64,000 bases of DNA from Psychromonas sp. psych-6C06 (GTDB lineage: Bacteria > Pseudomonadota > Gammaproteobacteria > Enterobacterales > Psychromonadaceae), in assembly GCF_002835465.1 (NCBI RefSeq), contig NZ_PIZM01000008.1, positions 124,001 through 188,000 on the forward strand. The letters are read 5' to 3'. This document shows, piece by piece, positions 1 through 64,000 of the stretch; positions within the stretch are counted from its first letter, which is position 1, and each line of letters starts with the position of its first letter. The notes beneath the pieces were generated by a model, which did not search any database, had not been told where the DNA came from, and saw only the letters and a list, made by a program, of their open reading frames with translations. Both the position numbers and the translations under genes were made by a program.

Positions 1-125
1 GCTAATTGTAGTAACTCCGCATCACCATCTAAATAGGATGACAGGGCATCAAAAGCTTCACTTTGTGTGAGAGAACGACGCCCTTTTTCTCCGCGACCGG
101 TTAATTTAATATATTCACTGAACAT
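1..125 (-). CDS. TrpD2/YbiB-like glycosyltransferase family 3 protein (N-terminal fragment)
   Basis: A minus-strand frame starts with ATG at 125 and stays open to the window edge, so only about 41 residues are visible. They begin MFSEYIKLTGRGEKGRRSLT and go on with SEAFDAL. This resembles the N-terminal helical domain of the anthranilate phosphoribosyltransferase-like TrpD2/YbiB family, which typically opens with a conserved GRGEKxxRxLT-type segment. The start overlaps the last 11 bases of the upstream HAD gene, which suggests translational coupling and one operon running from rluC through the HAD gene to this one. The catalytic domain is outside the window, so the family call rests on this short stretch alone. 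Confidence 0.6.
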   Translation of the reverse strand, partial: MFSEYIKLTGRGEKGRRSLTQSEAFDALSSYLDGDAELLQL

Positions 126-762
126 GAAGGTCAAACTCCTTTGGTAGATCATCGACAATTGCGATTGGCTTAAATTGACTTAAGATTTGTTTATTATGTA
201 CGCCATAGGAAACCGCCAAACAATCCATTCCAACGCTATTTGCCATCGCTAAATCATAGCTACTGTCACCGACCATCAAGGCTTGTGAAACATTAAGGTT
301 TAAATCGTCTAATATTTTTGTCAGCATAAGCGGATCGGGTTTAGAAGCGGTTTCATCTGCACAATAGGTAGTTGAAAATAGATCTTTTACGGCAAACTTA
401 TCCATCAAGCTATCCAACCCAGCACGCCCCTTCCCTGTGGCAACGGCTAGTAGATACCCCTGTGCTTTAAGCTGGAGAAGCCATGGCTTAATACCGCGGT
501 AAAAAGGCGTTTCGATATGCGTTAAAACGCTGTACTTTTGTCGATATGCATCAACCAGTAATCGCTGTGTTTGCTTGCTTTGCTCAGGAAATAATGTTGC
601 CATTGCTTTATCTAAACTCAAGCCGATAATATGACGTATTTGCGCCGTTGTCGGCTCACAAACTTGACACTCAATGGCCGCGCCTTTTAGGCTAGCAACA
701 ATTTTAGCGATGGAATCCATCAGCGTGCCATCCCAATCAAAAATGATTACTTTATAACGCAT
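115..762 (-). CDS. HAD-superfamily (subfamily IA) phosphatase
   Basis: This 215-residue soluble phosphatase shows all four HAD motifs. Motif I is DWDGT with the nucleophile D9 and acid/base D11. Motif II is the threonine of ATGKG at T109. Motif III is K141 in SKPDP. Motif IV is GDSSYD with D166 and D170. The alpha-helical cap between motifs I and II (about residues 16-85) is typical of phosphoglycolate phosphatase-type enzymes. The substrate cannot be read from sequence; a small phosphorylated metabolite is likely. It follows rluC with a one-base gap and its end overlaps the next gene, so it probably belongs to the rluC operon. A HAD phosphatase beside rluC is common in gammaproteobacteria, and those homologues are usually annotated as Gph-like. 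Confidence 0.88.
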   Translation of the reverse strand: MRYKVIIFDWDGTLMDSIAKIVASLKGAAIECQVCEPTTAQIRHIIGLSLDKAMATLFPEQSKQTQRLLVDAYRQKYSVLTHIETPFYRGIKPWLLQLKAQGYLLAVATGKGRAGLDSLMDKFAVKDLFSTTYCADETASKPDPLMLTKILDDLNLNVSQALMVGDSSYDLAMANSVGMDCLAVSYGVHNKQILSQFKPIAIVDDLPKEFDLHVQ

Positions 763-763
763 A

Positions 764-1702
764 TTAACTTTTTTGTAATTTGTCTAAAAGATCGGACAAA
801 GCTGTGCAAAGTGGTGCACTAACTGTCATCTTTTCTTCTAATACAGGGTGAAAGAAAGTGATGTGGGCCGCATGCAAAAAGAGCCGATTTAACCCTAACT
901 TTTGCATCTCATCGGAAAAACCTTGATCGCCATAGCGATCATCTCCAGCAATATTATGCCCTTTGCACGCTGTATGAACGCGTATCTGATGGGTACGCCC
1001 CGTTACCGGCGAAGCCTCGACCAATGTCGCACCATGATAACGTTGCATGATTTTAAATCGCGTTTCTGATGCTTTGCCCTGTGGGCTTACTTTAACAACA
1101 GAGTTTTGTGAATCTTTAAGCAGTGGCTCTTTTACTGCTCTGTCTTTTTTATCCCATGCATCTTTTACTAACGCAAGATATTGCTTATTCATGGTTTTAT
1201 TACGGAGTTGTTCATGTAATGCACGTAGCATACTGCGCTTTTTAGCAATTAATAGACAACCCGACGTCGCCTTATCGAGTCGATGAGCAAGCTCTAAAAA
1301 TCTGGCCTGAGGCCGAAGAGCTCGAAGCCCTTCGATAGCACCAAAGTCAAGACCACTGCCACCATGGACGGCAAGACCGGAAGGTTTATTTAATATAATA
1401 AGGGCATCATCTTCATAAACAATGCGAGATTCAAGTTGCGCAATCGCATTTAATTTAGGTGAAGGTAAAGCATTTTCTGCGGCTACACGCACAGGAGGAA
1501 TGCGAACCATATCCCCCTCTTTTAATTTATAATCGGCTTTTATACGTTTTTTATTAACACGTACTTCCCCCTTTCGTACGATCCGGTAGATCATACTTTT
1601 AGGCACACCTTTTAAATGTAGACGAAGAAAATTATCGATTCGTTGCTGTGCATTTTCTTGAGAAACCTCAAGCATGCGTACTGAGTGATTTATCTGTTCC
1701 AT
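764..1702 (-). CDS. rluC: 23S rRNA pseudouridine synthase RluC (positions 955/2504/2580)
   Basis: This 312-residue RNA-modifying enzyme is close to the E. coli RluC length of about 319. An N-terminal S4 RNA-binding domain (about residues 18-80, with the RIDNFLRLHLKGVPKSMIYR stretch) precedes the catalytic RluA-type domain. The active-site motif HRLDKATSG places the catalytic aspartate at D143, and GRTHQIRVH lies further on. RluC converts three uridines near the peptidyl-transferase centre to pseudouridine; the specificity is inferred from similarity and from its position divergent to rne, the usual gammaproteobacterial arrangement. The gene heads a likely three-gene minus-strand operon with the HAD phosphatase and the TrpD2-like gene. 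Confidence 0.93.
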   Translation of the reverse strand: MEQINHSVRMLEVSQENAQQRIDNFLRLHLKGVPKSMIYRIVRKGEVRVNKKRIKADYKLKEGDMVRIPPVRVAAENALPSPKLNAIAQLESRIVYEDDALIILNKPSGLAVHGGSGLDFGAIEGLRALRPQARFLELAHRLDKATSGCLLIAKKRSMLRALHEQLRNKTMNKQYLALVKDAWDKKDRAVKEPLLKDSQNSVVKVSPQGKASETRFKIMQRYHGATLVEASPVTGRTHQIRVHTACKGHNIAGDDRYGDQGFSDEMQKLGLNRLFLHAAHITFFHPVLEEKMTVSAPLCTALSDLLDKLQKS

Positions 1703-2054
1703 TCGTTAAGTTTATCACGTGTTGAAATGATAATACCTAAAAATTTATATTGGCGTGACACAGTATTAATGAGAGAATTAGTAAGTTATCGACTCGTTAA
1801 ATGGTAAATGCGATATAACGCACCTTTAACTAGTAGTTGAAACACAAATAATAACGAAAAATAGAATGTTGAGCCCTTTTACTCATTTACTTTTATTGGC
1901 TTACTTAAGCTTATAGTAATGAGAGCTGCCATCACTTTTTAATGCACCTCTGCATATTTCAAGTCGAGAGACTGCAAAACCAGACCCGAGGTCAAGTGAA
2001 GCAATTTATTGCCAACAACCAAAAAAACATAAAAAAATTTATAAAGAGCAAAAA
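1703..2054 (+). promoter_or_regulatory. rluC-rne divergent intergenic region with the long rne leader
   Basis: The 352-base spacer holds the promoters of both divergent genes and, by analogy with enterobacteria, a long rne 5' untranslated region through which RNase E limits its own mRNA. Two small hairpins are visible on the plus strand. One has stem AGTC/GACT closed by a GAGA (GNRA-type) tetraloop at 1962-1973. The other has stem GCAA/TTGC around TTTA at 2001-2012. An A-rich tract and AAAGAGC precede the rne ATG. I could not assign promoter boxes with confidence. That this leader is autoregulatory is an inference from the conserved behaviour of rne leaders. Confidence 0.45.
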
Positions 2055-5000
2055 ATGAAAAGAATGTTAATTAATGCAACTCAAGCAGAAGAGTTGCGTG
2101 TTGCCCTCGTAGATGGGCAACAACTTTATGATTTAGATATTGAAAGCCCAGGCCACGAACAGAAAAAAGCAAACATTTACAAAGGAAAAATAACGCGAGT
2201 TGAGCCAAGCCTAGAAGCAGCATTCGTCGATTATGGTGCAGATCGCCATGGTTTCCTTCCACTTAAAGAGATTGCACGTACCTACTTTCCAGCTGGTTAT
2301 TCCTTTAAAGGTCGCCCTAATATCAAAGAGGTGATAAAAGAAGGACAAGAGGTCATCGTTCAGATTGAAAAAGAAGAACGTGGCAATAAAGGCGCAGCAT
2401 TAACCACCTTTATCAGTCTTGCAGGTAGTTACCTTGTGCTAATGCCAAACAATCCTCGTGCTGGTGGTATTTCTCGCCGTATTGAAGGCGACGAACGCAC
2501 ACAGTTAAAAGAGGCGCTAAGCCACTTAAAATTACCTAATGGTATGGGCTTAATCGTACGTACTGCAGGTGTTGGTAAAACATCAGAAGAGCTAGAATGG
2601 GATCTCAATGTACTTGTTAACCATTGGCAAGCAATTTCAGAAGCAGCTGAATCAAAAGCTGCTCCGTTTTTAATTCATCGTGAAAGTAACGTCATCGTAC
2701 GTTCGATTCGTGATTACCTACGCCGTGATATTGGTGAGATTGTCATCGACCACGCAAAAACATTTGAACAGGCCAAAAACCATATCGAGATGGTTCGCCC
2801 TGATTATGTTAACCGCCTTAAACTGTATCAAGGTGAAATTCCACTGTTTACACATTACCAAGTGGAAAGCCAAATTGAATCAGCATTCCAACGTGAAGTG
2901 CGTTTGCCTTCTGGTGGTTCAATCGTAATCGACCCAACCGAAGCATTAACGTCTATCGATATTAACTCTGCACGTGCGACACGTGGCGGAGATATCGAAG
3001 AAACAGCCTTTAATACCAACCTTGAAGCAGCAGAAGAGATTGCACGCCAATTACGTTTACGTGATTTAGGTGGTTTGGTGGTTATCGACTTTATCGATAT
3101 GACACCTGCTCGCCATCAACGTGAAGTTGAAAACCGTATGCGTGAATCTGTACGTCAAGATAGAGCTCGTATTCAACTTGGCCGTATTTCACGTTTTGGT
3201 TTGATGGAGATGTCACGTCAACGTATTCGTCCTTCACTGGGTGAATCAGCATCTCGTGTTTGTCCACGTTGTCATGGTCAAGGCACAATTCGTGATAACG
3301 AGTCTTTAGCATTAGCAATTTTACGTCTAATCGAAGAGGAAGGCTTAAAAGAGAATACAGTACAAATTCAAGCGACTGTTCCTGTTGCAGTGGCAGCTTA
3401 TCTGTTAAATGAAAAACGTAGCGCTGTAGCGAAAATTGAACGTCGTCATAACTGTGAAGTATTCATTATTCCAAATGCAAACCTATTAACGCCGCATTTT
3501 GAAATTAAGCGTACACGTAAAGATGGCAAAGAAGATATCAACTACGATGCACTTGAAAAACAACATACCGTCTATGTACCCAATGTGGTTAAAGATGAAT
3601 GTAAGAAAGAAGATGATCCTGTATTAAGCGGGTTCTCTAGCCCTAAGAAAAATAGCGCGCAGCCTAAAAAATCTGAAAAAACTGAACAAAAAGCAGTTAA
3701 AGAAGAAGCTAAACCTTCATTTTTCGGTCGTTTGTTTGCTGCTATTTCAGCTTTCTTCAGCGATGATGAAGAAGACAACGATAAGAAAGTTGAGAAAAAA
3801 GAGGAAGTAAAAGAACGCCCTCGAAACAACAATCGTAACCGTAACAACAATCGTAATCGCAACAATCGTAACCGTAATCAATCAAAGTCTGATAACCGTA
3901 ACGAGCGTCAAGACGATAAAAAACCAACTGAACGCCGTGGTAATGATCGCCGTAACAACCGTAAAGATAATACGCGACCAGTAAAGCAAGATCGTGATCA
4001 AGCTGTTGCAGAAAAAGAAGAAGTTGTTGCTGTTAGACGTAAACGTAGAAATATGCGCAAAAAAGTACGAATCGATAATAAAGCACCAGCAGCAGAAACA
4101 AACATTGATCAGCCAGTAGCTAACAATGATGGCCCAGCTAAAGATGCACCTGCGCAAGAGAAAAAACCAGCTAGACGCAAAGCTTCACCTAAGAAAGCGA
4201 ATAAACCAGAGCAAGCGAACCCTAAAAAACAGCCTGTTGATAAAATTGAAGGTAATGTTAAGGAAAATCAAACAGAAGAAAAAACTTCAACAACTGAAGA
4301 ATATTCACCTGTAGCAATTCCTGGTCGCCGATCTCGCTACTTACGTGGTAATGGTCAGCGTAAAAACAAAGCTAACAATGAGCAGATCACCACTGAAACA
4401 ACAACTGATCCTGTGATTAGCCGTTACCCTGAAGCTGAGCAAAACGAGCAACAGGAAGCACCGCAGAATGTTGAATCCAGTGTACCTAGTAAAGCAAACA
4501 CTCCTGAGCCAGCAAAAGCAGAAGCACCAATTGCAAGTGAAATATCTGAAATTAAAACTGATTCAGATACGCATACAGTAGCGACGCAATTAAAAGAAAG
4601 CTTAGCAGATGATAACATCAAACAGGCTGAACAAATTTTACCTGAGCCACAGTACGAGGCGCCTGTAAAAGTAGAGCCAATTGAAGAGCTTAAAGAAGTT
4701 TCTCAACAAGTAACGACAGAATCAAAAACTGTAGAAGCTGATAAAGAAGAAGTAACGCCTGTTTCTGAAACAATAACTGAAAGCACTGTTCAACCTTCTG
4801 TTTCAACAGAAGAAAGTGTTACGCAAAATATTGTTGAAAAAGCGCAGGTTTCTTCACAGGAGCAAGCTACTCAAAAAGTAGGCACTGTGACTCAGGCGCG
4901 TGTTGCACGCTCAGAGATGGTAAAAACTATCAGTGAGCCACTAGATTTAACGCGTGAAATAAATATTGTTGGTGCAACGTCTCGCGAACAAATTACTAAG

Positions 5001-5072
5001 TCAACACAGCAAGCGGGAAGTAGTTTTGCTACCAACCGTGCAAGCAGTGACACAGTAAAAACATCACTGTAG
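2055..5072 (+). CDS. rne: Ribonuclease E (endoribonuclease, degradosome scaffold)
   Basis: This 1005-residue endonuclease carries out mRNA decay and rRNA/tRNA processing on the inner membrane face. The N-terminal catalytic half holds an S1 domain (about 35-125), the DNase I-like region with the conserved aspartates in [21 protein letters not shown] and [14 protein letters not shown], and the Zn-link CPRCHGQG (about 403-410) that joins subunits into a tetramer. An amphipathic segment, [20 protein letters not shown] (about 555-575), matches the membrane-targeting helix. The C-terminal half is disordered, with an Asn/Arg repeat region (about 593-615), a second basic patch [10 protein letters not shown], and long Glu/Gln-rich linkers, as expected for an RNA- and partner-binding scaffold. 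A strong hairpin terminator follows. Confidence 0.97.
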
Positions 5073-5100
5073 CCTTTTAATAGGTTAAACCAATAGTATT

Positions 5101-5134
5101 AAACGGGTATTTCATTGAAATATCCGTTTTTTTT
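5101..5134 (+). terminator. Rho-independent terminator of rne
   Basis: A 12-bp hairpin (AACGGGTATTTC paired with GAAATATCCGTT, with one G-T wobble, loop ATT) is followed directly by a run of eight T. It sits 29 bases past the rne stop codon and before the trxB SD, so rne and trxB are probably separate transcripts. Confidence 0.9.
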
Positions 5135-5152
5135 ACTGTTTTATTCCTCTAA

Positions 5153-6151
<999 letters not shown>

Positions 6152-6190
6152 AATAGTGATTGGCTTTTAGCCGTCAACAAAACCAACAAT

Positions 6191-6215
6191 AAAAGGAGCC
6201 TTTAGCTCCTTTTTT
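6191..6215 (+). terminator. Rho-independent terminator of trxB
   Basis: Stem AAAAGGAGC pairs with GCTCCTTTT around a five-base loop and continues into a T run. It lies 40 bases after the trxB stop. Confidence 0.88.
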
Positions 6216-6248
6216 GCTTTCTATTCGTAACTCATTTTTCCTAAGTTG

Positions 6249-6260
6249 CTAACGCCCTGT
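6249..6260. repeat. 12-bp direct repeat, left copy (CTAACGCCCTGT)
   Basis: An exact copy of the 12 bases at 6425-6436. Read on the minus strand it ends GGGCGTTAG, like the GTTRRRY end of an attC. The 176 bases between the copies contain no convincing gene, so this could be the outer border of the last, gene-less cassette or of a deletion scar. Confidence 0.5.
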
Positions 6261-6424
6261 AGCGACTTAGCTTATAATAATACCAATAACCTGTAGATAG
6301 TCTGTTTTGTATATCAAATCCATTAGTGACGATAACTAAAGTCGTCAATCTAAGCCCTCGATATATTAAATAAGTAAATCTAAAAATTGAGGATATTTGG
6401 AGAGTCACTCAATGTACTTTCCCT

Positions 6425-6442
6425 CTAACGCCCTGTTAAGCA
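6425..6442 (-). repeat. Truncated attC-like scar after the CPT-like gene
   Basis: On the minus strand the sequence reads GCTTAAC, then five bases, then GTTAGAG: an attC RYYYAAC box and a GTTRRRY box with the usual 60-80 bp in between missing. The stop codon of the CPT-like gene lies inside the first box, as is common for cassette genes. This looks like an attC that lost its centre. Confidence 0.4.
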
Positions 6443-6972
6443 TTGACTTCGCAAAATTTTAATTCTTTTAATAAGTGAATTGCTGCATCTTTTGGTTCTA
6501 TATCACTAGTATCTACTGAAACATCGTATTTCATAAAATTATGAACCAAAGGATACTCCGACTCAGCTAAACCAATTGCACGATCACCACGGGCTAATTC
6601 TCGTGCGACACAGATATCTAATCTACACATCACCTTAACTCGCACTATGTTAAATCCACTCAAAGAATTTTCTAGTGCATTAATTTCATCTTCATTTATC
6701 CATGCATTATCAATAATAAGCCTACAACCGGCTTCTAAAAGCCCTTTAATGCAATTATGGTAACCGTCAGTTAATTGTCCATAATCATAACCAGAACGAT
6801 TTATAGGATCCCCTACTATCATTCTTCTTAGGTCTGTTGGTGGTAAAGCATATAAAATACTATCAATACTAAAATTTAAATATTGTATTGATAACAGCTC
6901 TTGTAACTCTTTAGCTAAGCTAGTTTTACCTGAGCTTCCTGTTCCATTAAGCAAAATAATATCTGGATACAT
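6436..6972 (-). CDS. CPT-like (chloramphenicol phosphotransferase family) P-loop kinase
   Basis: This 178-residue P-loop protein has Walker A GTGSSGKT at residues 10-17, an early SIDS segment where the family keeps a catalytic aspartate, IIDNAW in the middle, and the family-typical C-terminal run RELARGDRAIGLAESEYPLV followed by HNF and YDVSVDTS. The family includes the enzyme that inactivates chloramphenicol by phosphorylation, but most chromosomal members have unknown small-molecule substrates, so resistance should not be assumed. It is the last gene of the cassette cluster in reading order; AAGGAACC precedes the ATG. It lies directly behind the attC-like site at 6998-7085, which marks it as a cassette gene. 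Confidence 0.8.
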   Translation of the reverse strand: MYPDIILLNGTGSSGKTSLAKELQELLSIQYLNFSIDSILYALPPTDLRRMIVGDPINRSGYDYGQLTDGYHNCIKGLLEAGCRLIIDNAWINEDEINALENSLSGFNIVRVKVMCRLDICVARELARGDRAIGLAESEYPLVHNFMKYDVSVDTSDIEPKDAAIHLLKELKFCEVNA

Positions 6973-6997
6973 AGTAAGGTTCCTTTATAAAAAGAGG

Positions 6998-7085
6998 TAT
7001 AACGCCTCATTAAGTGAAAAATAATGGTTGGCTATAATTGCGAAGTAATGGTCGACTGTTAATTTTCCATTTAAATGACTTATTA
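6998..7085 (-). repeat. attC-like site between the GFA and CPT cassettes
   Basis: On the plus strand it begins TATAACGCCTCATTAAGTG, has a GGTTGGCTATAATTGCGAAG centre with a TCGACTGTT counterpart, and ends in TTTAAATGACTTATTATGG. The outer box next to the GFA gene is degenerate (AATAAG instead of YYYAAC) and contains that gene's stop codon. Confidence 0.6.
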
Positions 7086-7487
7086 TGGAGCTGACCTATC
7101 GGCAGGGTGATTTACACCATCATTAGTAACTACATCACCCAAATCAAATGGGTTAACACCTTCAAGACAGCCAATATTATAACCATATTCATTGGGGCTA
7201 GATCTGCGCTGATGATGAGTATAGATACCACAATTAGAACAGAAATAATGCTTCGCTGTTTTAGTATTAAATTGATAGAGCTTTAAAACATCTGCTCCCT
7301 CAATGATTCGAATCCCATCCAAAGCTACAGAGCCAACTATCGCACCTTTACGTTTGCAAATTGAGCAATCACAGCGCCTGGGCTTTTCGATTCCATTTGG
7401 AAGTGATAACTCCAATTTAACTGAGCCACAATGGCACGTGGCTAAGTGCTTCTCTTGTATTTGAGTATTTCCGACAGACTTGATCAC
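7083..7487 (-). CDS. GFA-fold zinc protein (glutathione-dependent formaldehyde-activating enzyme/CENP-V family)
   Basis: This 134-residue protein carries the full cysteine pattern of the GFA fold: CHC (C18, C20), CDCSIC (C39, C41, C44) and CSNC (C83, C86), which bind zinc in the family. The CSNCGIYTHHQRR segment is strongly typical. Family members are often named formaldehyde-activating enzymes, but most have no proven reaction, so only the fold is firm. The start is a GTG at 7487; AAGGAG nine bases upstream supports it. The gene begins within 25 bases of the attC-like site at 7508-7607 and its stop lies in the next site, the compact form of a cassette gene. Confidence 0.85.
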   Translation of the reverse strand: MIKSVGNTQIQEKHLATCHCGSVKLELSLPNGIEKPRRCDCSICKRKGAIVGSVALDGIRIIEGADVLKLYQFNTKTAKHYFCSNCGIYTHHQRRSSPNEYGYNIGCLEGVNPFDLGDVVTNDGVNHPADRSAP

Positions 7488-7507
7488 TTATGCTACTCCT
7501 TGTGTTT

Positions 7508-7607
7508 CATAACGCCGCATTAAGCGGACAAAAATCGTGGGTTATAATGTGTAGCGAAGTGGAACGTAAACCACTGTTTTAGTTACGTTTAAACCTCTTG
7601 TTATACC
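7508..7607 (-). repeat. attC-like site upstream of the GFA cassette
   Basis: One of the best-preserved sites in the array. The plus strand reads ATAACGCCGCATTAAGCGG at the left end, GGGTTATAATGTGTAGCGAAG in the centre region (first 20 bases given in parts: GGGTTATAAT, GTGTAGCGAAG), then ACCACTGTTTT, and TTAAACCTCTTGTTATACC at the right end. CGTGGGTT pairs imperfectly with AACCACTG. Confidence 0.75.
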
Positions 7608-7843
7608 AGCCTAATTCATAAACTAAGTGCGATAAACCTAAAAAACAAAAAGTGTTATCTGTAATACTAAGTTTTTCCTCCAGCCAAGAAGTGAAAAACT
7701 ATCAATAAATACAAACAGATAACGCTAAGTGATAGATATACAATTTACCACGGCAGGAATCAAGGTTATAGTTATACGTAGATCACTGATATTATCGGAA
7801 GGTATAGAAGCTCAATTGATCACGAACTTAAACGTAACAAGTT
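7608..7843. other. Cassette 3' region without a recognised gene
   Basis: The 236 bases between the stop of the membrane-anchored hypothetical and its attC-like site hold no frame I would call. A second TAACGC-like string (GATAACGCTAAGTGATAG, near 7718) is present but lacks the partner boxes of an attC. Confidence 0.4.
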
Positions 7844-8482
7844 TTAGCTAGATTTATTTGAATTATATATAATTAACATTTCTTGCTCGATTTTTTTAAG
7901 CGTCTTTTTAGAATCACGATACTCGTTTGAAGATGACATTAAGTTTCTAAGTACTTCAAAACAATAGTGCTGGGCACTTATAGTTTTAAACTCGTGATCT
8001 ATATCAAATGAGTTATTTGTAAAACCACATATTTGATCCGTAACCGCCATATCACCCGCAAGCAGATTTCTCCCGCCAGAAGGTTGATAATTACCTCCCA
8101 TTTCAATCGCCAAGTTAATGTCATAGATTAATGTGTTAATACTATCTCTCACAAGAGATAGTTCATCAGCATTAATATTTGAATTATCTCTATTCCAAAT
8201 AGGTATAGAAGGTTTCTGTTGTTGTTCCTCAACCTCGGTAACCTCTGACAGCTTTGTAATTAAAGACGATGTAATAACCTCTTCAGTTTCGAGGTTTAAG
8301 TCAGGGTCTTCATCCTGCTTCTTAATTTCACGGACTTGAATGTCCTCATCATTAATAACTATTGTCACTTCATGCAATGTTGGTATGACTTCGGTTTTAA
8401 CTTCTACTTCTTTCGAGGAAAAAGTAACTGTTAAAATGATTGCTACTATGATGGATACTAGTATTAATAACGCTTTCTTCAT
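7844..8482 (-). CDS. Membrane-anchored hypothetical protein (cassette gene)
   Basis: I do not recognise this 212-residue protein. MKK followed by an 18-residue hydrophobic helix (about 4-22) predicts an uncleaved N-terminal anchor or a signal peptide, leaving a periplasmic domain. Residues 25-95 are acidic and low complexity, with many Glu and Val. The C-terminal third (about 105-212) is helical and holds two cysteines, at ICGF and HYCFEV, that might form a disulfide. AAGGAAAACTA precedes the ATG. The gene is AT-rich, which is usual for cassettes. Its attC-like site lies 236 bases past the stop, farther than for the neighbours. Confidence 0.6.
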   Translation of the reverse strand: MKKALLILVSIIVAIILTVTFSSKEVEVKTEVIPTLHEVTIVINDEDIQVREIKKQDEDPDLNLETEEVITSSLITKLSEVTEVEEQQQKPSIPIWNRDNSNINADELSLVRDSINTLIYDINLAIEMGGNYQPSGGRNLLAGDMAVTDQICGFTNNSFDIDHEFKTISAQHYCFEVLRNLMSSSNEYRDSKKTLKKIEQEMLIIYNSNKSS

Positions 8483-8640
8483 TAGTTTTCCTTAATTTGT
8501 AAGTGGAGAAAATGTGAATAAAATATTTGGTCTTTTCCATAGCCATTACTTAAACGATTTTACAGGAATTTAAGCTGGCAAAACTCGTGACTATAACCAT
8601 GAGTGCAAGTAGTCGACCACAATATAACCATATAATTTAA

Positions 8641-8671
8641 TTGACATATATATTTTTTAAAGTGCGATAAT
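8641..8671 (+). promoter_or_regulatory. Possible outward promoter in the cassette cluster
   Basis: A perfect TTGACA (8641-8646) is followed after 19 bases by GATAAT (8666-8671), pointing toward the IS110 relic and against the cassette genes. The spacing is longer than ideal and the region is AT-rich, so this may be chance. Confidence 0.25.
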
Positions 8672-8737
8672 AAAAAACAATCCCATAAATGTAACAACAA
8701 ATTCCCAGTATTGGGATCTAACGAGATATAACTGAAA

Positions 8738-8818
8738 TATAACGCTCATAATAACGGGCTATAAATTAAGCGAAGCGAATGGACCACTGTTTTTAGTCCG
8801 GTTAAATTAACTTGTATG
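8738..8818 (-). repeat. Degenerate attC-like site beside the IS110 relic
   Basis: On the plus strand it starts TATAACGCTCATAATAACG, keeps GGGCTATAAATTAAGCGAAG and ACCACTGTTTTTAGTCCGG, and ends AACTTGTATGG where intact sites have CTTGTTA. The IS110-related sequence starts within a few bases of its end, so the insertion may have used or damaged the outer box. Confidence 0.55.
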
Positions 8819-8824
8819 GATAAT

Positions 8825-9040
8825 TACCCCACCAAATAGTTACCTTTTAAACCCGTTTGAGTAAAGTGAGGCCCAAGCTTTGGATGCAACGAAAGCTTTC
8901 TTATACAACAGTTCGATAAATGTCTGGCTCCGGTATTGAAAGACCGTTAACAAGTGAGAACGTTGTATAGGACTCCAAGCATTAAACTCGAATAGTCAAC
9001 TGGGCCTCGAGCCCGAATAGCAAGGCGGAGTCAGCTTATT
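8825..9040 (+). other. Left-end noncoding segment of the IS110 relic, possible bridge-RNA region
   Basis: About 215 bases of non-coding sequence precede the transposase remnant. It can fold: TATACAAC (8902-8909) pairs exactly with GTTGTATA (8962-8969), and the stem extends by GTTC/GAAC past one bulged A. An inner CGGT/ACCG hairpin lies at 8931-8946, and GGGC/GCCC at 9002-9014. In IS110-group elements the left-end non-coding part encodes a bridge RNA that guides target and donor choice. Whether this segment was such an RNA is inference; the exact left boundary of the element is not visible. Confidence 0.35.
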
Positions 9041-9890
9041 ATGAATTGCACAAACAATCAAAAAGAAATCACCATCGGTGTCGACACAGGCAAGTTTCAA
9101 CTCGATATTTATATCAGACCACTCGATATTTACTTTAATGTCTCCAACGATGAAAAAGGCATTAAACATGCGATTGAACAAATCAAACCGCATATGTAAA
9201 AAAGTTCGCATGTACGATAGGCCGTAAAGCCAAGACAGATAAGCTAGATGCTAAGTTAATTGCACATTACGGTGTCGCGATTAAACCACCATTATCAACA
9301 TTGAAACCAGAGAACATGCAGTTGATGAGTGAATTGTTATCACGTAGAAAAAACTCATGACCATGCAAACGATGGAAAAAAACCGTCTTCAGATTATTCC
9401 TAAAGAAATTTCTGGAATAATAAAGCCGATCATCACAGCCATTAAGAATCAAATTGAAAAAGTCGATAATAAACTCAGTAAACTAATTGATAAATATGAT
9501 GAATATAAAGCGAAAAATACCATTATTCAAAGTATGCTAGGCATTGATAATGTGCTTTCTTGTAATCTGCTTAGCGATATGATTCAGCTTGGTTATTTAA
9601 CCAATAAAGAAACAGCACCATTGATTGGCGTTACCCCATTTAATAAAGAAAGTGCTAGCTATGAAGTTCAACGAAATATACTTGTGGACGTGAAAAAATA
9701 CGTACAGGTATGTATATTGCGATGATGTCTGCAATGCAATGTAACCCAGTTTTCAAAGCGACATATCAACGTTTATTAACTGCACGAAAAGCAAAGAAAA
9801 CAGCAATAATTGGTTGTTCGCAAGATGGTTATCATCTTAAACTCGATAGTAAAAGATGGTGTCATGTGGGATCCTAAAGTGAATAAACAT
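9041..9890 (+). pseudogene. Decayed IS110-family transposase
   Basis: Fragments of one IS110-type transposase lie in successive frames. The first, from ATG at 9041, reads KEITIGVDTGKFQLDIYI, including the first RuvC-like catalytic aspartate in GVDTGK, and stops at 9197. A second frame (about 9228-9359) holds TDKLDAKLIAHYG and LKPENMQLMSELLSRR. A third (9357-9725) holds SMLGIDNVLS and ETAPLIGVTPFNKES of the C-terminal transposase domain. A last piece (about 9715-9880) reads MYIAMMSAMQCNP and TYQRLLTARKAKKTAIIG. At least three frameshifts or stops separate them, so the element can no longer move by itself. It is the only insertion-sequence relic I found in the window. Confidence 0.8.
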
Positions 9891-9997
9891 TAGGAATTGA
9901 CACCATAGTTACATGTTATAAGGTTGCGAACTGTTTGCTGACACCTATGAAAATCCGTTGATAAAATTAAACAAGTAAGTAAATGAATAAAGTTCAA

Positions 9998-10714
9998 TTA
10001 CTTGATATTAGTTTCTTCCCATACATGGATCGGAACACTTGTGTGTTTATTACGGATAAATTTAATAGAATTTTGTGATTCTAATTCTGGTGTTATAAAT
10101 AAAAATATATACAACGCGAATGGTTCTTCACGATCGTTAGAAATAAATGGTGTAGCTTCAACAGTAAACGAACCTCTTCCAAGATCATTTTTTTGTATTT
10201 CTATGTATTGATCGTCACTAAAAATTAAGCCATATTCTGCTGATCGGACTGCAATTCTAACAACAGCCTCAGAATCTGTACTTAAACGATAATCAAAGTC
10301 GACGGTGAACGTAGTTAATTCATCTTCTATAGCTTCCTGTGGATAGTTGTACACAATTTCAACGCCATCTTCACACAGAGTTGGCAACTCTGCAGGTTCA
10401 AGTACGAATTTAAGTTCATCGTCTGTACCAATTACCCTCCCATCACTGATTGACAATTGGTATGAATCCTTTACATCTCTGCCATTAATAATCATTTCAT
10501 TACCAACTACACGCGCAAAGTCACCAATAGTCCTCGTATATCCATCAGAAAGAGTACAATCGTAAATTATTATTTCACCTAGATTGGTAATCTCTAGGTA
10601 AGTATCATCAAGTTTCCAAAAGCCGTCATATTTATTACTTTCAGTTTCCGAGCCTGAATTGCAAGCTACTATGAATAAAACAGTTACAAAAATTAAAATA
10701 CTTTTATACATCAT
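9998..10714 (-). CDS. Small lipoprotein of unknown function (cassette gene)
   Basis: I do not recognise the mature domain of this 238-residue protein. The N-terminus MMYKSILIFVTVLFIVACNS is a type II signal peptide with lipobox FIVAC, so the protein is probably acylated at C18 and membrane-anchored. The mature part begins with a short beta-rich module (FWKLDDTYLEITNLGEIIIY) that recalls small lipocalin-like or META-like lipoprotein domains, without a firm match, and a second beta-rich half (about 120-230). Two cysteines, at YDCTL and LPTLCED, could pair. It is followed not by an intact attC but by the IS110 relic, which suggests that the insertion split this cassette from its site. Confidence 0.6.
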   Translation of the reverse strand: MMYKSILIFVTVLFIVACNSGSETESNKYDGFWKLDDTYLEITNLGEIIIYDCTLSDGYTRTIGDFARVVGNEMIINGRDVKDSYQLSISDGRVIGTDDELKFVLEPAELPTLCEDGVEIVYNYPQEAIEDELTTFTVDFDYRLSTDSEAVVRIAVRSAEYGLIFSDDQYIEIQKNDLGRGSFTVEATPFISNDREEPFALYIFLFITPELESQNSIKFIRNKHTSVPIHVWEETNIK

Positions 10715-10837
10715 TCAATTCCATTTTTTACAAAACGTTCGAACCCTGTGAACACTTTATATATTTTTACAATTTAGATATGTTATTGTTATTAAAATAA
10801 CAATAAAGTCATATCGAAACGAAATAAGTAAGAGCAA

Positions 10838-10937
10838 CTTACAACCCTACATAAGCGGACAAAAATTGTTGGCTATAATGTGGGGCGAAGCGAAACATAG
10901 CCAACTGTTTTTATTCCGTTTAAAGTACTTGTAATCA
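10838..10937 (-). repeat. attC-like site between the two lipoprotein cassettes
   Basis: The plus strand shows ACATAAGCGGACAAAAATTG, then GTTGGCTAT (10868-10876) pairing exactly with ATAGCCAAC (10897-10905) across TGGGGCGAAGCG, then TGTTTTTATTCCG, and TACTTGTAATC at the right end. The left box is CAACCCT instead of TAACGCC. Confidence 0.65.
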
Positions 10938-10975
10938 AGCACAGCAATACTTCAAGTTACAATACAAAAAATTAA

Positions 10976-11386
10976 TTAACAAATATCAGAACTCCAAGGT
11001 CCGACCTCTACATCAGATCGACCACCTTTAATGACAATTTTAATTCCAATACCGTTATCCTTTACGAAATTTACTAAATAATCTTCAGTTTCTCCGCACA
11101 GAATATTATATAATCGATTACTTTGATCATTACTAATTGAAACAAAGCCAGGATCAATAGTTTCTTTAAGCTCTAAATACGATCCATCATTAATATATTT
11201 AAGCTCCGTTTTTCCTGTACTGGTTCTTTTTGAAAACTCTTGTCCAATCAGGTATTTTACAGTTTCTGGCTGCAAATTTTTGCCTTGATACGTATAGTCA
11301 GGGTGAGGCGTACTTTGACATGCAGCCAGACTCAACGCACTTGCTAATATAAATATAGATTTACTTTTCACTTCTTTACCTTTCAT
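10976..11386 (-). CDS. Small lipoprotein of unknown function (first visible cassette gene)
   Basis: This protein of about 136 residues has a type II signal peptide: KSKSIFILASALSLAACQS, lipobox LAAC. The mature part (about 115 residues) has one cysteine pair candidate (ILCGE, SDIC at the end) and no fold I can name. The open frame runs 31 codons further upstream, but that stretch reads through the attC-like site and ends before the signal peptide, so I reject it. ATG at 11386 is used here; GTG at 11371 is an equally good choice because AAAGG lies eight bases upstream of it and it starts right at the signal peptide. Confidence 0.62.
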   Translation of the reverse strand: MKGKEVKSKSIFILASALSLAACQSTPHPDYTYQGKNLQPETVKYLIGQEFSKRTSTGKTELKYINDGSYLELKETIDPGFVSISNDQSNRLYNILCGETEDYLVNFVKDNGIGIKIVIKGGRSDVEVGPWSSDIC

Positions 11387-11415
11387 ATAGATACATACAT
11401 TAAAATATTGTTTGC

Positions 11416-11510
11416 TAGCGCCCACATAAGCGGACAAAAATTGTTGGTTATAATTTTGTGAGGAACGAACAATAGTCAACTGTTTTTGTTACGTTTAAAG
11501 CGCTTGTTAA
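11416..11510 (-). repeat. attC-like site at the right end of the cassette cluster
   Basis: The plus strand reads GCTAGCGCCCACATAAGCGG at the left end, GTTGGTTATAATTTTGTGAGG in the centre region (GTTGGTTATAAT then TTTGTGAGG), ATAGTCAACTGTTTTTGTTACG after it, written as ATAGTCAAC and TGTTTTTGTTACG, and AAAGCGCTTGTTAATTG at the right end. The right CTTGTTA box is well kept. Confidence 0.68.
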
Positions 11511-11512
11511 TT

Positions 11513-11749
11513 GTGTTTGGCTGTAATAATAACCTAATGAAAAAGATAACCAAAAGAAAATAAATTTCTAGTAACCTATTGAAAAACTTGTAATCAATTC
11601 AACTAAACAGCACTCTCGTGATGACTGTTGTGGCCAAGTAATTTTGGCCACAAATTTAGAGTTACTAATCAATACACTCTATCTCGTAATGTGCCCAAAA
11701 GTGAGACTGAGCGCTTTAAATTAGCTCGAGAAATGACATATCTAATCGT
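11513..11749. other. Spacer between cassette cluster and serS, no gene
   Basis: No convincing frame is visible. A 9-bp perfect hairpin (TGTGGCCAA/TTGGCCACA, loop GTAATT, 11629-11652) lies in it without a T run. If an attI or an earlier cassette once stood here, it is not recognisable. Confidence 0.4.
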
Positions 11750-11776
11750 AAAAAAGAGCCAATAGGCTCTTTTTTA
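11750..11776 (-). terminator. Rho-independent terminator of serS
   Basis: AAAAAAGAGCC pairs with GGCTCTTTTTT around a four-base loop, 42 bases past the serS stop. The A and T flanks would make it work in both directions. Confidence 0.88.
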
Positions 11777-11817
11777 GTCTGTCTGATAAACGACAGCTAA
11801 GGACTAACAGTTTGGTG

Positions 11818-13113
<1,296 letters not shown>

Positions 13114-13500
13114 CTAACTCTTTAAAACTAATAATGTGCCAATGTAGGCAGCTAAAATACAAACAACAACATTTAATGCGACGTTTAGCATCGCTTTTAA
13201 TAGATCGCCCTGTTGAATCAACAATAGGTTATCCATCGAAAATGTTGAAAATGTGGTTAATGCCCCTAAGAATCCCACGCCAATGAGTGGCCACCAAGGA
13301 GAAGAGGTAATTGTTTCTTGTTGTACTAACTGAAAAATCGTTCCCATGATCAGAGAGCCCAATACATTAACGGCAAGTGTAGCAAATGGAAAACCTTTTC
13401 CAAAGAGGCTTATCATGCCTAGGCCAATTAAATAACGTAACGTTGCACCAAAAGCGCCACCCATAGCCACTAGGGTAATATTGATTACTATATTATTCAT
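13114..13500 (-). CDS. crcB: Fluoride ion channel CrcB/Fluc
   Basis: This small membrane protein of 128 residues has four hydrophobic helices and exports fluoride as a dual-topology dimer. Family motifs are [13 protein letters not shown] near the N-terminus, the [12 protein letters not shown] segment carrying the pore Asn, and [16 protein letters not shown], which holds the phenylalanine and serine/threonine residues of the fluoride path and Na+ site. The frame opens at a GTG at 13515, but ATG at 13500 gives the usual family length and was chosen; it lies inside the end of rarA, so the two are translationally coupled. No fluoride riboswitch was recognised upstream, which is unsurprising for an internal operon gene. 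Confidence 0.92.
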
Positions 13501-14812
13501 ATCGCTTATTATCACTCTGTAAATTTAGCTGTTTTAGATAGTCCAATTTAGTACTAATCTGTTTTTCGAAACCACGATCCGTGGGATAATAAAAAACTTC
13601 ATTTTTTAATGCTTCAGGCAAATAAACATCACCAGCTGCAAAAGCACCCAATTCATCATGCGCATAACGATAACCTTGGTTATGGCCTAAATCTTTCATG
13701 AGTTGTGTCGGCGCATTTCTGAGATGCATTGGCACGTCGAAATCAGGAAAGTCGCTAACGATCTGTTTTGCTTTAGCAAATGCTGTATATACTGCGTTGC
13801 TTTTCGGCGCAGCCGCACAATATACAATCGCTTGTGCAATGGCACGTTCACCTTCATAGGGGCCAACACGACTAAAACAATCCCAAGCGTTAATTGCTAT
13901 TTGCATCGCTCTTGGGTCTGCATTGCCAATATCTTCCGAAGCAATGGCTAATAATCTTCTTGCGACATAAAGCGGATCGCAACCGCCTGCTAACATTCTT
14001 GCAAACCAATATAAGGATGCATCGACATCGGAACCTCGCACCGATTTATGAAACGCAGATATTAAATCGTAAAACAGATCGCCTTTATTATCAAAGCTCA
14101 CCCCTTCTCGACCTGCAATTTCCATCAATAACTCTAAAGTGATCAAGCCATCGTTCGCCATATCGCTAAGTAACTCGAGGTAGTTAAGTGACTTACGCGC
14201 ATCACCTTGCACTAAACTGGCTAGCTTTTGTTTAACACCATCTTCAAATCGAATCAGCTTATCTACTAAGCCATCTGGAGAATCACATGCTTGATCAATC
14301 ACTAACTCTACTTCACTGTCTGTAAGTTTTTTTAAAAGATAAACGCGCGCTCTTGATAGCAGTGCATTATTTAATTCAAAAGAGGGATTTTCCGTTGTAG
14401 CACCAACAAATAAAATGGTGCCATCTTCAATAAAAGGTAAGAAAGCATCCTGCTGGCTTTTATTGAAGCGATGTACTTCGTCAACAAACAGTAATGTTCG
14501 CATGCCCGAGGCTTGATTCTGTTTCGCAACTTCTATAGCTGCTCGTATCTCTTTAATGCCCGATGTCACTGCCGAAAGGCGCTCAACATGGGCTTGGCAA
14601 TAAGTCGCAATTAATTCAGCGAGTGTGGTTTTTCCTGTTCCCGGTGGCCCCCATAAAATCATAGAGTGAGCAGCGCCAGCTTCTAAAGCTTTACGCAGTG
14701 GTTTACCTTCACCAACGATATGTGATTGACCAATATATTGTGCAAAACCTTTAGGACGCATACGCGCAGCTAATGGCTGAAACTCATTATTGAGTTCAAA
14801 AAGATCACGCAT
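13493..14812 (-). CDS. rarA: Replication-associated recombination protein A (AAA+ ATPase)
   Basis: This 439-residue AAA+ ATPase acts at stalled replication forks and resembles the clamp-loader family. Walker A is [10 protein letters not shown] (about 55-64), Walker B is [12 protein letters not shown] (about 107-118), and sensor 1 is [12 protein letters not shown]. The C-terminal part contains the MgsA/RarA tetramerisation region with [17 protein letters not shown]. Its start shares one base with the lolA stop (TAATG), and its end overlaps crcB by eight bases. The order ftsK-lolA-rarA-serS is conserved across gammaproteobacteria, which supports the call. Confidence 0.96.
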
Positions 14813-15420
14813 TAACGTTGGTCATCCACTTCAACACCTGCCGGAATTTGAAAATTGAAAAGGCTATTATCTACTGTTTTTTTAGACGCTTTGTGTACTA
14901 ATGAAAACGTACTTCGTTGCCCCTGTTCATCAATAACAATAAACTGCTTAATGTTATTGTTGCCATCAAACTCGAAGATAAAAGTTGTTAATTGGTCAGC
15001 AATTGGATTAATAACTGTAAATAGTTTTCCCTTATTGTTAACCTCATAGTTAGCCCACTGTTTTTCATCTGCGCCAGCTAATAATGCAAAAGGCGTATTG
15101 TCGATTGCATCACTGAAATTTATCAAGGTAACTTGTTCGATAAAGGGGCTGTAATACCAAATCGTTTTACCATTTGAAACGATTAACTCCTCTTCTGGAG
15201 AGGTTATTTTCCAATGAAACTTGCCAGGACGCAAAATCGTCATTTCACCGCTACTTTCGTTTAATAGTTTCCCTTCTGCACTAGAAACTTTTTGTACAAA
15301 AGAGGCATTAATTTGATCAAATAGTGCAAGCTTTTCTTTCAATTCTTTCGCTTCAACTGACAGTGCATGTGCAGTGCATGTACTAAGTACGAGAAACAGC
15401 GTTAATAGCGTTTTTTTCAT
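14812..15420 (-). CDS. lolA: Outer-membrane lipoprotein carrier LolA
   Basis: This 202-residue periplasmic chaperone ferries lipoproteins from LolCDE to LolB. The N-terminal [19 protein letters not shown] is a cleavable Sec signal peptide. The mature part carries family features: [29 protein letters not shown], and [11 protein letters not shown], which form strands of the open beta-barrel. The length equals that of E. coli LolA (203). It begins two bases after the ftsK stop and overlaps rarA by one base, so it sits in the same transcript. Confidence 0.95.
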
Positions 15421-15422
15421 TT

Positions 15423-17921
15423 TTAATCCTTAACTGGGGGAGGCGCTAATACATCTCTACTGCTGTTAGCACCAGAAGGCGCACTTATGACACCTTGCGC
15501 TTGTAATTGGTCGACTAATCGCGCTGAACGGTTATAGCCAATTCTAAACTTACGTTGAATACTTGAAATTGATACTTTACGTGTTTCCGTAATAAATGCG
15601 ACAACTTCATCAAATAATGCATCAATCTCATTGTCCCCTTCAGCCTCTTCACCCGGCAAAATACTATCTAAGCTCATATCATCACTTAATATGTCTTGAA
15701 TATAATTAGGCTCTCCGCGTTTTTTCCAGTCGGCAACAACTTTATGTACTTCATGATCATCCACAAATGCGCCATGTACACGCGCAGGTATACCAGTACC
15801 TGGAGGTAGATAAAGCATATCACCGTGTCCAAGTAGTGTTTCTGCACCTTGCATACCAAGAATGGTACGAGAATCAATTTTACTTGAAACTTGAAAGGCG
15901 ATACGGGTGGGAATATTCGCTTTGATCAAACCGGTAATTACGTCCACCGATGGGCGCTGTGTTGCTAATATTAAATGAATACCAGCGGCACGCGCTTTTT
16001 GGGCGATACGGGTAATAAGCTCTTCACACTTTTTGCCAACAATCATCATCATATCGGCAAACTCATCAACAACCACAACGATGTTTGGTAGCTTTTCAAG
16101 ATAAGGTGCGGTTTCATCCATGCTATCACCCTCTTTCCAGATAGGGTCAACTAATGGCTCACCAGCTTCAATCCCTGCTTTCACTTTTGCGTTGTATCCA
16201 GCCAATGTTCGAACACCTACTGCAGAAAGTAATTTATAGCGACGTTCCATTTCACCAACACACCAACGAAGTGCATTAGCGGCTTCTTTCATGTCGGTAA
16301 CCACTTCTGTTAACAAGTGTGGGATCCCTTCATAAACACTTAATTCAAGCATTTTAGGGTCAATTAATATCATGCGTACATCTTCAGGTGCAGACTTATA
16401 AAGCAAGCTCACCAGCATACAGTTCACACCAACAGATTTACCTGAACCCGTTGTACCTGCCACTAATAGATGTGGCATCTTCCCAAGATCAACCACCACA
16501 GGCTCACCAGAGATATCTGCGCCTAACACCATCGAAAGTGGTGATTTTGCATCCATGAATGTTTGGCAGCCCATTACTTGCGAGGCATAAACGGTTTCAC
16601 GATGTTTATTTGGAAGCTCTAGTGCAATAACAGCTTTACCCGGAATCTGATCTACAACACGCACACTCATGGCAGATAATGCACGTGCTAAATCTTTTTC
16701 AAGACTGGTGACAGTACTTACTTTCATACCTGGTGAAAGCGCAAGCTCAAAGCGGGTGATCACAGGTCCAGGTAATACATTAACCACTTCAGCTTTGATT
16801 TTAAACTCTAATAGTTTACTTTCAACTAAACGCGCTGCAGTTTGTAAATCTTCTTCAGATACTGGATGTGCTTTCTTATTTGGGCGGTCAAGCAAGTCAA
16901 TACTCGGGAATGGCGCCATATTCTCATCAATTTTACGCTTAATGGTCGGCCTTGCATGTTCAGGTAGGTGTGAAAAATCAGGAATAATTTCAGGCTCATC
17001 TGATTCGGTTTCCATGAAACTGATTTCATTAATAGCATCATCAAACGGCGCATCAAATTGATCTTTTGGTGTATCAATTTCAACACTATTCTCCCCGAAC
17101 ACAAAATCTTCAACTTCAGCGATATCAATATCAGTAAAGGGAACTTGCTCAAATTCTTCTTCAATCACAGGTTCAATATCTGTTGGTTGTTGAACTGATT
17201 TGCGTAACTTGGATTTTTTAGCGACACTTTTGGTCGTATTTTTACGTTCATTTAACTCAGCTTGTAATGATTTTTCTTCACTTCTTAATTGCACCCGCTT
17301 GTCGTTCCACGCTTTTATCGCACTAGGTAATGCAATAAGTTGATTGATCATATGTATAGTTAACTCGCCTAAGCCATCAACTAAACGTAACCATGAAAAA
17401 CCAAACAATAAGGTAATACCTGAGATGAGCAAGGTAAGTAAAATTAAATTAACGGCTAGTAAACTAAAGAAACCCAACATGCTTTGCGCGATGACATCGC
17501 CAATTAGGCCACCTGAAGGATAATAGTGAAAATCATTAAAGTTCAATGATGCTAAACCGGAAAGACTAAATACGGTGAAAATGAAGCCAATAATACGAAG
17601 GCTTAAATTAAGGTAATCAATGTCTAAACTGAACTTAGGCTTCCAAAATAATAGCCAAGCTAACACAGAAACAATCAAAGGAATGAGGTAAGCAAGTAGT
17701 CCGAAGGCATAAAAAAGTACATCAGCTGTCCAAGCGCCAACACGACCACCTGCATTTTGAATTTCAGCGACCCACTGCTGTTGTGACCAACTAGGGTCTA
17801 CTGGAGAGAAGGAGAGCAGTGATATAGATACAAATACAGCACAGAAAAGGGTCATTATGACCCCTACTTCAAACAATTTCTGAACACCAGATAGATGGTT
17901 AATCATATTTTTTTTAAGCAA
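15423..17921 (-). CDS. ftsK: DNA translocase FtsK
   Basis: This DNA pump of about 832 residues couples chromosome dimer resolution to division. Four hydrophobic helices (about 20-210) form the septal membrane domain. A short acidic linker follows, much shorter than in E. coli (1329 residues), as is normal in this group. The motor has Walker [13 protein letters not shown] and Walker [14 protein letters not shown]. The C-terminal gamma winged helix ([19 protein letters not shown]) reads KOPS. The frame opens at TTG 17933. I prefer TTG 17921, which gives [12 protein letters not shown] and has GAGG at the right distance; ATG 17906 is possible. fadR ends 27 bases upstream. Confidence 0.95.
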
Positions 17922-17948
17922 AACAAACCTCAAATAGGGGATATAAAT

Positions 17949-18659
17949 TTAATCAAGAAAATCAGCAGGTAGTTGATGTCGTAAGCGTAACCATATTTTA
18001 CCGCTGGCAAAAGCAGAATCTCGCACTGTTTGCATAATTTGTTGTGACTCACCTTTTTCAAGCACCGATTTTATATCTTCATAAAAGTTAAGGGCAATTG
18101 AACGAGCTTCACTGTTAGAGAAGTAAAAAATACCAACCTTACGATAAAGATCCTGTAAACCATTTAGAATAAGTACATATATCATGTTGTTCGAGGACAC
18201 TGCGACTTGATGATAAAAACGGTAATCAAACTCTGTAAACTCTTCACTACTCGCATCAATAGAAGGAGTATTCGCTAAAAACTTCAATACGGATTGATTA
18301 TTATGTTTAGCGGCCATACGCAAGATAATAGCGCTGATATTGGTACGCACGGACATGAGTTGGTCAATAAAGTCAGATCGTCTGTTAACATCTAAACGGG
18401 TTAAAGTACTTAGAATATTTAGGCCAGATGTTTCCCAAAAATCATTTACTTTAGTCGGTTTTCCATGGCGTATAGTTATCCAGCCGTCCTTTGATAAACG
18501 TTGCAAAACTTCACGTAACGTGGTGCGTGTTACGCCAATTTTATCGGCAAGAAAGCGTTCAGCCGGCAGCTCCGAGTTAATTGCGATGGTGCCATTCCAG
18601 ATCGATTCAATCAGATATTGCTCAGCCACATCTGCTGGCCCTTTCGCTTTCATAATCAT
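17949..18659 (-). CDS. fadR: Fatty acid metabolism regulator FadR (GntR family)
   Basis: This 236-residue acyl-CoA-responsive regulator represses beta-oxidation and activates unsaturated fatty acid synthesis in enterobacteria. The N-terminal winged helix (about 1-72) closely follows E. coli FadR: KAKGPADVAEQYLIESIWNG, LPAERFLADKIGVTRTTLRE, DGWITIRHGKPTKVNDFWET. The all-helical acyl-CoA-binding domain (about 80-236) follows, with SVRTNIS and YFSNSEARSIALNFY conserved. It stands directly before ftsK and divergent from dsbB; in Vibrio and enterobacteria nhaB usually sits between fadR and dsbB and is absent here. A role in controlling the pfa genes 7 kb away is possible but only an inference. Confidence 0.94.
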   Translation of the reverse strand: MIMKAKGPADVAEQYLIESIWNGTIAINSELPAERFLADKIGVTRTTLREVLQRLSKDGWITIRHGKPTKVNDFWETSGLNILSTLTRLDVNRRSDFIDQLMSVRTNISAIILRMAAKHNNQSVLKFLANTPSIDASSEEFTEFDYRFYHQVAVSSNNMIYVLILNGLQDLYRKVGIFYFSNSEARSIALNFYEDIKSVLEKGESQQIMQTVRDSAFASGKIWLRLRHQLPADFLD

Positions 18660-18876
18660 CGCTTGTTATACCTACTTTATTATTATACTGCTTTAATGAT
18701 ACCACAGTCAGTCTGAGCCAAAACATGATATGTTTCAATGACAAATATACAAATGTGATTATCTTCACATTGATTTTTGTAAACTTCATAAAGTACAGTG
18801 TTAAAAACATTAAGGTTTGAAATGTATAGCCCCTTAGTGGTACAAATAGGTCTATCAACAATTCAAGGAATTAATT

Positions 18877-19389
18877 GTGTTATCTACCTTAAAAAATCTA
18901 TCTACCCAGCGCTGGCCTTGGTTATTACTCGCATTTAGTGCACTTGTATTAGAATTATGCGCACTTTATTTCCAACATGTTATGAAACTAGAGCCCTGTG
19001 TCATGTGTGTTTATGAACGCATTACCATGATGGGTATATTAATAGCAGGTTTAATTGGGGCAATTGGCCCACAACAACTCATGATCCGTTTACTTGCCTT
19101 TGCAGTATGGGGTGTTAGTGCCGTATGGGGATTAGCGCTTGCCGTTGAGCATGTCGGCTATCAGATGAATCCTTCCCCTTTTGCTACCTGTGACTTTTTC
19201 CCTAACTTTCCTAGCTGGGCTCCGTTACATGAATGGCTTCCGTGGTTATTTAACCCAACCGGCGATTGTGCCGATATCGTGTGGCAATTTTTAGGTTACT
19301 CTATGCCACAGTGGTTAATTGTCAGCTTTGCAGTTTATTGTGCACTATTTGTGGTGATTGCAGTCACTGCCCTATTGCCTAAAAAGTAA
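18877..19389 (+). CDS. dsbB: Disulfide bond formation protein B
   Basis: This 170-residue inner-membrane quinone reductase reoxidises DsbA. Four hydrophobic helices are visible (about 14-33, 47-64, 69-88, 143-164). The first periplasmic loop holds the CVMC pair (C41, C44), and the second loop holds C105 and C131, exactly the two redox pairs required for the relay. ERIT after the first pair is typical. The start is GTG at 18877, supported by CAAGGAA a few bases upstream. It is transcribed away from fadR and ends in a strong terminator. Confidence 0.95.
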   Translation: MLSTLKNLSTQRWPWLLLAFSALVLELCALYFQHVMKLEPCVMCVYERITMMGILIAGLIGAIGPQQLMIRLLAFAVWGVSAVWGLALAVEHVGYQMNPSPFATCDFFPNFPSWAPLHEWLPWLFNPTGDCADIVWQFLGYSMPQWLIVSFAVYCALFVVIAVTALLPKK

Positions 19390-19407
19390 TTAATTATTCT
19401 CGGCAAT

Positions 19408-19438
19408 AAAAAAGGTAGCAATAATTTGCTACCTTTTT
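19408..19438 (+). terminator. Rho-independent terminator of dsbB
   Basis: AAAAAAGGTAGCA pairs with TGCTACCTTTTTT around a short AT loop, 19 bases after the dsbB stop, and runs straight into T residues. Confidence 0.92.
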
Positions 19439-19471
19439 TGTTTGTGCGATTTATTTCGTTTACGAGTCATT

Positions 19472-19631
19472 ATACCAATTCCGTTAATATAGTGATCAAA
19501 TATTACCTAGGAAAAAGGAGTTAGTTCAAGGCGAAAATTGATGCAAATGGTTGTTCCCTTTACGAAATTTTCAACCTGAAATAGCTTCTTTTAACCAGTA
19601 AGATTGATCAGTTATTTAGTGGATTTGGTAT
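19472..19631 (+). repeat. MITE-like repeat, copy A (160 bp)
   Basis: The element begins ATACCAATTCC and ends GGATTTGGTAT, an imperfect 11-bp terminal inverted repeat. By eye it is nearly identical, in inverted orientation, to 57909-58068, and it is related to 51668-51829. It has no coding capacity. Its right end touches the stop codon of the YjfB-like gene at 19631-19633, so the insertion may have supplied that gene's end. Confidence 0.8.
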
Positions 19632-19819
19632 TAAACCTGAATATCGATATGTTTACCTTTACCGTCAGGGCTTTCCACTGGCGCAACCGATTGCAATAAC
19701 TGCATTGTTTGTTGCTCTGTTTGTTCATTGTTGGTTTTCATCAAATGTACATTCACTTTTTCAAGTGTATTAACTTTAGCTTGATGACTCATCACTGAAC
19801 CTACCACACTCATATCCAT
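19631..19819 (-). CDS. YjfB-family small protein (putative motility-associated)
   Basis: This 62-residue soluble protein begins MDMSVVGSVMSHQAKVNTLE and has a central MKTNNEQTEQQTMQLLQSVA. That pattern (MD-x-S start, central helix with QA/QQ repeats, QLLQ, and a short IDIxV end) resembles the YjfB family of putative motility proteins, whose function is not known. A strong SD, AAGGAGG, lies at the right distance before the ATG, so I believe the gene is expressed. No flagellar gene is in the window apart from a chemoreceptor 2.6 kb away. The family call is moderate; the reality of the gene is better supported. Confidence 0.6.
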   Translation of the reverse strand: MDMSVVGSVMSHQAKVNTLEKVNVHLMKTNNEQTEQQTMQLLQSVAPVESPDGKGKHIDIQV

Positions 19820-19919
19820 TTTTACCCCTCCTTAATACCACACTAACTATAGCGCTAAATATTAGTTTCAGCGACTTTCACTTTATCGGCAAGCGGCGCA
19901 ATAACTTGAGGGGTAAATT

Positions 19920-22178
19920 TTATAAACCTTGAATGTACTGTGCATGTGTTGAAAGCGACACAACATCGTCCAACTTTTGTTTCATGCTTTTATCACCCTT
20001 CACTAAAGCCGTGAAATAGTCGAGTAACATAGCCTTGTCTAATTCAGCTTTAGAGCCTGCGCCAATGTTCGTTAAATCAATAAAGAACTCATCAAATAGT
20101 GCCGAGAACTCTTCAACCACATCTAAGTTTAAAAACTGCTCGTCGTTATAGATACTTGGATATCCACCAAGCTGTTTATCTACAGCAAAAGAGAAACCTT
20201 TAACATTAGTTATCGTGGTCGCTTTTTGACATTTAAGCATACAACCATCTTCGATAGACGGTTTATTACAGCCGACAGTCTGCTGGAAGAAACATTGTCG
20301 ACTGGTCATCATCAAAATGGGATGATAAATGCTGTATAACATTTTAAAGTTTTTCGGACGTTTAATATTACGTATCTGATTACGGTTTATCTCGTTTGAA
20401 ATAAATGCACCGGCACAGTTTAGCTCTTCTTGTAAGGTTAACAGTGCATAGGAGTTAGTGGTATTTAGAAGTGGCCCTGCAATCCACTCAATACCGAGTT
20501 GGGTCGCTTTTAACGCAATACCTGTGTTGTTAGAGATAATACGTTTGGGTTTAACCGTTTCAAGTAGTCTCACTGATTCATCGTAATCTTTACCAATTAA
20601 GACCGCTGGGAACCATGGGATTAAACGTGGATTTTCAAGGAATATATCAATGTGTTTATTACAACGTTTTTTCCAGCTTTCAGGTAATTTAAAATAGATA
20701 TCCCCTTCTGTTTTTTCAGCAAGATAGCTATCTTTCACATCACTGATAAGCAGTGATAATGTCGGTTGTGTAGATACTTTTTCAAACACTTCTAAAGCAG
20801 GAAGTTCAACAGGTGCAATCGGTTTTACTTTGCCATTAAGCAGGAATGCAATTTCATTTTTAATGGTCGTTAACTCTTTAAAAGGCACACTCAGCCCTTC
20901 ATTTAATCCACTAAAGTCGATATTTTGTAATTCGAAATCACCATTTTTGAAGCTTTTAAAACGTTTTTCAATTGCCTCAGGTTGTATCGACGCTTCACCG
21001 GCGGCAATCAGGTTGCTTTGAGAATGCACGGTATGCTGCTGTTCTTCAAAAGCGATAGTGATACTTAAAGGTTTTCCTAATTGACCAGTAACTGCCATGG
21101 TTAGAATGGGTTTTTCAATACTAATATGCTTGATTTTATCGGCAACGGTTGCCGAAATTGCATTTTTCTGAGCAGATAATTCTGTTTGCACCTCTTGAAT
21201 CTGCACAACGGATATAGCCCCATGCTCTTCATTAGCATGTTGGAAACTATTGTCGCGCGGATTATCGATGAACATATCTTTAGTTAAATTACCCTTTAAA
21301 AAAGAGTTGGTAAAATCACGATTAAATACTTTATAAAGATTACTGTTATCGTCCAGTAATTTACCTGTCTCAACAAATTGATTTATTTGTTGGCGCCAGC
21401 TATCAACTACAGTATGCACATATTGGGCACCTTTAATACGGCCCTCAATTTTTAATGAATCAACGCCAGCATCTACCAGCTCAGGTAGGTCGAAATAAGC
21501 AGAATTATCTTTTAAATTAAGTGGGAACTTATTACCTGCATCGGTGATTTCATATTCATCACGACAGGCTTGGCTACAACGACCACGATTACCAGAGTTA
21601 CCGACACTCACCGAACTTGAATAACATTGCCCAGAAAAAGCGATACACAACGCGCCATGTACAAACACTTCAGTTAACACATCATGATCATGTGCAACTG
21701 TCGTTAACATTTTAACTTCAGGTAGATTCATCTCACGAGAAAGATTAACGCGTGTTGCACCAGCTTTCGCAAGAAATTCAATCTGCCCTGCATTATGCGT
21801 TGTTAACTGTGTGGAAGCGTGAATAAGCAGTGTAGGAAAATGTTTTTTTACTAAGTTAAACAACCCTAAATCTTGCACAATAATGCCATCAATAGTGGTG
21901 TTTACCAATTGGTTAAGTAGTTTAACAACACCTTTTATTTCATGTTCTAAAATAACCACATTAACCGTTAAAAACACTTCGCACTCAAAACGATGAGCAA
22001 GTCGTAAAATACCTTTTAATTGTTCAAAGGAGATATTAGTCGCGCGATTTCGAGCATTAAACATATCCAAGCCACAGTATATCGCATTCGCACCGGCAAC
22101 AATCGCAGCTTTAATCGCATCCACATCACCACCAGGGGCTAACAGTTCTATTTTTCTAGTCATTACAAATCCATTCAC
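19920..22178 (-). CDS. U32-family protein, RlhA-like (23S rRNA C2501 hydroxylation)
   Basis: This large protein of 752 residues starts with the U32 peptidase-fold domain: IELLAPGGDVDAIKAAIVAGANAIYCGLD, shortened here to its ELLAPGGDVDAI start, then FLTVNVVILEHE, and the cysteine cluster CIAFSGQCYSS and RGRCSQACRDEY (about 178-207). Middle and C-terminal parts follow with more cysteines (CFFQQTVGC, DGCMLKC) that may hold an iron-sulfur cluster. E. coli RlhA, which makes 5-hydroxycytidine in 23S rRNA, is about 650 residues, so this one is some 100 longer. The family also contains true proteases and UbiU/UbiV-type enzymes; RlhA is the closest by architecture. ATG 22163 is an alternative start. 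Confidence 0.7.
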   Translation of the reverse strand: MNGFVMTRKIELLAPGGDVDAIKAAIVAGANAIYCGLDMFNARNRATNISFEQLKGILRLAHRFECEVFLTVNVVILEHEIKGVVKLLNQLVNTTIDGIIVQDLGLFNLVKKHFPTLLIHASTQLTTHNAGQIEFLAKAGATRVNLSREMNLPEVKMLTTVAHDHDVLTEVFVHGALCIAFSGQCYSSSVSVGNSGNRGRCSQACRDEYEITDAGNKFPLNLKDNSAYFDLPELVDAGVDSLKIEGRIKGAQYVHTVVDSWRQQINQFVETGKLLDDNSNLYKVFNRDFTNSFLKGNLTKDMFIDNPRDNSFQHANEEHGAISVVQIQEVQTELSAQKNAISATVADKIKHISIEKPILTMAVTGQLGKPLSITIAFEEQQHTVHSQSNLIAAGEASIQPEAIEKRFKSFKNGDFELQNIDFSGLNEGLSVPFKELTTIKNEIAFLLNGKVKPIAPVELPALEVFEKVSTQPTLSLLISDVKDSYLAEKTEGDIYFKLPESWKKRCNKHIDIFLENPRLIPWFPAVLIGKDYDESVRLLETVKPKRIISNNTGIALKATQLGIEWIAGPLLNTTNSYALLTLQEELNCAGAFISNEINRNQIRNIKRPKNFKMLYSIYHPILMMTSRQCFFQQTVGCNKPSIEDGCMLKCQKATTITNVKGFSFAVDKQLGGYPSIYNDEQFLNLDVVEEFSALFDEFFIDLTNIGAGSKAELDKAMLLDYFTALVKGDKSMKQKLDDVVSLSTHAQYIQGL

Positions 22179-22415
22179 ACCTATTTTAATTGTTGGCGAT
22201 TCTACCTACATCAATACCCTATTACTAGCAAAGACAAACTTATCTCAGATCAATAATAAGCCCTATGAGGGTCAATATGTTGCGACACAAAACATTTAAT
22301 AATAGTGATAACAAATTGATATAAATTAATTGATATAAATATATTCCATAGCTACTTTTAAAAAGTTAATAAAATCCCACTGAACTAGTTATCTGATATT
22401 TATATGGAGAAAAGC

Positions 22416-24428
22416 ATGAAGCTAACAATTGCACAGCGTTTATATGGAGGTTTCGCGAGTATCATCGTCATCATGTTTATTGTTTCAGGCATTGTTTGGT
22501 CGCAAAATAAAGCGATTCAAATTATCACGACTGAAGTGGAAAATGATGATGTGCCTGGTGTAATAGCCTACTTACAAGTATCAGATCAGCTTGCCGATAT
22601 GCAAACTAATATATTGGAATACCTTTCAGGAGAGATGTCTGCAGTTGATAAATTTTCAGGTAACTACAATCAGTTTCAAGGATACTATAAAACCTTATAT
22701 GCCTTAGAGTCTGCTAAACAATCTGACCGCGACAAAATGGCGATGATTGAGAAACTTGCCAATGAGTATGCTCAGCGGAGTAAAACAGAAATATTTGATC
22801 GCTACAGCCCTAAAACAGAGCAATGGGCACTCACACAAATCAAAGCTCTTGAGAAAGAGGGAGCTGAATTAGAACAATTATTAGACCGTTTAAAGGAGGA
22901 AGAGTTTGCTGATGCACTGAAATCGATAGACCTAGAGGAGTCTCTCAAAGATGACCTGCCAGGGGTGCGCTATTATTTAGAGCTTATTGATGAAGGGGGC
23001 GATATGTTAGCTTCTATCACTAGTTTTGTAGCAGGTGATGTTAGTAAAGTAGAAGCTTTTAAGAAAGATCAAGCTTCCTTTGAACTTTACCTGAATAAGT
23101 TAGCTCCACTTGAACAAAAGCCCAACGAAGTTGAAAATTTACGTAAAATTGGACAATACAAAGATAATATAGTTAGCACTGCCAACGAAATCTTTAAAAA
23201 ATTCGACCCTACTGGTCGTGAAGCGGCCTTAAATACCGTCAATGACATGGAAGAGACAATTTTCAATAAATTAGAAGATATTTTAGATGAGTCTGCATTA
23301 GAAGAAAAAAACGATTCCAGCACAGCGCTAACGCTTGTTTCATCGATGTTAGAGAATATGGTTAGTCAATTATTAATCGCTACTATTTTAGCCGCAATTG
23401 TAGGTGCAACCATTGCGTATTTCTTATCGAATTCAATCAACCGTCGTCTTCAAAAAGTACTGACCGTTGCAGATCGTATCAGTGAAGGTGACTTAAGCTC
23501 AACAGCATTAGATAATATGGGTACAGATGAGATTGCAAAACTTGCCCTTGCGATGAATAAAATGAGTGATTCTTTAAATGCTCTACTCACAGATATTAAT
23601 GATGTTGCCGTTTCTGTCGCCAGTGCTTCCTCTGATATTCAACAATCAAGTAGTGATCTAACCGACGGAAGTAATGAGCAAGCCCATAAATCATCCATGC
23701 TTGCAACTGCAATCGAAGAGATGTCTTCGACTGTATCAGAGGTGGCAATGCAAAGTAATCATGCATCTGAAAGCGCGACCGAATCTGGTAAACAAGCAAA
23801 TATGGGGGGGGAAATCGTAAGAGATACTGTATCGGGTATAAACAAACTATCAGAAGTCGTCAATAACGCCTCTGAAACCGTTGATAAGCTCGGCGCACGA
23901 AGTGATGAAATCGGTGCTGTTATCCAGGTGATAAATGGCATTGCCGAACAAACTAATTTACTTGCACTTAATGCAGCTATTGAAGCAGCACGCGCTGGTG
24001 AGCAAGGTCGTGGGTTTGCAGTCGTAGCAGATGAAGTTAGAACATTAGCAGCCCGAACCAGTGAAGCAACTAAAGAGGTTGCTGCATCGATTGGAGCAAT
24101 ACAAGCAGATACACAAGCAGCCGTTACGAGTATTCTTGAAGGTAGTCAACAAGCCTCAGTAAGTGTTGAATTAGCAGAGAAAGCGGGACAATCATTAGAA
24201 ACCATTGTTACAAGTGCTGTCAACTTAGATAGTATGATTGTTTCAATTGCTTCAGCAACTGAAGAGCAGTCGTCAACAACACAGGAGATGGCTCGTGACG
24301 TCGCGGTAATTCGTGATGCTTCGGACAATGCCCTTAATCTTGCAAGCAATACCTCTGAAAAAGCCAATAGAATGAGTGGATTAGCTACTGAACTTGAAAA
24401 CTTAGTGAATAAATTTAAATTACGTTAA
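22416..24428 (+). CDS. Methyl-accepting chemotaxis protein with duplicated sensor domain
   Basis: A transmembrane chemoreceptor of 670 residues. TM1 lies at about 8-30, a periplasmic domain at about 35-310, TM2 at about 315-338, HAMP at about 338-392, then the methylation and signalling coiled coil. The hairpin tip [20 protein letters not shown] is canonical (about residues 512-531). The sensor part holds two related blocks, starting [11 protein letters not shown] (about 44) and [11 protein letters not shown] (about 180), each with EYLSGE/SFVAGD-type helices; this suggests a tandem helical-bundle sensor whose ligand is unknown. The start at ATG 22416 is preferred over 22404 because TGGAGA lies just before it. 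It is monocistronic with its own terminator. Confidence 0.92.
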
Positions 24429-24444
24429 TATTTTAAAATATCTC

Positions 24445-24482
24445 AAAAAAGGCCCCAATAATAACATTATTGGGGCCTTTTT
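24445..24482 (+). terminator. Rho-independent terminator of the chemoreceptor gene
   Basis: A 14-bp GC-rich hairpin (AAAGGCCCCAATAA/TTATTGGGGCCTTT) is followed by T residues on the plus strand and by A-to-T flanks on the other, so it may also serve the VF530 gene that converges on it. Confidence 0.93.
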
Positions 24483-24522
24483 CTTGATTCAAACATTGAT
24501 TATGTAACTAATACCCATCGAA

Positions 24523-25080
24523 TTAAGTATTCCAAGGGTTATTTGGATCATAAGGTGCTTCATCGGATTTTTCTTTGTTGGCACGTCTGTCTTTTGGACG
24601 TTCACTACTGCCACCTCTATTTCCCTGAGAGTTATCTCGATAAGGATGTTTTGAGGCTCCTCGAGAATGACGATTAAACTCACGATCATCACGCTTACGC
24701 TGACTATGCTCTTTATGTGCAGAAGCGGCCTTAGCTTGTGATAGTTCAATCGACTCGATAGTCAATTCCATCGGCTCACGTGGCACAATGTGTAAAGAAA
24801 AGCCGCGTTCGCGTGGCGCTAAATCAAACTCTGATTCACGTGCTTTAGGCATACGCTTAAAACGTGATAAGTAAAAGTTCTCTAATTTTATACGCGCCCA
24901 TTCCGTTTTTTTCAAAAACTTCACGCTACCTGCAACAGAAGGGTTCACTTTAAAACAGTGAAATCGCATCGCTGCATATAATATTTTCCAGCCATAATGC
25001 TCAACAAGTTCAGTGAGTAATGTCTCTGTGCTTAGGCCATGTAACGGGTTATTTCGTTGTTCTTCTACACTTGGTTTCAT
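24523..25080 (-). CDS. VF530-family (DUF2132) putative DNA-binding protein
   Basis: This protein of 185 residues has an N-terminal VF530 domain (about 8-75). NNPLHGLSTETLLTELVEHY, GWKILYAAMRFHCFKVNPS and SVKFLKKTEWARIKLENFYL follow the family pattern. The domain has been described as DNA-binding from structure; its role is unknown. A long basic, low-complexity tail follows (about 115-185, rich in Arg, Lys, Ser, Asn) and ends with PYDPNNPWN, which is unusual for the family and suggests nucleic acid contact. The frame opens at a TTG at 25092, but ATG 25080 is preceded by GGAAAGA and is preferred. It lies downstream of the pfa operon but behind a terminator-like hairpin. Confidence 0.8.
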   Translation of the reverse strand: MKPSVEEQRNNPLHGLSTETLLTELVEHYGWKILYAAMRFHCFKVNPSVAGSVKFLKKTEWARIKLENFYLSRFKRMPKARESEFDLAPRERGFSLHIVPREPMELTIESIELSQAKAASAHKEHSQRKRDDREFNRHSRGASKHPYRDNSQGNRGGSSERPKDRRANKEKSDEAPYDPNNPWNT

Positions 25081-25098
25081 TGTTCTTTCCAATTTAAA

Positions 25099-25126
25099 AA
25101 GCCTTAATAAATAGTATTAAGGCTTA
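25099..25126 (-). terminator. Probable terminator of the pfa operon
   Basis: On the minus strand AAGCCTTAATA pairs with TATTAAGGCTT around a five-base loop and runs into TTT before an AT-rich stretch. It lies 108 bases past the pfaD stop and just before the SD of the VF530 gene. Confidence 0.7.
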
Positions 25127-25233
25127 TTGGGGGATTTTATCTGAATTTAAAACAGCTGTCAGTAAATTGAAACTAAAGCAGTGGCCAGTTTTTAGCTATC
25201 AGCCGTCAGTAAAGTCAAAAATCAACAACTTGT

Positions 25234-26829
25234 TTATTTTGGCGTGTAGTTAAGCAAGCTTTGTGACAAACTAACCCCTTGCAACTTCAGTTGATTAACA
25301 CGTTGTAAATAAGCGGCACCTTTTAACAGGTGTAACGCAACATCAACCGCTTTGCGCTCCGTGTAGCTTTCTAAATAAGTACCCTTCACCCAGCTATTGA
25401 ATGCGCCTAAACTGGGTCCAGCCCAGATTTGATAATCCATTTCACGCCCTTTTTCACCGATATTTGACCAGCGTGAAGAAAGCCCTAAATACCATCGGAA
25501 AATTAGTGCCATTTTGCGTTTCGGGTTACTTTGAGCACGTGCTAACATTTCAGGATCACGCGCTTGGAAGAAATCGATTGTGCCAGCCCAAACATCATCT
25601 AAGTTTTGGCGGAAAATTTGCTTTTCGATTTTCTCTCGCTCAGCAGTAGGAATCGCTTCAATCGAGTCATAATTAACATATAGCTCGTAAAGTTTATTGG
25701 CGCGCATCGCAAACATGGTGCCACGTTTTACCACCTGTAGCTTCACGCCCATTTCAAACATATCGGCAGCCGGTGCCATGGTCACATCAGCCATCTCAAC
25801 GCCCGCTAACAATTTACGGGTATACTCAGAAGCCCCAGCCTCAACACAAGCTTGATTCACCGAGCCTAACACAATGTATGCGGCTCCCATATTAAAGGCA
25901 GCCAATGTTGCTTCTGGGGTGCCGATGCCACCACCAGCACCAACGCGCAGTGCAGGGGAGAAATTATATTGTGCTTGGATCTCATCGCGCAGTGCAATGA
26001 TGGTAGGTAAAAGCGTTAAAAACGGACGGTTATCCGTATGACCACCCGAATCCGCTTCCGCAGTAATATCATCGGCCATCGGCACACGCTTTGAAAGTTC
26101 AGCTTGTTTCGCGGTAATTTTGCCCTGTGCTAATAACTTATCTAATAACTTTTGCGGTGCAGGCTCCATAAAACGGCGCCCGACTTCAGTACGTGATACC
26201 TTTGCAATCACCTTGTTTTTAATATTAACCGAGCCATCAGGCTTCTCACTTAACCCTGCAACACGATACCAAACGATATGCTCGGTTAAGCCAAGGTATG
26301 CAGACGCTTCTACTGTTTCAACACCCAATTTTAGGAAACGCTCAACTGCGCCACGCTCTAATGCTTCCTCTGCTGGCGCATGGATCAGGTTTACCGCATA
26401 AGGACCATTTGGCAGTGCTGCTTGAATCCGTTTGATCGAATCTTCAATGACATCGGGTACTAAACCTGCAGCACCAAATGAACACAACAGCCCCGCTTTA
26501 CCTAGCGCAATAACTAGCTCAACGGAAGCAATACCGTTAGCCATTGCACCACCGTGATAAGCGTATTTAACACCATGTTGCTTTTTAAAATCAGCATCGC
26601 CTAAATCTTCAGGATTAAGCGCTTGTGCAAATGCAACAACCGATTCACTGCTTGCATCACAAGTTGCTTGGCTAACACCTAACATGTCGCCACTTTTTGC
26701 AACATAAATAGGTTTATTCAAATCCATTAATGCACTTTTTACTGCATCAGAAGTTGTATTGATATTATTACTCGCGACTTTCCAAGCCCAATCAATCGGT
26801 TGTTGATTATTTAACGTTAATACACTCAT
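25234..26829 (-). CDS. pfaD: PfaD, trans-acting enoyl reductase of PUFA synthase
   Basis: This 531-residue flavoprotein reduces enoyl intermediates of the Pfa synthase in trans. It has a TIM-barrel FMN-binding fold like the 2-nitropropane dioxygenase/FabK group. Seen are YHGGAMANGIASVE, ALGKAGLLCSFGAAGLVPD, the flavin-site segment ADSGGHTDNRP (about residue 260), and the phosphate-binding GAGGGIGTPEATLAAF followed by IVLGSVNQACVEAG. The length matches pfaD genes of Shewanella and Moritella (about 540). It is the last gene of the cluster, 194 bases after pfaC, a larger gap than those upstream, and is followed by a hairpin terminator. Confidence 0.96.
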   Translation of the reverse strand: MSVLTLNNQQPIDWAWKVASNNINTTSDAVKSALMDLNKPIYVAKSGDMLGVSQATCDASSESVVAFAQALNPEDLGDADFKKQHGVKYAYHGGAMANGIASVELVIALGKAGLLCSFGAAGLVPDVIEDSIKRIQAALPNGPYAVNLIHAPAEEALERGAVERFLKLGVETVEASAYLGLTEHIVWYRVAGLSEKPDGSVNIKNKVIAKVSRTEVGRRFMEPAPQKLLDKLLAQGKITAKQAELSKRVPMADDITAEADSGGHTDNRPFLTLLPTIIALRDEIQAQYNFSPALRVGAGGGIGTPEATLAAFNMGAAYIVLGSVNQACVEAGASEYTRKLLAGVEMADVTMAPAADMFEMGVKLQVVKRGTMFAMRANKLYELYVNYDSIEAIPTAEREKIEKQIFRQNLDDVWAGTIDFFQARDPEMLARAQSNPKRKMALIFRWYLGLSSRWSNIGEKGREMDYQIWAGPSLGAFNSWVKGTYLESYTERKAVDVALHLLKGAAYLQRVNQLKLQGVSLSQSLLNYTPK

Positions 26830-27023
26830 TGTTATTTCCTAAACGGTGATATGAAAATCACCTTAAATTAGTTGTTTGTTCTTTTATTAAAACTTATCGT
26901 GATACCTTAAATGCTTAGGGCTAAGTCATTTAAGGCTAGATCAAGGCGAAAAAGCGCAGTTTAATGGTTTAAATGAGCATTTTTCAACGTAGAGATAGCC
27001 TTAAAGGACAACGACCTTAGTAT
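26830..27023 (-). promoter_or_regulatory. pfaC-pfaD spacer with long inverted repeat
   Basis: This is the only sizeable gap inside the pfa cluster. TTTAAGGCTA (26929-26938) is matched exactly in inverted form by TAGCCTTAAA (26996-27005), with CTAAG/CTTAG further out. The transcript could fold into a long hairpin between pfaC and pfaD. It may reduce read-through or protect one part of the message. Shared words with the MITE family (AAGGCGAAAA) leave a transposed repeat possible. Confidence 0.4.
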
Positions 27024-30000
27024 TTAAGCTTCGATGATGCTAAGAACAATATCCTTCACTTCATAGATGCGTAGGCCATCCTTAGACAGATTCGCATCCC
27101 CCACTAAACGCACCTCACTATCGGTTTTGATAATATCAGTAATATGGACATCTAAACTCATCTGTTTATTTAGCGGCGTAATTTGTCCGCGGTATTTCCA
27201 CACAACGTTAGTTAACGGGGCTTCAAAACGCGGGTTGTTAAAAGTTTTTCCTAAATCGTTTTTCAGGGCATAGGTTTGTAGCAATTCGATAATCGCTTCT
27301 ACGCCTAATGAGCCTGGCATCACCGGATCTTGATGGAAGTGATAACGGAAGAACCAATCACTCGCATCAATAGTACGTTCACCATAGATATAAGCGAGTG
27401 ACGCTTTACCACCACCTTCAACAATTGACACCGTATCGACAAAATTAAGTTGTCCGCCCGCTAAACGATAATGTGGCTTTGCAATGGGTGCTTTAAACAG
27501 TGATAAAGTCTTATCGGTAAGATCGATTTTTTCAACCTGAGCTGCAGGTGTATTATTATCGACAAACCATGCATTAGTTGTTTTGCCGTTATCGATACCC
27601 AATTGGTTCGCTAACGCATCCCCACCAAAGTAACCAAAAACAGCTTTACCTTTATAAAACGGCTCATCATCCACCAGCAAATCAAAGGTGAAACTCTGCA
27701 CGATCATACCACCTGCCATAGTGGTGCTTAATAACACCGATTTATTAACAATGGTTTTACCGCGTAGATCCACTTTTCTTAATAGCTCACCTTCACCATC
27801 TAAGTTTCTAAAGAAAAGATCCTTTTCAGGATAAACCAAGGTGGTGCCCATATAGCCTGAGATAAAGCCATTAGGTTGCAGTGCAATCTCCATGATTAAT
27901 GAATATGGCATCCAATTATCGACACTATTTTTAGTGAAGTACCATGCATCTGCAGGCACAAAATATTCCGCAATACAGCTGGCTGTTTTTTTAAGGTCTA
28001 AACGTTGCCCTTGCACATCAATCACTCGGGTAACAACTTGTAAATCACCACAGGGCGTTCTCGGCGGTATACGCCCTTTATAAACATCAAAGGCAGGACC
28101 AAAACAGTTAGAGATATTACCCGTTGCAAATTCAAACAGATGGTAAGGTGTAAATGGAAGGCTATCTGGCGTTCTATTTTGCCCTGCAACCATCGGAGCT
28201 TCAAAATGTTTGATTGGTGTCACGCCCTTCTCTTTCGGGGCATTAAAATCTGATTCAACACGCATTAATGGGCATTTTGCATCTTTAAAAGGTTGCACGC
28301 CGCGTTCATCGGTGATCAGGTGATTCTCCACCTCGTGAATCGCTTCCACAGGGATCTGCTCAACGTGACTTTCAAGCTCATTAAACGCAGACTCTACAGA
28401 TGATTCGACTAAACTTGTATTGGCAGTGGGTAATAGTTGTACGTTACTTGGTAATGTCACGGGATACGCTGAATCTTCATCCTGTTCTTTAATTTCCATA
28501 CACAGGTTTTTAAAGTCAACCACGGTTTTACCATCAAGAATAATATCGATGTTGGCCTTAATAAATGGACGTGGCGACATGCCCATCTCAACCACCTCTA
28601 AACGATAGGTTAAGGTATTAGTTTGCGGTAACACCTGCCCACGACAGCGTACAGTTTGTGGCTCTCCTTTCATTGGTTGGAAACGCGCGTTATTGACGGT
28701 GCCATTCATACCTAACCAAAGCATGTAAAACATTGCCACTTGCCCACAACCTTCTGACATTAACGAGCCCGCCATCACTTGATCGCCTTTAAAGTGACAT
28801 GGGAAATACCAGTGATCCGGCGCGAGATCTTTCTGCCCCTCAATAAGGCCGAGTCCCCAATGACCACCAGTAGGATCAACTTTAGTGATACGTTCAATCA
28901 TCAAGAATTTTTCAGATGAGAACTTCAGCGAAGGATTACGTCCTTGTTGATCATATTCAGGTCCAAAACATCCGGCGATATCACCATCTACTAGCTTCAT
29001 CATATCAGCATAGTTATACTGCGTTTTGCTGTTTTTAATCAGTGGTGTAAAGCTTGATTTTTTAGCATTCGCAAAAGCCGCTTTATCTTTATCGTTATGA
29101 ATAACGCCTTTACCGTCCGCTAACTCTTCATCGGTGAAGAACCCCGCACAGCCATTACGCATAATAAGCACTTTTTTATCGCCCACATAACAATCGTAGT
29201 GGAAGAAGAATAAAAGTTGCTCGCCATTTTTTGCATAGGAATCGATATGAATTTCATAGCGTAGTGTTTCACCACCAAAGGCCATATCTTCTAAAAAGGT
29301 TAATTCGCAATCGAGTAAACGATAGATTCGCTCACTTTTGTTTTGAAAGTCGATGCCGATATATGAGATAAGCATCAAATCACATTGACCCGATTCAACC
29401 GATACCGACCAAGGGATATGACCATCAATTAAAAACGGTGCGTCAACGGGAATATCATATTCCGTTGCCATGTATGATTTTTTATATTCGTTTACCTTGG
29501 CTTCAAGATCCGTCACACGGGTCACTAACAGGTAATCGGTCGTCGGGAGGCGAACGCGACGCGCATAACTGTCGATAATTCTATATTGTTCACCAAATAC
29601 CTTACTAATGTCGCCCTCTGCAAATTCCACTAAATCGGCGGTATCAAAGATAACTTGCTTGGGTTTATTAAAACGCTCTTCAAGTTGTAAAGCAGGATAG
29701 TGATATCCCGCCGGCCCTTTAATTGCAAAACCTGTTTCTACTTGTTCGGGCGCGAACGTTGCTTGATTAACGACAGATGAAGGCGCTTGTCCCGCTACTG
29801 ATTGTCCCGTTAACAATTGCGCTTGCAGTTTAATCAGTTTGGAAATTTGTTGCTCAGCGCCTTGTCGTGCGCGAATAAAGGCTTGGTGTGTTTGCGTTTG
29901 TTGTAAAATTTCACTGCTCGTTTCGCTGTTGATACTGTTTTTAGTCATGGTAACTTGCTCTGAAGAAGTGTGTGGCTTAATGGGCGATGTTGCCATTAGC

Positions 30001-32819
30001 GAAAGTGGTTGTTTAAGTGTAACAAGCGATAGGTCAATCCCATTATTCACAGGTGCCTTAACCTGCTTCATTTTATTAAACAGGGGGTTACCTTGGTGTT
30101 GCAAAATTGATTGTTCAATATCGATGCCACCTAGAACAATCGGTTTAATCAACGAAAAAGGCTTTTTACTGTTTGCATCATTGGCTTTAGTGATTAACTG
30201 ATATGGCTGTTTGGGTGCGCTTAAAATCAGATGTGCACAGCTCATATCTTTGCCCAGACCATTAACGGCGATTTTCTCTGCTATCCCTGTATTTAAATTA
30301 AGGGCCGATTTAATCAAACTTACCATCCCCGAGGCATTAAACAGATGACCTACTTGGCGTTTAACACTATCAATATTGGCGTTACTATAACATTGCGAAA
30401 AAGCCTGTATTTCCGCTTGATTATCCGCAATGAAACCACTGGCAAAGGCTTCTACCTGTTGAACTTGTTGTGGTTGAATCGCCGCTTGCTGACATGCTTG
30501 TTTTACGGCACGTTGTATTGCGTTGCTATCACTGCCACTGGCAAAGCTAATCGCATCAATCTGTGCATAACGGTTGTGCGATTCCTGTAACGCCGATTTT
30601 AATACTATCGCGCCCGCGCCCTCACCTACTGTCCAGCGATGATGATCCAGTATATTGTCTTGAATTTGCCCTTGAGGGTTTTCTTCTACTGTCCCGTAAC
30701 GCTGACGCAAACTAATGTTTTCAAAGGATCCCGCTAAATCAACGGCGGCTATCACAACCGCTTCTACATCGGACGTCGCAAACAGGTTTTGTGCTAGCTC
30801 TGTGCAACGGTATACCGAATTTTCTTCACTCGATACCGTGAACGCAGGGCCACTGAAATCCCAAAGTGCAGAGATACGTGATGCCATGATATTACCGATA
30901 AAACTCGTGTATTGGTTTAACTGCGCGGCACTGGCGATACTCTCTTTACAAATATTAATCAGCTCTGATTGTTCAGCGGCTGTTAAATGGATCCCCTGTT
31001 GCTCAAGACTTTGATCAATTTGCGTGCTTAAATTAACGCGCCCACGATACTGATGTAGGTCTAGCTCTAACCCCATTGCGACTAATACAGCAACATTAGC
31101 GCCCTCTTTTAAGCCCGCCTGTTGCACTGCATTATCAGCAACCTTCATCATCATAAGTTGCTGTGGGATCAAACAATCCTGAGGGTTAGGTGGTACTTTA
31201 AAGCGAAGAAAGTCGATATCAAACTGCTCTACATAACCCCCTTTAGGTGCATTGCTTAAACCCAGTGTTTGCTTGACGACACGGTTTTTCTCTATCCCTT
31301 TCCAGCGCTTTGCTGGTAATTCGCGGAAGGTATTGCCATTGTTATCAAGTAGCGTTTTAAAGTCAGCAAGATCACTAATATCTCCGACCATACAATCCAT
31401 GCCAACAATAGCCATCGGCGCAAGTGCTTTAACCGAATTGCTATTTGCTGTTAATAATGGCGTATTTCCCGCTTGTAAAACAAGGTGTGCGTTACTGCCA
31501 CCAAAACCGAAAACACTGACGCCCGCTGTTCGCGCTTTACCAGTCTGAGTTGGCCAATTAACCGTATCAATTGGCATCTGCTCACTGGTTAGAAAGGCTT
31601 GTTTGGTGTTAATGGCATTATTTAAACTAATGGTTGCCGGAATAACGCCTTCGTTCAGCGCATAAATCGCCTTAGTCACACCGGGCATGCCGGCCGCGGT
31701 TAACAGGTGACCTAAATTCGATTTAGCAGAGCCTAATAACGGCTTATGGTTATATTGGCTAAAGAAGGTTTCCATCGACGCCAGTTCGACCTTATCTCCC
31801 TTTGGCGTACCAGTTGCGTGACATTCAATATAATCAACCTCAGCTGGCGATATTTGCGCATCTTGGTAGGCACGTTGATAGGCAAGCACTTGGCCTTTAC
31901 TATTCGGGCTTAATACAAACTCTCCCTTACCATCGTTAGACAGTGCACCACCTTTGATTACCGCATGGATAGTATCGCCATCGCGCAGTGCGTCACTGTG
32001 GCGTTTTAGCACCATCATTCCCGCACCTTCTGCAGCAAATAGCCCTTGTGAGTCTTTATCAAAGGGGGCATGTTTATTGTTTGCTGGAAACGCTTGGAAA
32101 ATAGAGAATCCCATATTAACAAACATCGGATCAGCACCCGAAATCGCACCGGCGAGCATCATATCAGCGCGCCCGGTATGCAGGTAATCGCAGGCAAGTT
32201 TTATGCTATAACAGGAAGAAGCACAGGCAGCATCAAGTGAAAAGTGTGTCCCACCTAGCCCAGATGCCTTCGCTAATAAAGCGGAAGGGTAACCTGCAAC
32301 TAAGGCATTATCAGGGTTAATCGCTAACGGTTTTGTGAAGTTAGTTAACTGAACAGCATCGCCACTGAGCTGTTTCAGTGCATGTTCCACAACATGATAA
32401 TAAAAAGGCAAAAAGAGATGATTTGAGGTTTTTGTTGGAAATGACAAATTACCTAAAATTAGACCACAATCTTGCAGTGCATCACTGTTCCAGTAACCTG
32501 CATCTTTTAATGCTTGCTCAGTAACGTACAAGCCCCATTTATTAATATCATCTAATTGATGAAGGTAATCGCTATTGAGGCCTCGCGCGCTAAAAGGAGA
32601 AGCAACAAATTCAAACCCACGAATATAACCACCGTACATGCAGTAGAACTTATCGGTATCGCCCTTTTGACCAAGATATTTCGCAGGATCAACGCCCATC
32701 TCAGCAGCCGTGATCGGTGTTCTATTATCCTGTTTATTTAATAATTGCGTCCAAAACGCCTCTGGTTGACTTGAACCAGGAAACAGATTTGCAATACCAA
32801 CAATGGCAATGTTTTCCAT
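27024..32819 (-). CDS. pfaC: PfaC, PUFA synthase subunit (KS, chain-length factor, two FabA-like dehydratases)
   Basis: This 1931-residue multidomain subunit extends and desaturates the acyl chain. An N-terminal ketosynthase (about 1-450) has the nucleophile in DAACASSCYS (about C199) and the HATGTPKGD histidine. A second KS-like domain (about 465-890) lacks the active-site cysteine (the region reads SSEENSVYRCTEL) and so is the chain-length factor. Two FabA-like hot-dog dehydratases follow: WYFPCHFKGDQVMAGSL (about residue 1340) and WFFRYHFHQDPVMPGSL (about 1826), each with the catalytic histidine. The dehydratase/isomerase pair sets the cis double bonds. ATG 32819 (MENIAIVGIANLFPG) is preferred over 32831. 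pfaB ends 45 bases upstream. Confidence 0.97.
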   Translation of the reverse strand: MENIAIVGIANLFPGSSQPEAFWTQLLNKQDNRTPITAAEMGVDPAKYLGQKGDTDKFYCMYGGYIRGFEFVASPFSARGLNSDYLHQLDDINKWGLYVTEQALKDAGYWNSDALQDCGLILGNLSFPTKTSNHLFLPFYYHVVEHALKQLSGDAVQLTNFTKPLAINPDNALVAGYPSALLAKASGLGGTHFSLDAACASSCYSIKLACDYLHTGRADMMLAGAISGADPMFVNMGFSIFQAFPANNKHAPFDKDSQGLFAAEGAGMMVLKRHSDALRDGDTIHAVIKGGALSNDGKGEFVLSPNSKGQVLAYQRAYQDAQISPAEVDYIECHATGTPKGDKVELASMETFFSQYNHKPLLGSAKSNLGHLLTAAGMPGVTKAIYALNEGVIPATISLNNAINTKQAFLTSEQMPIDTVNWPTQTGKARTAGVSVFGFGGSNAHLVLQAGNTPLLTANSNSVKALAPMAIVGMDCMVGDISDLADFKTLLDNNGNTFRELPAKRWKGIEKNRVVKQTLGLSNAPKGGYVEQFDIDFLRFKVPPNPQDCLIPQQLMMMKVADNAVQQAGLKEGANVAVLVAMGLELDLHQYRGRVNLSTQIDQSLEQQGIHLTAAEQSELINICKESIASAAQLNQYTSFIGNIMASRISALWDFSGPAFTVSSEENSVYRCTELAQNLFATSDVEAVVIAAVDLAGSFENISLRQRYGTVEENPQGQIQDNILDHHRWTVGEGAGAIVLKSALQESHNRYAQIDAISFASGSDSNAIQRAVKQACQQAAIQPQQVQQVEAFASGFIADNQAEIQAFSQCYSNANIDSVKRQVGHLFNASGMVSLIKSALNLNTGIAEKIAVNGLGKDMSCAHLILSAPKQPYQLITKANDANSKKPFSLIKPIVLGGIDIEQSILQHQGNPLFNKMKQVKAPVNNGIDLSLVTLKQPLSLMATSPIKPHTSSEQVTMTKNSINSETSSEILQQTQTHQAFIRARQGAEQQISKLIKLQAQLLTGQSVAGQAPSSVVNQATFAPEQVETGFAIKGPAGYHYPALQLEERFNKPKQVIFDTADLVEFAEGDISKVFGEQYRIIDSYARRVRLPTTDYLLVTRVTDLEAKVNEYKKSYMATEYDIPVDAPFLIDGHIPWSVSVESGQCDLMLISYIGIDFQNKSERIYRLLDCELTFLEDMAFGGETLRYEIHIDSYAKNGEQLLFFFHYDCYVGDKKVLIMRNGCAGFFTDEELADGKGVIHNDKDKAAFANAKKSSFTPLIKNSKTQYNYADMMKLVDGDIAGCFGPEYDQQGRNPSLKFSSEKFLMIERITKVDPTGGHWGLGLIEGQKDLAPDHWYFPCHFKGDQVMAGSLMSEGCGQVAMFYMLWLGMNGTVNNARFQPMKGEPQTVRCRGQVLPQTNTLTYRLEVVEMGMSPRPFIKANIDIILDGKTVVDFKNLCMEIKEQDEDSAYPVTLPSNVQLLPTANTSLVESSVESAFNELESHVEQIPVEAIHEVENHLITDERGVQPFKDAKCPLMRVESDFNAPKEKGVTPIKHFEAPMVAGQNRTPDSLPFTPYHLFEFATGNISNCFGPAFDVYKGRIPPRTPCGDLQVVTRVIDVQGQRLDLKKTASCIAEYFVPADAWYFTKNSVDNWMPYSLIMEIALQPNGFISGYMGTTLVYPEKDLFFRNLDGEGELLRKVDLRGKTIVNKSVLLSTTMAGGMIVQSFTFDLLVDDEPFYKGKAVFGYFGGDALANQLGIDNGKTTNAWFVDNNTPAAQVEKIDLTDKTLSLFKAPIAKPHYRLAGGQLNFVDTVSIVEGGGKASLAYIYGERTIDASDWFFRYHFHQDPVMPGSLGVEAIIELLQTYALKNDLGKTFNNPRFEAPLTNVVWKYRGQITPLNKQMSLDVHITDIIKTDSEVRLVGDANLSKDGLRIYEVKDIVLSIIEA

Positions 32820-32863
32820 AAATATTCTCATTTTTCACGGCATAGGCCGTTTAATTTAATACG

Positions 32864-35311
32864 TTAATTAGAAACTTGCTGAATCAGTGAACCACTGAAA
32901 AAGCATTCAATATCGATAGCTACGCCAAAACTAATTAATTTGGCCACCGCACGTGCATAGGTCAACTGATCATCGGTGCCTTTGGCATTCACGGGCACGG
33001 TCAAATGTGCCTGTTCACGGCCTTTTAAAATCTTATCGGTCCAACTCGAAAGTGATCGTCCTGCGCCCATCTCAATAAATACCTGTGCCTGTTTATCCGC
33101 CAAAGCATCAATTAAACGCGGAAAATCAACGCGCTCACAGAGACATTTTGCAATGCTCACTGCAATCGCCTTTTGGTGTTGCGGAATCGGTAAGTAACAG
33201 GAGCTAGATATCATCTTGGTGCTAATACGCTCAGTCACTGGCATGTTATACAGCGCAAGCATATTGTCATACTCTTGATAAGCAGGCTCACTGTGAATGG
33301 CATTGGCCATATTAAGTGGCATTGCACGTACACCAAGGCGTTCGATCACTTGTAAACAATCCGCAGGAAAACCACCAATCACTAATGAATCGGGTGTATT
33401 GACAATGGTAATATAAACTCGCTCTGCAGGCTTAATGGCCGCATTCACTTGCTCTACACTGCCTTTAATGGTGTAGGTTTCCCATATTTGTTCAAACTCA
33501 CCGTCGTTAATATCTGGCAAATCCCAAAGCTTGCGAATCGCGCGAAGTTCACTGGAAAGTTGATGATTAAAGGTATCGGAGTTCGCCAAACGTTCACTCA
33601 TTAAGCCCGGATTATGCCAACAACCAAGCGCGGCAAACATGCTCACCTCTCCCATGCTGTAGCCACTGGCAAAATCAGCGTTAAGCTTAAAGACTTGTTC
33701 AAATATTTTAGTAAATACACAGGCGTAGCCGACACCACACTCAGCGATATTAGCTAAGCTATTACGTAGCTCAAGATCGCGTTGTTTTAGTGTTTTAAAA
33801 TCTAATGCCAGCACTGATCGCGGGTTTAATAATTCATCTTTTAACGACGCACTAATATCATCAGCCAAGCCAATGACGTGTGGATATATTGCTGGAAAAA
33901 GATGAAAAAGATCACGCCCAAGCCCAACATAAGTTGCACCGATGCCAGGATAAAGAAAGGCCGTTTTGGCGTTTTTATTCGGCACACTGCTAAAATAACT
34001 TCCCTTGGGTGTTTTCCAATCACCCTCATCGATAAAAGCTTGTTTAATGCCATTTAAGGCCAGTTTTATTTCGCGTGTTAACTCATCCCATGATTGGGCG
34101 ATGAATACAGCATGATAATTAAAATTGCCCTGTTTAAAGATTTGATAACACTGTTTAGCTTTATCTTTAAATTCACATTGTGGGTCATTAGTCTCCGCGC
34201 TTAATGCTTCTACACGTTGCAATAAGGTTTTTTGATCATCAGCCCCAACAATAAACAGTGCTTGTTTGCCATGAGACATAAAACCATTTGCGTGCACTGA
34301 TTGTCTGTCTTCGGCGTGTAAAACAACATGACTGTATGTTTGATCTGTTAACAAGCTATAGGCATAAGTTCGTGCATTTCCCCTGTTGGTAAACACTGGT
34401 GCGGCTTGATTAAACAGGTAAAAAGGCGCGCTTAACCACTTATCTAACAACGCTGTCTGTGGTGATTGCCAATCCTTAATAGCAGGACGATAGCGCTGTT
34501 GTAAGGCAATAACAGTGTGGATCAACCCCATAAGCTGCGAAACCATACCCGCCTCACCAAGCACACTTTTATGACAACTCACTGCGGTGGTTAATGTTTT
34601 ACAAGGTGTGTGATTGCACGATTCACTATAAGCGGTCAGTAATGCCTGTTGCTCAAAATCACACAACTGTTTATTTATACAGGACGAGACTTCAACACCA
34701 CTAATCTGATCACCAGTAAGCCCCGCTTTATTTAAGGAGTCTTTAATCACCGTTGCCATATTGGCATGGGTGCTAGTGCAACTATTATTGATGCTGGCGT
34801 AAACATAACTCTGCTGTTGCTGCGCAAACTTAGCACTGCTAAGTAATAAACAACTACTACCCTGTAACGAGGCATAACCGTTAAAACTGCTATCAAAACT
34901 GATACTGGCGTTATCGACATTCGTGACAGCAGTATTAAGTGAAGCGCTAATAATCAACACCGCAACATCATCGCAACAGATAATCTGTTCGCTACGCAAC
35001 AGTGCATCGCTGAGTGAATGAACAGACTCATAACTAAAGTGAGCCTGTGTAGCCCCTTCTGTCTGTTCAACACTCTCTTTCTCTTGTACAACTAAAACAG
35101 CAACCTGTTTAGCGGATAACTGATTTGCTAAGAGAACTGGGGTGGCACAGCGTTTACATAGCTCAGAGTAACTACCCGTTAAGGGCGTTGAGTTACTGAG
35201 CGCATCACCATAATACAAACTCGCTTCAACGTGATCGATACTGTGTAGATCATTATAGATCGCGTTAAAACCGATCACCGACAGCACAGTTTGCATCACT
35301 TTTACTGTCAT
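32864..35311 (-). CDS. pfaB: PfaB, PUFA synthase acyltransferase subunit
   Basis: This 815-residue subunit contains an acyltransferase domain in its second half. TAFLYPGIGATYVGLGRDLF opens it, and the nucleophile is in FASGYSMGEVSMF (about S555). The GRSLSSW segment comes near the C-terminus. The first half (about 1-330) is a degenerate ketosynthase-like region in which no active-site cysteine motif is evident. PfaB has been linked experimentally in other species to whether EPA or DHA is the end product; the product cannot be told here from sequence alone. Its ATG overlaps the pfaA stop (TAATG), so the two are translationally coupled. Confidence 0.95.
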   Translation of the reverse strand: MTVKVMQTVLSVIGFNAIYNDLHSIDHVEASLYYGDALSNSTPLTGSYSELCKRCATPVLLANQLSAKQVAVLVVQEKESVEQTEGATQAHFSYESVHSLSDALLRSEQIICCDDVAVLIISASLNTAVTNVDNASISFDSSFNGYASLQGSSCLLLSSAKFAQQQQSYVYASINNSCTSTHANMATVIKDSLNKAGLTGDQISGVEVSSCINKQLCDFEQQALLTAYSESCNHTPCKTLTTAVSCHKSVLGEAGMVSQLMGLIHTVIALQQRYRPAIKDWQSPQTALLDKWLSAPFYLFNQAAPVFTNRGNARTYAYSLLTDQTYSHVVLHAEDRQSVHANGFMSHGKQALFIVGADDQKTLLQRVEALSAETNDPQCEFKDKAKQCYQIFKQGNFNYHAVFIAQSWDELTREIKLALNGIKQAFIDEGDWKTPKGSYFSSVPNKNAKTAFLYPGIGATYVGLGRDLFHLFPAIYPHVIGLADDISASLKDELLNPRSVLALDFKTLKQRDLELRNSLANIAECGVGYACVFTKIFEQVFKLNADFASGYSMGEVSMFAALGCWHNPGLMSERLANSDTFNHQLSSELRAIRKLWDLPDINDGEFEQIWETYTIKGSVEQVNAAIKPAERVYITIVNTPDSLVIGGFPADCLQVIERLGVRAMPLNMANAIHSEPAYQEYDNMLALYNMPVTERISTKMISSSCYLPIPQHQKAIAVSIAKCLCERVDFPRLIDALADKQAQVFIEMGAGRSLSSWTDKILKGREQAHLTVPVNAKGTDDQLTYARAVAKLISFGVAIDIECFFSGSLIQQVSN

Positions 35312-38300
35312 TATTTAGCCACTTTTAAAAAGAGATCATTCAAGCTTTCACTCGCCGTCACCTGTGCACCAGTTACCTTTGCAAGGATAACCTTTTGTGC
35401 ATCAATCAGGCTTACATCAGCAATGACTTTTTTATTGCGTTTGTTAGCGGTCACCTTTAACTGCAAATAAAATGGCTGATCTACTGGTACTTCCCGATAA
35501 ACCGTCCACTGCAATGTAGCCGTTGGTAAACTACCAAGGCCTAATTGTTGTCGAACCCATACCAGTAACGCTTGATAAACCAGATCATTAGCAAAAACAT
35601 TATTCAGGGTAATATCAAACTCACCCTGTTGTTGCTGTACTGAACTTGGGATCAAGCAAGACAGTAATAACCCCTCTTCATCACAGTAATTAACGGCGTT
35701 TATACCCTGTAAGGTTTCACCATGAAATAGCGTGCCGTCTTCATATAAACAATGTGATTCAGTAACAAGTTCTGGCAGCTTTGAAGCATACAGTGGCGAA
35801 GTCGACCTTGTTTTTGACAGTGTTAAGGTTGCTGCGTAGTGAAAGGTGGTTTTATCCCCCTGTTCACTGGCAATTTTAACTTCCACCTTAAGTTGTTCAT
35901 TACTCTCTTCAAGTAAGTTAAGGTCAATCGCATAATCACTTGCCTGAGTGCCATCAAAGATGATGCCTTTAAACAGTTTATAGTTACTTAACCCCTGATA
36001 ATGATAATCAGGGTAAGTTGCTGTGACCGCCTCGACCATCCATGCAATAGCGCAAACCGTTGGAAACACCGCGTTATCACCAATTTGATGATCACTGAAA
36101 AAAGGATTGTTAGCCGTTAAAAGATGCTTAGTTAAACGACTAACTTGTGGCTTTTTTACAGCACTCTCCTGTGTATCAGCTTCACCGCCCATATCATTGC
36201 CCACTAAAATTTGTGCACAACGATTACTATCGGCCGCTAATTCACTAACCAATAACTGTGCCCCTGCATCTAAGGGAATGATGTACACACCACGATCATT
36301 AAACATACGTTTAAGTGCAGGTGTAACCATGCCACCATCCCAAGGACCCCAATTAAAACTTAACACTTGAGCAGAAGGATTAAGGGCCTTAAAGCGGTAT
36401 GCTGTTTTATTTAGGATATCATTGGCCATCGCATAATCGGACTGACCAAGGTTTCCGTAGAAACCAGCCGCCGATGAAAACAAAACCAGGTGTTTGATAT
36501 TTGCTTGCTCAGTGCAGCTTAATAGCGACAATAATCCCTCGATTTTAGTGTTATAAACCGCTTCCAATTCACTTAAGGATTTTTGCTCGATTAATTTATC
36601 CGCTAATACGCCTGCGCCATGAATTAGCCCAGTAATACCTCCCCACAGATCCGTGATGGGTGATACCGCATCTTGAACGCTTTGACTATTGGTCACGTCG
36701 GCACTCACATATTGCGCCAAGCCACCAGCAGCCTCAATTGCCAGTAAGGTTTGTGTGATCTCGCGATTGGCAATGATGGGTTTGATGAAATTCGTCACTG
36801 CAATAGGCGTTGGCTTTTCGCCCGATGCGATCAAGTGCTGCATCGCAGCTTTTTTCAGTTCACCTTCATCGCTAATACCCTGCGCCCAACTTGGCTCATT
36901 GTCATCATATTGAGAGCGACCTAATAAGATAAATTTAGATTGGTAAGTTTTCGCTAAACGGATCACACAATGCGCGGTAACGCCTTTTGCCCCACCACTA
37001 ACTAAAAACAGTGAGTTTTCATCGATGCTATTACCCGCCTGAAGCGCGTAACTGTCAGTTTGCTCAGCGATAAGTGTTAGGCGACCATTTGTATTAAAGC
37101 CGATTTCTACTGGCGATGCTTGTGTTGCGTTTAACTCATCAAATACAATGTTTGCCACTTTATCGGCACCAAACTTACTGGCGACATCAATCGCACGACA
37201 GAATACTGATGGCCACTCATGGCTGAGTGTTTTCACTAATCCCGTTAAACCAGTTTGTACTAAATCACTGTTTAACTCGTTATTGTCAACTCCAAAAGCG
37301 CCACCTTGGCGTGTTAACACTAAAAACGATGAACGGGCATCACTATTATTTGTTTCATTACTTGCAAGGCCGGTTAGCTTGGCAAGTAAAAATGCAAGTT
37401 GTAAACCTTGTTGACTAGATTGCGGATATTCGATGCCATCAATCGCCGTTTTACCTTGCAGATAAATCACCGCATGCCAAACATTTTGTGTGGCTAAAAT
37501 GGCAACTAACTCTTTCTCATCAAGTTGTTCAAGTGCAACACGATTGATCGCCTTAGAAAACGTTTTAGAGGTTGTACTCTCTACCCAAGCTGGAGTTAAT
37601 ACAGTCACAGCCCAGCCCTGTTGATTTAGTTTTTCAGCAAGACGTACTGCGCTTCCTTCCCCATCGTCGACCAATAATAGGTTTTCGCCATTTAAACTTT
37701 TAACGTCTGTTTCAACGGCATCAAGATGTTTAACGACAACTATACTGCTTGGCGCTGGGGTAAAATCATTATTGATTTCACTCACTACTGGTGTTTCAGT
37801 TGATGTTGTTGCAGCTTGCTCAATATTTGCCTTAACTGGCATCGCACCGCTAGCTTTCTCTTTCATGTAAGCCACGATTTCACCTAAAGTGCGAAGCTCA
37901 GCTAAATCCTCTGGATTTAACTCAGGTAGATCAGTGATTTCATCTTGCACCGAGCCTAAAATTTCAACACGTTTGATTGAATCGATCCCTAAATCCGCTT
38001 CCATATCCATGTTAAGCTCTAGCATCTCCGTTGGGTAACCAGTTTTATCGGCAACCACGGTCATCATTACGGTTTGGATTTTATCTAAATCAATTGCAGT
38101 CGCTGCTGGTGTTAGCGTTGGCGCAGTTTGCATCGCACCACTGGCTTTCTCTTTCATGTAAGCCACAATTTCACCTAAGGTGCGAAGCTCGGCTAAATCC
38201 TCTGGATTTAACTCTGGAAGATCGGTGATTTCATCTTGTACTGCTCCCAAGATCTCAACACGTTTGATCGAATCGATCCCTAAATCCGCTTCCATGTCCA

Positions 38301-41300
38301 TGCTAAGTTCTAGCATCTCCGTTGGGTAACCCGTTTTATCGGCAACAACTGACATCATCACGGTTTGGATTTTATCTAAATCGATTGCAGTCGCTACAGG
38401 TGCTGGAGTTAGCGTTGCCCCTGTTGGCGAAGTTTGCATAGCACCGCTAGCTTTCTCTTTCATGTAAGCGACGATTTCACCTAAGGTGCGAAGCTCGGCT
38501 AAATCCTCTGGATTTAACTCTGGAAGATCGGTGATTTCATCTTGTACTGCTCCCAAGATCTCAACACGTTTGATTGAATCGATCCCTAAATCGGCTTCCA
38601 TATCCATGCTCAGTTCAAGCATCTCCGTTGGATAACCGGTTTTATCGGCAACCACGGTCATCATCACATTTTGGATTTTATCTAAATCAATTGAAGCCGC
38701 GGTTTGTGGTGCTATTGGTGATATTGGTGCAGTCGCTTGAGCTAACACCGGTGAAGCAACCTCTGCTTTAGATTGCATATAGCTAACAATTTCACCTAGC
38801 GTACGAAGCTCAGCTAAATCCTCTGGATTTAACTCTGGAAGATCGGTGATTTCATCTTGTACCGCGCCCAGAATCTCAACGCGTTTGATTGAATCGATAC
38901 CTAAATCGGCTTCCATATCCATGCTAAGCTCAAGCATCTCCGTTGGGTAACCGGTTTTATCGGCAACCACGGTCATCATCACGGTTTGGATTTTATCTAA
39001 ATCGATTGAAGCCGCGGTTTGTGGTGCTATTGGTGATATTGGTGCAGCCGCTTGAACTAACACCGGTGAAGCAACCTCTGCTTTTGATTGCATATAGTTA
39101 ACAATTTCACCTAAGGTACGAAGCTCAGCTAAATCCTCTGGATTTAACTCAGGAAGATCGGTGATTTCATCTTGCACCGCGCCCAGAATCTCAACGCGTT
39201 TGATTGAATCGATACCTAAATCGGCTTCCATATCCATGCTAAGCTCTAGCATCTCCGTTGGATAACCGGTTTTATCGGCCACAACTTCCATCATCACATT
39301 TTGGATTTTATCTAAATCAATTGAAGCCGTGCTTTGTGATGCTATTGGAGCAGTCGCTTGAACTAACACCGGTGAAGCAACCTCTGCTTTAGATTGCATA
39401 TAGTTAACAATTTCACCTAAGGTACGAAGCTCGGCTAAATCCTCTGGATTTAACTCAGGTAGATCTGATATTTCATCTTGCACCGCGCCTAGAATTTCAA
39501 CGCGTTTAATTGAATCGATCCCTAAATCGGCTTCCATGTCCATGCTAAGCTCTAGCATCTCCGTTGGATAACCGGTTTTATCGGCCACAACTTTCATCAT
39601 CACATTTTGGATTTTATCTAAATCGATTGCAGCCGTGCTTTGTGGTGCTATTGGTGATATTGGTGCAGCCGCTTGAGCTAACACCGGTGAAGCAACCTCT
39701 GCTTTAGATTGCATATAACTGACAATTTCACCTAAGGTGCGAAGCTCAGCTAAATCCTCTGGATTTAACTCAGGAAGATCAGATACTTCATCTTGCACCG
39801 CGCCCAGAATCTCAACGCGTTTAATTGAATCGATCCCTAAATCGGCTTCCATGTCCATGCTCAGTTCAAGCATCTCCGTTGGATAACCGGTTTTATCGGC
39901 CACAACTTCCATCATCACATTTTGGATTTTATCTACATTAACGGCCGGTGTAGGTGTTACCTTTGTAGTAACAGGGACAACTTCAACGGTTGCTTGTGAT
40001 TGCATCGACTGTTGCTTCACTGGCTGTGCAACTTGCACAGGCTCAGCAGTTTTAACTGCAGTTTTCGGCTCAATATTACCAGTAACTTGAGGTTGTACCG
40101 CATGGCTAGGTGGCGTTGTTGCAGTAACAGTTGTAGTAACATCAGCAGAGAGGCCATCAAGCATCTTACTCATGTTTTCTGTTTGACTGTTTAAATAAGT
40201 TTCATGAACACGCAATGTTTCCGACTGGAAATCATGGTACATGCTCAGTGTTTTATCTAACCCTGACGGTAACTGTGTTTCACCCGTTTGCGCAGCTAAT
40301 ACTTCTTGGAATGTTTTGGCGTACTCCTGAGGCCCCTGCATATAAGCTTGATGCACATCGAGTAACTGTGATTGATGATTGACAAAATTTTCGACACTAC
40401 GCTCAATCGCATTAGCCGTTTCGACAGCGTTAGGTTGGTTTGAACCCTGAGGTTGGCCAGCACTTTTATCTACATAAACGATTTTTTCAACTTCGACGAT
40501 CTTCTCAACGATCACCTCTTTAATCACCTCTTTGACCTGTGCAGGTGCGCTGTTAGTAATGGTCCAATCATCGTTTAACGCTTCATCAAATGCTTTTTTA
40601 GTTTTCGGGCTCACATAAGCGGCACCTGTTAACTTCATCGCTAGTGGTGATTTTTTCGGTGCGACTAACGGGCGTTGCTGCGCTGAGTAGGGGTCAATGT
40701 TGTCAAGTTGTATGCCTAATACAGCCATCTCAACGGCAGCTAAACGTAGTTGCTGATCGGCTGATTTTTTCGCATTCGCATTGATTGCAATGCTGATAAC
40801 ATCACTTTTATCTTGCAAAATGTTATCCACTAAACGTGTTAGTACGTTTTTAGGGCCAAACTCAACAAAAATACGTCCACCCGCATCATAAAGGTTTTCT
40901 ATCTGCTCATTAAAATGTACTGACTGTAAAATATGGTTTTTCAGTGCAGCTTGGATTTCAACGCCATTATTTGGATGTGCCTTCGCAGTACCATTAGCAA
41001 ACACAGGAATAGTAGGCGAATTAAATTCAACCGTATCAATCGCATCGGCAAACGGCTTTTGTGCATGCCCCACTAACTCGGTATGGAAAGCTGCTGAAAC
41101 TGGCAACTTAACCACTTTGTAACCCTTGTTTTGTAACTGCTCAACCGCCACTTCAACTTGTGCGGTCACACCCGCAATCACAACCTGATTATTGGAGTTG
41201 TAATTAGCAATCGAAACGCCTTCAATCGCTTCAATATCTTTAGCAACATCATTTGGCGCACCAACAACAGCAGCCATAGTACCTGCATCGAAGTTTTCAT

Positions 41301-43494
41301 CTTCAGGCGCAGCCATTGCAGCACCTCGGCTACGTGCAAGCGAAAGGTAATCTTGCTCAGCAAGAACGCCCGCGGCCCACAGTGCAGTTAACTCACCGAA
41401 ACTATGTCCTGCAGCAAAGTCCGCTTTTAGGCCCGCTTGTTTAAAAATATTAAACAAACCAGCACTAAAGGTGCCGATAGCCGGTTGTGCATGCTGCGTT
41501 AAACGTAACTGTGTTTCTTGATCTTTTCGTTGATCAGCAGAGAAAACAGGGATCGGGAAAACCGTTGCAGATAATTGCGCTTGGTTTTTATCAGTAAACT
41601 GTTTGTCCATTGCTGCGCTGGTGGCAAGCATATCAGGGAAGTTACAAGTTAAATCGCGTCCCATATTGACATATTGCGAGCCTTGTCCAGAAAACAGCGC
41701 AACGACTTTGCCCTGTGTCTCGAGCCCTGTTTCACGGTAATAGATACCCGTTGGTTTGCTCCACGCTTTAGCATCAGAAGCTAAAGCTTTAATAATCTGC
41801 TCAATAGCCTTGATCGCTTGTTGCGCATTTTTTGCCACAAAACCGCAACGTGCTAATTCGGCATGCGGCGTTTTAAATGGATTTTCTGCTAATAAACTAT
41901 TAAATGCATAAGCTTGTAGATCTGCCTCTACTGACAGGTTTGATAGATATTGCGTTAATCGCGATTGTAATGATGATTTATCCTTCGCGCTGATAACAAC
42001 GGTTTGTGCAACTTCATTCAGACGATAAGCTTCGCTGTGCGTCGCTTTGTACTCTTCTAAAACAAAGTGGAAGTTAGTACCACCAAAGCCAAATGAACTG
42101 ATACCTGCACGGCGTTTAACACCATCGGCACGTGGCATCCAAGGACGTGTTTCGTTATTCACATACAGTGGTGTATTTTCTATCTCTAAATTAGGATTAG
42201 GTTTATCAACATTAATCGTTGCCGGTAATACCTTGTGATGCAGTGCAAGTGCGGCTTTAATCAGACCCGCTGTGCCTGCAGCGGCTTTTGTATGACCCAC
42301 CTGTGACTTGACTGAGCCTAATGCAATATGTTGTTTTTGTTCGTTATTTTCACTAAAGAGCGTATTTAAACCACTAAACTCGGCAGCATCACCGGCTTTA
42401 GTTCCCGTACCATGCGCTTCGATTAAACCACAGGTTAACGGATCAAAACCCGCATCTTGGTAAGCACGTTTAAGCGCTTTCACTTGACCCGATGGACGCG
42501 GTGCATAGATTGATTTAAAGCGACCATCGGAAGAGCTACCGATACCTTTGATAAGCGCATAGATTTTATCGCCATCACGCTCTGCATCTTCAAGACGCTT
42601 TAAGGCAATCATGCCAACACCTTCACCGATCATCATCCCCTTTGAGTTTTCATCAAAAGGACGAATATCATCACCATCGGTAAATGCAGGTGTTTTCGCA
42701 AAAGACATGTACATAAACGGCGAGTTATCACAACAAACGCCACCAGAAATCATCATCTCTGAACGATGCTCTAGCAGGTCTGAAACCGCCATTTTGATGG
42801 CAGCCAGTGATCCAGCACAGGCTGCATCTACGACGCAGTTTGTACCACCAAAATCAAAACGGTTAGCGATACGACCGGCAATCACATTACCTAACATCCC
42901 CGGAAATGAGTTTTCTTCCCATGGAATAAATGCTTTTTTGTATTTGTCGATAATCACCTGACGATCGCTTTCACTCACCCCTGAGGCTTTAAGCACTTTA
43001 TCAAGTACAGGCCCCTGTAAACGAGAGGTTAACGGGCCAATCTGTTTTTGTCCGCCACCAACACCTAAGGTAATACCGATTTTATCGCGATCATAAGCAT
43101 TTTCATCGCTAATACCCGCATCGGCTAACACATCACGCGCCACAACCAGCGACATCAACTGAGTAATATCGGTTAACTCTAAAATATTAGGTGGTAAGCC
43201 AAACTCCATTGGGTCAAAGTCGATTTCAGGCAAGAAACCACCACGTTTACAATAGGTTTTATCAGCAGCTTTTTTATCACTAGAGTAATAATCATCAATC
43301 GCCCAACGATCTTCAGGCACATCTTGAATGCCATTCACGGACTCAACAATATTGTCCCAGAATTGGTCTAGGTTTTTCGTCTCGGCAAATACCGACGCCA
43401 TACCAACAATGGCGATAGGACAATCTTGAAGTCGAGAATTCAATTTTTTATCTTGCTCTGTTTCAATGACATCAAGATGTTGTTCGTTAGACAT
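35311..43494 (-). CDS. pfaA: PfaA, PUFA synthase with KS-AT-7xACP-KR-DH-like domains
   Basis: This 2727-residue multidomain synthase is the core of the pathway. A ketosynthase (about 25-470) has the nucleophile in VVDAACAGSLAAIK (about C226). A malonyl acyltransferase (about 595-890) has GHSFGE. A helical linker with KEVIKEVIVEKIVEVEKIV (about 990) leads to seven tandem ACPs, each with a GIDSIKR phosphopantetheine serine (first about residue 1223, last about 1839). A ketoreductase follows with the Rossmann motif SGGAKGVTAHC (about 2165) and the catalytic Ser/Tyr of FSSAAGFYGNLGQSDYAM. A C-terminal PKS-type dehydratase-like domain has DHQIGDNAVFP (about 2465). The start at ATG 43494 follows TTGGAGTAACAAC; the frame opens 30 bases earlier inside pfaR. 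It is translationally coupled to pfaB. Confidence 0.98.
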   Translation of the reverse strand: MSNEQHLDVIETEQDKKLNSRLQDCPIAIVGMASVFAETKNLDQFWDNIVESVNGIQDVPEDRWAIDDYYSSDKKAADKTYCKRGGFLPEIDFDPMEFGLPPNILELTDITQLMSLVVARDVLADAGISDENAYDRDKIGITLGVGGGQKQIGPLTSRLQGPVLDKVLKASGVSESDRQVIIDKYKKAFIPWEENSFPGMLGNVIAGRIANRFDFGGTNCVVDAACAGSLAAIKMAVSDLLEHRSEMMISGGVCCDNSPFMYMSFAKTPAFTDGDDIRPFDENSKGMMIGEGVGMIALKRLEDAERDGDKIYALIKGIGSSSDGRFKSIYAPRPSGQVKALKRAYQDAGFDPLTCGLIEAHGTGTKAGDAAEFSGLNTLFSENNEQKQHIALGSVKSQVGHTKAAAGTAGLIKAALALHHKVLPATINVDKPNPNLEIENTPLYVNNETRPWMPRADGVKRRAGISSFGFGGTNFHFVLEEYKATHSEAYRLNEVAQTVVISAKDKSSLQSRLTQYLSNLSVEADLQAYAFNSLLAENPFKTPHAELARCGFVAKNAQQAIKAIEQIIKALASDAKAWSKPTGIYYRETGLETQGKVVALFSGQGSQYVNMGRDLTCNFPDMLATSAAMDKQFTDKNQAQLSATVFPIPVFSADQRKDQETQLRLTQHAQPAIGTFSAGLFNIFKQAGLKADFAAGHSFGELTALWAAGVLAEQDYLSLARSRGAAMAAPEDENFDAGTMAAVVGAPNDVAKDIEAIEGVSIANYNSNNQVVIAGVTAQVEVAVEQLQNKGYKVVKLPVSAAFHTELVGHAQKPFADAIDTVEFNSPTIPVFANGTAKAHPNNGVEIQAALKNHILQSVHFNEQIENLYDAGGRIFVEFGPKNVLTRLVDNILQDKSDVISIAINANAKKSADQQLRLAAVEMAVLGIQLDNIDPYSAQQRPLVAPKKSPLAMKLTGAAYVSPKTKKAFDEALNDDWTITNSAPAQVKEVIKEVIVEKIVEVEKIVYVDKSAGQPQGSNQPNAVETANAIERSVENFVNHQSQLLDVHQAYMQGPQEYAKTFQEVLAAQTGETQLPSGLDKTLSMYHDFQSETLRVHETYLNSQTENMSKMLDGLSADVTTTVTATTPPSHAVQPQVTGNIEPKTAVKTAEPVQVAQPVKQQSMQSQATVEVVPVTTKVTPTPAVNVDKIQNVMMEVVADKTGYPTEMLELSMDMEADLGIDSIKRVEILGAVQDEVSDLPELNPEDLAELRTLGEIVSYMQSKAEVASPVLAQAAAPISPIAPQSTAAIDLDKIQNVMMKVVADKTGYPTEMLELSMDMEADLGIDSIKRVEILGAVQDEISDLPELNPEDLAELRTLGEIVNYMQSKAEVASPVLVQATAPIASQSTASIDLDKIQNVMMEVVADKTGYPTEMLELSMDMEADLGIDSIKRVEILGAVQDEITDLPELNPEDLAELRTLGEIVNYMQSKAEVASPVLVQAAAPISPIAPQTAASIDLDKIQTVMMTVVADKTGYPTEMLELSMDMEADLGIDSIKRVEILGAVQDEITDLPELNPEDLAELRTLGEIVSYMQSKAEVASPVLAQATAPISPIAPQTAASIDLDKIQNVMMTVVADKTGYPTEMLELSMDMEADLGIDSIKRVEILGAVQDEITDLPELNPEDLAELRTLGEIVAYMKEKASGAMQTSPTGATLTPAPVATAIDLDKIQTVMMSVVADKTGYPTEMLELSMDMEADLGIDSIKRVEILGAVQDEITDLPELNPEDLAELRTLGEIVAYMKEKASGAMQTAPTLTPAATAIDLDKIQTVMMTVVADKTGYPTEMLELNMDMEADLGIDSIKRVEILGSVQDEITDLPELNPEDLAELRTLGEIVAYMKEKASGAMPVKANIEQAATTSTETPVVSEINNDFTPAPSSIVVVKHLDAVETDVKSLNGENLLLVDDGEGSAVRLAEKLNQQGWAVTVLTPAWVESTTSKTFSKAINRVALEQLDEKELVAILATQNVWHAVIYLQGKTAIDGIEYPQSSQQGLQLAFLLAKLTGLASNETNNSDARSSFLVLTRQGGAFGVDNNELNSDLVQTGLTGLVKTLSHEWPSVFCRAIDVASKFGADKVANIVFDELNATQASPVEIGFNTNGRLTLIAEQTDSYALQAGNSIDENSLFLVSGGAKGVTAHCVIRLAKTYQSKFILLGRSQYDDNEPSWAQGISDEGELKKAAMQHLIASGEKPTPIAVTNFIKPIIANREITQTLLAIEAAGGLAQYVSADVTNSQSVQDAVSPITDLWGGITGLIHGAGVLADKLIEQKSLSELEAVYNTKIEGLLSLLSCTEQANIKHLVLFSSAAGFYGNLGQSDYAMANDILNKTAYRFKALNPSAQVLSFNWGPWDGGMVTPALKRMFNDRGVYIIPLDAGAQLLVSELAADSNRCAQILVGNDMGGEADTQESAVKKPQVSRLTKHLLTANNPFFSDHQIGDNAVFPTVCAIAWMVEAVTATYPDYHYQGLSNYKLFKGIIFDGTQASDYAIDLNLLEESNEQLKVEVKIASEQGDKTTFHYAATLTLSKTRSTSPLYASKLPELVTESHCLYEDGTLFHGETLQGINAVNYCDEEGLLLSCLIPSSVQQQQGEFDITLNNVFANDLVYQALLVWVRQQLGLGSLPTATLQWTVYREVPVDQPFYLQLKVTANKRNKKVIADVSLIDAQKVILAKVTGAQVTASESLNDLFLKVAK
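37845..39945 (-). repeat. Seven tandem acyl-carrier-protein units within pfaA
   Basis: The serine codons of the seven GIDSIKR motifs start at 37978, 38269, 38575, 38890, 39205, 39511 and 39826, spaced 291, 306, 315, 315, 306 and 315 bases. The repeats are nearly identical in protein and largely in DNA. The linkers fall into two kinds: the four N-terminal units end YMQSKAEVASPVL, the three C-terminal ones end YMKEKASGAM. Confidence 0.95.
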
Positions 43495-43507
43495 GTTGTT
43501 ACTCCAA

Positions 43508-44332
43508 TTAAGATTTGCTTGCATTTTCAGTTAAATTTTCATCATTAGACTTATCTTCTAATAACCGAAAACGACTTAAAAATTCGTTATAATTTTTTAC
43601 CAGCACACGGCGAATAGGAAACGGTGCTTGGCTTAATACATGGCGAAGGTAGCGCCCTGCGGCTTGATAATCATCATCACTATAAAGGTCGACATAAACC
43701 CACTGGCTATTGAGGTCGTGTGCCATTAATAGCGAGGTTTTGCTGTTCGGGCCTGCAGCTAATATCTCTGGTAATTTAATCAAATACACTTGTATGACAT
43801 CTAGCGTCGTTAAACGCTCAGTGGGCGCATCCCCCATCTGCTCACGCATCTGATTTAAAAAATCGCTCATCGCCTGTGGCGACACCACCGAATTAATCAC
43901 CTCGTGAGACAAGCTTTCTTCGATGGCCACCTGCGCATAACTTGCATCTAATGTCGATTCATCAAAGTCTTGCATCTCCGACAAACGTGATACACCGTGA
44001 CGTTTTAAACAGCGCTGTAATCCAGCGCGTGAAGCATTGGGGTTGATATACGTTTTGCAGACATTGAGTAACTCATCTAACGATAACTTAAGTCGCAGTC
44101 GCAACTGCACCACCGCATATTGCTGTGCTTCACTTAGCGTTGTGTTGAGTTGTTTAGGAAGATGAGAAATATCGTCGGTAGAACTGCGTTTGCGCCACTT
44201 TCTCACCGTAGATTCAGAAACTTTAAGTAAACGAGCAAGGACTGCGGTCGCGAGGTCTGACTCGTGGATAAATGCGCGCATCTCGGGTGTAGTGGTTGCA
44301 TTCTTATGTACATTTTTAGGTTGTTTGGGCAT
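43508..44332 (-). CDS. pfaR: PfaR, pfa cluster regulator with transposase-derived architecture
   Basis: This 274-residue protein stands first in the pfa cluster, where the activator PfaR is found in Shewanella and relatives. An N-terminal helix-turn-helix (about 22-50, ARLLKVSESTVRKWRKR) is followed by a second helical block (about 62-118). Residues 173-255 read like the first part of an IS481-type DDE integrase core: TTLDVIQVYLIKLPEI, LLMAHDLNSQWVYVDLYSDD, HVLSQAPFPIRRVLVKNYNEF. The first aspartate remains (D178), but the TDNG aspartate position is K246, and the protein ends before the glutamate. It therefore should bind DNA but not cut it. The stop lies 13 bases before the pfaA start. Confidence 0.85.
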   Translation of the reverse strand: MPKQPKNVHKNATTTPEMRAFIHESDLATAVLARLLKVSESTVRKWRKRSSTDDISHLPKQLNTTLSEAQQYAVVQLRLRLKLSLDELLNVCKTYINPNASRAGLQRCLKRHGVSRLSEMQDFDESTLDASYAQVAIEESLSHEVINSVVSPQAMSDFLNQMREQMGDAPTERLTTLDVIQVYLIKLPEILAAGPNSKTSLLMAHDLNSQWVYVDLYSDDDYQAAGRYLRHVLSQAPFPIRRVLVKNYNEFLSRFRLLEDKSNDENLTENASKS

Positions 44333-44375
44333 TCAAACTCAGCTGTATTAAGTTAATCGCACTCATGAATGAAGC

Positions 44376-44404
44376 AATATACACAGGTATCACACCCTAC
44401 ACAA
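44376..44404 (-). promoter_or_regulatory. Candidate sigma-70 promoter of the pfa operon
   Basis: On the minus strand TTGTGT (44399-44404) and TATATT (44376-44381) are separated by exactly 17 bases, about 45 bases before the pfaR start. The spacer holds GGTGTGATACC, a short GGT/ACC inverted repeat that could be an operator. Confidence 0.45.
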
Positions 44405-44470
44405 TCACCCGATACTTTTATTTTTGTTTTATTTATCAACAAACTGTTTTTTAATTTTAATAACTAAAAA

Positions 44471-44505
44471 GCAAAAAAAAGGCGAACCATAATGGGTTCG
44501 CCTTA
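44471..44505 (-). terminator. Rho-independent terminator upstream of the pfa operon
   Basis: On the minus strand AAGGCGAACC pairs with GGTTCGCCTT around six bases and is followed by a run of eight T. It ends the transcript of the 165-residue gene and isolates pfaR. Confidence 0.9.
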
Positions 44506-44572
44506 AACACTCGGGTCTGTTGAACAACAGTTTAAACTGCAAAGATTTACAATCCCTACGATTAATGATTAT

Positions 44573-45070
44573 TTAATCGTGATCATGGTCAAATGCATCG
44601 GTGAAAGTAGCCAGTACAAGTTCACTTGGGTTGTAATCATCTTCATTGCCTGCAATATAGCGTAGATGTTCCCAACCCAGTGTAAACGCTAAGTACAAAC
44701 GTTTAACACGTTTGTTGCGCAGGCGTTTATCGTTAATTAGCTGACTTCCCGTGTAACCTTGTAGCTCCTCAATAATATTTACAAAGCGTAACCAACGTTT
44801 GCGCTTTGTATCGTTGTCAATACTGTCGCCAACGGCTAAATAAAAGGCTTCAAGTGCCGACCAAAAACGTGCATCTGTTTCATGATGATTCAGCTTTCTA
44901 GCCACTTTGATCGCCTGCGTAAAGGTGAGCGCAGTGACGCCCTCTTTATCGAGATAAGCCTGTAACTGCACTTTAAGAAAATCAAAGCCCGCTTGTAATA
45001 GCAGATCTTCACATAATTGTTCTGGGTTATTAATGCTTTGTTGAATAAAGGTATCAAATTCTTGGTTCAT
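44573..45070 (-). CDS. Conserved-looking hypothetical protein, 165 residues
   Basis: I do not recognise this protein. It is soluble, predicted mostly helical, with no signal peptide or membrane segment. Residues 1-65 form one block ending TQAIKVARKLNHHETDARFW; residues 66-110 hold AFYLAVGDSIDNDTKRKRW; the C-terminal block has a basic patch (LRNKRVKRLYLAF) and ends in an acidic histidine-rich tail (FDHDHD) that may bind metal. GGAGTTTAG-like sequence precedes the ATG at short distance. It is the last gene before the pfa operon and has its own terminator, so a link with PUFA synthesis is not indicated. Confidence 0.65.
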   Translation of the reverse strand: MNQEFDTFIQQSINNPEQLCEDLLLQAGFDFLKVQLQAYLDKEGVTALTFTQAIKVARKLNHHETDARFWSALEAFYLAVGDSIDNDTKRKRWLRFVNIIEELQGYTGSQLINDKRLRNKRVKRLYLAFTLGWEHLRYIAGNEDDYNPSELVLATFTDAFDHDHD

Positions 45071-45249
45071 CTAAACTCCTGATCTCGAGGCTAAGTAATA
45101 ACTAAAGTAATATTAGTGCTAACGATAATGCTACCTATCTTAATCTGCTTAATCACAATTTGCTAAACTTATCTAGAATAACCTTTAGCGATTAAATTTT
45201 GTTCAGAAAAACACAGCAGTAGCGACTTTGAACCACTAAGATAGCGTCG

Positions 45250-46233
45250 TTATTTAGTGTTTTTTTTATTATTCACTAAACAGGCAATACGATCACTTAA
45301 CCAGCTCTCAAATTTCCAATTTTTGATAAACGCGCAGTGTCCACCATACTGTTGCAGTTCAATATTTATCCATGCTGAAGGAAATAACTGCTGATGTTGC
45401 TCGACCGGAATAATCGGATCATCGACAGCACTGATAATAGTCGTTGGTAACGCCACATCAGACAACGCATCACCTAGAATCGAGTAGGCTTCAAAGTAAT
45501 CGTTGGTGCTTTTAAACTCGGTATAATCGATAACAAAAAAATCGTTCATCTGATCTAAGGTAGTTAATTTAGCTAACGCTTCGCCATAATCAAAGTGGTT
45601 ATGATGTTGTAGCTTTTTAAATAATGAGCGTTTCCATTTTTTTACAAAATACTTTTCGTAAACCGGAAAGCCATTATTTAACCTATCCATCGTGGTCGGC
45701 GGGTGTAATAACGGGCAAATGGCTATCACTTGATTAAGCGCTATGTTTTGCTGTTTGGCAATGTTAGCCACACGCAAACAAAAATTTCCCCCTAGCGAGT
45801 AACCACATAACAGATTATGCGCCCCTCCAAATTGTGCACACAGTGATTTAACCGCTTCTGCAACCTCTTGCAATCGCGTTGAATTAAATAACGCTTTATT
45901 GAGATGATGCGTGTCACCATGATCGCGTAAATTAAGTCGCGCAACATCATAACCTTCGTCTAGTAAGCGCTGCCCCGTTGCGAGCATATACAGTGAATCA
46001 GCACTGCCCTCCCAGCCGTGAACAATAATTGCTAAGCCTTTTGCTGGCTGTTTCGCTTTGGAAAGGTAACTGAGTAAGGTAACACCCTGAGGACTGGTTA
46101 AAAGCTGTGGCTGTGCACTGTTAAGTAACCGCTTTGCACGACGTTTCTCGAGTAATTTCCGCGGTCCGGTACTCGAAAGAATCGATTGTAGATGATGATT
46201 TTTCAAGCCCCAAGCAGGTTTAAAAGCGTTCAT
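45250..46233 (-). CDS. YheT-family alpha/beta hydrolase
   Basis: This 327-residue serine hydrolase is of the YheT group. The oxyanion-hole segment is IIVHGWEGSADS, the nucleophile elbow is LCGYSLGGNF (serine at about 144), the acid is in SAVDDPIIPV (about 271), and the histidine is in QYGGHCAFI (about 298). The N-terminus FKPAWGLKNHHLQSILSS is highly typical of YheT (family signature of a short cap and HLQTI-like string). The substrate is unknown; esterase or lipase activity is likely. The frame opens at TTG 46263; ATG 46233 is preferred since AAAGG lies just upstream and it gives the family start. Confidence 0.9.
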   Translation of the reverse strand: MNAFKPAWGLKNHHLQSILSSTGPRKLLEKRRAKRLLNSAQPQLLTSPQGVTLLSYLSKAKQPAKGLAIIVHGWEGSADSLYMLATGQRLLDEGYDVARLNLRDHGDTHHLNKALFNSTRLQEVAEAVKSLCAQFGGAHNLLCGYSLGGNFCLRVANIAKQQNIALNQVIAICPLLHPPTTMDRLNNGFPVYEKYFVKKWKRSLFKKLQHHNHFDYGEALAKLTTLDQMNDFFVIDYTEFKSTNDYFEAYSILGDALSDVALPTTIISAVDDPIIPVEQHQQLFPSAWINIELQQYGGHCAFIKNWKFESWLSDRIACLVNNKKNTK

Positions 46234-46311
46234 GTGGCCTTTAGCGTTATCAAAACATAACAATAAGACTATTACCTAACAAAGGTAATAGTCAATAAAC
46301 TCGCGCTATGC

Positions 46312-47193
46312 TTACGCATTAACCGCAATAGCAGCCATTTTCATAGTACTTTCAAAGGATTCTGCGCCCGCAATAAACAATCCATTATGGCAGAACATCG
46401 CATCATCAAGCCCAGTAACTGCTTGTAAGGCTTCACCATTTAAACCCGCCCAAGGTTGCGGTAATGATTTTCTGTCTTCAAATGAGCCAAGCTCTGCAGG
46501 TACGGTTTGAATACGCCATTGCCCTGTTTGTGAAGGATAAACCACATAAAGCGCCTCTGGTGCTAACGAATGTACCGTTCTTTTCCAAGGGGTATATTGC
46601 TGTAGCACAATGACGCGCGGATCATCCGCTTTTTCAATCGCCTCAGCCACAATCGCCTTAGCACTTAAACCACCATTTGCAGAAGCAATAAAACGTGCCA
46701 ACACGCGTGATGCAAAGCTAACGGCTTCATTAAAACAAGCATCAAAATCACCGGTTTCTTGCCAAGTTGGATTAAACATTGAGATAGTATGGCTAAGGCT
46801 AATTCCTGTTGTAACACCAGCCGTATGCCCACAGTCGATAGCATCGATGGTAGAAACTAAACCAGCATCGACCGATTTTGCTAACTCTTCATCGCCCTCA
46901 CAAATTTGTACGCCATAGTGTTTCCAAATAAGGCCAAATGAAGAGTATGGAATGCCATCTTCACGCTCACCCGCCCCACCACGTTGGTGATGATCAAAAC
47001 GCCCTGCCAGAGCATCGTATTCACCACCCACATCTAAGACGATATCCGCTTCTTGGATTATAGCGTTATCGCGTGTGCGCACTAAATTGAAAGTAGGGAA
47101 AACACATTTAAGCGCGGCGACGCTGAAAACATCATCAGCATGGAAATTACCATCGTGGGTTACTATCGTTTTATCATTCATCTGCATTATCAT
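46312..47193 (-). CDS. MYG1-family (UPF0160) putative nuclease/hydrolase
   Basis: This protein of about 293 residues is of the MYG1 family. VTHDGNFHADDVFSVAALK near the start, VLDVGGEYD, and RFDHHQRGGAG form the DHH-like metal site of the fold (Asp/His residues). The middle region IDAIDCGHTAGVTTG and the C-terminal block MFCHNGLFIAGAESFE are also typical. The eukaryotic member is a nuclease; bacterial members have no settled role. The first in-frame ATG is at 47220, but ATG 47193, 47187 or 47181 would give N-termini closer to the family; 47193 is chosen with no strong SD to decide. It precedes the YheT gene by 78 bases and may be co-transcribed. Confidence 0.88.
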   Translation of the reverse strand: MIMQMNDKTIVTHDGNFHADDVFSVAALKCVFPTFNLVRTRDNAIIQEADIVLDVGGEYDALAGRFDHHQRGGAGEREDGIPYSSFGLIWKHYGVQICEGDEELAKSVDAGLVSTIDAIDCGHTAGVTTGISLSHTISMFNPTWQETGDFDACFNEAVSFASRVLARFIASANGGLSAKAIVAEAIEKADDPRVIVLQQYTPWKRTVHSLAPEALYVVYPSQTGQWRIQTVPAELGSFEDRKSLPQPWAGLNGEALQAVTGLDDAMFCHNGLFIAGAESFESTMKMAAIAVNA

Positions 47194-47609
47194 TTTTATA
47201 AGGGGAAGAAACGGCAACATTGTGGCCTAAAAGCACCTGCATCAACAGGCGCAATAGCAATGGAATGTAATAAATGAACAACGATTACACAGGAAAATTA
47301 ACACTAACCAGGCGCGAATTTCAGGGGAGAGTTTATCTCACTTCAAAACGCAACCTATGCAGGGAAATTTTAACCGGCAAAGCGACTCACTTTTCAATTC
47401 CTTTCTATAGGCAACACAAAACCAATATGACGCGCAGTCTATCGTAAGCTAGCAAACAACGCTAGTTAGCCAAGCCGAGTTAAAAATAAAATCGAAGTAC
47501 AGAGGCATGTTTATATTGAACAACGAAACAGTGTGTCGGTTCACCATTATCAAAAGTCGCCTACAAGCAGAAACCTCTGCTTTGTGAGTTTCATGACAGG
47601 CAGGAATTG

Positions 47610-47647
47610 ACCACAGAGGTCGCAGAGCACTTCGCTTTCACAGAGGA
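47610..47647. repeat. ACCACAGAGG-type intergenic repeat, copy 1
   Basis: Reads ACCACAGAGGTCGCAGAGCA, then CTTCGCTTTCACAGAGGA. Matches copy 2, 71 bases on, at all but a few positions. Short CACAGAG-based direct repeats lie inside each unit. Confidence 0.75.
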
Positions 47648-47680
47648 CGAAGGTAAACAATCGTTGAAACCCAAAATTTG

Positions 47681-47718
47681 ACCACAGAGGTCACAGAGCG
47701 CTTCGCTTTCACAGAGGA
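47681..47718. repeat. ACCACAGAGG-type intergenic repeat, copy 2
   Basis: Reads ACCACAGAGGTCACAGAGCG, then CTTCGCTTTCACAGAGGA. Direct orientation with copy 1. Function unknown; such units are widely seen between genes in several proteobacteria. Confidence 0.75.
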
Positions 47719-47960
47719 ATATTTATAAACAAATCCAATTGGGCACACCCCAACTTCGTATCATCGATTTTAACTATTGGAGTTTCGTCAAAAAGGTTCG
47801 GATGTCCTCGATCAGCTATGTAAGAGTTGCGGATGAAACTCTCCCACCAGTGAGCTTTGCACTACAGGTAGCGCTTTTTTATCAAACACAGCTAACGGGA
47901 AAAAACGTTGAGGGCTTTTCATATAAACATCCTTGTTACATATTTTAGGGCAATAACTTT

Positions 47961-47987
47961 TCTGCCTTATTTCCGAAATAAGGCAGA
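47961..47987. terminator. Long perfect hairpin, possible terminator
   Basis: TCTGCCTTATTTC and GAAATAAGGCAGA form a near-continuous inverted repeat. It lies 29 bases past the stop of the minus-strand lipoprotein gene, yet the T run (GATTTTG) is on the plus-strand side, so its working direction is uncertain. Confidence 0.5.
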
Positions 47988-48015
47988 TTTTGTTACGTTT
48001 AGATATTAGTTTTGT

Positions 48016-49401
48016 TTATCTAGTTGATGTAAAAAGCAGGTTAGCAAAATTACTATAGATCCCATTAGCAACTGCAAACCACATAGTCCCATCTTCAATA
48101 CGATCAACTCCCTCATCTACCACAGTAACAAAGCCTTTATAACCTTCACCAACATGGTCACATAGAGTATTTTCTGTCACAGTAAAGTCAATATTATAAA
48201 TATTGACAGTAGGCTCAGGGATAGTCAGTTGCCCACTTAAACGACAACGGTTAAAATCTCCCACGAAACCTTTTAACATCGTAGGAGTTTCTGGAAATTG
48301 TCTTAATCTATATTTGTTGTTTTTATCTTGATTCAGAGTATTTGTCTTACCATACCAAAGCGATTCATCATTAAGTAGGCGAGGGTAAGTTGCATCTTTT
48401 TGGTATTCAGCATCACGAGAGGTATCAAAAGTAAGTACCCCTTGACCATAGTTTTGAGTCGGACCAGCAAGAGTAACCGTAAATGAGACTTGATTTTCTA
48501 TCACACCTGAAGCATCAACTGTTTCTGTAAAAAGACCATCTTTATAAACATCTACTTCAGCGAAAAAAGTTTGCCCTTCATAACTTAAAATACGACCGTC
48601 ATATAGTACATTTTCACCTGTCAAGGCTGCTAGCGTATCAAATAACATAAAGTGTTCGTTATGGATAATGGCTTGAGTAGCCACTAAGTTTGTGGTCTCT
48701 CCATTTACACTCCCAGTCCCTTCAAACAATCCACTTGGCTCAGCGCTTCGAGTCGTGATTTTAAAGTTCTCTGTCGCTGAACCAATCGTTAGCGATGCGT
48801 TAATCAGAGTAGCAATTTTGTCTGACGAAGTAGCACGTAAAGTAACAAATTGACCGTCATTGATCTTACCTGCGATAGCAGTATAAGCACCACCATCAAC
48901 CGAATATTCTCCGCCAATAACACTGATTGGCACTTCAACATTAATGCCCGAAACGGTGATGCTATCTGAAACGATTTCAGTCGCTAAGAACACATCATTT
49001 TTTGGTGCAAAAGTAAAGGGGGCAGGGGTGATATCCCCCTGCACAATCACTTTACGTTCAACACTGGTTTTATTACCCGCTTCATCACTAGCACTGTACG
49101 TTAAGGTATAAGTATCAGGTGAAACACCGACAATCCCCGAAAAAGTCACCGCCACCGCGCCATCGACATCATCTAACGCTGTTGCACCGGGCTCGTTAAA
49201 TATGACTTTATCAGCAAGTGTCATCGGATTATCACCCACGAGCGTTATCACTGGCGCAGTGCTATCTTTTTTTGCAACAGGTGTGCTTGGAGTAGCATCT
49301 GAACCACCACCGCCACCACCACAACCAGCGAGTGCGGTTAAACTTAAGACAAGCGCCGTTAATGGCGCTTTTTTAGTAAAGACGATTGATGAAACAGTCA
49401 T
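48016..49401 (-). CDS. Surface lipoprotein with DUF5011-type Ig-like domain
   Basis: This 461-residue lipoprotein has a signal peptide KKAPLTALVLSLTALAGC with lipobox LAGC, directly followed by six glycines, a common spacer in marine lipoproteins. Residues about 45-125 form one immunoglobulin-like DUF5011 unit (APVITLVGDNPMTLADKVIF, EPGATALDDVDG, YTLTYSASDEAGNKTSVERK). The remaining 330 residues are beta-rich and unrecognised, with two cysteines in the last third (NRCRLSG, NTLCDHV). It probably sits on the outer membrane. The start is moved to ATG 49401, which has AAGGAAG at the right distance, instead of the frame start at 49419. Confidence 0.78.
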   Translation of the reverse strand: MTVSSIVFTKKAPLTALVLSLTALAGCGGGGGGSDATPSTPVAKKDSTAPVITLVGDNPMTLADKVIFNEPGATALDDVDGAVAVTFSGIVGVSPDTYTLTYSASDEAGNKTSVERKVIVQGDITPAPFTFAPKNDVFLATEIVSDSITVSGINVEVPISVIGGEYSVDGGAYTAIAGKINDGQFVTLRATSSDKIATLINASLTIGSATENFKITTRSAEPSGLFEGTGSVNGETTNLVATQAIIHNEHFMLFDTLAALTGENVLYDGRILSYEGQTFFAEVDVYKDGLFTETVDASGVIENQVSFTVTLAGPTQNYGQGVLTFDTSRDAEYQKDATYPRLLNDESLWYGKTNTLNQDKNNKYRLRQFPETPTMLKGFVGDFNRCRLSGQLTIPEPTVNIYNIDFTVTENTLCDHVGEGYKGFVTVVDEGVDRIEDGTMWFAVANGIYSNFANLLFTSTR

Positions 49402-49695
49402 ATAACTTCCTTGTAACAATAAGAATTTAAATTGATTGGCATTAACTAACGTAACAGCATGAATAAAATGACAAATTTATAGGCAGGAATTTATCAAATT
49501 TGAACATAAATTTATATCAAAATATCTAAAAGTCGATCTTCTTTACACTTTATTTGTTTTAAAGCAGATAAAGTGAAGAAATAAACAATAAAATCATAAA
49601 CATAAAAATAAATAGTTAGGCGATTTGTCACGTTACTGTCACGAATTCGGACTAGCCTATCAATACGACTGGGTATTACTGCAAGGGGAATAGAA

Positions 49696-49776
49696 ATGAA
49701 TGTATTTCAATCACTATCATTATTAGCATTATTACAACTGCTGGCTTTAATATCTTCGGGGATATGGCTGGTTTAA
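49696..49776 (+). CDS. Possible small hydrophobic peptide, 26 residues
   Basis: ATG at 49696 follows AAGGGGAATAGAA and opens a 26-codon frame ending TAA: MNVFQSLSLLALL followed by QLLALISSGIWLV. It would be a single membrane helix with no charged residues. It stands alone in the spacer between the lipoprotein and the MscS gene and is followed 92 bases on by a hairpin. Many real bacterial membrane peptides look like this, but so can chance; the strong SD is the main support. Confidence 0.4.
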   Translation: MNVFQSLSLLALLQLLALISSGIWLV

Positions 49777-49868
49777 CGCTTACACCTTTTATCAATGTAA
49801 CCACTGTCGCTTTGTACTAGTTTTAATAACGCGAATACAAGGTTATTGCTGAATTCATCACCTAATAT

Positions 49869-49901
49869 AATAACCAGTGCAATCTACTTGCACTGGTTAT
49901 T
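49869..49901. terminator. Hairpin terminator between the small ORF and the MscS gene
   Basis: A perfect 14-bp stem (AATAACCAGTGCAA/TTGCACTGGTTATT) around TCTAC. It lies 11 bases past the stop of the minus-strand MscS gene and could end transcripts from both sides; T runs are short on both. Confidence 0.7.
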
Positions 49902-49911
49902 TGTACCGCAA

Positions 49912-51612
49912 TTAATCTGCAGCTGATACTGCAGGGTAAACATGTATATCACGCTGTGGGAATGGAATAGAGATGCCATCTTGGTCAAATCGCATTTTCA
50001 CTTGACGTGTTAAATCCCAATACACCTCCCAATAGTCCTCTGTTTTGACCCATGGTCTAACCACAAAGTCTACCGATGATTCGTTTAATACATGCAGTTT
50101 TACCACTGCCTCTGGCTCTGCAAGTACCATTGGGTGTGCTAATACAAGCTCAGTTAATACCGATTCGGTTTTTTCAATATCATCGGAGTAACCGATGCCA
50201 AATACCAAATCAACTCGGCGTAATTTTTGTGCGGTAACATTTTTGATCACATCACCCCAAATTTTACTGTTAGGAATAACCAATGTTTGGTTATCGATAG
50301 TCAAAATGGTGGTAGAAACTAAATTCATGCTTTCAACTTTGCCAAACACGCCACCACCGACTTCAACTAAATCGCCAACATCATATGGGCGATAAATGAG
50401 GATCATCATGCCGGCAGCAAAGTTGCCAAGTGTATCTTGCAGGGCAAAACCAATGATGAAACCAGCCACCCCTAAGCCGGCTAAAATGGGTGCTAGCGAT
50501 ATGCCAAGTTGAGCGAGTGCGATAAACAATCCCAAAATCATGATCAATCTGCTTACCGATGAGATAATCATCTCTTTCATTAAAGATGATAGGTTTAATT
50601 TGGTTTTACTGAGGCTTTTACGCAATAGGTTACGTGCGACCTTTGCTAATGAGCGGAATATATAATAGATGGCAATAATCAGTAAAATGTTGAATATCCA
50701 TTCACCGCCATACTCAACCATATACTCAGAGACACGCTGCGTAAGGCGGTTAAACATGCCAGTTAGCAGGTTAAAGTCTAACACTTCAGAGGTGATTTGC
50801 CCGCCAAGCTTGAGGATTGTTTGCTGATAAAAGGCAGCATCAAACCCGAGTTGGGTAAGTAAATCTGCAGTTAAGCTAAAACTTCCTCTCGCAACGACTA
50901 GTTGCTCGGTGACCACGGCAAGGGTGTCTTTTAAGGATTGGTTATCAGTTTTGACACCGATTAAAATTTTCAGCTCTTCTCGCTTTTTAACGACTAACTC
51001 AACCATCCCTGAAAAAGACTCTGCGCGATTATAAAGTTGCTCAATTAAATAGCTTTTGGTGTTGGCAACATCAAAACCTAAGCCTTGTTGATTAAGCACC
51101 TGCTGCGTCATCGCGCTATAGACTGTGTCTTGCAATGATAAATGGGAAATATAAAGACGTAATGATTCTGTGCTGTATGGCTCTTGCTTCGCGTAGTTTT
51201 CATTAAAGTTGGTTTGTAATTTATGGATGCCTTGTTTTAACGCTTGATTATTCTGCTCAATTATCGGTGCCATTTCAGCCATAATAGCAAGGTTGTCATG
51301 GCCCTTTTTTTTATCTTCTATCAATATTGCTGATAATTTGTTTAAGGTTTCGAAGGCGGTTAAATGTCGTTGAAATAAACGGTATTCAAGCGCTTCTTTT
51401 TCAAGCGTCGACAAGCTAATTTTATAATTTTGTATCTGGTCAATACGCTCTTGTTGTCGCTTATATCGCGCCAGTAGTTCTTCCGGTTGTTCACTCTCTG
51501 CCTGTGTGGTACTTTTTTGCTCTGCATCAGCCGCTTGTATGACACTAAATGGAGCAATAAAACAACATATCCCTAACAGTAATAAGCAGCGATTAATCCA
51601 TTGTTTATACAT
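49912..51612 (-). CDS. MscS-family mechanosensitive channel with large periplasmic domain
   Basis: This 566-residue inner-membrane protein begins with a Sec signal peptide (LLLLGICCFIAPFSVIQAA). A helical, coiled-coil-like periplasmic part follows (about 30-300), then membrane helices at about 305-330 and 350-375. The MscS pore region is LAGLGVAGFIIGFALQDTLG and NFAAGMMILIYRPYDVGD (about 385-425). The cytoplasmic beta domain contains IPNSKIWGDVIKN and the C-terminal alpha/beta domain. The pore glycine-alanine pattern matches MscS, so tension-gated ion release under osmotic downshock is the expected role. The N-terminal extension is unlike plain MscS and recalls the YbdG/YnaI or MscK-type larger channels. 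Confidence 0.9.
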   Translation of the reverse strand: MYKQWINRCLLLLGICCFIAPFSVIQAADAEQKSTTQAESEQPEELLARYKRQQERIDQIQNYKISLSTLEKEALEYRLFQRHLTAFETLNKLSAILIEDKKKGHDNLAIMAEMAPIIEQNNQALKQGIHKLQTNFNENYAKQEPYSTESLRLYISHLSLQDTVYSAMTQQVLNQQGLGFDVANTKSYLIEQLYNRAESFSGMVELVVKKREELKILIGVKTDNQSLKDTLAVVTEQLVVARGSFSLTADLLTQLGFDAAFYQQTILKLGGQITSEVLDFNLLTGMFNRLTQRVSEYMVEYGGEWIFNILLIIAIYYIFRSLAKVARNLLRKSLSKTKLNLSSLMKEMIISSVSRLIMILGLFIALAQLGISLAPILAGLGVAGFIIGFALQDTLGNFAAGMMILIYRPYDVGDLVEVGGGVFGKVESMNLVSTTILTIDNQTLVIPNSKIWGDVIKNVTAQKLRRVDLVFGIGYSDDIEKTESVLTELVLAHPMVLAEPEAVVKLHVLNESSVDFVVRPWVKTEDYWEVYWDLTRQVKMRFDQDGISIPFPQRDIHVYPAVSAAD

Positions 51613-51943
51613 CGTTATTTCCTTGTTTAAGTATTAATTTTAAATTTGTATTTATCATAGACATGCAATACCAATCTGAATAAATAGCTGATTTATTTCA
51701 CTGGTAAAAACAACTTACTTCTTCGCTATAAGTTTCGTAAAGGGAGCAACCATTTAGCTCAACTTCTGCCTTGAATTAAGCTATTTTTCCTACGCTAAAT
51801 TTAAATCATATACTTATTCACTTTGGTATCACATTGTTTGCAAAGTTTATAGATCACAAATAACAACTTTATGTCACTCATGATAAAGGCGCACCAATGC
51901 TGGCACGTCTCTTTGTATTATTGTGTTACGAAGGCAAAATTAT
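51613..51943. other. Intergenic region holding MITE copy C
   Basis: Between the divergently spaced MscS and helicase genes. About half is the MITE-like repeat at 51668-51829; the rest shows no gene or clear promoter. Confidence 0.5.
51668..51829 (-). repeat. MITE-like repeat, copy C (diverged, 162 bp)
   Basis: Starts ATACCAATCTG and ends CTTTGGTAT. It aligns along its whole length with copy B in the same orientation (TTTCGTAAAGGGA, CTTTTTCC-like and TTGATCA-like words in order) but with many substitutions, so it is an older insertion. Confidence 0.65.
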
Positions 51944-53245
51944 TTATATGTTGCCTGACCAGATATCAGCATTGATTTGCTCACTCTGTTTGCGCTTTTT
52001 CTTGCCACTTCCTGCGGGTTTAGCGACTGATTTTGGTCCTTTATTGAATGCATTACTCAGCGCTTCATTAAGTTCAAAACCCGCAACTTGTTCATGCTCG
52101 AGGCGAATTTTATGCTTCTTCTCAATCACTTTAAAATGATGCGCATCGTCACTGTCGATAATAGAAAGCGCTAGCCCCACTTCTCCTGCACGGCCACTTC
52201 TGCCGATACGATGCATATAATCAGCTGGACTTCTTGGTAAATCAAAATTAATCACAACTGGTAGCTTTTCTATATCTAATCCGCGCGCTGCGATATCAGT
52301 GGCAATAAGCACTTGAATCTCTCCTGCTTTAAAGGCATTTAGTACGCGACTTCGCGCGCCTTGACCTTTATCGCCATGAAAAACTTCAGCGCTGATGCCT
52401 CGTTTTGCCAATTTTTCTGCAAGGTGATTACAACCACTTTTAGCATTGACAAATATTAGCGCTTGTTGCCATTGATGTTGTTTAATTAGGTGCGCTAGTA
52501 GTGCCGTTTTTTGCCCCTTATTAACATTAAAGACACGTTGCACTAAGGTGCTGGCATCATTGCTTTGTAGTTGCACCTCTTCGGGATCATTAAGCAATGT
52601 AAGAGTCAGCGATTTAACTTGCTCTGGAAACGTTGCAGAAAAGAGTAAAGTTTGTTTTTTAGCTGGCATTAATGCTAATAGGTTGTTGAGTTCTTCTGTA
52701 AAACCCAGACTTAACATACGATCAGCTTCATCGAGTACTAAGGTCTTAAGCTGCTCGAGTTTGATCGCATTACTTGAAATCAAATCTAATAATCGACCCG
52801 GTGTTGCGACAATAATATCGGCGCCACCACGTAATGCTAGCATCTGCGTATTGACAGATACACCACCGAATACTGCCACTGTTTTTATCGAGCCGTTCAG
52901 GTGAGCAGCATAGGATTTAATATCATCTGCCACCTGCTTTGCGAGTTCTCGCGTGGGTACTAAAACAAGCCCAGTAACAAGGTTACCTTTGTTTTTATTA
53001 TCTTTAGTTGGTTTACCCGCCTGTATTTTTTGCAAAAGAGGTAAGGCAAACGCGGCTGTTTTTCCTGAGCCAGTATTCGCACCCGCAATCAAGTCTCTCC
53101 CTGCTAATACCGTTGGGATAACAGAGGCTTGTATTGGCGTTGGATGCTTGTATTGCAACTCGGTCAGACGCGCCACTAACGGTGCTATAAGGCCAAGTTG
53201 GATAAACTCGGGAGAAGTCGTGTTCGTTGAAGTAACAGTGCTCAT
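51944..53245 (-). CDS. DEAD-box ATP-dependent RNA helicase (RhlE-like)
   Basis: This 433-residue helicase has the full motif set: the Q motif HPTPIQASVIP, motif I AGANTGSGKTAAF, Ia VPTRELAKQ, Ib TPGRLLD, motif II LDEADRML, motif III FSATF, motif V ATDIAARGLDIE, and motif VI HRIGRSGRAG. The C-terminal tail is short and basic (SGKKKRKQSEQINADIWSGN), without the DbpA- or DeaD-type RNA-binding domain, which points to the RhlE group. Such helicases often help ribosome assembly or cold growth, plausible in a psychrophile. The frame opens at a TTG at 53266; ATG 53245 is preferred. Confidence 0.9.
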   Translation of the reverse strand: MSTVTSTNTTSPEFIQLGLIAPLVARLTELQYKHPTPIQASVIPTVLAGRDLIAGANTGSGKTAAFALPLLQKIQAGKPTKDNKNKGNLVTGLVLVPTRELAKQVADDIKSYAAHLNGSIKTVAVFGGVSVNTQMLALRGGADIIVATPGRLLDLISSNAIKLEQLKTLVLDEADRMLSLGFTEELNNLLALMPAKKQTLLFSATFPEQVKSLTLTLLNDPEEVQLQSNDASTLVQRVFNVNKGQKTALLAHLIKQHQWQQALIFVNAKSGCNHLAEKLAKRGISAEVFHGDKGQGARSRVLNAFKAGEIQVLIATDIAARGLDIEKLPVVINFDLPRSPADYMHRIGRSGRAGEVGLALSIIDSDDAHHFKVIEKKHKIRLEHEQVAGFELNEALSNAFNKGPKSVAKPAGSGKKKRKQSEQINADIWSGNI

Positions 53246-53500
53246 TGATATTAGGGCTCGATGCAAAGAATAGAGCCGAGCATTTTAGCTTATTTAGTAG
53301 CGCTTAAGTAGGTTTTCGCTAAATGAAGATCTGTTTTTAACCTTTTTAACTACGATAAACAGCTTTTCATAGTGATTACATTTAAGTATTTGTTCTAAAT
53401 TCTACGCAAAACAGATGGCTTAATTAAAGGAAGGTTTTAAGAACAGCGATTGTGTACTTATGCAAGTTTGAATGTAACAGTCATAGAAAACACTGATATT

Positions 53501-53537
53501 AAAAAAGCATAATAGCTTGAGCCATTATGCTTTTTTT
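53501..53537 (-). terminator. Terminator of the PEP-CTERM-like gene
   Basis: AAAAAAGCATAAT pairs with ATTATGCTTTTTT around a short loop, with T runs on both strands. It lies 18 bases past the stop of the minus-strand gene. Confidence 0.88.
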
Positions 53538-53554
53538 CAGGGTTAGGAATCTTA

Positions 53555-54199
53555 TTAAGCGCTGAACTTGCGACGACTCCAGCCTAAACCTAACAGTACC
53601 ATTGCGAATAATGCTAACCCACTTGGCGCAGGGACACTTGCTAGTTGAACATTATCAAGTAACAGACCTATATTATCATCATCGTTATTACCACCACGGG
53701 CATTAAAGCCTATTCGTCCTTCGACTCCTGTACCTACAAAACTGTAGCTATAGGTATCAAAGCTCGCGTTTGAGTCTAAAGTGATTAAGTTGCTTAATAG
53801 ATTATTACCACTAATACCATCTACGGTTGTGATAAAGCTACGTGCTCTATTTTCACCGTCATTACGTTGATCACCTGCTAAATCAAACGTTAGTTGATAA
53901 TTCATATTCAGTTCAAAAAAGAATTTATCACTGCTGACAATTTTTCCTGATTCGCCTGTTGAACCATCTAAATCAACAAAACCCATGTAACCAGGTTGGT
54001 TAAGGCTTTCCCAGCTACCACCAGGTGCAACAATATCGATAGATCCTTTGTTAACCTTCCAGTTACTACCAATAGTTGTGGTATAGGTCCCTTCTTGATA
54101 ACTATTAAAATCATCTTCAAACATAACCGTTGAATGGGCAACAGTTGCCATCGTGCCCAATAATAAAGCCAGCGCAGTATTTTTAAATGTATTGATCAT
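53555..54199 (-). CDS. Secreted protein with PEP-CTERM-like sorting signal
   Basis: This 214-residue exported protein starts with a Sec signal peptide (FKNTALALLLGTMATVAHS). The mature domain is beta-rich (EDDFNSYQEGTYTTTIGSNW and LTFDLAGDQRN), like a jelly-roll carbohydrate-binding module, but I cannot name it. The C-terminus VPAPSGLALFAMVLLGLGWS then RRK has the layout of a PEP-CTERM tag: short motif, hydrophobic helix, basic end; the motif reads PAP rather than PEP. This tag is normally cut by an exosortase, which is not in the window. ATG 54199 with AAGGAATAG upstream is preferred over the frame start at 54247. Confidence 0.78.
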   Translation of the reverse strand: MINTFKNTALALLLGTMATVAHSTVMFEDDFNSYQEGTYTTTIGSNWKVNKGSIDIVAPGGSWESLNQPGYMGFVDLDGSTGESGKIVSSDKFFFELNMNYQLTFDLAGDQRNDGENRARSFITTVDGISGNNLLSNLITLDSNASFDTYSYSFVGTGVEGRIGFNARGGNNDDDNIGLLLDNVQLASVPAPSGLALFAMVLLGLGWSRRKFSA

Positions 54200-54349
54200 A
54201 TCTATTCCTTTACTTGCATTTTCGCAGTTCATAAAAATAAAGCACACTTTATGCCAATAATTTCCTGCCCTTATAGATTAGTAAGTTAGTAAGTTTGTAC
54301 AAAATGCCAAACAGGTAATTGCAAAATAATTCGACACTTTATATCAAGG

Positions 54350-55126
54350 TTAGTCACACAGAACAGCGGTAATTAACTGCTCATTGTCTTGCAAGTAGCG
54401 AATATCTTTTAAATATGCGAGGTGATGACCATCATTAATGTTTTCTACAAATGCAGTATTGTTTTTCTTTGCCTCACTTTGCATATAATCAACTAAAGTT
54501 CGAATACGTTCAATCATCACTTGTACTAACCGTTTACGATCAGGCTCGTCGAGCTGATATGCATCACAGAACATTTTTGCTCTTTGTGACTGACTGTTAA
54601 TGTCGCCAAGCGCATCAAAGGGATCTGTTTTAAATGGAGACCAACAATAAATTGCATAGGCGACATCCCAAACTCTCGGTGCAGGGTGTGCAGTGTCGAA
54701 ATCAAATATTGCCACTGTTTGTTTGTCTATGAGAGCAACATTATAGGGGGCAAAATCACCATGACAGATCACTTCATTGACATTACGACTTGGTAGCATC
54801 CATTGTAAGTCGGCTGTTTGCGATGAATTAATAAAGCTCAGCGTGGCATCGTGAAAACAACGTAACAAAGTAGCCGCCGAAGTTAAAGCTTGCTCTGTTG
54901 CGATATTCCCTACTAGCGGATAATTGTAAACATCCCCCTTTACATAGGAGACAATCTCATTGCCTTGGTCATCAAAACCGATGGGATATGGTGCTCCTGT
55001 AAAGCCGACTTCATGCAAGTGAAGTAACAATTGATGCACGGCATCAGACCAAAAACCTTTAGGGCGATAGACTTTATCTTTCTCACGAAAGACTTGACCA
55101 ATACGGCCACCTTCAAGTGTTTGCAA
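54350..55126 (-). CDS. Aminoglycoside phosphotransferase-fold (APH) kinase
   Basis: This 258-residue APH/choline-kinase-fold protein has the catalytic loop VICHGDFAPYNV (H122, D124, N129) and the metal site FDFDTAHP (D142, D144), followed by WDVAYAIYCW. The N-lobe is short (about 1-75) with KVYRPKGFWSD. The small molecule it phosphorylates cannot be predicted; family members act on antibiotics, choline, homoserine or sugars, and nothing in the neighbourhood points to antibiotic resistance. It stands alone between the PEP-CTERM-like gene and the phosphate transporter. The sequence before the ATG has GGAGGTAA in reach, which supports the start. Confidence 0.88.
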   Translation of the reverse strand: MQTLEGGRIGQVFREKDKVYRPKGFWSDAVHQLLLHLHEVGFTGAPYPIGFDDQGNEIVSYVKGDVYNYPLVGNIATEQALTSAATLLRCFHDATLSFINSSQTADLQWMLPSRNVNEVICHGDFAPYNVALIDKQTVAIFDFDTAHPAPRVWDVAYAIYCWSPFKTDPFDALGDINSQSQRAKMFCDAYQLDEPDRKRLVQVMIERIRTLVDYMQSEAKKNNTAFVENINDGHHLAYLKDIRYLQDNEQLITAVLCD

Positions 55127-55254
55127 ATTACCTCCATCGTTTTACTAAAATCAGTATTTTAGAGTATTTTTGTAGCGGAAGATAATTTTCAGTAAAAATG
55201 AGAACAGAGAAGTGACAAGTAGCGCAAGGACTGCGCTACTTGTAGGTGGTCAAT

Positions 55255-56394
55255 TTAGCGGACACCAATCATGATTAAACCAGGTATAACAAAGAAAGTC
55301 CCGAGCACATAACCAAGCGCAAGCAGTTTATTATTGGTCCCCACTTCCGCTAAATGCTCAGCTAATCGTAATGGTATTTCACGCAACACTGGAATTCCGT
55401 ATATAACAACGACCGCTAAAAAGTTAAACAGGAAATGGACTAATGCGATTGTTAAAGCAGCTTCTGCAGCAGAGCCAGAAATAGCAGTCGCAGCAAGTAG
55501 CGCGGTGATCGTTGTGCCAATGTTTGCACCTAATGTAAATGGATATATTTGGCGTGTTGTGAACATGCCACTACCTGCGAGGGGTATCATTAGGCTTGTT
55601 GACGTTGATGACGATTGCACCATTACGGTCATCAATGCGCCCGATGCAACACCAGTTACAGGACCTTTACCAATTGTATTATGCAGGATATTTTTAGCGC
55701 GGCCGACGAGTACTTTCTTGAGCACTTTTCCTAAAAACGTCACCGAAAATAAGATTATTAATACGCCTGTAATAACCATCACGATGCCGACCATTTTACC
55801 AGGAACAACCGAAACAAGTTCACTGATAAAGTTCACTCCCGGTTTAGTCATCGCTTTCATGAAGTTAAACTCTTTCATTGAAACATTGGCACCATCAACA
55901 AAAAAGTGAGCGGTTGCAGTTGCTATTTTCTCTAACATGCCAAACATTAATTCAAGCGGTAAGAAAATAATAACAGCAAGTAAGTTAAAGAAGTCATGTA
56001 CCGTGGCAGCACTAAAAGCACGTTTGAATTCAGCTTTATCTCTCACGTGTCCGATTGAAACAATCGTATTAGTGATGGTTGTACCAATATTTGCCCCCAT
56101 GATCATCGGAATAGCAATTGAAAGAGGTAAACCACCAGCAACAAGACCAACAATCACAGCGGTGACCGTTGAAGAAGATTGTACTAATGCCGTTGCTAAT
56201 GTTCCTAAAATAAGAGCAATGAAAGGATTTGTGACAAACTCAAATATCTGCTCAGCACCAGCTGCACCCCCTGAGAATATTTTAAAACCACTGCCAACAG
56301 TACTCACCGCTACTAGCATGCTGTAAATAAGAAAAATTACTGCTACCCAGTTAAATAATTTATTTGTTTTAAAGTTGTTATTAAACACACTCAT
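55255..56394 (-). CDS. nptA: NptA-type Na+/phosphate cotransporter
   Basis: This 379-residue inner-membrane transporter is of the SLC34-like NptA family. Two inverted-topology repeats carry the signature QSSS: LVQSSSTVTAVIVGLVAGG with GANIGTTITNT, and MVQSSSTSTSLMIPLAGSG with LGANIGTTITAL. Eight or more hydrophobic helices are visible. It should import inorganic phosphate with sodium, useful for a marine bacterium. The upstream spacer carries two Pho-box-like arrays on its own strand (56445-56473, 56494-56511), which suggests induction by PhoB under phosphate limitation, in line with the alkaline phosphatase at 60.7 kb. Confidence 0.93.
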   Translation of the reverse strand: MSVFNNNFKTNKLFNWVAVIFLIYSMLVAVSTVGSGFKIFSGGAAGAEQIFEFVTNPFIALILGTLATALVQSSSTVTAVIVGLVAGGLPLSIAIPMIMGANIGTTITNTIVSIGHVRDKAEFKRAFSAATVHDFFNLLAVIIFLPLELMFGMLEKIATATAHFFVDGANVSMKEFNFMKAMTKPGVNFISELVSVVPGKMVGIVMVITGVLIILFSVTFLGKVLKKVLVGRAKNILHNTIGKGPVTGVASGALMTVMVQSSSTSTSLMIPLAGSGMFTTRQIYPFTLGANIGTTITALLAATAISGSAAEAALTIALVHFLFNFLAVVVIYGIPVLREIPLRLAEHLAEVGTNNKLLALGYVLGTFFVIPGLIMIGVR

Positions 56395-56444
56395 GTTGAT
56401 ACCTATTGATGTAATCGCTTAAATACTATCGATCGCCACACTAT

Positions 56445-56511
56445 GTGACAGTTATGTTTCATTTTTTTGACAGGTGCATTTAAGCAGAGCAATATTACAG
56501 AAATGTGACAG
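56445..56511 (-). promoter_or_regulatory. Two Pho-box-like arrays upstream of nptA
   Basis: On the minus strand, reading toward nptA: CTGTCAC-ATTT-CTGTAAT (56494-56511), then CTGTCAA-AAAA-ATGAAAC-ATAA-CTGTCAC (56445-56473). Units are 7 bases with 4-base spacers, an 11-base period like the PhoB box (CTGTCAT-type repeats). The last unit ends 51 bases before the ATG. Middle units are degenerate. Confidence 0.6.
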
Positions 56512-56751
56512 GTTGTTATTGTTTTATCAATGTTATCAAATAAAACAAAACAACCCATTAAATTCAATAACTTAGGGTTTGAATTAAGTTTTATTTGGGA
56601 AAATAAAATGGGCGATTGAAGTGAAAAGTGCTCTTCGGAGTTATAGCAATTGAGTTTAAGTCAGTGATCTAAATTTTACTCAGGTAAAGCTATTTTATTG
56701 TGTTTGGTATCATTGAGCACTTTGTACGAGCGAGGCTTATTTTAGTGACTG
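56512..56751. other. AT-rich spacer between nptA and the BLUF gene
   Basis: Apart from the Pho-box-like arrays at its left side nothing is recognisable. No terminator hairpin with a T run was found after the BLUF gene. Confidence 0.4.
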
Positions 56752-57171
56752 CTAAAATGATAGGTGTGTTTTTTTAAATTCGAGCATTAACATATCAACA
56801 CTCGTGCTAGACATGTCATAAGGGTTAAAATCAACACTGGTTGAAAATTTTAAAATTAGTGGGTCTGTAAACTGTGATGTAGGGATATAACCCATGCACC
56901 AGTCGTTAAATTCTCTTACATGTATCGGATTATATTCCAAAATCATAATGTCGGTATGGCGTTCATCATTAATAATTTTATTATAGGTCTCATTAATCGC
57001 TTTTCGAGAGCCTTCAAGACATTGAATAAAGTATTTACGCTGAAAACAGAGCATGCCTGTAATGCCATTTTTACTATTATTTTTTCGGCCAATTCGCAGA
57101 ATATCTTCCAATGAAGATGCCTCAAATTTATCTGTGATAGTACTTACATAAATCAATCTTGTCAGTGGCAT
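56752..57171 (-). CDS. Stand-alone BLUF-domain blue-light photoreceptor
   Basis: This 139-residue flavin photoreceptor is one BLUF domain and a short C-terminal tail. The flavin site residues are present: Y8 in RLIYVST, N31/N32 in RIGRKNNSKNGITG, Q50 in FIQCLEG, and W91/M93 in NDWCMGY. BLUF domains switch a hydrogen-bond network around FAD when lit. Single-domain forms such as this act through a partner protein, which cannot be named here. In the family they control motility, biofilm or gene expression. A PilZ protein lies 1.2 kb away on the other strand, but a link is only a guess. Confidence 0.93.
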   Translation of the reverse strand: MPLTRLIYVSTITDKFEASSLEDILRIGRKNNSKNGITGMLCFQRKYFIQCLEGSRKAINETYNKIINDERHTDIMILEYNPIHVREFNDWCMGYIPTSQFTDPLILKFSTSVDFNPYDMSSTSVDMLMLEFKKTHLSF

Positions 57172-57267
57172 ACAATCTCCATTTACTGTTTAAGCGATAA
57201 GTTAAATATAATCTAACTCTAATAAAAAGCGAGTATGCCCGCACTATCCATAACTTGAAAAAGTATC

Positions 57268-57807
57268 CTAAACACTGACATTCGGCTGAATAAATACTAA
57301 ATCTGTGATACCAATATCAATACCAGATTGGCTTAATAGCGTCGTGACTTGTCCTCTATGATGAGTTTGATGGTTAAACATATGCATCAGTAGGTTAAAC
57401 AATGTTTTGTTGGCATTTACACCTTTACTGTTTTGATAACTAATCGGCATTAATAACTCTTCATCCGTTAACAGGCTCGTTATTTCTAATATGCTTTCAT
57501 CTAATAAAACACGGCGATCTTTGAGATCGATAAAATTGTTCGCCAGAAAGGTATTTAATGACTCAGGCATCTCAAGGTCGTTAATCGGTGTATACGCCTC
57601 ATACTTATCGAGTACAGTAGCAAAACGCTTTAACCAAATAGTATCGCCTACACAAATATGATTTAACGTCGCAAATAACGAACCAAAAAATGCGCCTTGG
57701 TCTTGATGTAGCTTTTCAGGTGAAAGCGTACCAACAGCTTCATAAACTTTCTGGTTCATCCATTGATTGTAATCTGCCATTAAATAGACATGTTGTTGCA
57801 ATTTCAT
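57268..57807 (-). CDS. DinB-fold putative metal-dependent protein
   Basis: This 179-residue four-helix-bundle protein is of the DinB/YfiT superfamily. The metal ligands typical of the fold are visible: H50 in ATLNHICVGD and two histidines in MFNHQTHHRGQV near residue 133-142. The N-terminus YLMADYNQWMNQKVYEAV is also typical. Members are thiol transferases or metal-dependent hydrolases with mostly unknown substrates; the name comes from a damage-inducible Bacillus gene, not the polymerase. ATG 57807 with AGGAAGCAAAC upstream is preferred over the frame start at 57831. It and the BLUF gene are co-directional with a 96-base gap. Confidence 0.88.
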   Translation of the reverse strand: MKLQQHVYLMADYNQWMNQKVYEAVGTLSPEKLHQDQGAFFGSLFATLNHICVGDTIWLKRFATVLDKYEAYTPINDLEMPESLNTFLANNFIDLKDRRVLLDESILEITSLLTDEELLMPISYQNSKGVNANKTLFNLLMHMFNHQTHHRGQVTTLLSQSGIDIGITDLVFIQPNVSV

Positions 57808-58330
57808 TGTTTGCTTCCTATCGGTTCTCATTGATCGTGCTATTTAAGCACAAATAATATACTTCGTTTAACGATTTTAAATAATACTATTTCGCTACAT
57901 CGCACTTTATACCAAATCCACTTAATAACTGATCAATCTTACTGGTTAAAAGAAGATATTTCAGCGTTAAAAATTTCGTAAAGGGAACAACCACTTGCAT
58001 CAATTTTCGCCTTTAACCACTCCTTTTTCCTGCGTAATATTTGATCACTATATTAGCGAAATTGGTATTAAAACATCTATAATTTATTGCCTATTATCAA
58101 ATAAACGTCGTGTTCACTATGGTGAGTCACTGACAAATGATTTAGCATGTGCTTTAGTCATGATAAACGAATCTCCTCTAATGGGCTGCTAGCTTTGAGT
58201 TGCGAGCGTTTGACTTAGCAAATAGAGCACGAGCAAAGTGTATTGAACTCGCAGGGCAATACATATTGAAAAGATAAACGGCAAAGATCAACAGAGCCTA
58301 GGAGCAATAATATTGAATCATGGAGGATAT
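57808..58330. other. Divergent intergenic region with MITE copy B
   Basis: The spacer between the DinB-like and PilZ genes holds the MITE-like repeat (57909-58068) and about 260 further bases without a supported gene. GGAGG at 58320-58324 is the SD of the PilZ gene. Confidence 0.5.
57909..58068 (-). repeat. MITE-like repeat, copy B (160 bp)
   Basis: Starts ATACCAAATCC and ends AATTGGTAT. Its reverse complement follows copy A almost base for base over the whole 160 bp (shared words such as ATAGTGATCAAATATTAC, GGCGAAAATTGATGCAA and GTTGTTCCCTTTACGAAA). Confidence 0.82.
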
Positions 58331-59080
58331 ATGTCACAGCAAGATGCCGTTGCGTTAAAAGGTAAAATCATTAATAAGCGACAAGCTAAGGTCATGCAAT
58401 CAACAATCAGCAGTATTGACGCATTACCGATGATATCCCATGGTAGTGAATTATCCTTTGACCTAATGACGCCTATTGGCACTCACATTTCAAGTAAAGC
58501 AAATTTTATTGGTTGTCACACAAACCAATATATTCTAATGGAAATGCCTGAGGTTCAAGGTGATGACAAGACTTACTTTTTCCAAGAAGGATTTTGGATG
58601 GAAGTATGTGCTATTTCATCGCGAGGGCGTGGTGCACACCTTACTTTTAAAAGCCAATTAATTCATCTCATCGAAAGCCCTGTGCAATTATTATTACTTT
58701 CGATACCACAAACTATGCAAATATATCAGCTTCGAAAGGAGCCTCGGTACGAAGTCGCTTTAATGGCGCAGGCTATTACCAATAATTATAAATTTGAATG
58801 TCAAATTCACGATCTCTCACGCGGAGGCTGTCGCGTGGTCACCTCATTACTAAATCAAAAGTTAACCATCGGCGATAAGGTGGTGATCAGTGTGACACAC
58901 AAGGGCAAAAACCTGACTGATTCTGCTTTATTGATTGGTGAAGTCTGTAATCTACAAAGCTCGGTTAATCATTCTCAATATGGTTTAAAATTTAGCGAAG
59001 AGGGGCAAAACAATGCAAAAGTTTTGCTGAGCAAGTTAAAATTTGATGGTACTAAGCTGGCGATAATGAATGCCAGCTAA
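58331..59080 (+). CDS. PilZ-domain c-di-GMP-binding protein (YcgR-like)
   Basis: This 249-residue protein has an N-terminal YcgR-like domain (about 30-125) and a C-terminal PilZ domain (about 130-230). The c-di-GMP-binding motifs are RKEPR (135-139) and DLSRGG (161-166, the DxSxxG loop). YcgR proteins slow the flagellar motor or control surface attachment when c-di-GMP is high; the exact target here is open. No membrane segment is seen. ATG 58331 with GGAGG five bases upstream decides the start over the in-frame TTG at 58313. Confidence 0.93.
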   Translation: MSQQDAVALKGKIINKRQAKVMQSTISSIDALPMISHGSELSFDLMTPIGTHISSKANFIGCHTNQYILMEMPEVQGDDKTYFFQEGFWMEVCAISSRGRGAHLTFKSQLIHLIESPVQLLLLSIPQTMQIYQLRKEPRYEVALMAQAITNNYKFECQIHDLSRGGCRVVTSLLNQKLTIGDKVVISVTHKGKNLTDSALLIGEVCNLQSSVNHSQYGLKFSEEGQNNAKVLLSKLKFDGTKLAIMNAS

Positions 59081-59096
59081 AGTTTAGTCATATCAA

Positions 59097-59432
59097 TTAC
59101 GCTTTTTTTACAAACTTAGCAGTGATCATCATTTCACTGGCACCATCGACTTTGCAATCAAGTTGATGGTCTTTGCCTTCAACGATACGTTTAATAATTG
59201 CTTTTGTACCTACTTTAATAACTTGCGAACTGCCTTTTATTTTCAGATCTTTTGCCATGGTAATTTTATCACCCTCATTCAAAGGTGTACCATTAAAGTC
59301 GTTAACAATAAATATCGCATCTTCATCTATTTCATTGGGATCCCACTCGTAAGCACATTCAGGACAAATCAATAGGTTTTGATCTTGGTAAACAAATTCT
59401 GAGTTACATTTAGGACAAGGAGAAAGTGACAT
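59097..59432 (-). CDS. yjdM: Zinc-ribbon protein YjdM (PhnA family)
   Basis: This 111-residue protein is collinear with E. coli YjdM along its length. The N-terminal zinc ribbon has C6, C9, C23 and C26 in CPKC and CPECAYEW. The C-terminal SH3-like domain contains DLKIKGSSQVIKVGTKA and ends ITAKFVKKA. The family was once named PhnA, but it is not a phosphonoacetate hydrolase, and its function is unknown. It converges on the PilZ gene with 16 bases between the stops. Confidence 0.95.
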   Translation of the reverse strand: MSLSPCPKCNSEFVYQDQNLLICPECAYEWDPNEIDEDAIFIVNDFNGTPLNEGDKITMAKDLKIKGSSQVIKVGTKAIIKRIVEGKDHQLDCKVDGASEMMITAKFVKKA

Positions 59433-59603
59433 ATATACCTGCTTAACTGATTAAATTTTGCATATTGTAATGTCAATGTTCTTAATAATCGAGGCAATCT
59501 AAAACGAAATAATTATTTCACTTATAAGAAGAAGCAGATTCAACCTCGTAATTACCGCAAGTTTTCTGTTTTTTAAAATCATCCCTACATTACAGGTTTA
59601 TCA

Positions 59604-60437
59604 TTAAGATTCTTTGACGTTATAGACAGTTGAAGCCATCACAGCCTCTAAGCTGTAACGTCGGTAAAACTTTACAAAACCAAGATAGAATATATAAGCA
59701 AGCATTGAAAAGACAAATAAGTAGGTGCTGTCGATGTTAGAAGACTCAACAAATAACCATGAATAAAGCGCAATCCAGAACAGTAAAATAAAAACAAATG
59801 ATACATTACGGGTCAAGCCATACAGCGCCACATAATTTTGTAATTTAAGTGAGTGCCTTTCTGAATTTTCGAAAATGAAATGGTACAAAAGACGTAAATA
59901 ATCGCCATCAATCCCCTTATCTATGTGCATATTTGAGGTATCAACTTCTATCTTATCCTTTAATATTTTTACACATTTATTAAATGTGGCTTCGCGCAAT
60001 GGCTTAGGTAATGACTTAGCTTGATTGAATATTTTTATTTTACAGCGATCTTTGAGTAAGGTTTTCAAAAAAGAGATAGGAAAGATGAGTAACCATAATA
60101 AAGCACGTCCAATATTACCCACTAATGAGGAACTTGATAAGTAAGGTTTAGGTTTTACAGCAAACAAGAACTCCGACGGATAACCATTAGAATAATTAGT
60201 AAATGATTCAATGATTGCTGAGGAGCCAATCGCTAACGCATGTCCTAATAAATAACAACCAATGACGGCAGGGATAAAGCTCAGTAACTGATTTGCAGTC
60301 GAGTTTTTAGTTTCCTCTAAATGTAATACAGTGACTAAGTTATCAACGCCAAAAACGAAGGTTAGCATATATAATAACACCGCGCCGGGTATCATATAGC
60401 CGAGAAAATCGTAGAAAGAAAATGGATTTTGTTTCAA
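59604..60437 (-). CDS. Uncharacterised membrane protein, 277 residues
   Basis: I do not recognise this protein. Hydrophobic segments at about 13-33, 52-73, 108-125, 210-230 and 240-258 make it an integral membrane protein, with a cytoplasmic or periplasmic insertion between the third and fourth (about 128-205, basic, LLKDRCKIKIF ... KCVKILKDKIEV). The N-terminus FSFYDFLGYMIPGAVLLYML is a pattern seen in several uncharacterised bacterial membrane proteins. The start has no obvious SD. The gene is flanked by YjdM and a phosphatase without evidence for an operon and is AT-rich. Confidence 0.65.
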   Translation of the reverse strand: MKQNPFSFYDFLGYMIPGAVLLYMLTFVFGVDNLVTVLHLEETKNSTANQLLSFIPAVIGCYLLGHALAIGSSAIIESFTNYSNGYPSEFLFAVKPKPYLSSSSLVGNIGRALLWLLIFPISFLKTLLKDRCKIKIFNQAKSLPKPLREATFNKCVKILKDKIEVDTSNMHIDKGIDGDYLRLLYHFIFENSERHSLKLQNYVALYGLTRNVSFVFILLFWIALYSWLFVESSNIDSTYLFVFSMLAYIFYLGFVKFYRRYSLEAVMASTVYNVKES

Positions 60438-60658
60438 AAAAACACCTTTAAAATTAAATAGCTAAGTAATATAAAATTTATTGCACGTTACTATAAATGT
60501 AGATATTTACAATCTGTTAATGCTTTTTATTTGAGGTTATATATGTTTAACAAATTAATAGTAGGGTTTAACCGGTAGCAATAAATAGAAGCATACATGT
60601 AAATGGTTTTAGTAGTTAAAGTGCGTGCGGAGAGCCATCCTCCACACGCAACTATCAG

Positions 60659-62368
60659 TTATTCAACAACTTCTTTTAGTACCTTTCCTGTCGTTCCTGT
60701 TGGCTGAGTGATCCCTAAGAAATTAGCAATAGTCGGCGCAATATCATAAGGAGTAACAGCACGTGTGACTTTCTCATCATCAATATCCATGCCAGCAAAA
60801 ATGACTGGTACATGCGTGTCATAGGACCAAGGAGAGCCATGTGTTGAAGCCACTTTTAACCCGTCGAAGTCATTAATATAAGTATTTGGCGAAAAGACGA
60901 TATGGATGTCACCTGAGCGACTCTTATTAAAGTTATTCGCCACCAAACGTAATACCTGTTGATCGTCAAGTTTTCCCTGAATTATGTCTTCAGTAGTGAC
61001 CGCATATTCAACACCTGGTATTTTTTCCACTAAACTAGCAAGTGCATGTTGTACTTCATTTAGGTCTAATTTATTTGCGTTAATTACACCGTGATCTAGG
61101 TATAAATAAGGTTTAGAGTAAAGGCGAACCAACTCCTTTCCAACACCAAACTGTTGCTTTAACGATTTATAAATACCCGCATCTTCAAGTAACATTTGAT
61201 CAAAATAACGAGGCTTTTGTGCACCTAGTTGATTTAAATATGCAGGTGCGTCAGCAGCACCGTGATCGGCAGAAAGCACAATTAAGGTTTTATCTAATCC
61301 GATTGTTTTATCTACATGACTAAAAAGATCAGCCAACGTACGATCTAAACGCAACAGGTTATCTTCATTTTCTAAACTAGAAGGGCCGAACATATGAATG
61401 ACATAATCAGTAGAAGAGAAGCTAATCGCTAAATAATCGGGTACGCTGTTCTGCCCTATTTTTTCTTCAGCCATTAACGTTTTTGCAAAATCTAAGGTTA
61501 ATTCATCTCCAGCAGGACTTAGTGTTAAAAGCGTTCCAAAATACTTACCTGACGCTTCACCATAAGGGTGTGGAAATTGCTGACCAAAGCCCGCTAAATC
61601 GGTTTTATATCCGACACTTTTTTCACCCGCAAACAGATACTGCTTAACAGGTTGCATCAATGACCAACTTTGCTGGTTATATTTATCTGCTTTTTTAAGT
61701 TGGTTCCACTGCTCTACCCAACTTGGGTAAGCTTTGTAGTAATAATCACTCGTGACAAACTGCTTAGTTGACTTTGAAAACCAGAACGCTTTACCGTATT
61801 GCCCAGCCAATGAAACGGCGGCCCTATCTTTTACCGACACGCCAAATATTTTTGATTTACCATTATAAGCAATACTCATTTCGTCACTTAACGTACTTGA
61901 TAATAGTGGCAAAGGGGAACGCCCATCGCCCTTTGCTGCTTTTTGTGTACTATCAATCTCAGTGCTTTTATCAACTCCTCCTTGCCCAAGTAGATGGTAA
62001 TTTTCATCTTCAATATTATAAACAATACGCGCTAGTTTTCGATCAAACCAAACATTACCCACCATGCCATGCACTGAGGGTAAAGCGCCCGTTGCCAATG
62101 AACTATGACCCACTATGGTTTCTGTATTTGCGTGCTGGTAATGTGCATTATTATAAACGACGCCCTCTTCTAACAAATATCGAAATCCACCTTTACCCAT
62201 TTTATCCAAAAAGCGAGTAGGAAAATCTCCACGTAAGGCATCCACGGTAATCTGTAATACTAATTTAGGTTGTTCATTTTGCTTAGCCAGAGCACTCATC
62301 GAGGCTGTGCTCGCTAGTGCACAAGCAATAACAACGGCTTGTTTTTTCATTCTATTTGCAAAAGACAT
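60659..62368 (-). CDS. PafA-like alkaline phosphatase/phosphodiesterase
   Basis: This exported enzyme of 569 residues is of the alkaline phosphatase superfamily. The signal peptide is KKQAVVIACALASTASMSALA. VDALRGDF gives the first metal aspartate (D43), and YQHANTETIVGHSSLATGAL places the nucleophile Thr84, as in the PafA-type enzymes that use threonine and are little inhibited by phosphate. SSTDYVIHMFGP, LSADHGAADAP and VASTHGSPWSYD supply the other metal ligands. It should release phosphate from organic esters in the periplasm. AGGAACGAG precedes the ATG. The cytochrome/TPR gene ends 68 bases upstream, so the two may share a transcript. Confidence 0.9.
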   Translation of the reverse strand: MSFANRMKKQAVVIACALASTASMSALAKQNEQPKLVLQITVDALRGDFPTRFLDKMGKGGFRYLLEEGVVYNNAHYQHANTETIVGHSSLATGALPSVHGMVGNVWFDRKLARIVYNIEDENYHLLGQGGVDKSTEIDSTQKAAKGDGRSPLPLLSSTLSDEMSIAYNGKSKIFGVSVKDRAAVSLAGQYGKAFWFSKSTKQFVTSDYYYKAYPSWVEQWNQLKKADKYNQQSWSLMQPVKQYLFAGEKSVGYKTDLAGFGQQFPHPYGEASGKYFGTLLTLSPAGDELTLDFAKTLMAEEKIGQNSVPDYLAISFSSTDYVIHMFGPSSLENEDNLLRLDRTLADLFSHVDKTIGLDKTLIVLSADHGAADAPAYLNQLGAQKPRYFDQMLLEDAGIYKSLKQQFGVGKELVRLYSKPYLYLDHGVINANKLDLNEVQHALASLVEKIPGVEYAVTTEDIIQGKLDDQQVLRLVANNFNKSRSGDIHIVFSPNTYINDFDGLKVASTHGSPWSYDTHVPVIFAGMDIDDEKVTRAVTPYDIAPTIANFLGITQPTGTTGKVLKEVVE

Positions 62369-62436
62369 ATCTCGTTCCTATCGGTTTAAAGTGGTAGTGG
62401 CTTGCTTTAAGTTAATATTAATTGTTGTCTGTATAG

Positions 62437-64000
62437 TTACTGAGTCAATCTATTTCGTAGTGTTTTAAGTGCCGGATCGCCTGGTGTACGCTGCTCTAAT
62501 ACTTGCAACTCTTTTAATGCGCCTTGAATATCACCACTGGCCTCGAGTGCCAATACATATACAAAGGAAAAACGTGCATTATCAGGCTCTTGCTGTTTCG
62601 CTTTGAGCAGCGCATTTAGTGCCTTAGGCCAATCCCGCTTTACGACATAAACCAGCCCCAAATTATGTAAAGCCATCGCATGATCAGGCACAACTTTTAA
62701 AATTTCTTGCAGTAACCGTCGCGCTTTATCAAGTTGATTTGTTTCTCGGTAAATACTCGCTAAATTTAGCTTACTAGGTAAAAAACTAGACTGTAGATTA
62801 ATTGCATTTAAGTATTGAATTTGTGCCTGCTCTAAATCCCCAATTTTATATGCTAAATCTGCTAGTGCCATTTGTGCTGATAGTAGATCTTGTTGCTTCT
62901 GGTAAGTTGTTACAGCTTCAAGCAACGCATCTTGCATCGGCTTTTGCGCTTTTTTAGGGAGCTGACCACGAAAAGCAGGTGCTAACAATTTAATCGCCTG
63001 CAAACGCACATTTTTATCATCGTCATATAATAAGCCAAAGCCAACCTGTAGTTGTAGCTGTTTAGATGAACGCTCTAATACCGATATCACTCCTAGTTTG
63101 ACTAAGCTTTGTGGTGAGTTAGCCAGTTCATTTAATAGCTGCATATTCTCAACCTTACTCATATTTATGTGCCCTAATAAAACCGCACGACGCATAGGGG
63201 GTTGTGTTTCATCCGCTACTAATTTGGCAATATTTTGCTGGCCTTGTAAGGGGTTTTCTAGATTTAATAAAAGTGCAGGACCAATATCATCATAGTTGCC
63301 AAATATCTGCTCTTTTTTACTGTTAAGGTGCTTTTGCGACCATTGATTATCTTTGTCTTCATGGCAATCTAAACATACGTTAGGCGTACCTAATGCTTCG
63401 CTTACCCACGGATTAGGAATACGATAAGCATGGTCACGGCGATCATCCACTCCCATATATCGAGTCGTTGGCATATGGCAATCGATACACAATGCACCTT
63501 CTGATCCACTTTTATGTAAGGTGTGCTCTGGTGTATCAAACTCTGTTGCTAAGTGGCATTGTGCACATAAATTATTGTCTTGTGTTAGTACTTTACCTGT
63601 GTGAGGTTCATGGCAGTTACTACAAGTAACGCCAGCAGCAGCCATTTTGCTTTGGCTGAATGAACCATACACGTAAACTTCATCTAATATCTGTCCATCT
63701 GCATGATATAGCTCAGGCACGGCTAAACGCGGAATATAATGCTCAGTAAAATCGCCAGGATCATTGGCATCACTTAACGCTACACGGCGACTATGACATG
63801 AAGCGCACTGATCAGTTTGACCATGGTCTATCGAGAAAGGAATTTTTTCTAATCGTTCAGCGGTAGTTTCTCCGGACTTGAAAAACCAGTTCCCTTTTTT
63901 GTGTTGTTGCATTTCAAAACCCGCATTCGCTTTTGACTTTTTCTGCTCAGAGGTTAATTGAATATGTGTTTCTGCTGGTCCATGGCATGCTTCACAACTT
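62437..64000 (-). CDS. Multihaem c-type cytochrome with TPR repeats (5' end outside the window)
   Basis: The frame is open to the window edge, so the N-terminus and signal peptide are missing; 520 residues are visible. Six CxxCH haem sites are present: CEACH at the edge, CASCH, CSNCH, CAQCH, CIDCH and CLDCH. After them come HEAT-like helices (about 62990-63230) and tetratricopeptide repeats (about 62480-62900) in the C-terminal half, e.g. LPSKLNLASIYRETNQLDKA. The layout of doubled CxxCH motifs followed by TPRs occurs in periplasmic proteins of marine bacteria with unknown electron partners. ATG 63912 is only an internal methionine. The phosphatase gene follows after 68 bases. Confidence 0.88.
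   Translation of the reverse strand, partial: SCEACHGPAETHIQLTSEQKKSKANAGFEMQQHKKGNWFFKSGETTAERLEKIPFSIDHGQTDQCASCHSRRVALSDANDPGDFTEHYIPRLAVPELYHADGQILDEVYVYGSFSQSKMAAAGVTCSNCHEPHTGKVLTQDNNLCAQCHLATEFDTPEHTLHKSGSEGALCIDCHMPTTRYMGVDDRRDHAYRIPNPWVSEALGTPNVCLDCHEDKDNQWSQKHLNSKKEQIFGNYDDIGPALLLNLENPLQGQQNIAKLVADETQPPMRRAVLLGHINMSKVENMQLLNELANSPQSLVKLGVISVLERSSKQLQLQVGFGLLYDDDKNVRLQAIKLLAPAFRGQLPKKAQKPMQDALLEAVTTYQKQQDLLSAQMALADLAYKIGDLEQAQIQYLNAINLQSSFLPSKLNLASIYRETNQLDKARRLLQEILKVVPDHAMALHNLGLVYVVKRDWPKALNALLKAKQQEPDNARFSFVYVLALEASGDIQGALKELQVLEQRTPGDPALKTLRNRLTQ

Follow-up and report, generated by a model that had tools for sequence, protein, structure and literature searches.

PfaR of the pfa operon is a domesticated IS481 transposase with a putative operator resembling a transposon end

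PfaR, the regulator encoded at the head of the pfa operon of Psychromonas sp. psych-6C06, is a domesticated, catalytically dead IS481 transposase. To describe its origin, we analysed computationally a 64,000-nucleotide stretch of this genome (contig NZ_PIZM01000008.1, positions 124,001 to 188,000; hereafter the window) together with genomes of related bacteria. What is new here is a conserved block in the pfaR promoter that resembles the terminal inverted repeat (TIR) of IS481 elements. We consider it probable that the left-end TIR of the ancestral element was retained as the putative operator of PfaR's own operon, with PfaR likely acting as an activator.

The likeness of PfaR to transposases has been noted before. 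In the passages on PfaR in PMC4744452 (2016), the protein models on MuA transposase, its catalytic residues are not conserved and it is thought to be a regulator. The main idea of an initial annotation of the window is therefore not new, because these passages already describe a non-catalytic, transposase-like regulator. They name MuA, not IS481, and describe neither an operator nor a TIR. Our literature search found no link of PfaR to IS481 ancestry or to a TIR-derived operator, and PMC8174602 and PMC6463001 do not mention PfaR.

The pfaR gene occupies positions 43508–44332 on the minus strand and encodes 274 aa, as initially annotated and as listed among the open reading frames (ORFs). According to the ORF list, it is followed on the same strand by four ORFs that we take to be pfaA, pfaB, pfaC and pfaD. 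The pfaA ORF spans 35311–43524, with a likely start codon at 43494, 13 nt past the pfaR stop. The presumed remainder of the PUFA synthase operon lies at 25234–35311 and comprises pfaB (32864–35311), pfaC (27024–32831) and pfaD (25234–26829), all on the minus strand. The product of pfaR consists of an HTH domain (residues 16–48), a second helical DNA-binding domain (68–112), a linker insertion (~118–175) and a truncated RNase H-like core (181–254). Both transposase-like segments quoted in the initial annotation are present in the translation.

Profile and sequence comparisons place PfaR in the IS481 family. The NCBIfam IS481 transposase profile matches PfaR with E = 1.6e-24, aligning residues 22–256 with profile positions 9–208 of 284, at a score of 86.9 bits that lies below the 224-bit cut-off for full transposases. 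Pfam returned weak matches, mainly to HTH families, the best of which (E = 3.3e-05) was under the cut-off. Identity to four intact transposases is 35–37% and spans both DNA-binding domains and the core. An alignment of 11 PfaRs with these 4 intact proteins runs through the N-terminal DNA-binding domains, a linker found only in PfaR, and then the catalytic core. IS481-like genes of other genomes reach at most 51% identity to PfaR over ~110 N-terminal residues. A tblastn search of plasmids with PfaR as query retrieved 1338 records; among the 40 listed, the annotated features are IS481 transposases except for one of DDE type, and the annotated matches among those listed include ISGlo3, ISRme14 and ISKpn27. 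A sequence search of the PDB with PfaR gave chance-level matches only, and an initial scan of the genome contigs with the single PfaR protein as query gave no match.

An AlphaFold2 model built from 43 PfaRs (mean pLDDT 78.3, pTM 0.62) shows the domain order proposed at the outset, namely an HTH, a second helical block and a partial RNase H-like core. The HTH helices fall in residues 16–48 and further helices in 68–112; the core has strands at 181–186, 200–206 and 211–217, followed by helices at 221–235 and 238–254. The integrase core has a fourth strand where the model shows helix 238–254. In the structural comparison with transposase and DDE folds that the initial annotation had called for, transposases and integrases are among the best matches. 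The first four Foldseek matches in the PDB are chains of the IstA (IS21) transposase; their E values (1.7e-3 to 9.3e-3) all exceed 0.001 and their TM-scores are low (0.12–0.19). VIA-align superposed residues 6–112 on the Pax5 paired domain (Z 6.6), 9–113 on the DNA-binding domain of Tc3 transposase (Z 6.6), 13–257 on IstA (Z 6.3, rmsd 16) and 175–249 on residues 56–134 of HIV-1 integrase (Z 5.0, rmsd 3.6, 62 aligned), Z values that are all middling by the tool's own note. The model stops short of the Glu-bearing part of the catalytic core, and the integrase matches end near residue 134–145.

Intact IS481 transposases carry a catalytic triad of Asp 1 in VHVDVKYLP, Asp 2 in LTDNGKEF and Glu in NGMVERFN. 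In the alignment with four intact transposases, Asp 1 falls on Y183 in the PfaR segment IQVYLIKLP; the Y183 codon, computed from the ORF start at 44332, lies at 43784–43786 on the minus strand. Asp 2 falls on K246, whose codon, counted from the same start, lies at 43595–43597 on the minus strand. The replacement of the TDNG aspartate by K246, as first annotated, is borne out by the alignment of 104 PfaRs. The first catalytic aspartate had in turn been described as kept at D178. Residue 178 is indeed Asp (LTTLDVIQV), but the catalytic column is that of Y183, and alignment with the intact transposases rules out D178 as a retained catalytic residue.

Loss of both aspartates is general. An alignment of PfaR proteins, proposed with the initial annotation as a check on catalytic loss, has no D at the D1 or D2 column in any of 104 distinct PfaRs; in the same alignment, 8/8 intact transposases have D, D and E. 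At D1 the residue is K, V, E, S, Y, N, A, R, M or L; at D2 it is R, G, A, K, E, S or N. The conserved PfaR chain ends before the third catalytic column and the Glu segment is gone, in agreement with what the single sequence had indicated. The letters that MAFFT places in this column are assorted tail residues (E in 17/104, a gap in 39/104), and the tails vary in length and sequence.

One aspartate of the core, D206, is kept in 103 of the 104 distinct PfaRs. It sits in the segment LLMAHDLNSQWVY and corresponds to the Asp of AIDRATRW in intact transposases. The catalytic triad of retroviral integrases is D64, D116 and E152. When the ISGlo3 transposase is aligned with SIV integrase, its TDN and NGMVE are matched with TDN and HGVVE of the retroviral protein, and its AIDRATRW Asp aligns with the His of VAVHVAS; D206 is therefore non-catalytic. 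With Y183 at the position of Asp 1, it follows that PfaR lacks all three catalytic residues and not just two. The core is thus more eroded than initially claimed, and the general reading as a domesticated, dead IS481-type transposase is supported: the IS481 profile covers residues 22–256, and we obtained neither a structure prediction without an RNase H fold nor a best match of residues 173–255 in an unrelated family.

PfaR is present in 22 of 24 Psychromonas genomes. Across the order, 57 of 295 genomes have matches at E ≤ 1e-5, which include transposases and a second dead IS481 family described below. A scan for relatives retained the best 80 of 146, and these come from Psychromonas, Colwellia, Pseudoalteromonas, Shewanella, Parashewanella, some metagenome-assembled genomes and other gammaproteobacteria. 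Among these best 80 of 146, pfaR immediately precedes pfaA, in the same orientation, in 79 loci; in the 80th the contig ends. The 29 PfaRs in an unrooted tree of 59 sequences form one clade with support 100/100; lacking a root, the tree does not single out an element as closest to PfaR. The only IS481 match in the genome of the window is pfaR itself, and pfaR does not show the several copies or varying positions expected of a mobile IS481 element. Contig-end pieces aside, its frames are long and open across the listed loci, and 43 sequences share 52 invariant columns.

Three genomes stand apart. One Psychromonas genome (G010, 79% complete) is without PfaR and without pfaA. In the other Psychromonas genome without PfaR, G019, pfaA is present (L261, G019:C184:1-3000), but the preceding 1.4 kb contains neither a PfaR frame nor a strong operator site; this is possibly a natural loss of pfaR and its operator, or else a rearranged contig. 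In genome G130, locus L062 (2515–3420, minus strand) is an eroded 301-aa IS481-like ORF without catalytic residues, located away from pfaA and on a long branch.

Upstream of pfaR, a conserved block that forms the promoter and putative operator, GTATCGGGTGATTGTGTAGGGTGTGATACCTGTGTATATT, occupies positions 44376–44415 on the minus strand. A search for inverted repeats at 44340–44470 had been suggested with the initial annotation, and this block with its inverted arms is what that region holds. The presumed fossil TIR motif GTATCGGGTGATTG (44402–44415, minus strand) differs by one mismatch from the IS481-element end pattern GTCYCGGRTGATTG. It is overlapped by the predicted −35 hexamer TTGTGT (44399–44404, minus strand), which is followed after 17 nt by the predicted −10 hexamer TATATT (44376–44381, minus strand). 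A second arm, GATAC (44387–44391, minus strand), is inverted relative to GTATC at 44411–44415; flanking the −35, these arms may provide a second half-site, between −35 and −10. A terminator-like hairpin (44479–44504, minus strand) separates the preceding gene from the block.

The operator consensus is GT[ACT][TC]CGGGTGATT, and the commonest form of the block is GT[ACT][TC]C[GA]GGTGATTGT. The block is ungapped from Psychromonas to Shewanella, with a TTGTRT −35, a 17-nt spacing and mostly TATATT or TAATCT as −10, and its conserved part reaches upstream of the −35. Fifteen columns are invariant in 44/44 sequences, some of them fixed by the picking pattern itself. The second arm, GATAC or GAAAC, has a mean complementarity to the first arm of 3.1 of 5, the highest among 25 offsets compared. 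GTATC/GAAAC and GTATC/GATAC are the commonest arm pairs, and AAACC stands one base off in many other sequences.

Some loci deviate from this pattern. Family f12 (L047, L048, L050 and L052) has a weaker form of the block, and no block is recognisable in L031 and L070, which represent one locus of one genome. The search pattern had no match in L031, L050, L052, L054, L070, L135 and L140; L050 and L052 are CATTGT/CGTTGT variants, L135 and L140 a one-letter variant, and L054 lies at a contig end. The operator model was built from every second of 88 sequences, with L029, L032, L051 and L134 excluded beforehand. In the 24 Psychromonas genomes, the block model found one strong site (E ≤ 8.4e-8) in 22, each at pfaR, where 11 of the 22 sequences had themselves entered the model. 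No second full-block site was found in these 24 genomes below E = 0.015.

The TIR of the closest intact IS481 elements is GTCCCGGATGATT. The pfaR block is alike and in the same orientation, has the −35 inside it and has lost the TGT tip. Inverted end pairs around intact IS481 genes yield TGTCNGGTCCCGGATGATT; inverted repeats of this kind give TGTCAGGTCCCGGATGATTCC as the ISGlo3 end and TGTCGTGTCTCGGATGATTCATTG as the ISRme14 end.

Element-end pairs were found by complementarity, and 13 of 31 rows were then chosen with the pfaR motif already known. The excluded rows are four copies of elements already used (L177, L184, L186 and L217), seven with another end type such as TGTTTGATCCCGG (L176, L199, L200, L201, L203, L204 and L205) and seven without a convincing pair (L079, L080, L170, L175, L188, L191 and L193). 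L059 had two tied end pairs, of which the one equal to that of its near-copy L058 was taken. One element-end model contains 21 ends of 11 copies. The matrix for the location test contains 25 distinct ends of 13 element copies, with the first four columns removed.

The location test scanned both strands of 350-nt upstream regions. Of 102 distinct regions, 94 had a located block and were counted; the other 8 were not. In 89 of these 94 regions, from related genomes and hence non-independent observations, the operator is the top match of the element-end matrix, on the right strand and in register. Column-permuted matrices achieved this in a mean of 0.60 and a maximum of 51 regions, and none of 400 reached 89. 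Direct comparison of the operator matrix with that of the element ends gave a similarity of 7.03; the highest value among 20000 permutations was 6.60. L032 and L051, where the pattern chose a nearer, probably spurious site, were left out of the operator matrix for this comparison.

When whole loci were scanned with the TIR matrix, the top match fell at the operator in 66 of 100 loci, many of which are from the same genomes; several of the top matches elsewhere peak near the pfaA start, as read by eye. Against per-region shuffles, which discriminated less sharply than the location test, 55 of 102 upstream regions pass the 99th percentile and none exceeds the highest of 2040. In the window, a 14-nt TIR pattern matches with one mismatch, and the chance expectation for matches with at most two mismatches is 0.45. 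When the full 24-nt TIR, tip included, was used as a covariance model, the pfaR site was listed in one of 12 genomes, at E = 2.25 and rank second. Of 40 genomes of the genus Shewanella, 29 match a 13-nt TIR pattern one or more times, with 42 matches in total versus 14 for the reversed control; a match upstream of pfaR was confirmed in G028, G184 and G194, and G184 has two others.

The block also differs from intact ends. The distance from the TIR start to a conserved His codon is 95–131 nt in 13 element copies. The equivalent distance is 91–124 nt in 22 of 92 pfaR loci, one of which (L032) was mispicked; over all 92 loci the median is 195.5 nt and the maximum 423 nt, so that the block mostly lies farther away than in the elements. 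The TGT tip is present in 25/26 element ends versus 1/92 pfaR loci, the third letter of the Psychromonas operator (GTATC) is absent from the element ends used, and the −10 of the pfaR promoter was not seen in transposon left ends (ISGlo3, read by eye). A scan of 101 regions near the pfaR 3′ end for a right-end TIR yielded weak matches only (best 11.4), none of them convincing, and the left end is therefore not provable by a pair. In place of paired TIRs with TGT tips, pfaR has the left, inner TIR-like part only.

Inverted TIR-matrix matches of 4.6–11.4 occur at the pfaR stop in L143, L038, L053, L144 and L145, roughly at the place of the right end in intact elements. These Shewanella-type loci make up five of the nine best right-end matches, which may be relics of a right end or chance. 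Elsewhere, in L169 (G438), a 222-aa IS481-like frame is preceded by TGTCATATTTCGGGTGATTGTATAG, the core of the pfaR operator plus a TGT tip.

A second dead IS481 protein, with frames of 273–311 aa, was assigned from the match lists to six of the 295 genomes of the order, which belong to two other families: L061, L063, L064 and L065 (family f18), and L057 and L060 (family f9). In the five members scanned (L057, L060, L061, L063 and L065), the NCBIfam IS481 profile matches with E values of 1e-9 to 1.3e-15. Pfam identifies PTS IIA, PTS IIB and an M17 peptidase as neighbours in L057, and PTS EIIC and Asparaginase_2 in L064; like neighbour genes in the other four loci were recognised by eye from their first residues. 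In the tree of 59 sequences, this second protein sits on long branches and is not part of the PfaR clade. The three closest members (L063–L065) have a TIR-like sequence, AATCTCANNNGATT, 32–42 nt upstream of the MEIKLH start codon; among the TIR-matrix matches of each locus it ranks top in L065 and fourth in L063, and stands outside the four listed for L064. These few sequences suggest a parallel, independent domestication as an operon regulator. Tentatively, and at slightly under an even chance, IS481 transposases may repeatedly have become local operon regulators by combining their DNA-binding half with their own end as operator, PfaR and the second family being cases of this.

IS481 descent could be true and the block nonetheless be an ordinary promoter, serving RNA polymerase and another regulator and resembling a TIR by chance or convergence. 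In keeping with this, the block is partly promoter-like (TTGTRT, 17 nt, TATATT or TAATCT), the full TIR model gave no genome-wide rank, and the per-region shuffles are only moderately exceeded. We nevertheless regard it as unlikely, given a likeness that exceeds permuted matrices, conservation that runs upstream of the −35 and a block oriented like a transposon left end; moreover, the one Psychromonas genome with pfaA and without a PfaR match is also without a strong site. It is very improbable that PfaR is a functionless, decaying insertion-sequence remnant that stands before pfaA by chance. PfaR does lack the catalytic residues and the C-terminal third, as such a remnant might, but the long open frames, the 52 invariant columns in 43 sequences, the constant synteny and the conserved upstream block all speak against decay, as does a paper title that names PfaR a positive regulator (Wei et al. 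2023).

Could PfaR instead be a still active transposase of a slow, immobile-looking element? D206, in 103/104 PfaRs, and the presence of both DNA-binding domains would fit, but a catalytic Asp is found in 0/104, no right TIR is convincing, the TGT tip occurs in 1/92 loci and the genome of the window holds a single copy, which makes this reading barely credible. Barring some unknown mode of catalysis, the alignment rejects an active mobile element. As a further alternative, PfaR might be a conventional HTH regulator with a sensor domain and a mere likeness to transposases, which would explain why Pfam finds mainly HTH families (best E = 3.3e-05, under the cut-off). Against this, the IS481 profile covers residues 22–256 including the core, the alignment with intact transposases continues through the core, and the best structure matches include transposases and integrases; we give such a regulator a very small chance.

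Our preferred reading, in which PfaR and its operator both derive from an IS481 element, would start from a single insertion of such an element beside the pfa cluster in a gammaproteobacterial ancestor. The transposase would have kept both N-terminal DNA-binding domains, lost its three catalytic residues and its C-terminal third, and gained the linker. The left end of the element would also have been kept, its inner TIR becoming the operator that now holds the −35 of the pfaR–pfaABCD promoter. The TGT tip, presumably needed by the transposase for cutting, would have been lost; we read the absence of TGT next to an inner TIR as loss of the cutting part and retention of the binding part. From the likeness to element ends, we infer that the operator descends from a TIR rather than having converged on it. 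PfaR would then bind this fossil TIR and thereby control its own operon. Activation is the most likely mode of control, since it is suggested by a poor −35 (TTGTRT) with a regulator placed over it, and Wei et al. (2023) name PfaR a positive regulator in their title.

Such a history offers a route by which an operon could gain a private switch in one step, with a transposase and its own end recruited together. Since a transposase recognises its own end, and with it the promoter located in that end, loss of catalysis would leave a working regulator–operator pair. For marine bacteria, the block is a 40-bp candidate target for the control of omega-3 fatty acid synthesis. The combination of a dead transposase and a fossil end within one promoter could serve as a search rule for further switches.

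PfaR can be compared with several known systems. In Colwellia psychrerythraea 34H and Shewanella putrefaciens W3-18-1, the same named gene stands before pfaABCD. The transposases of ISGlo3, ISRme14 and ISKpn27 resemble PfaR in the two DNA-binding domains and, as far as the second catalytic motif, in the RNase H-like core. With lengths of 321–326 aa and D, D and E in place, they differ from PfaR, which has none of the three, is shorter and carries the linker insertion. Paired ends were read for ISGlo3 and ISRme14, and these also match the pfaR operator. In insertion sequences, a transposase bound at the left end commonly controls the promoter there. This autoregulation through the left inverted repeat, in which a transposase on its own end controls a local promoter, is the circuit proposed for PfaR, except that here it would serve a fatty acid synthase operon and that the element is immobile. 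The TldR proteins, in which a nuclease has been lost, offer another parallel. They are described in PMC13418256 as TnpB-derived, RNA-guided transcription factors and, by that description, resemble PfaR in being transposon-derived proteins retained as regulators. TldR belongs to another protein family and is guided by RNA, whereas PfaR is proposed to bind an old transposon end.
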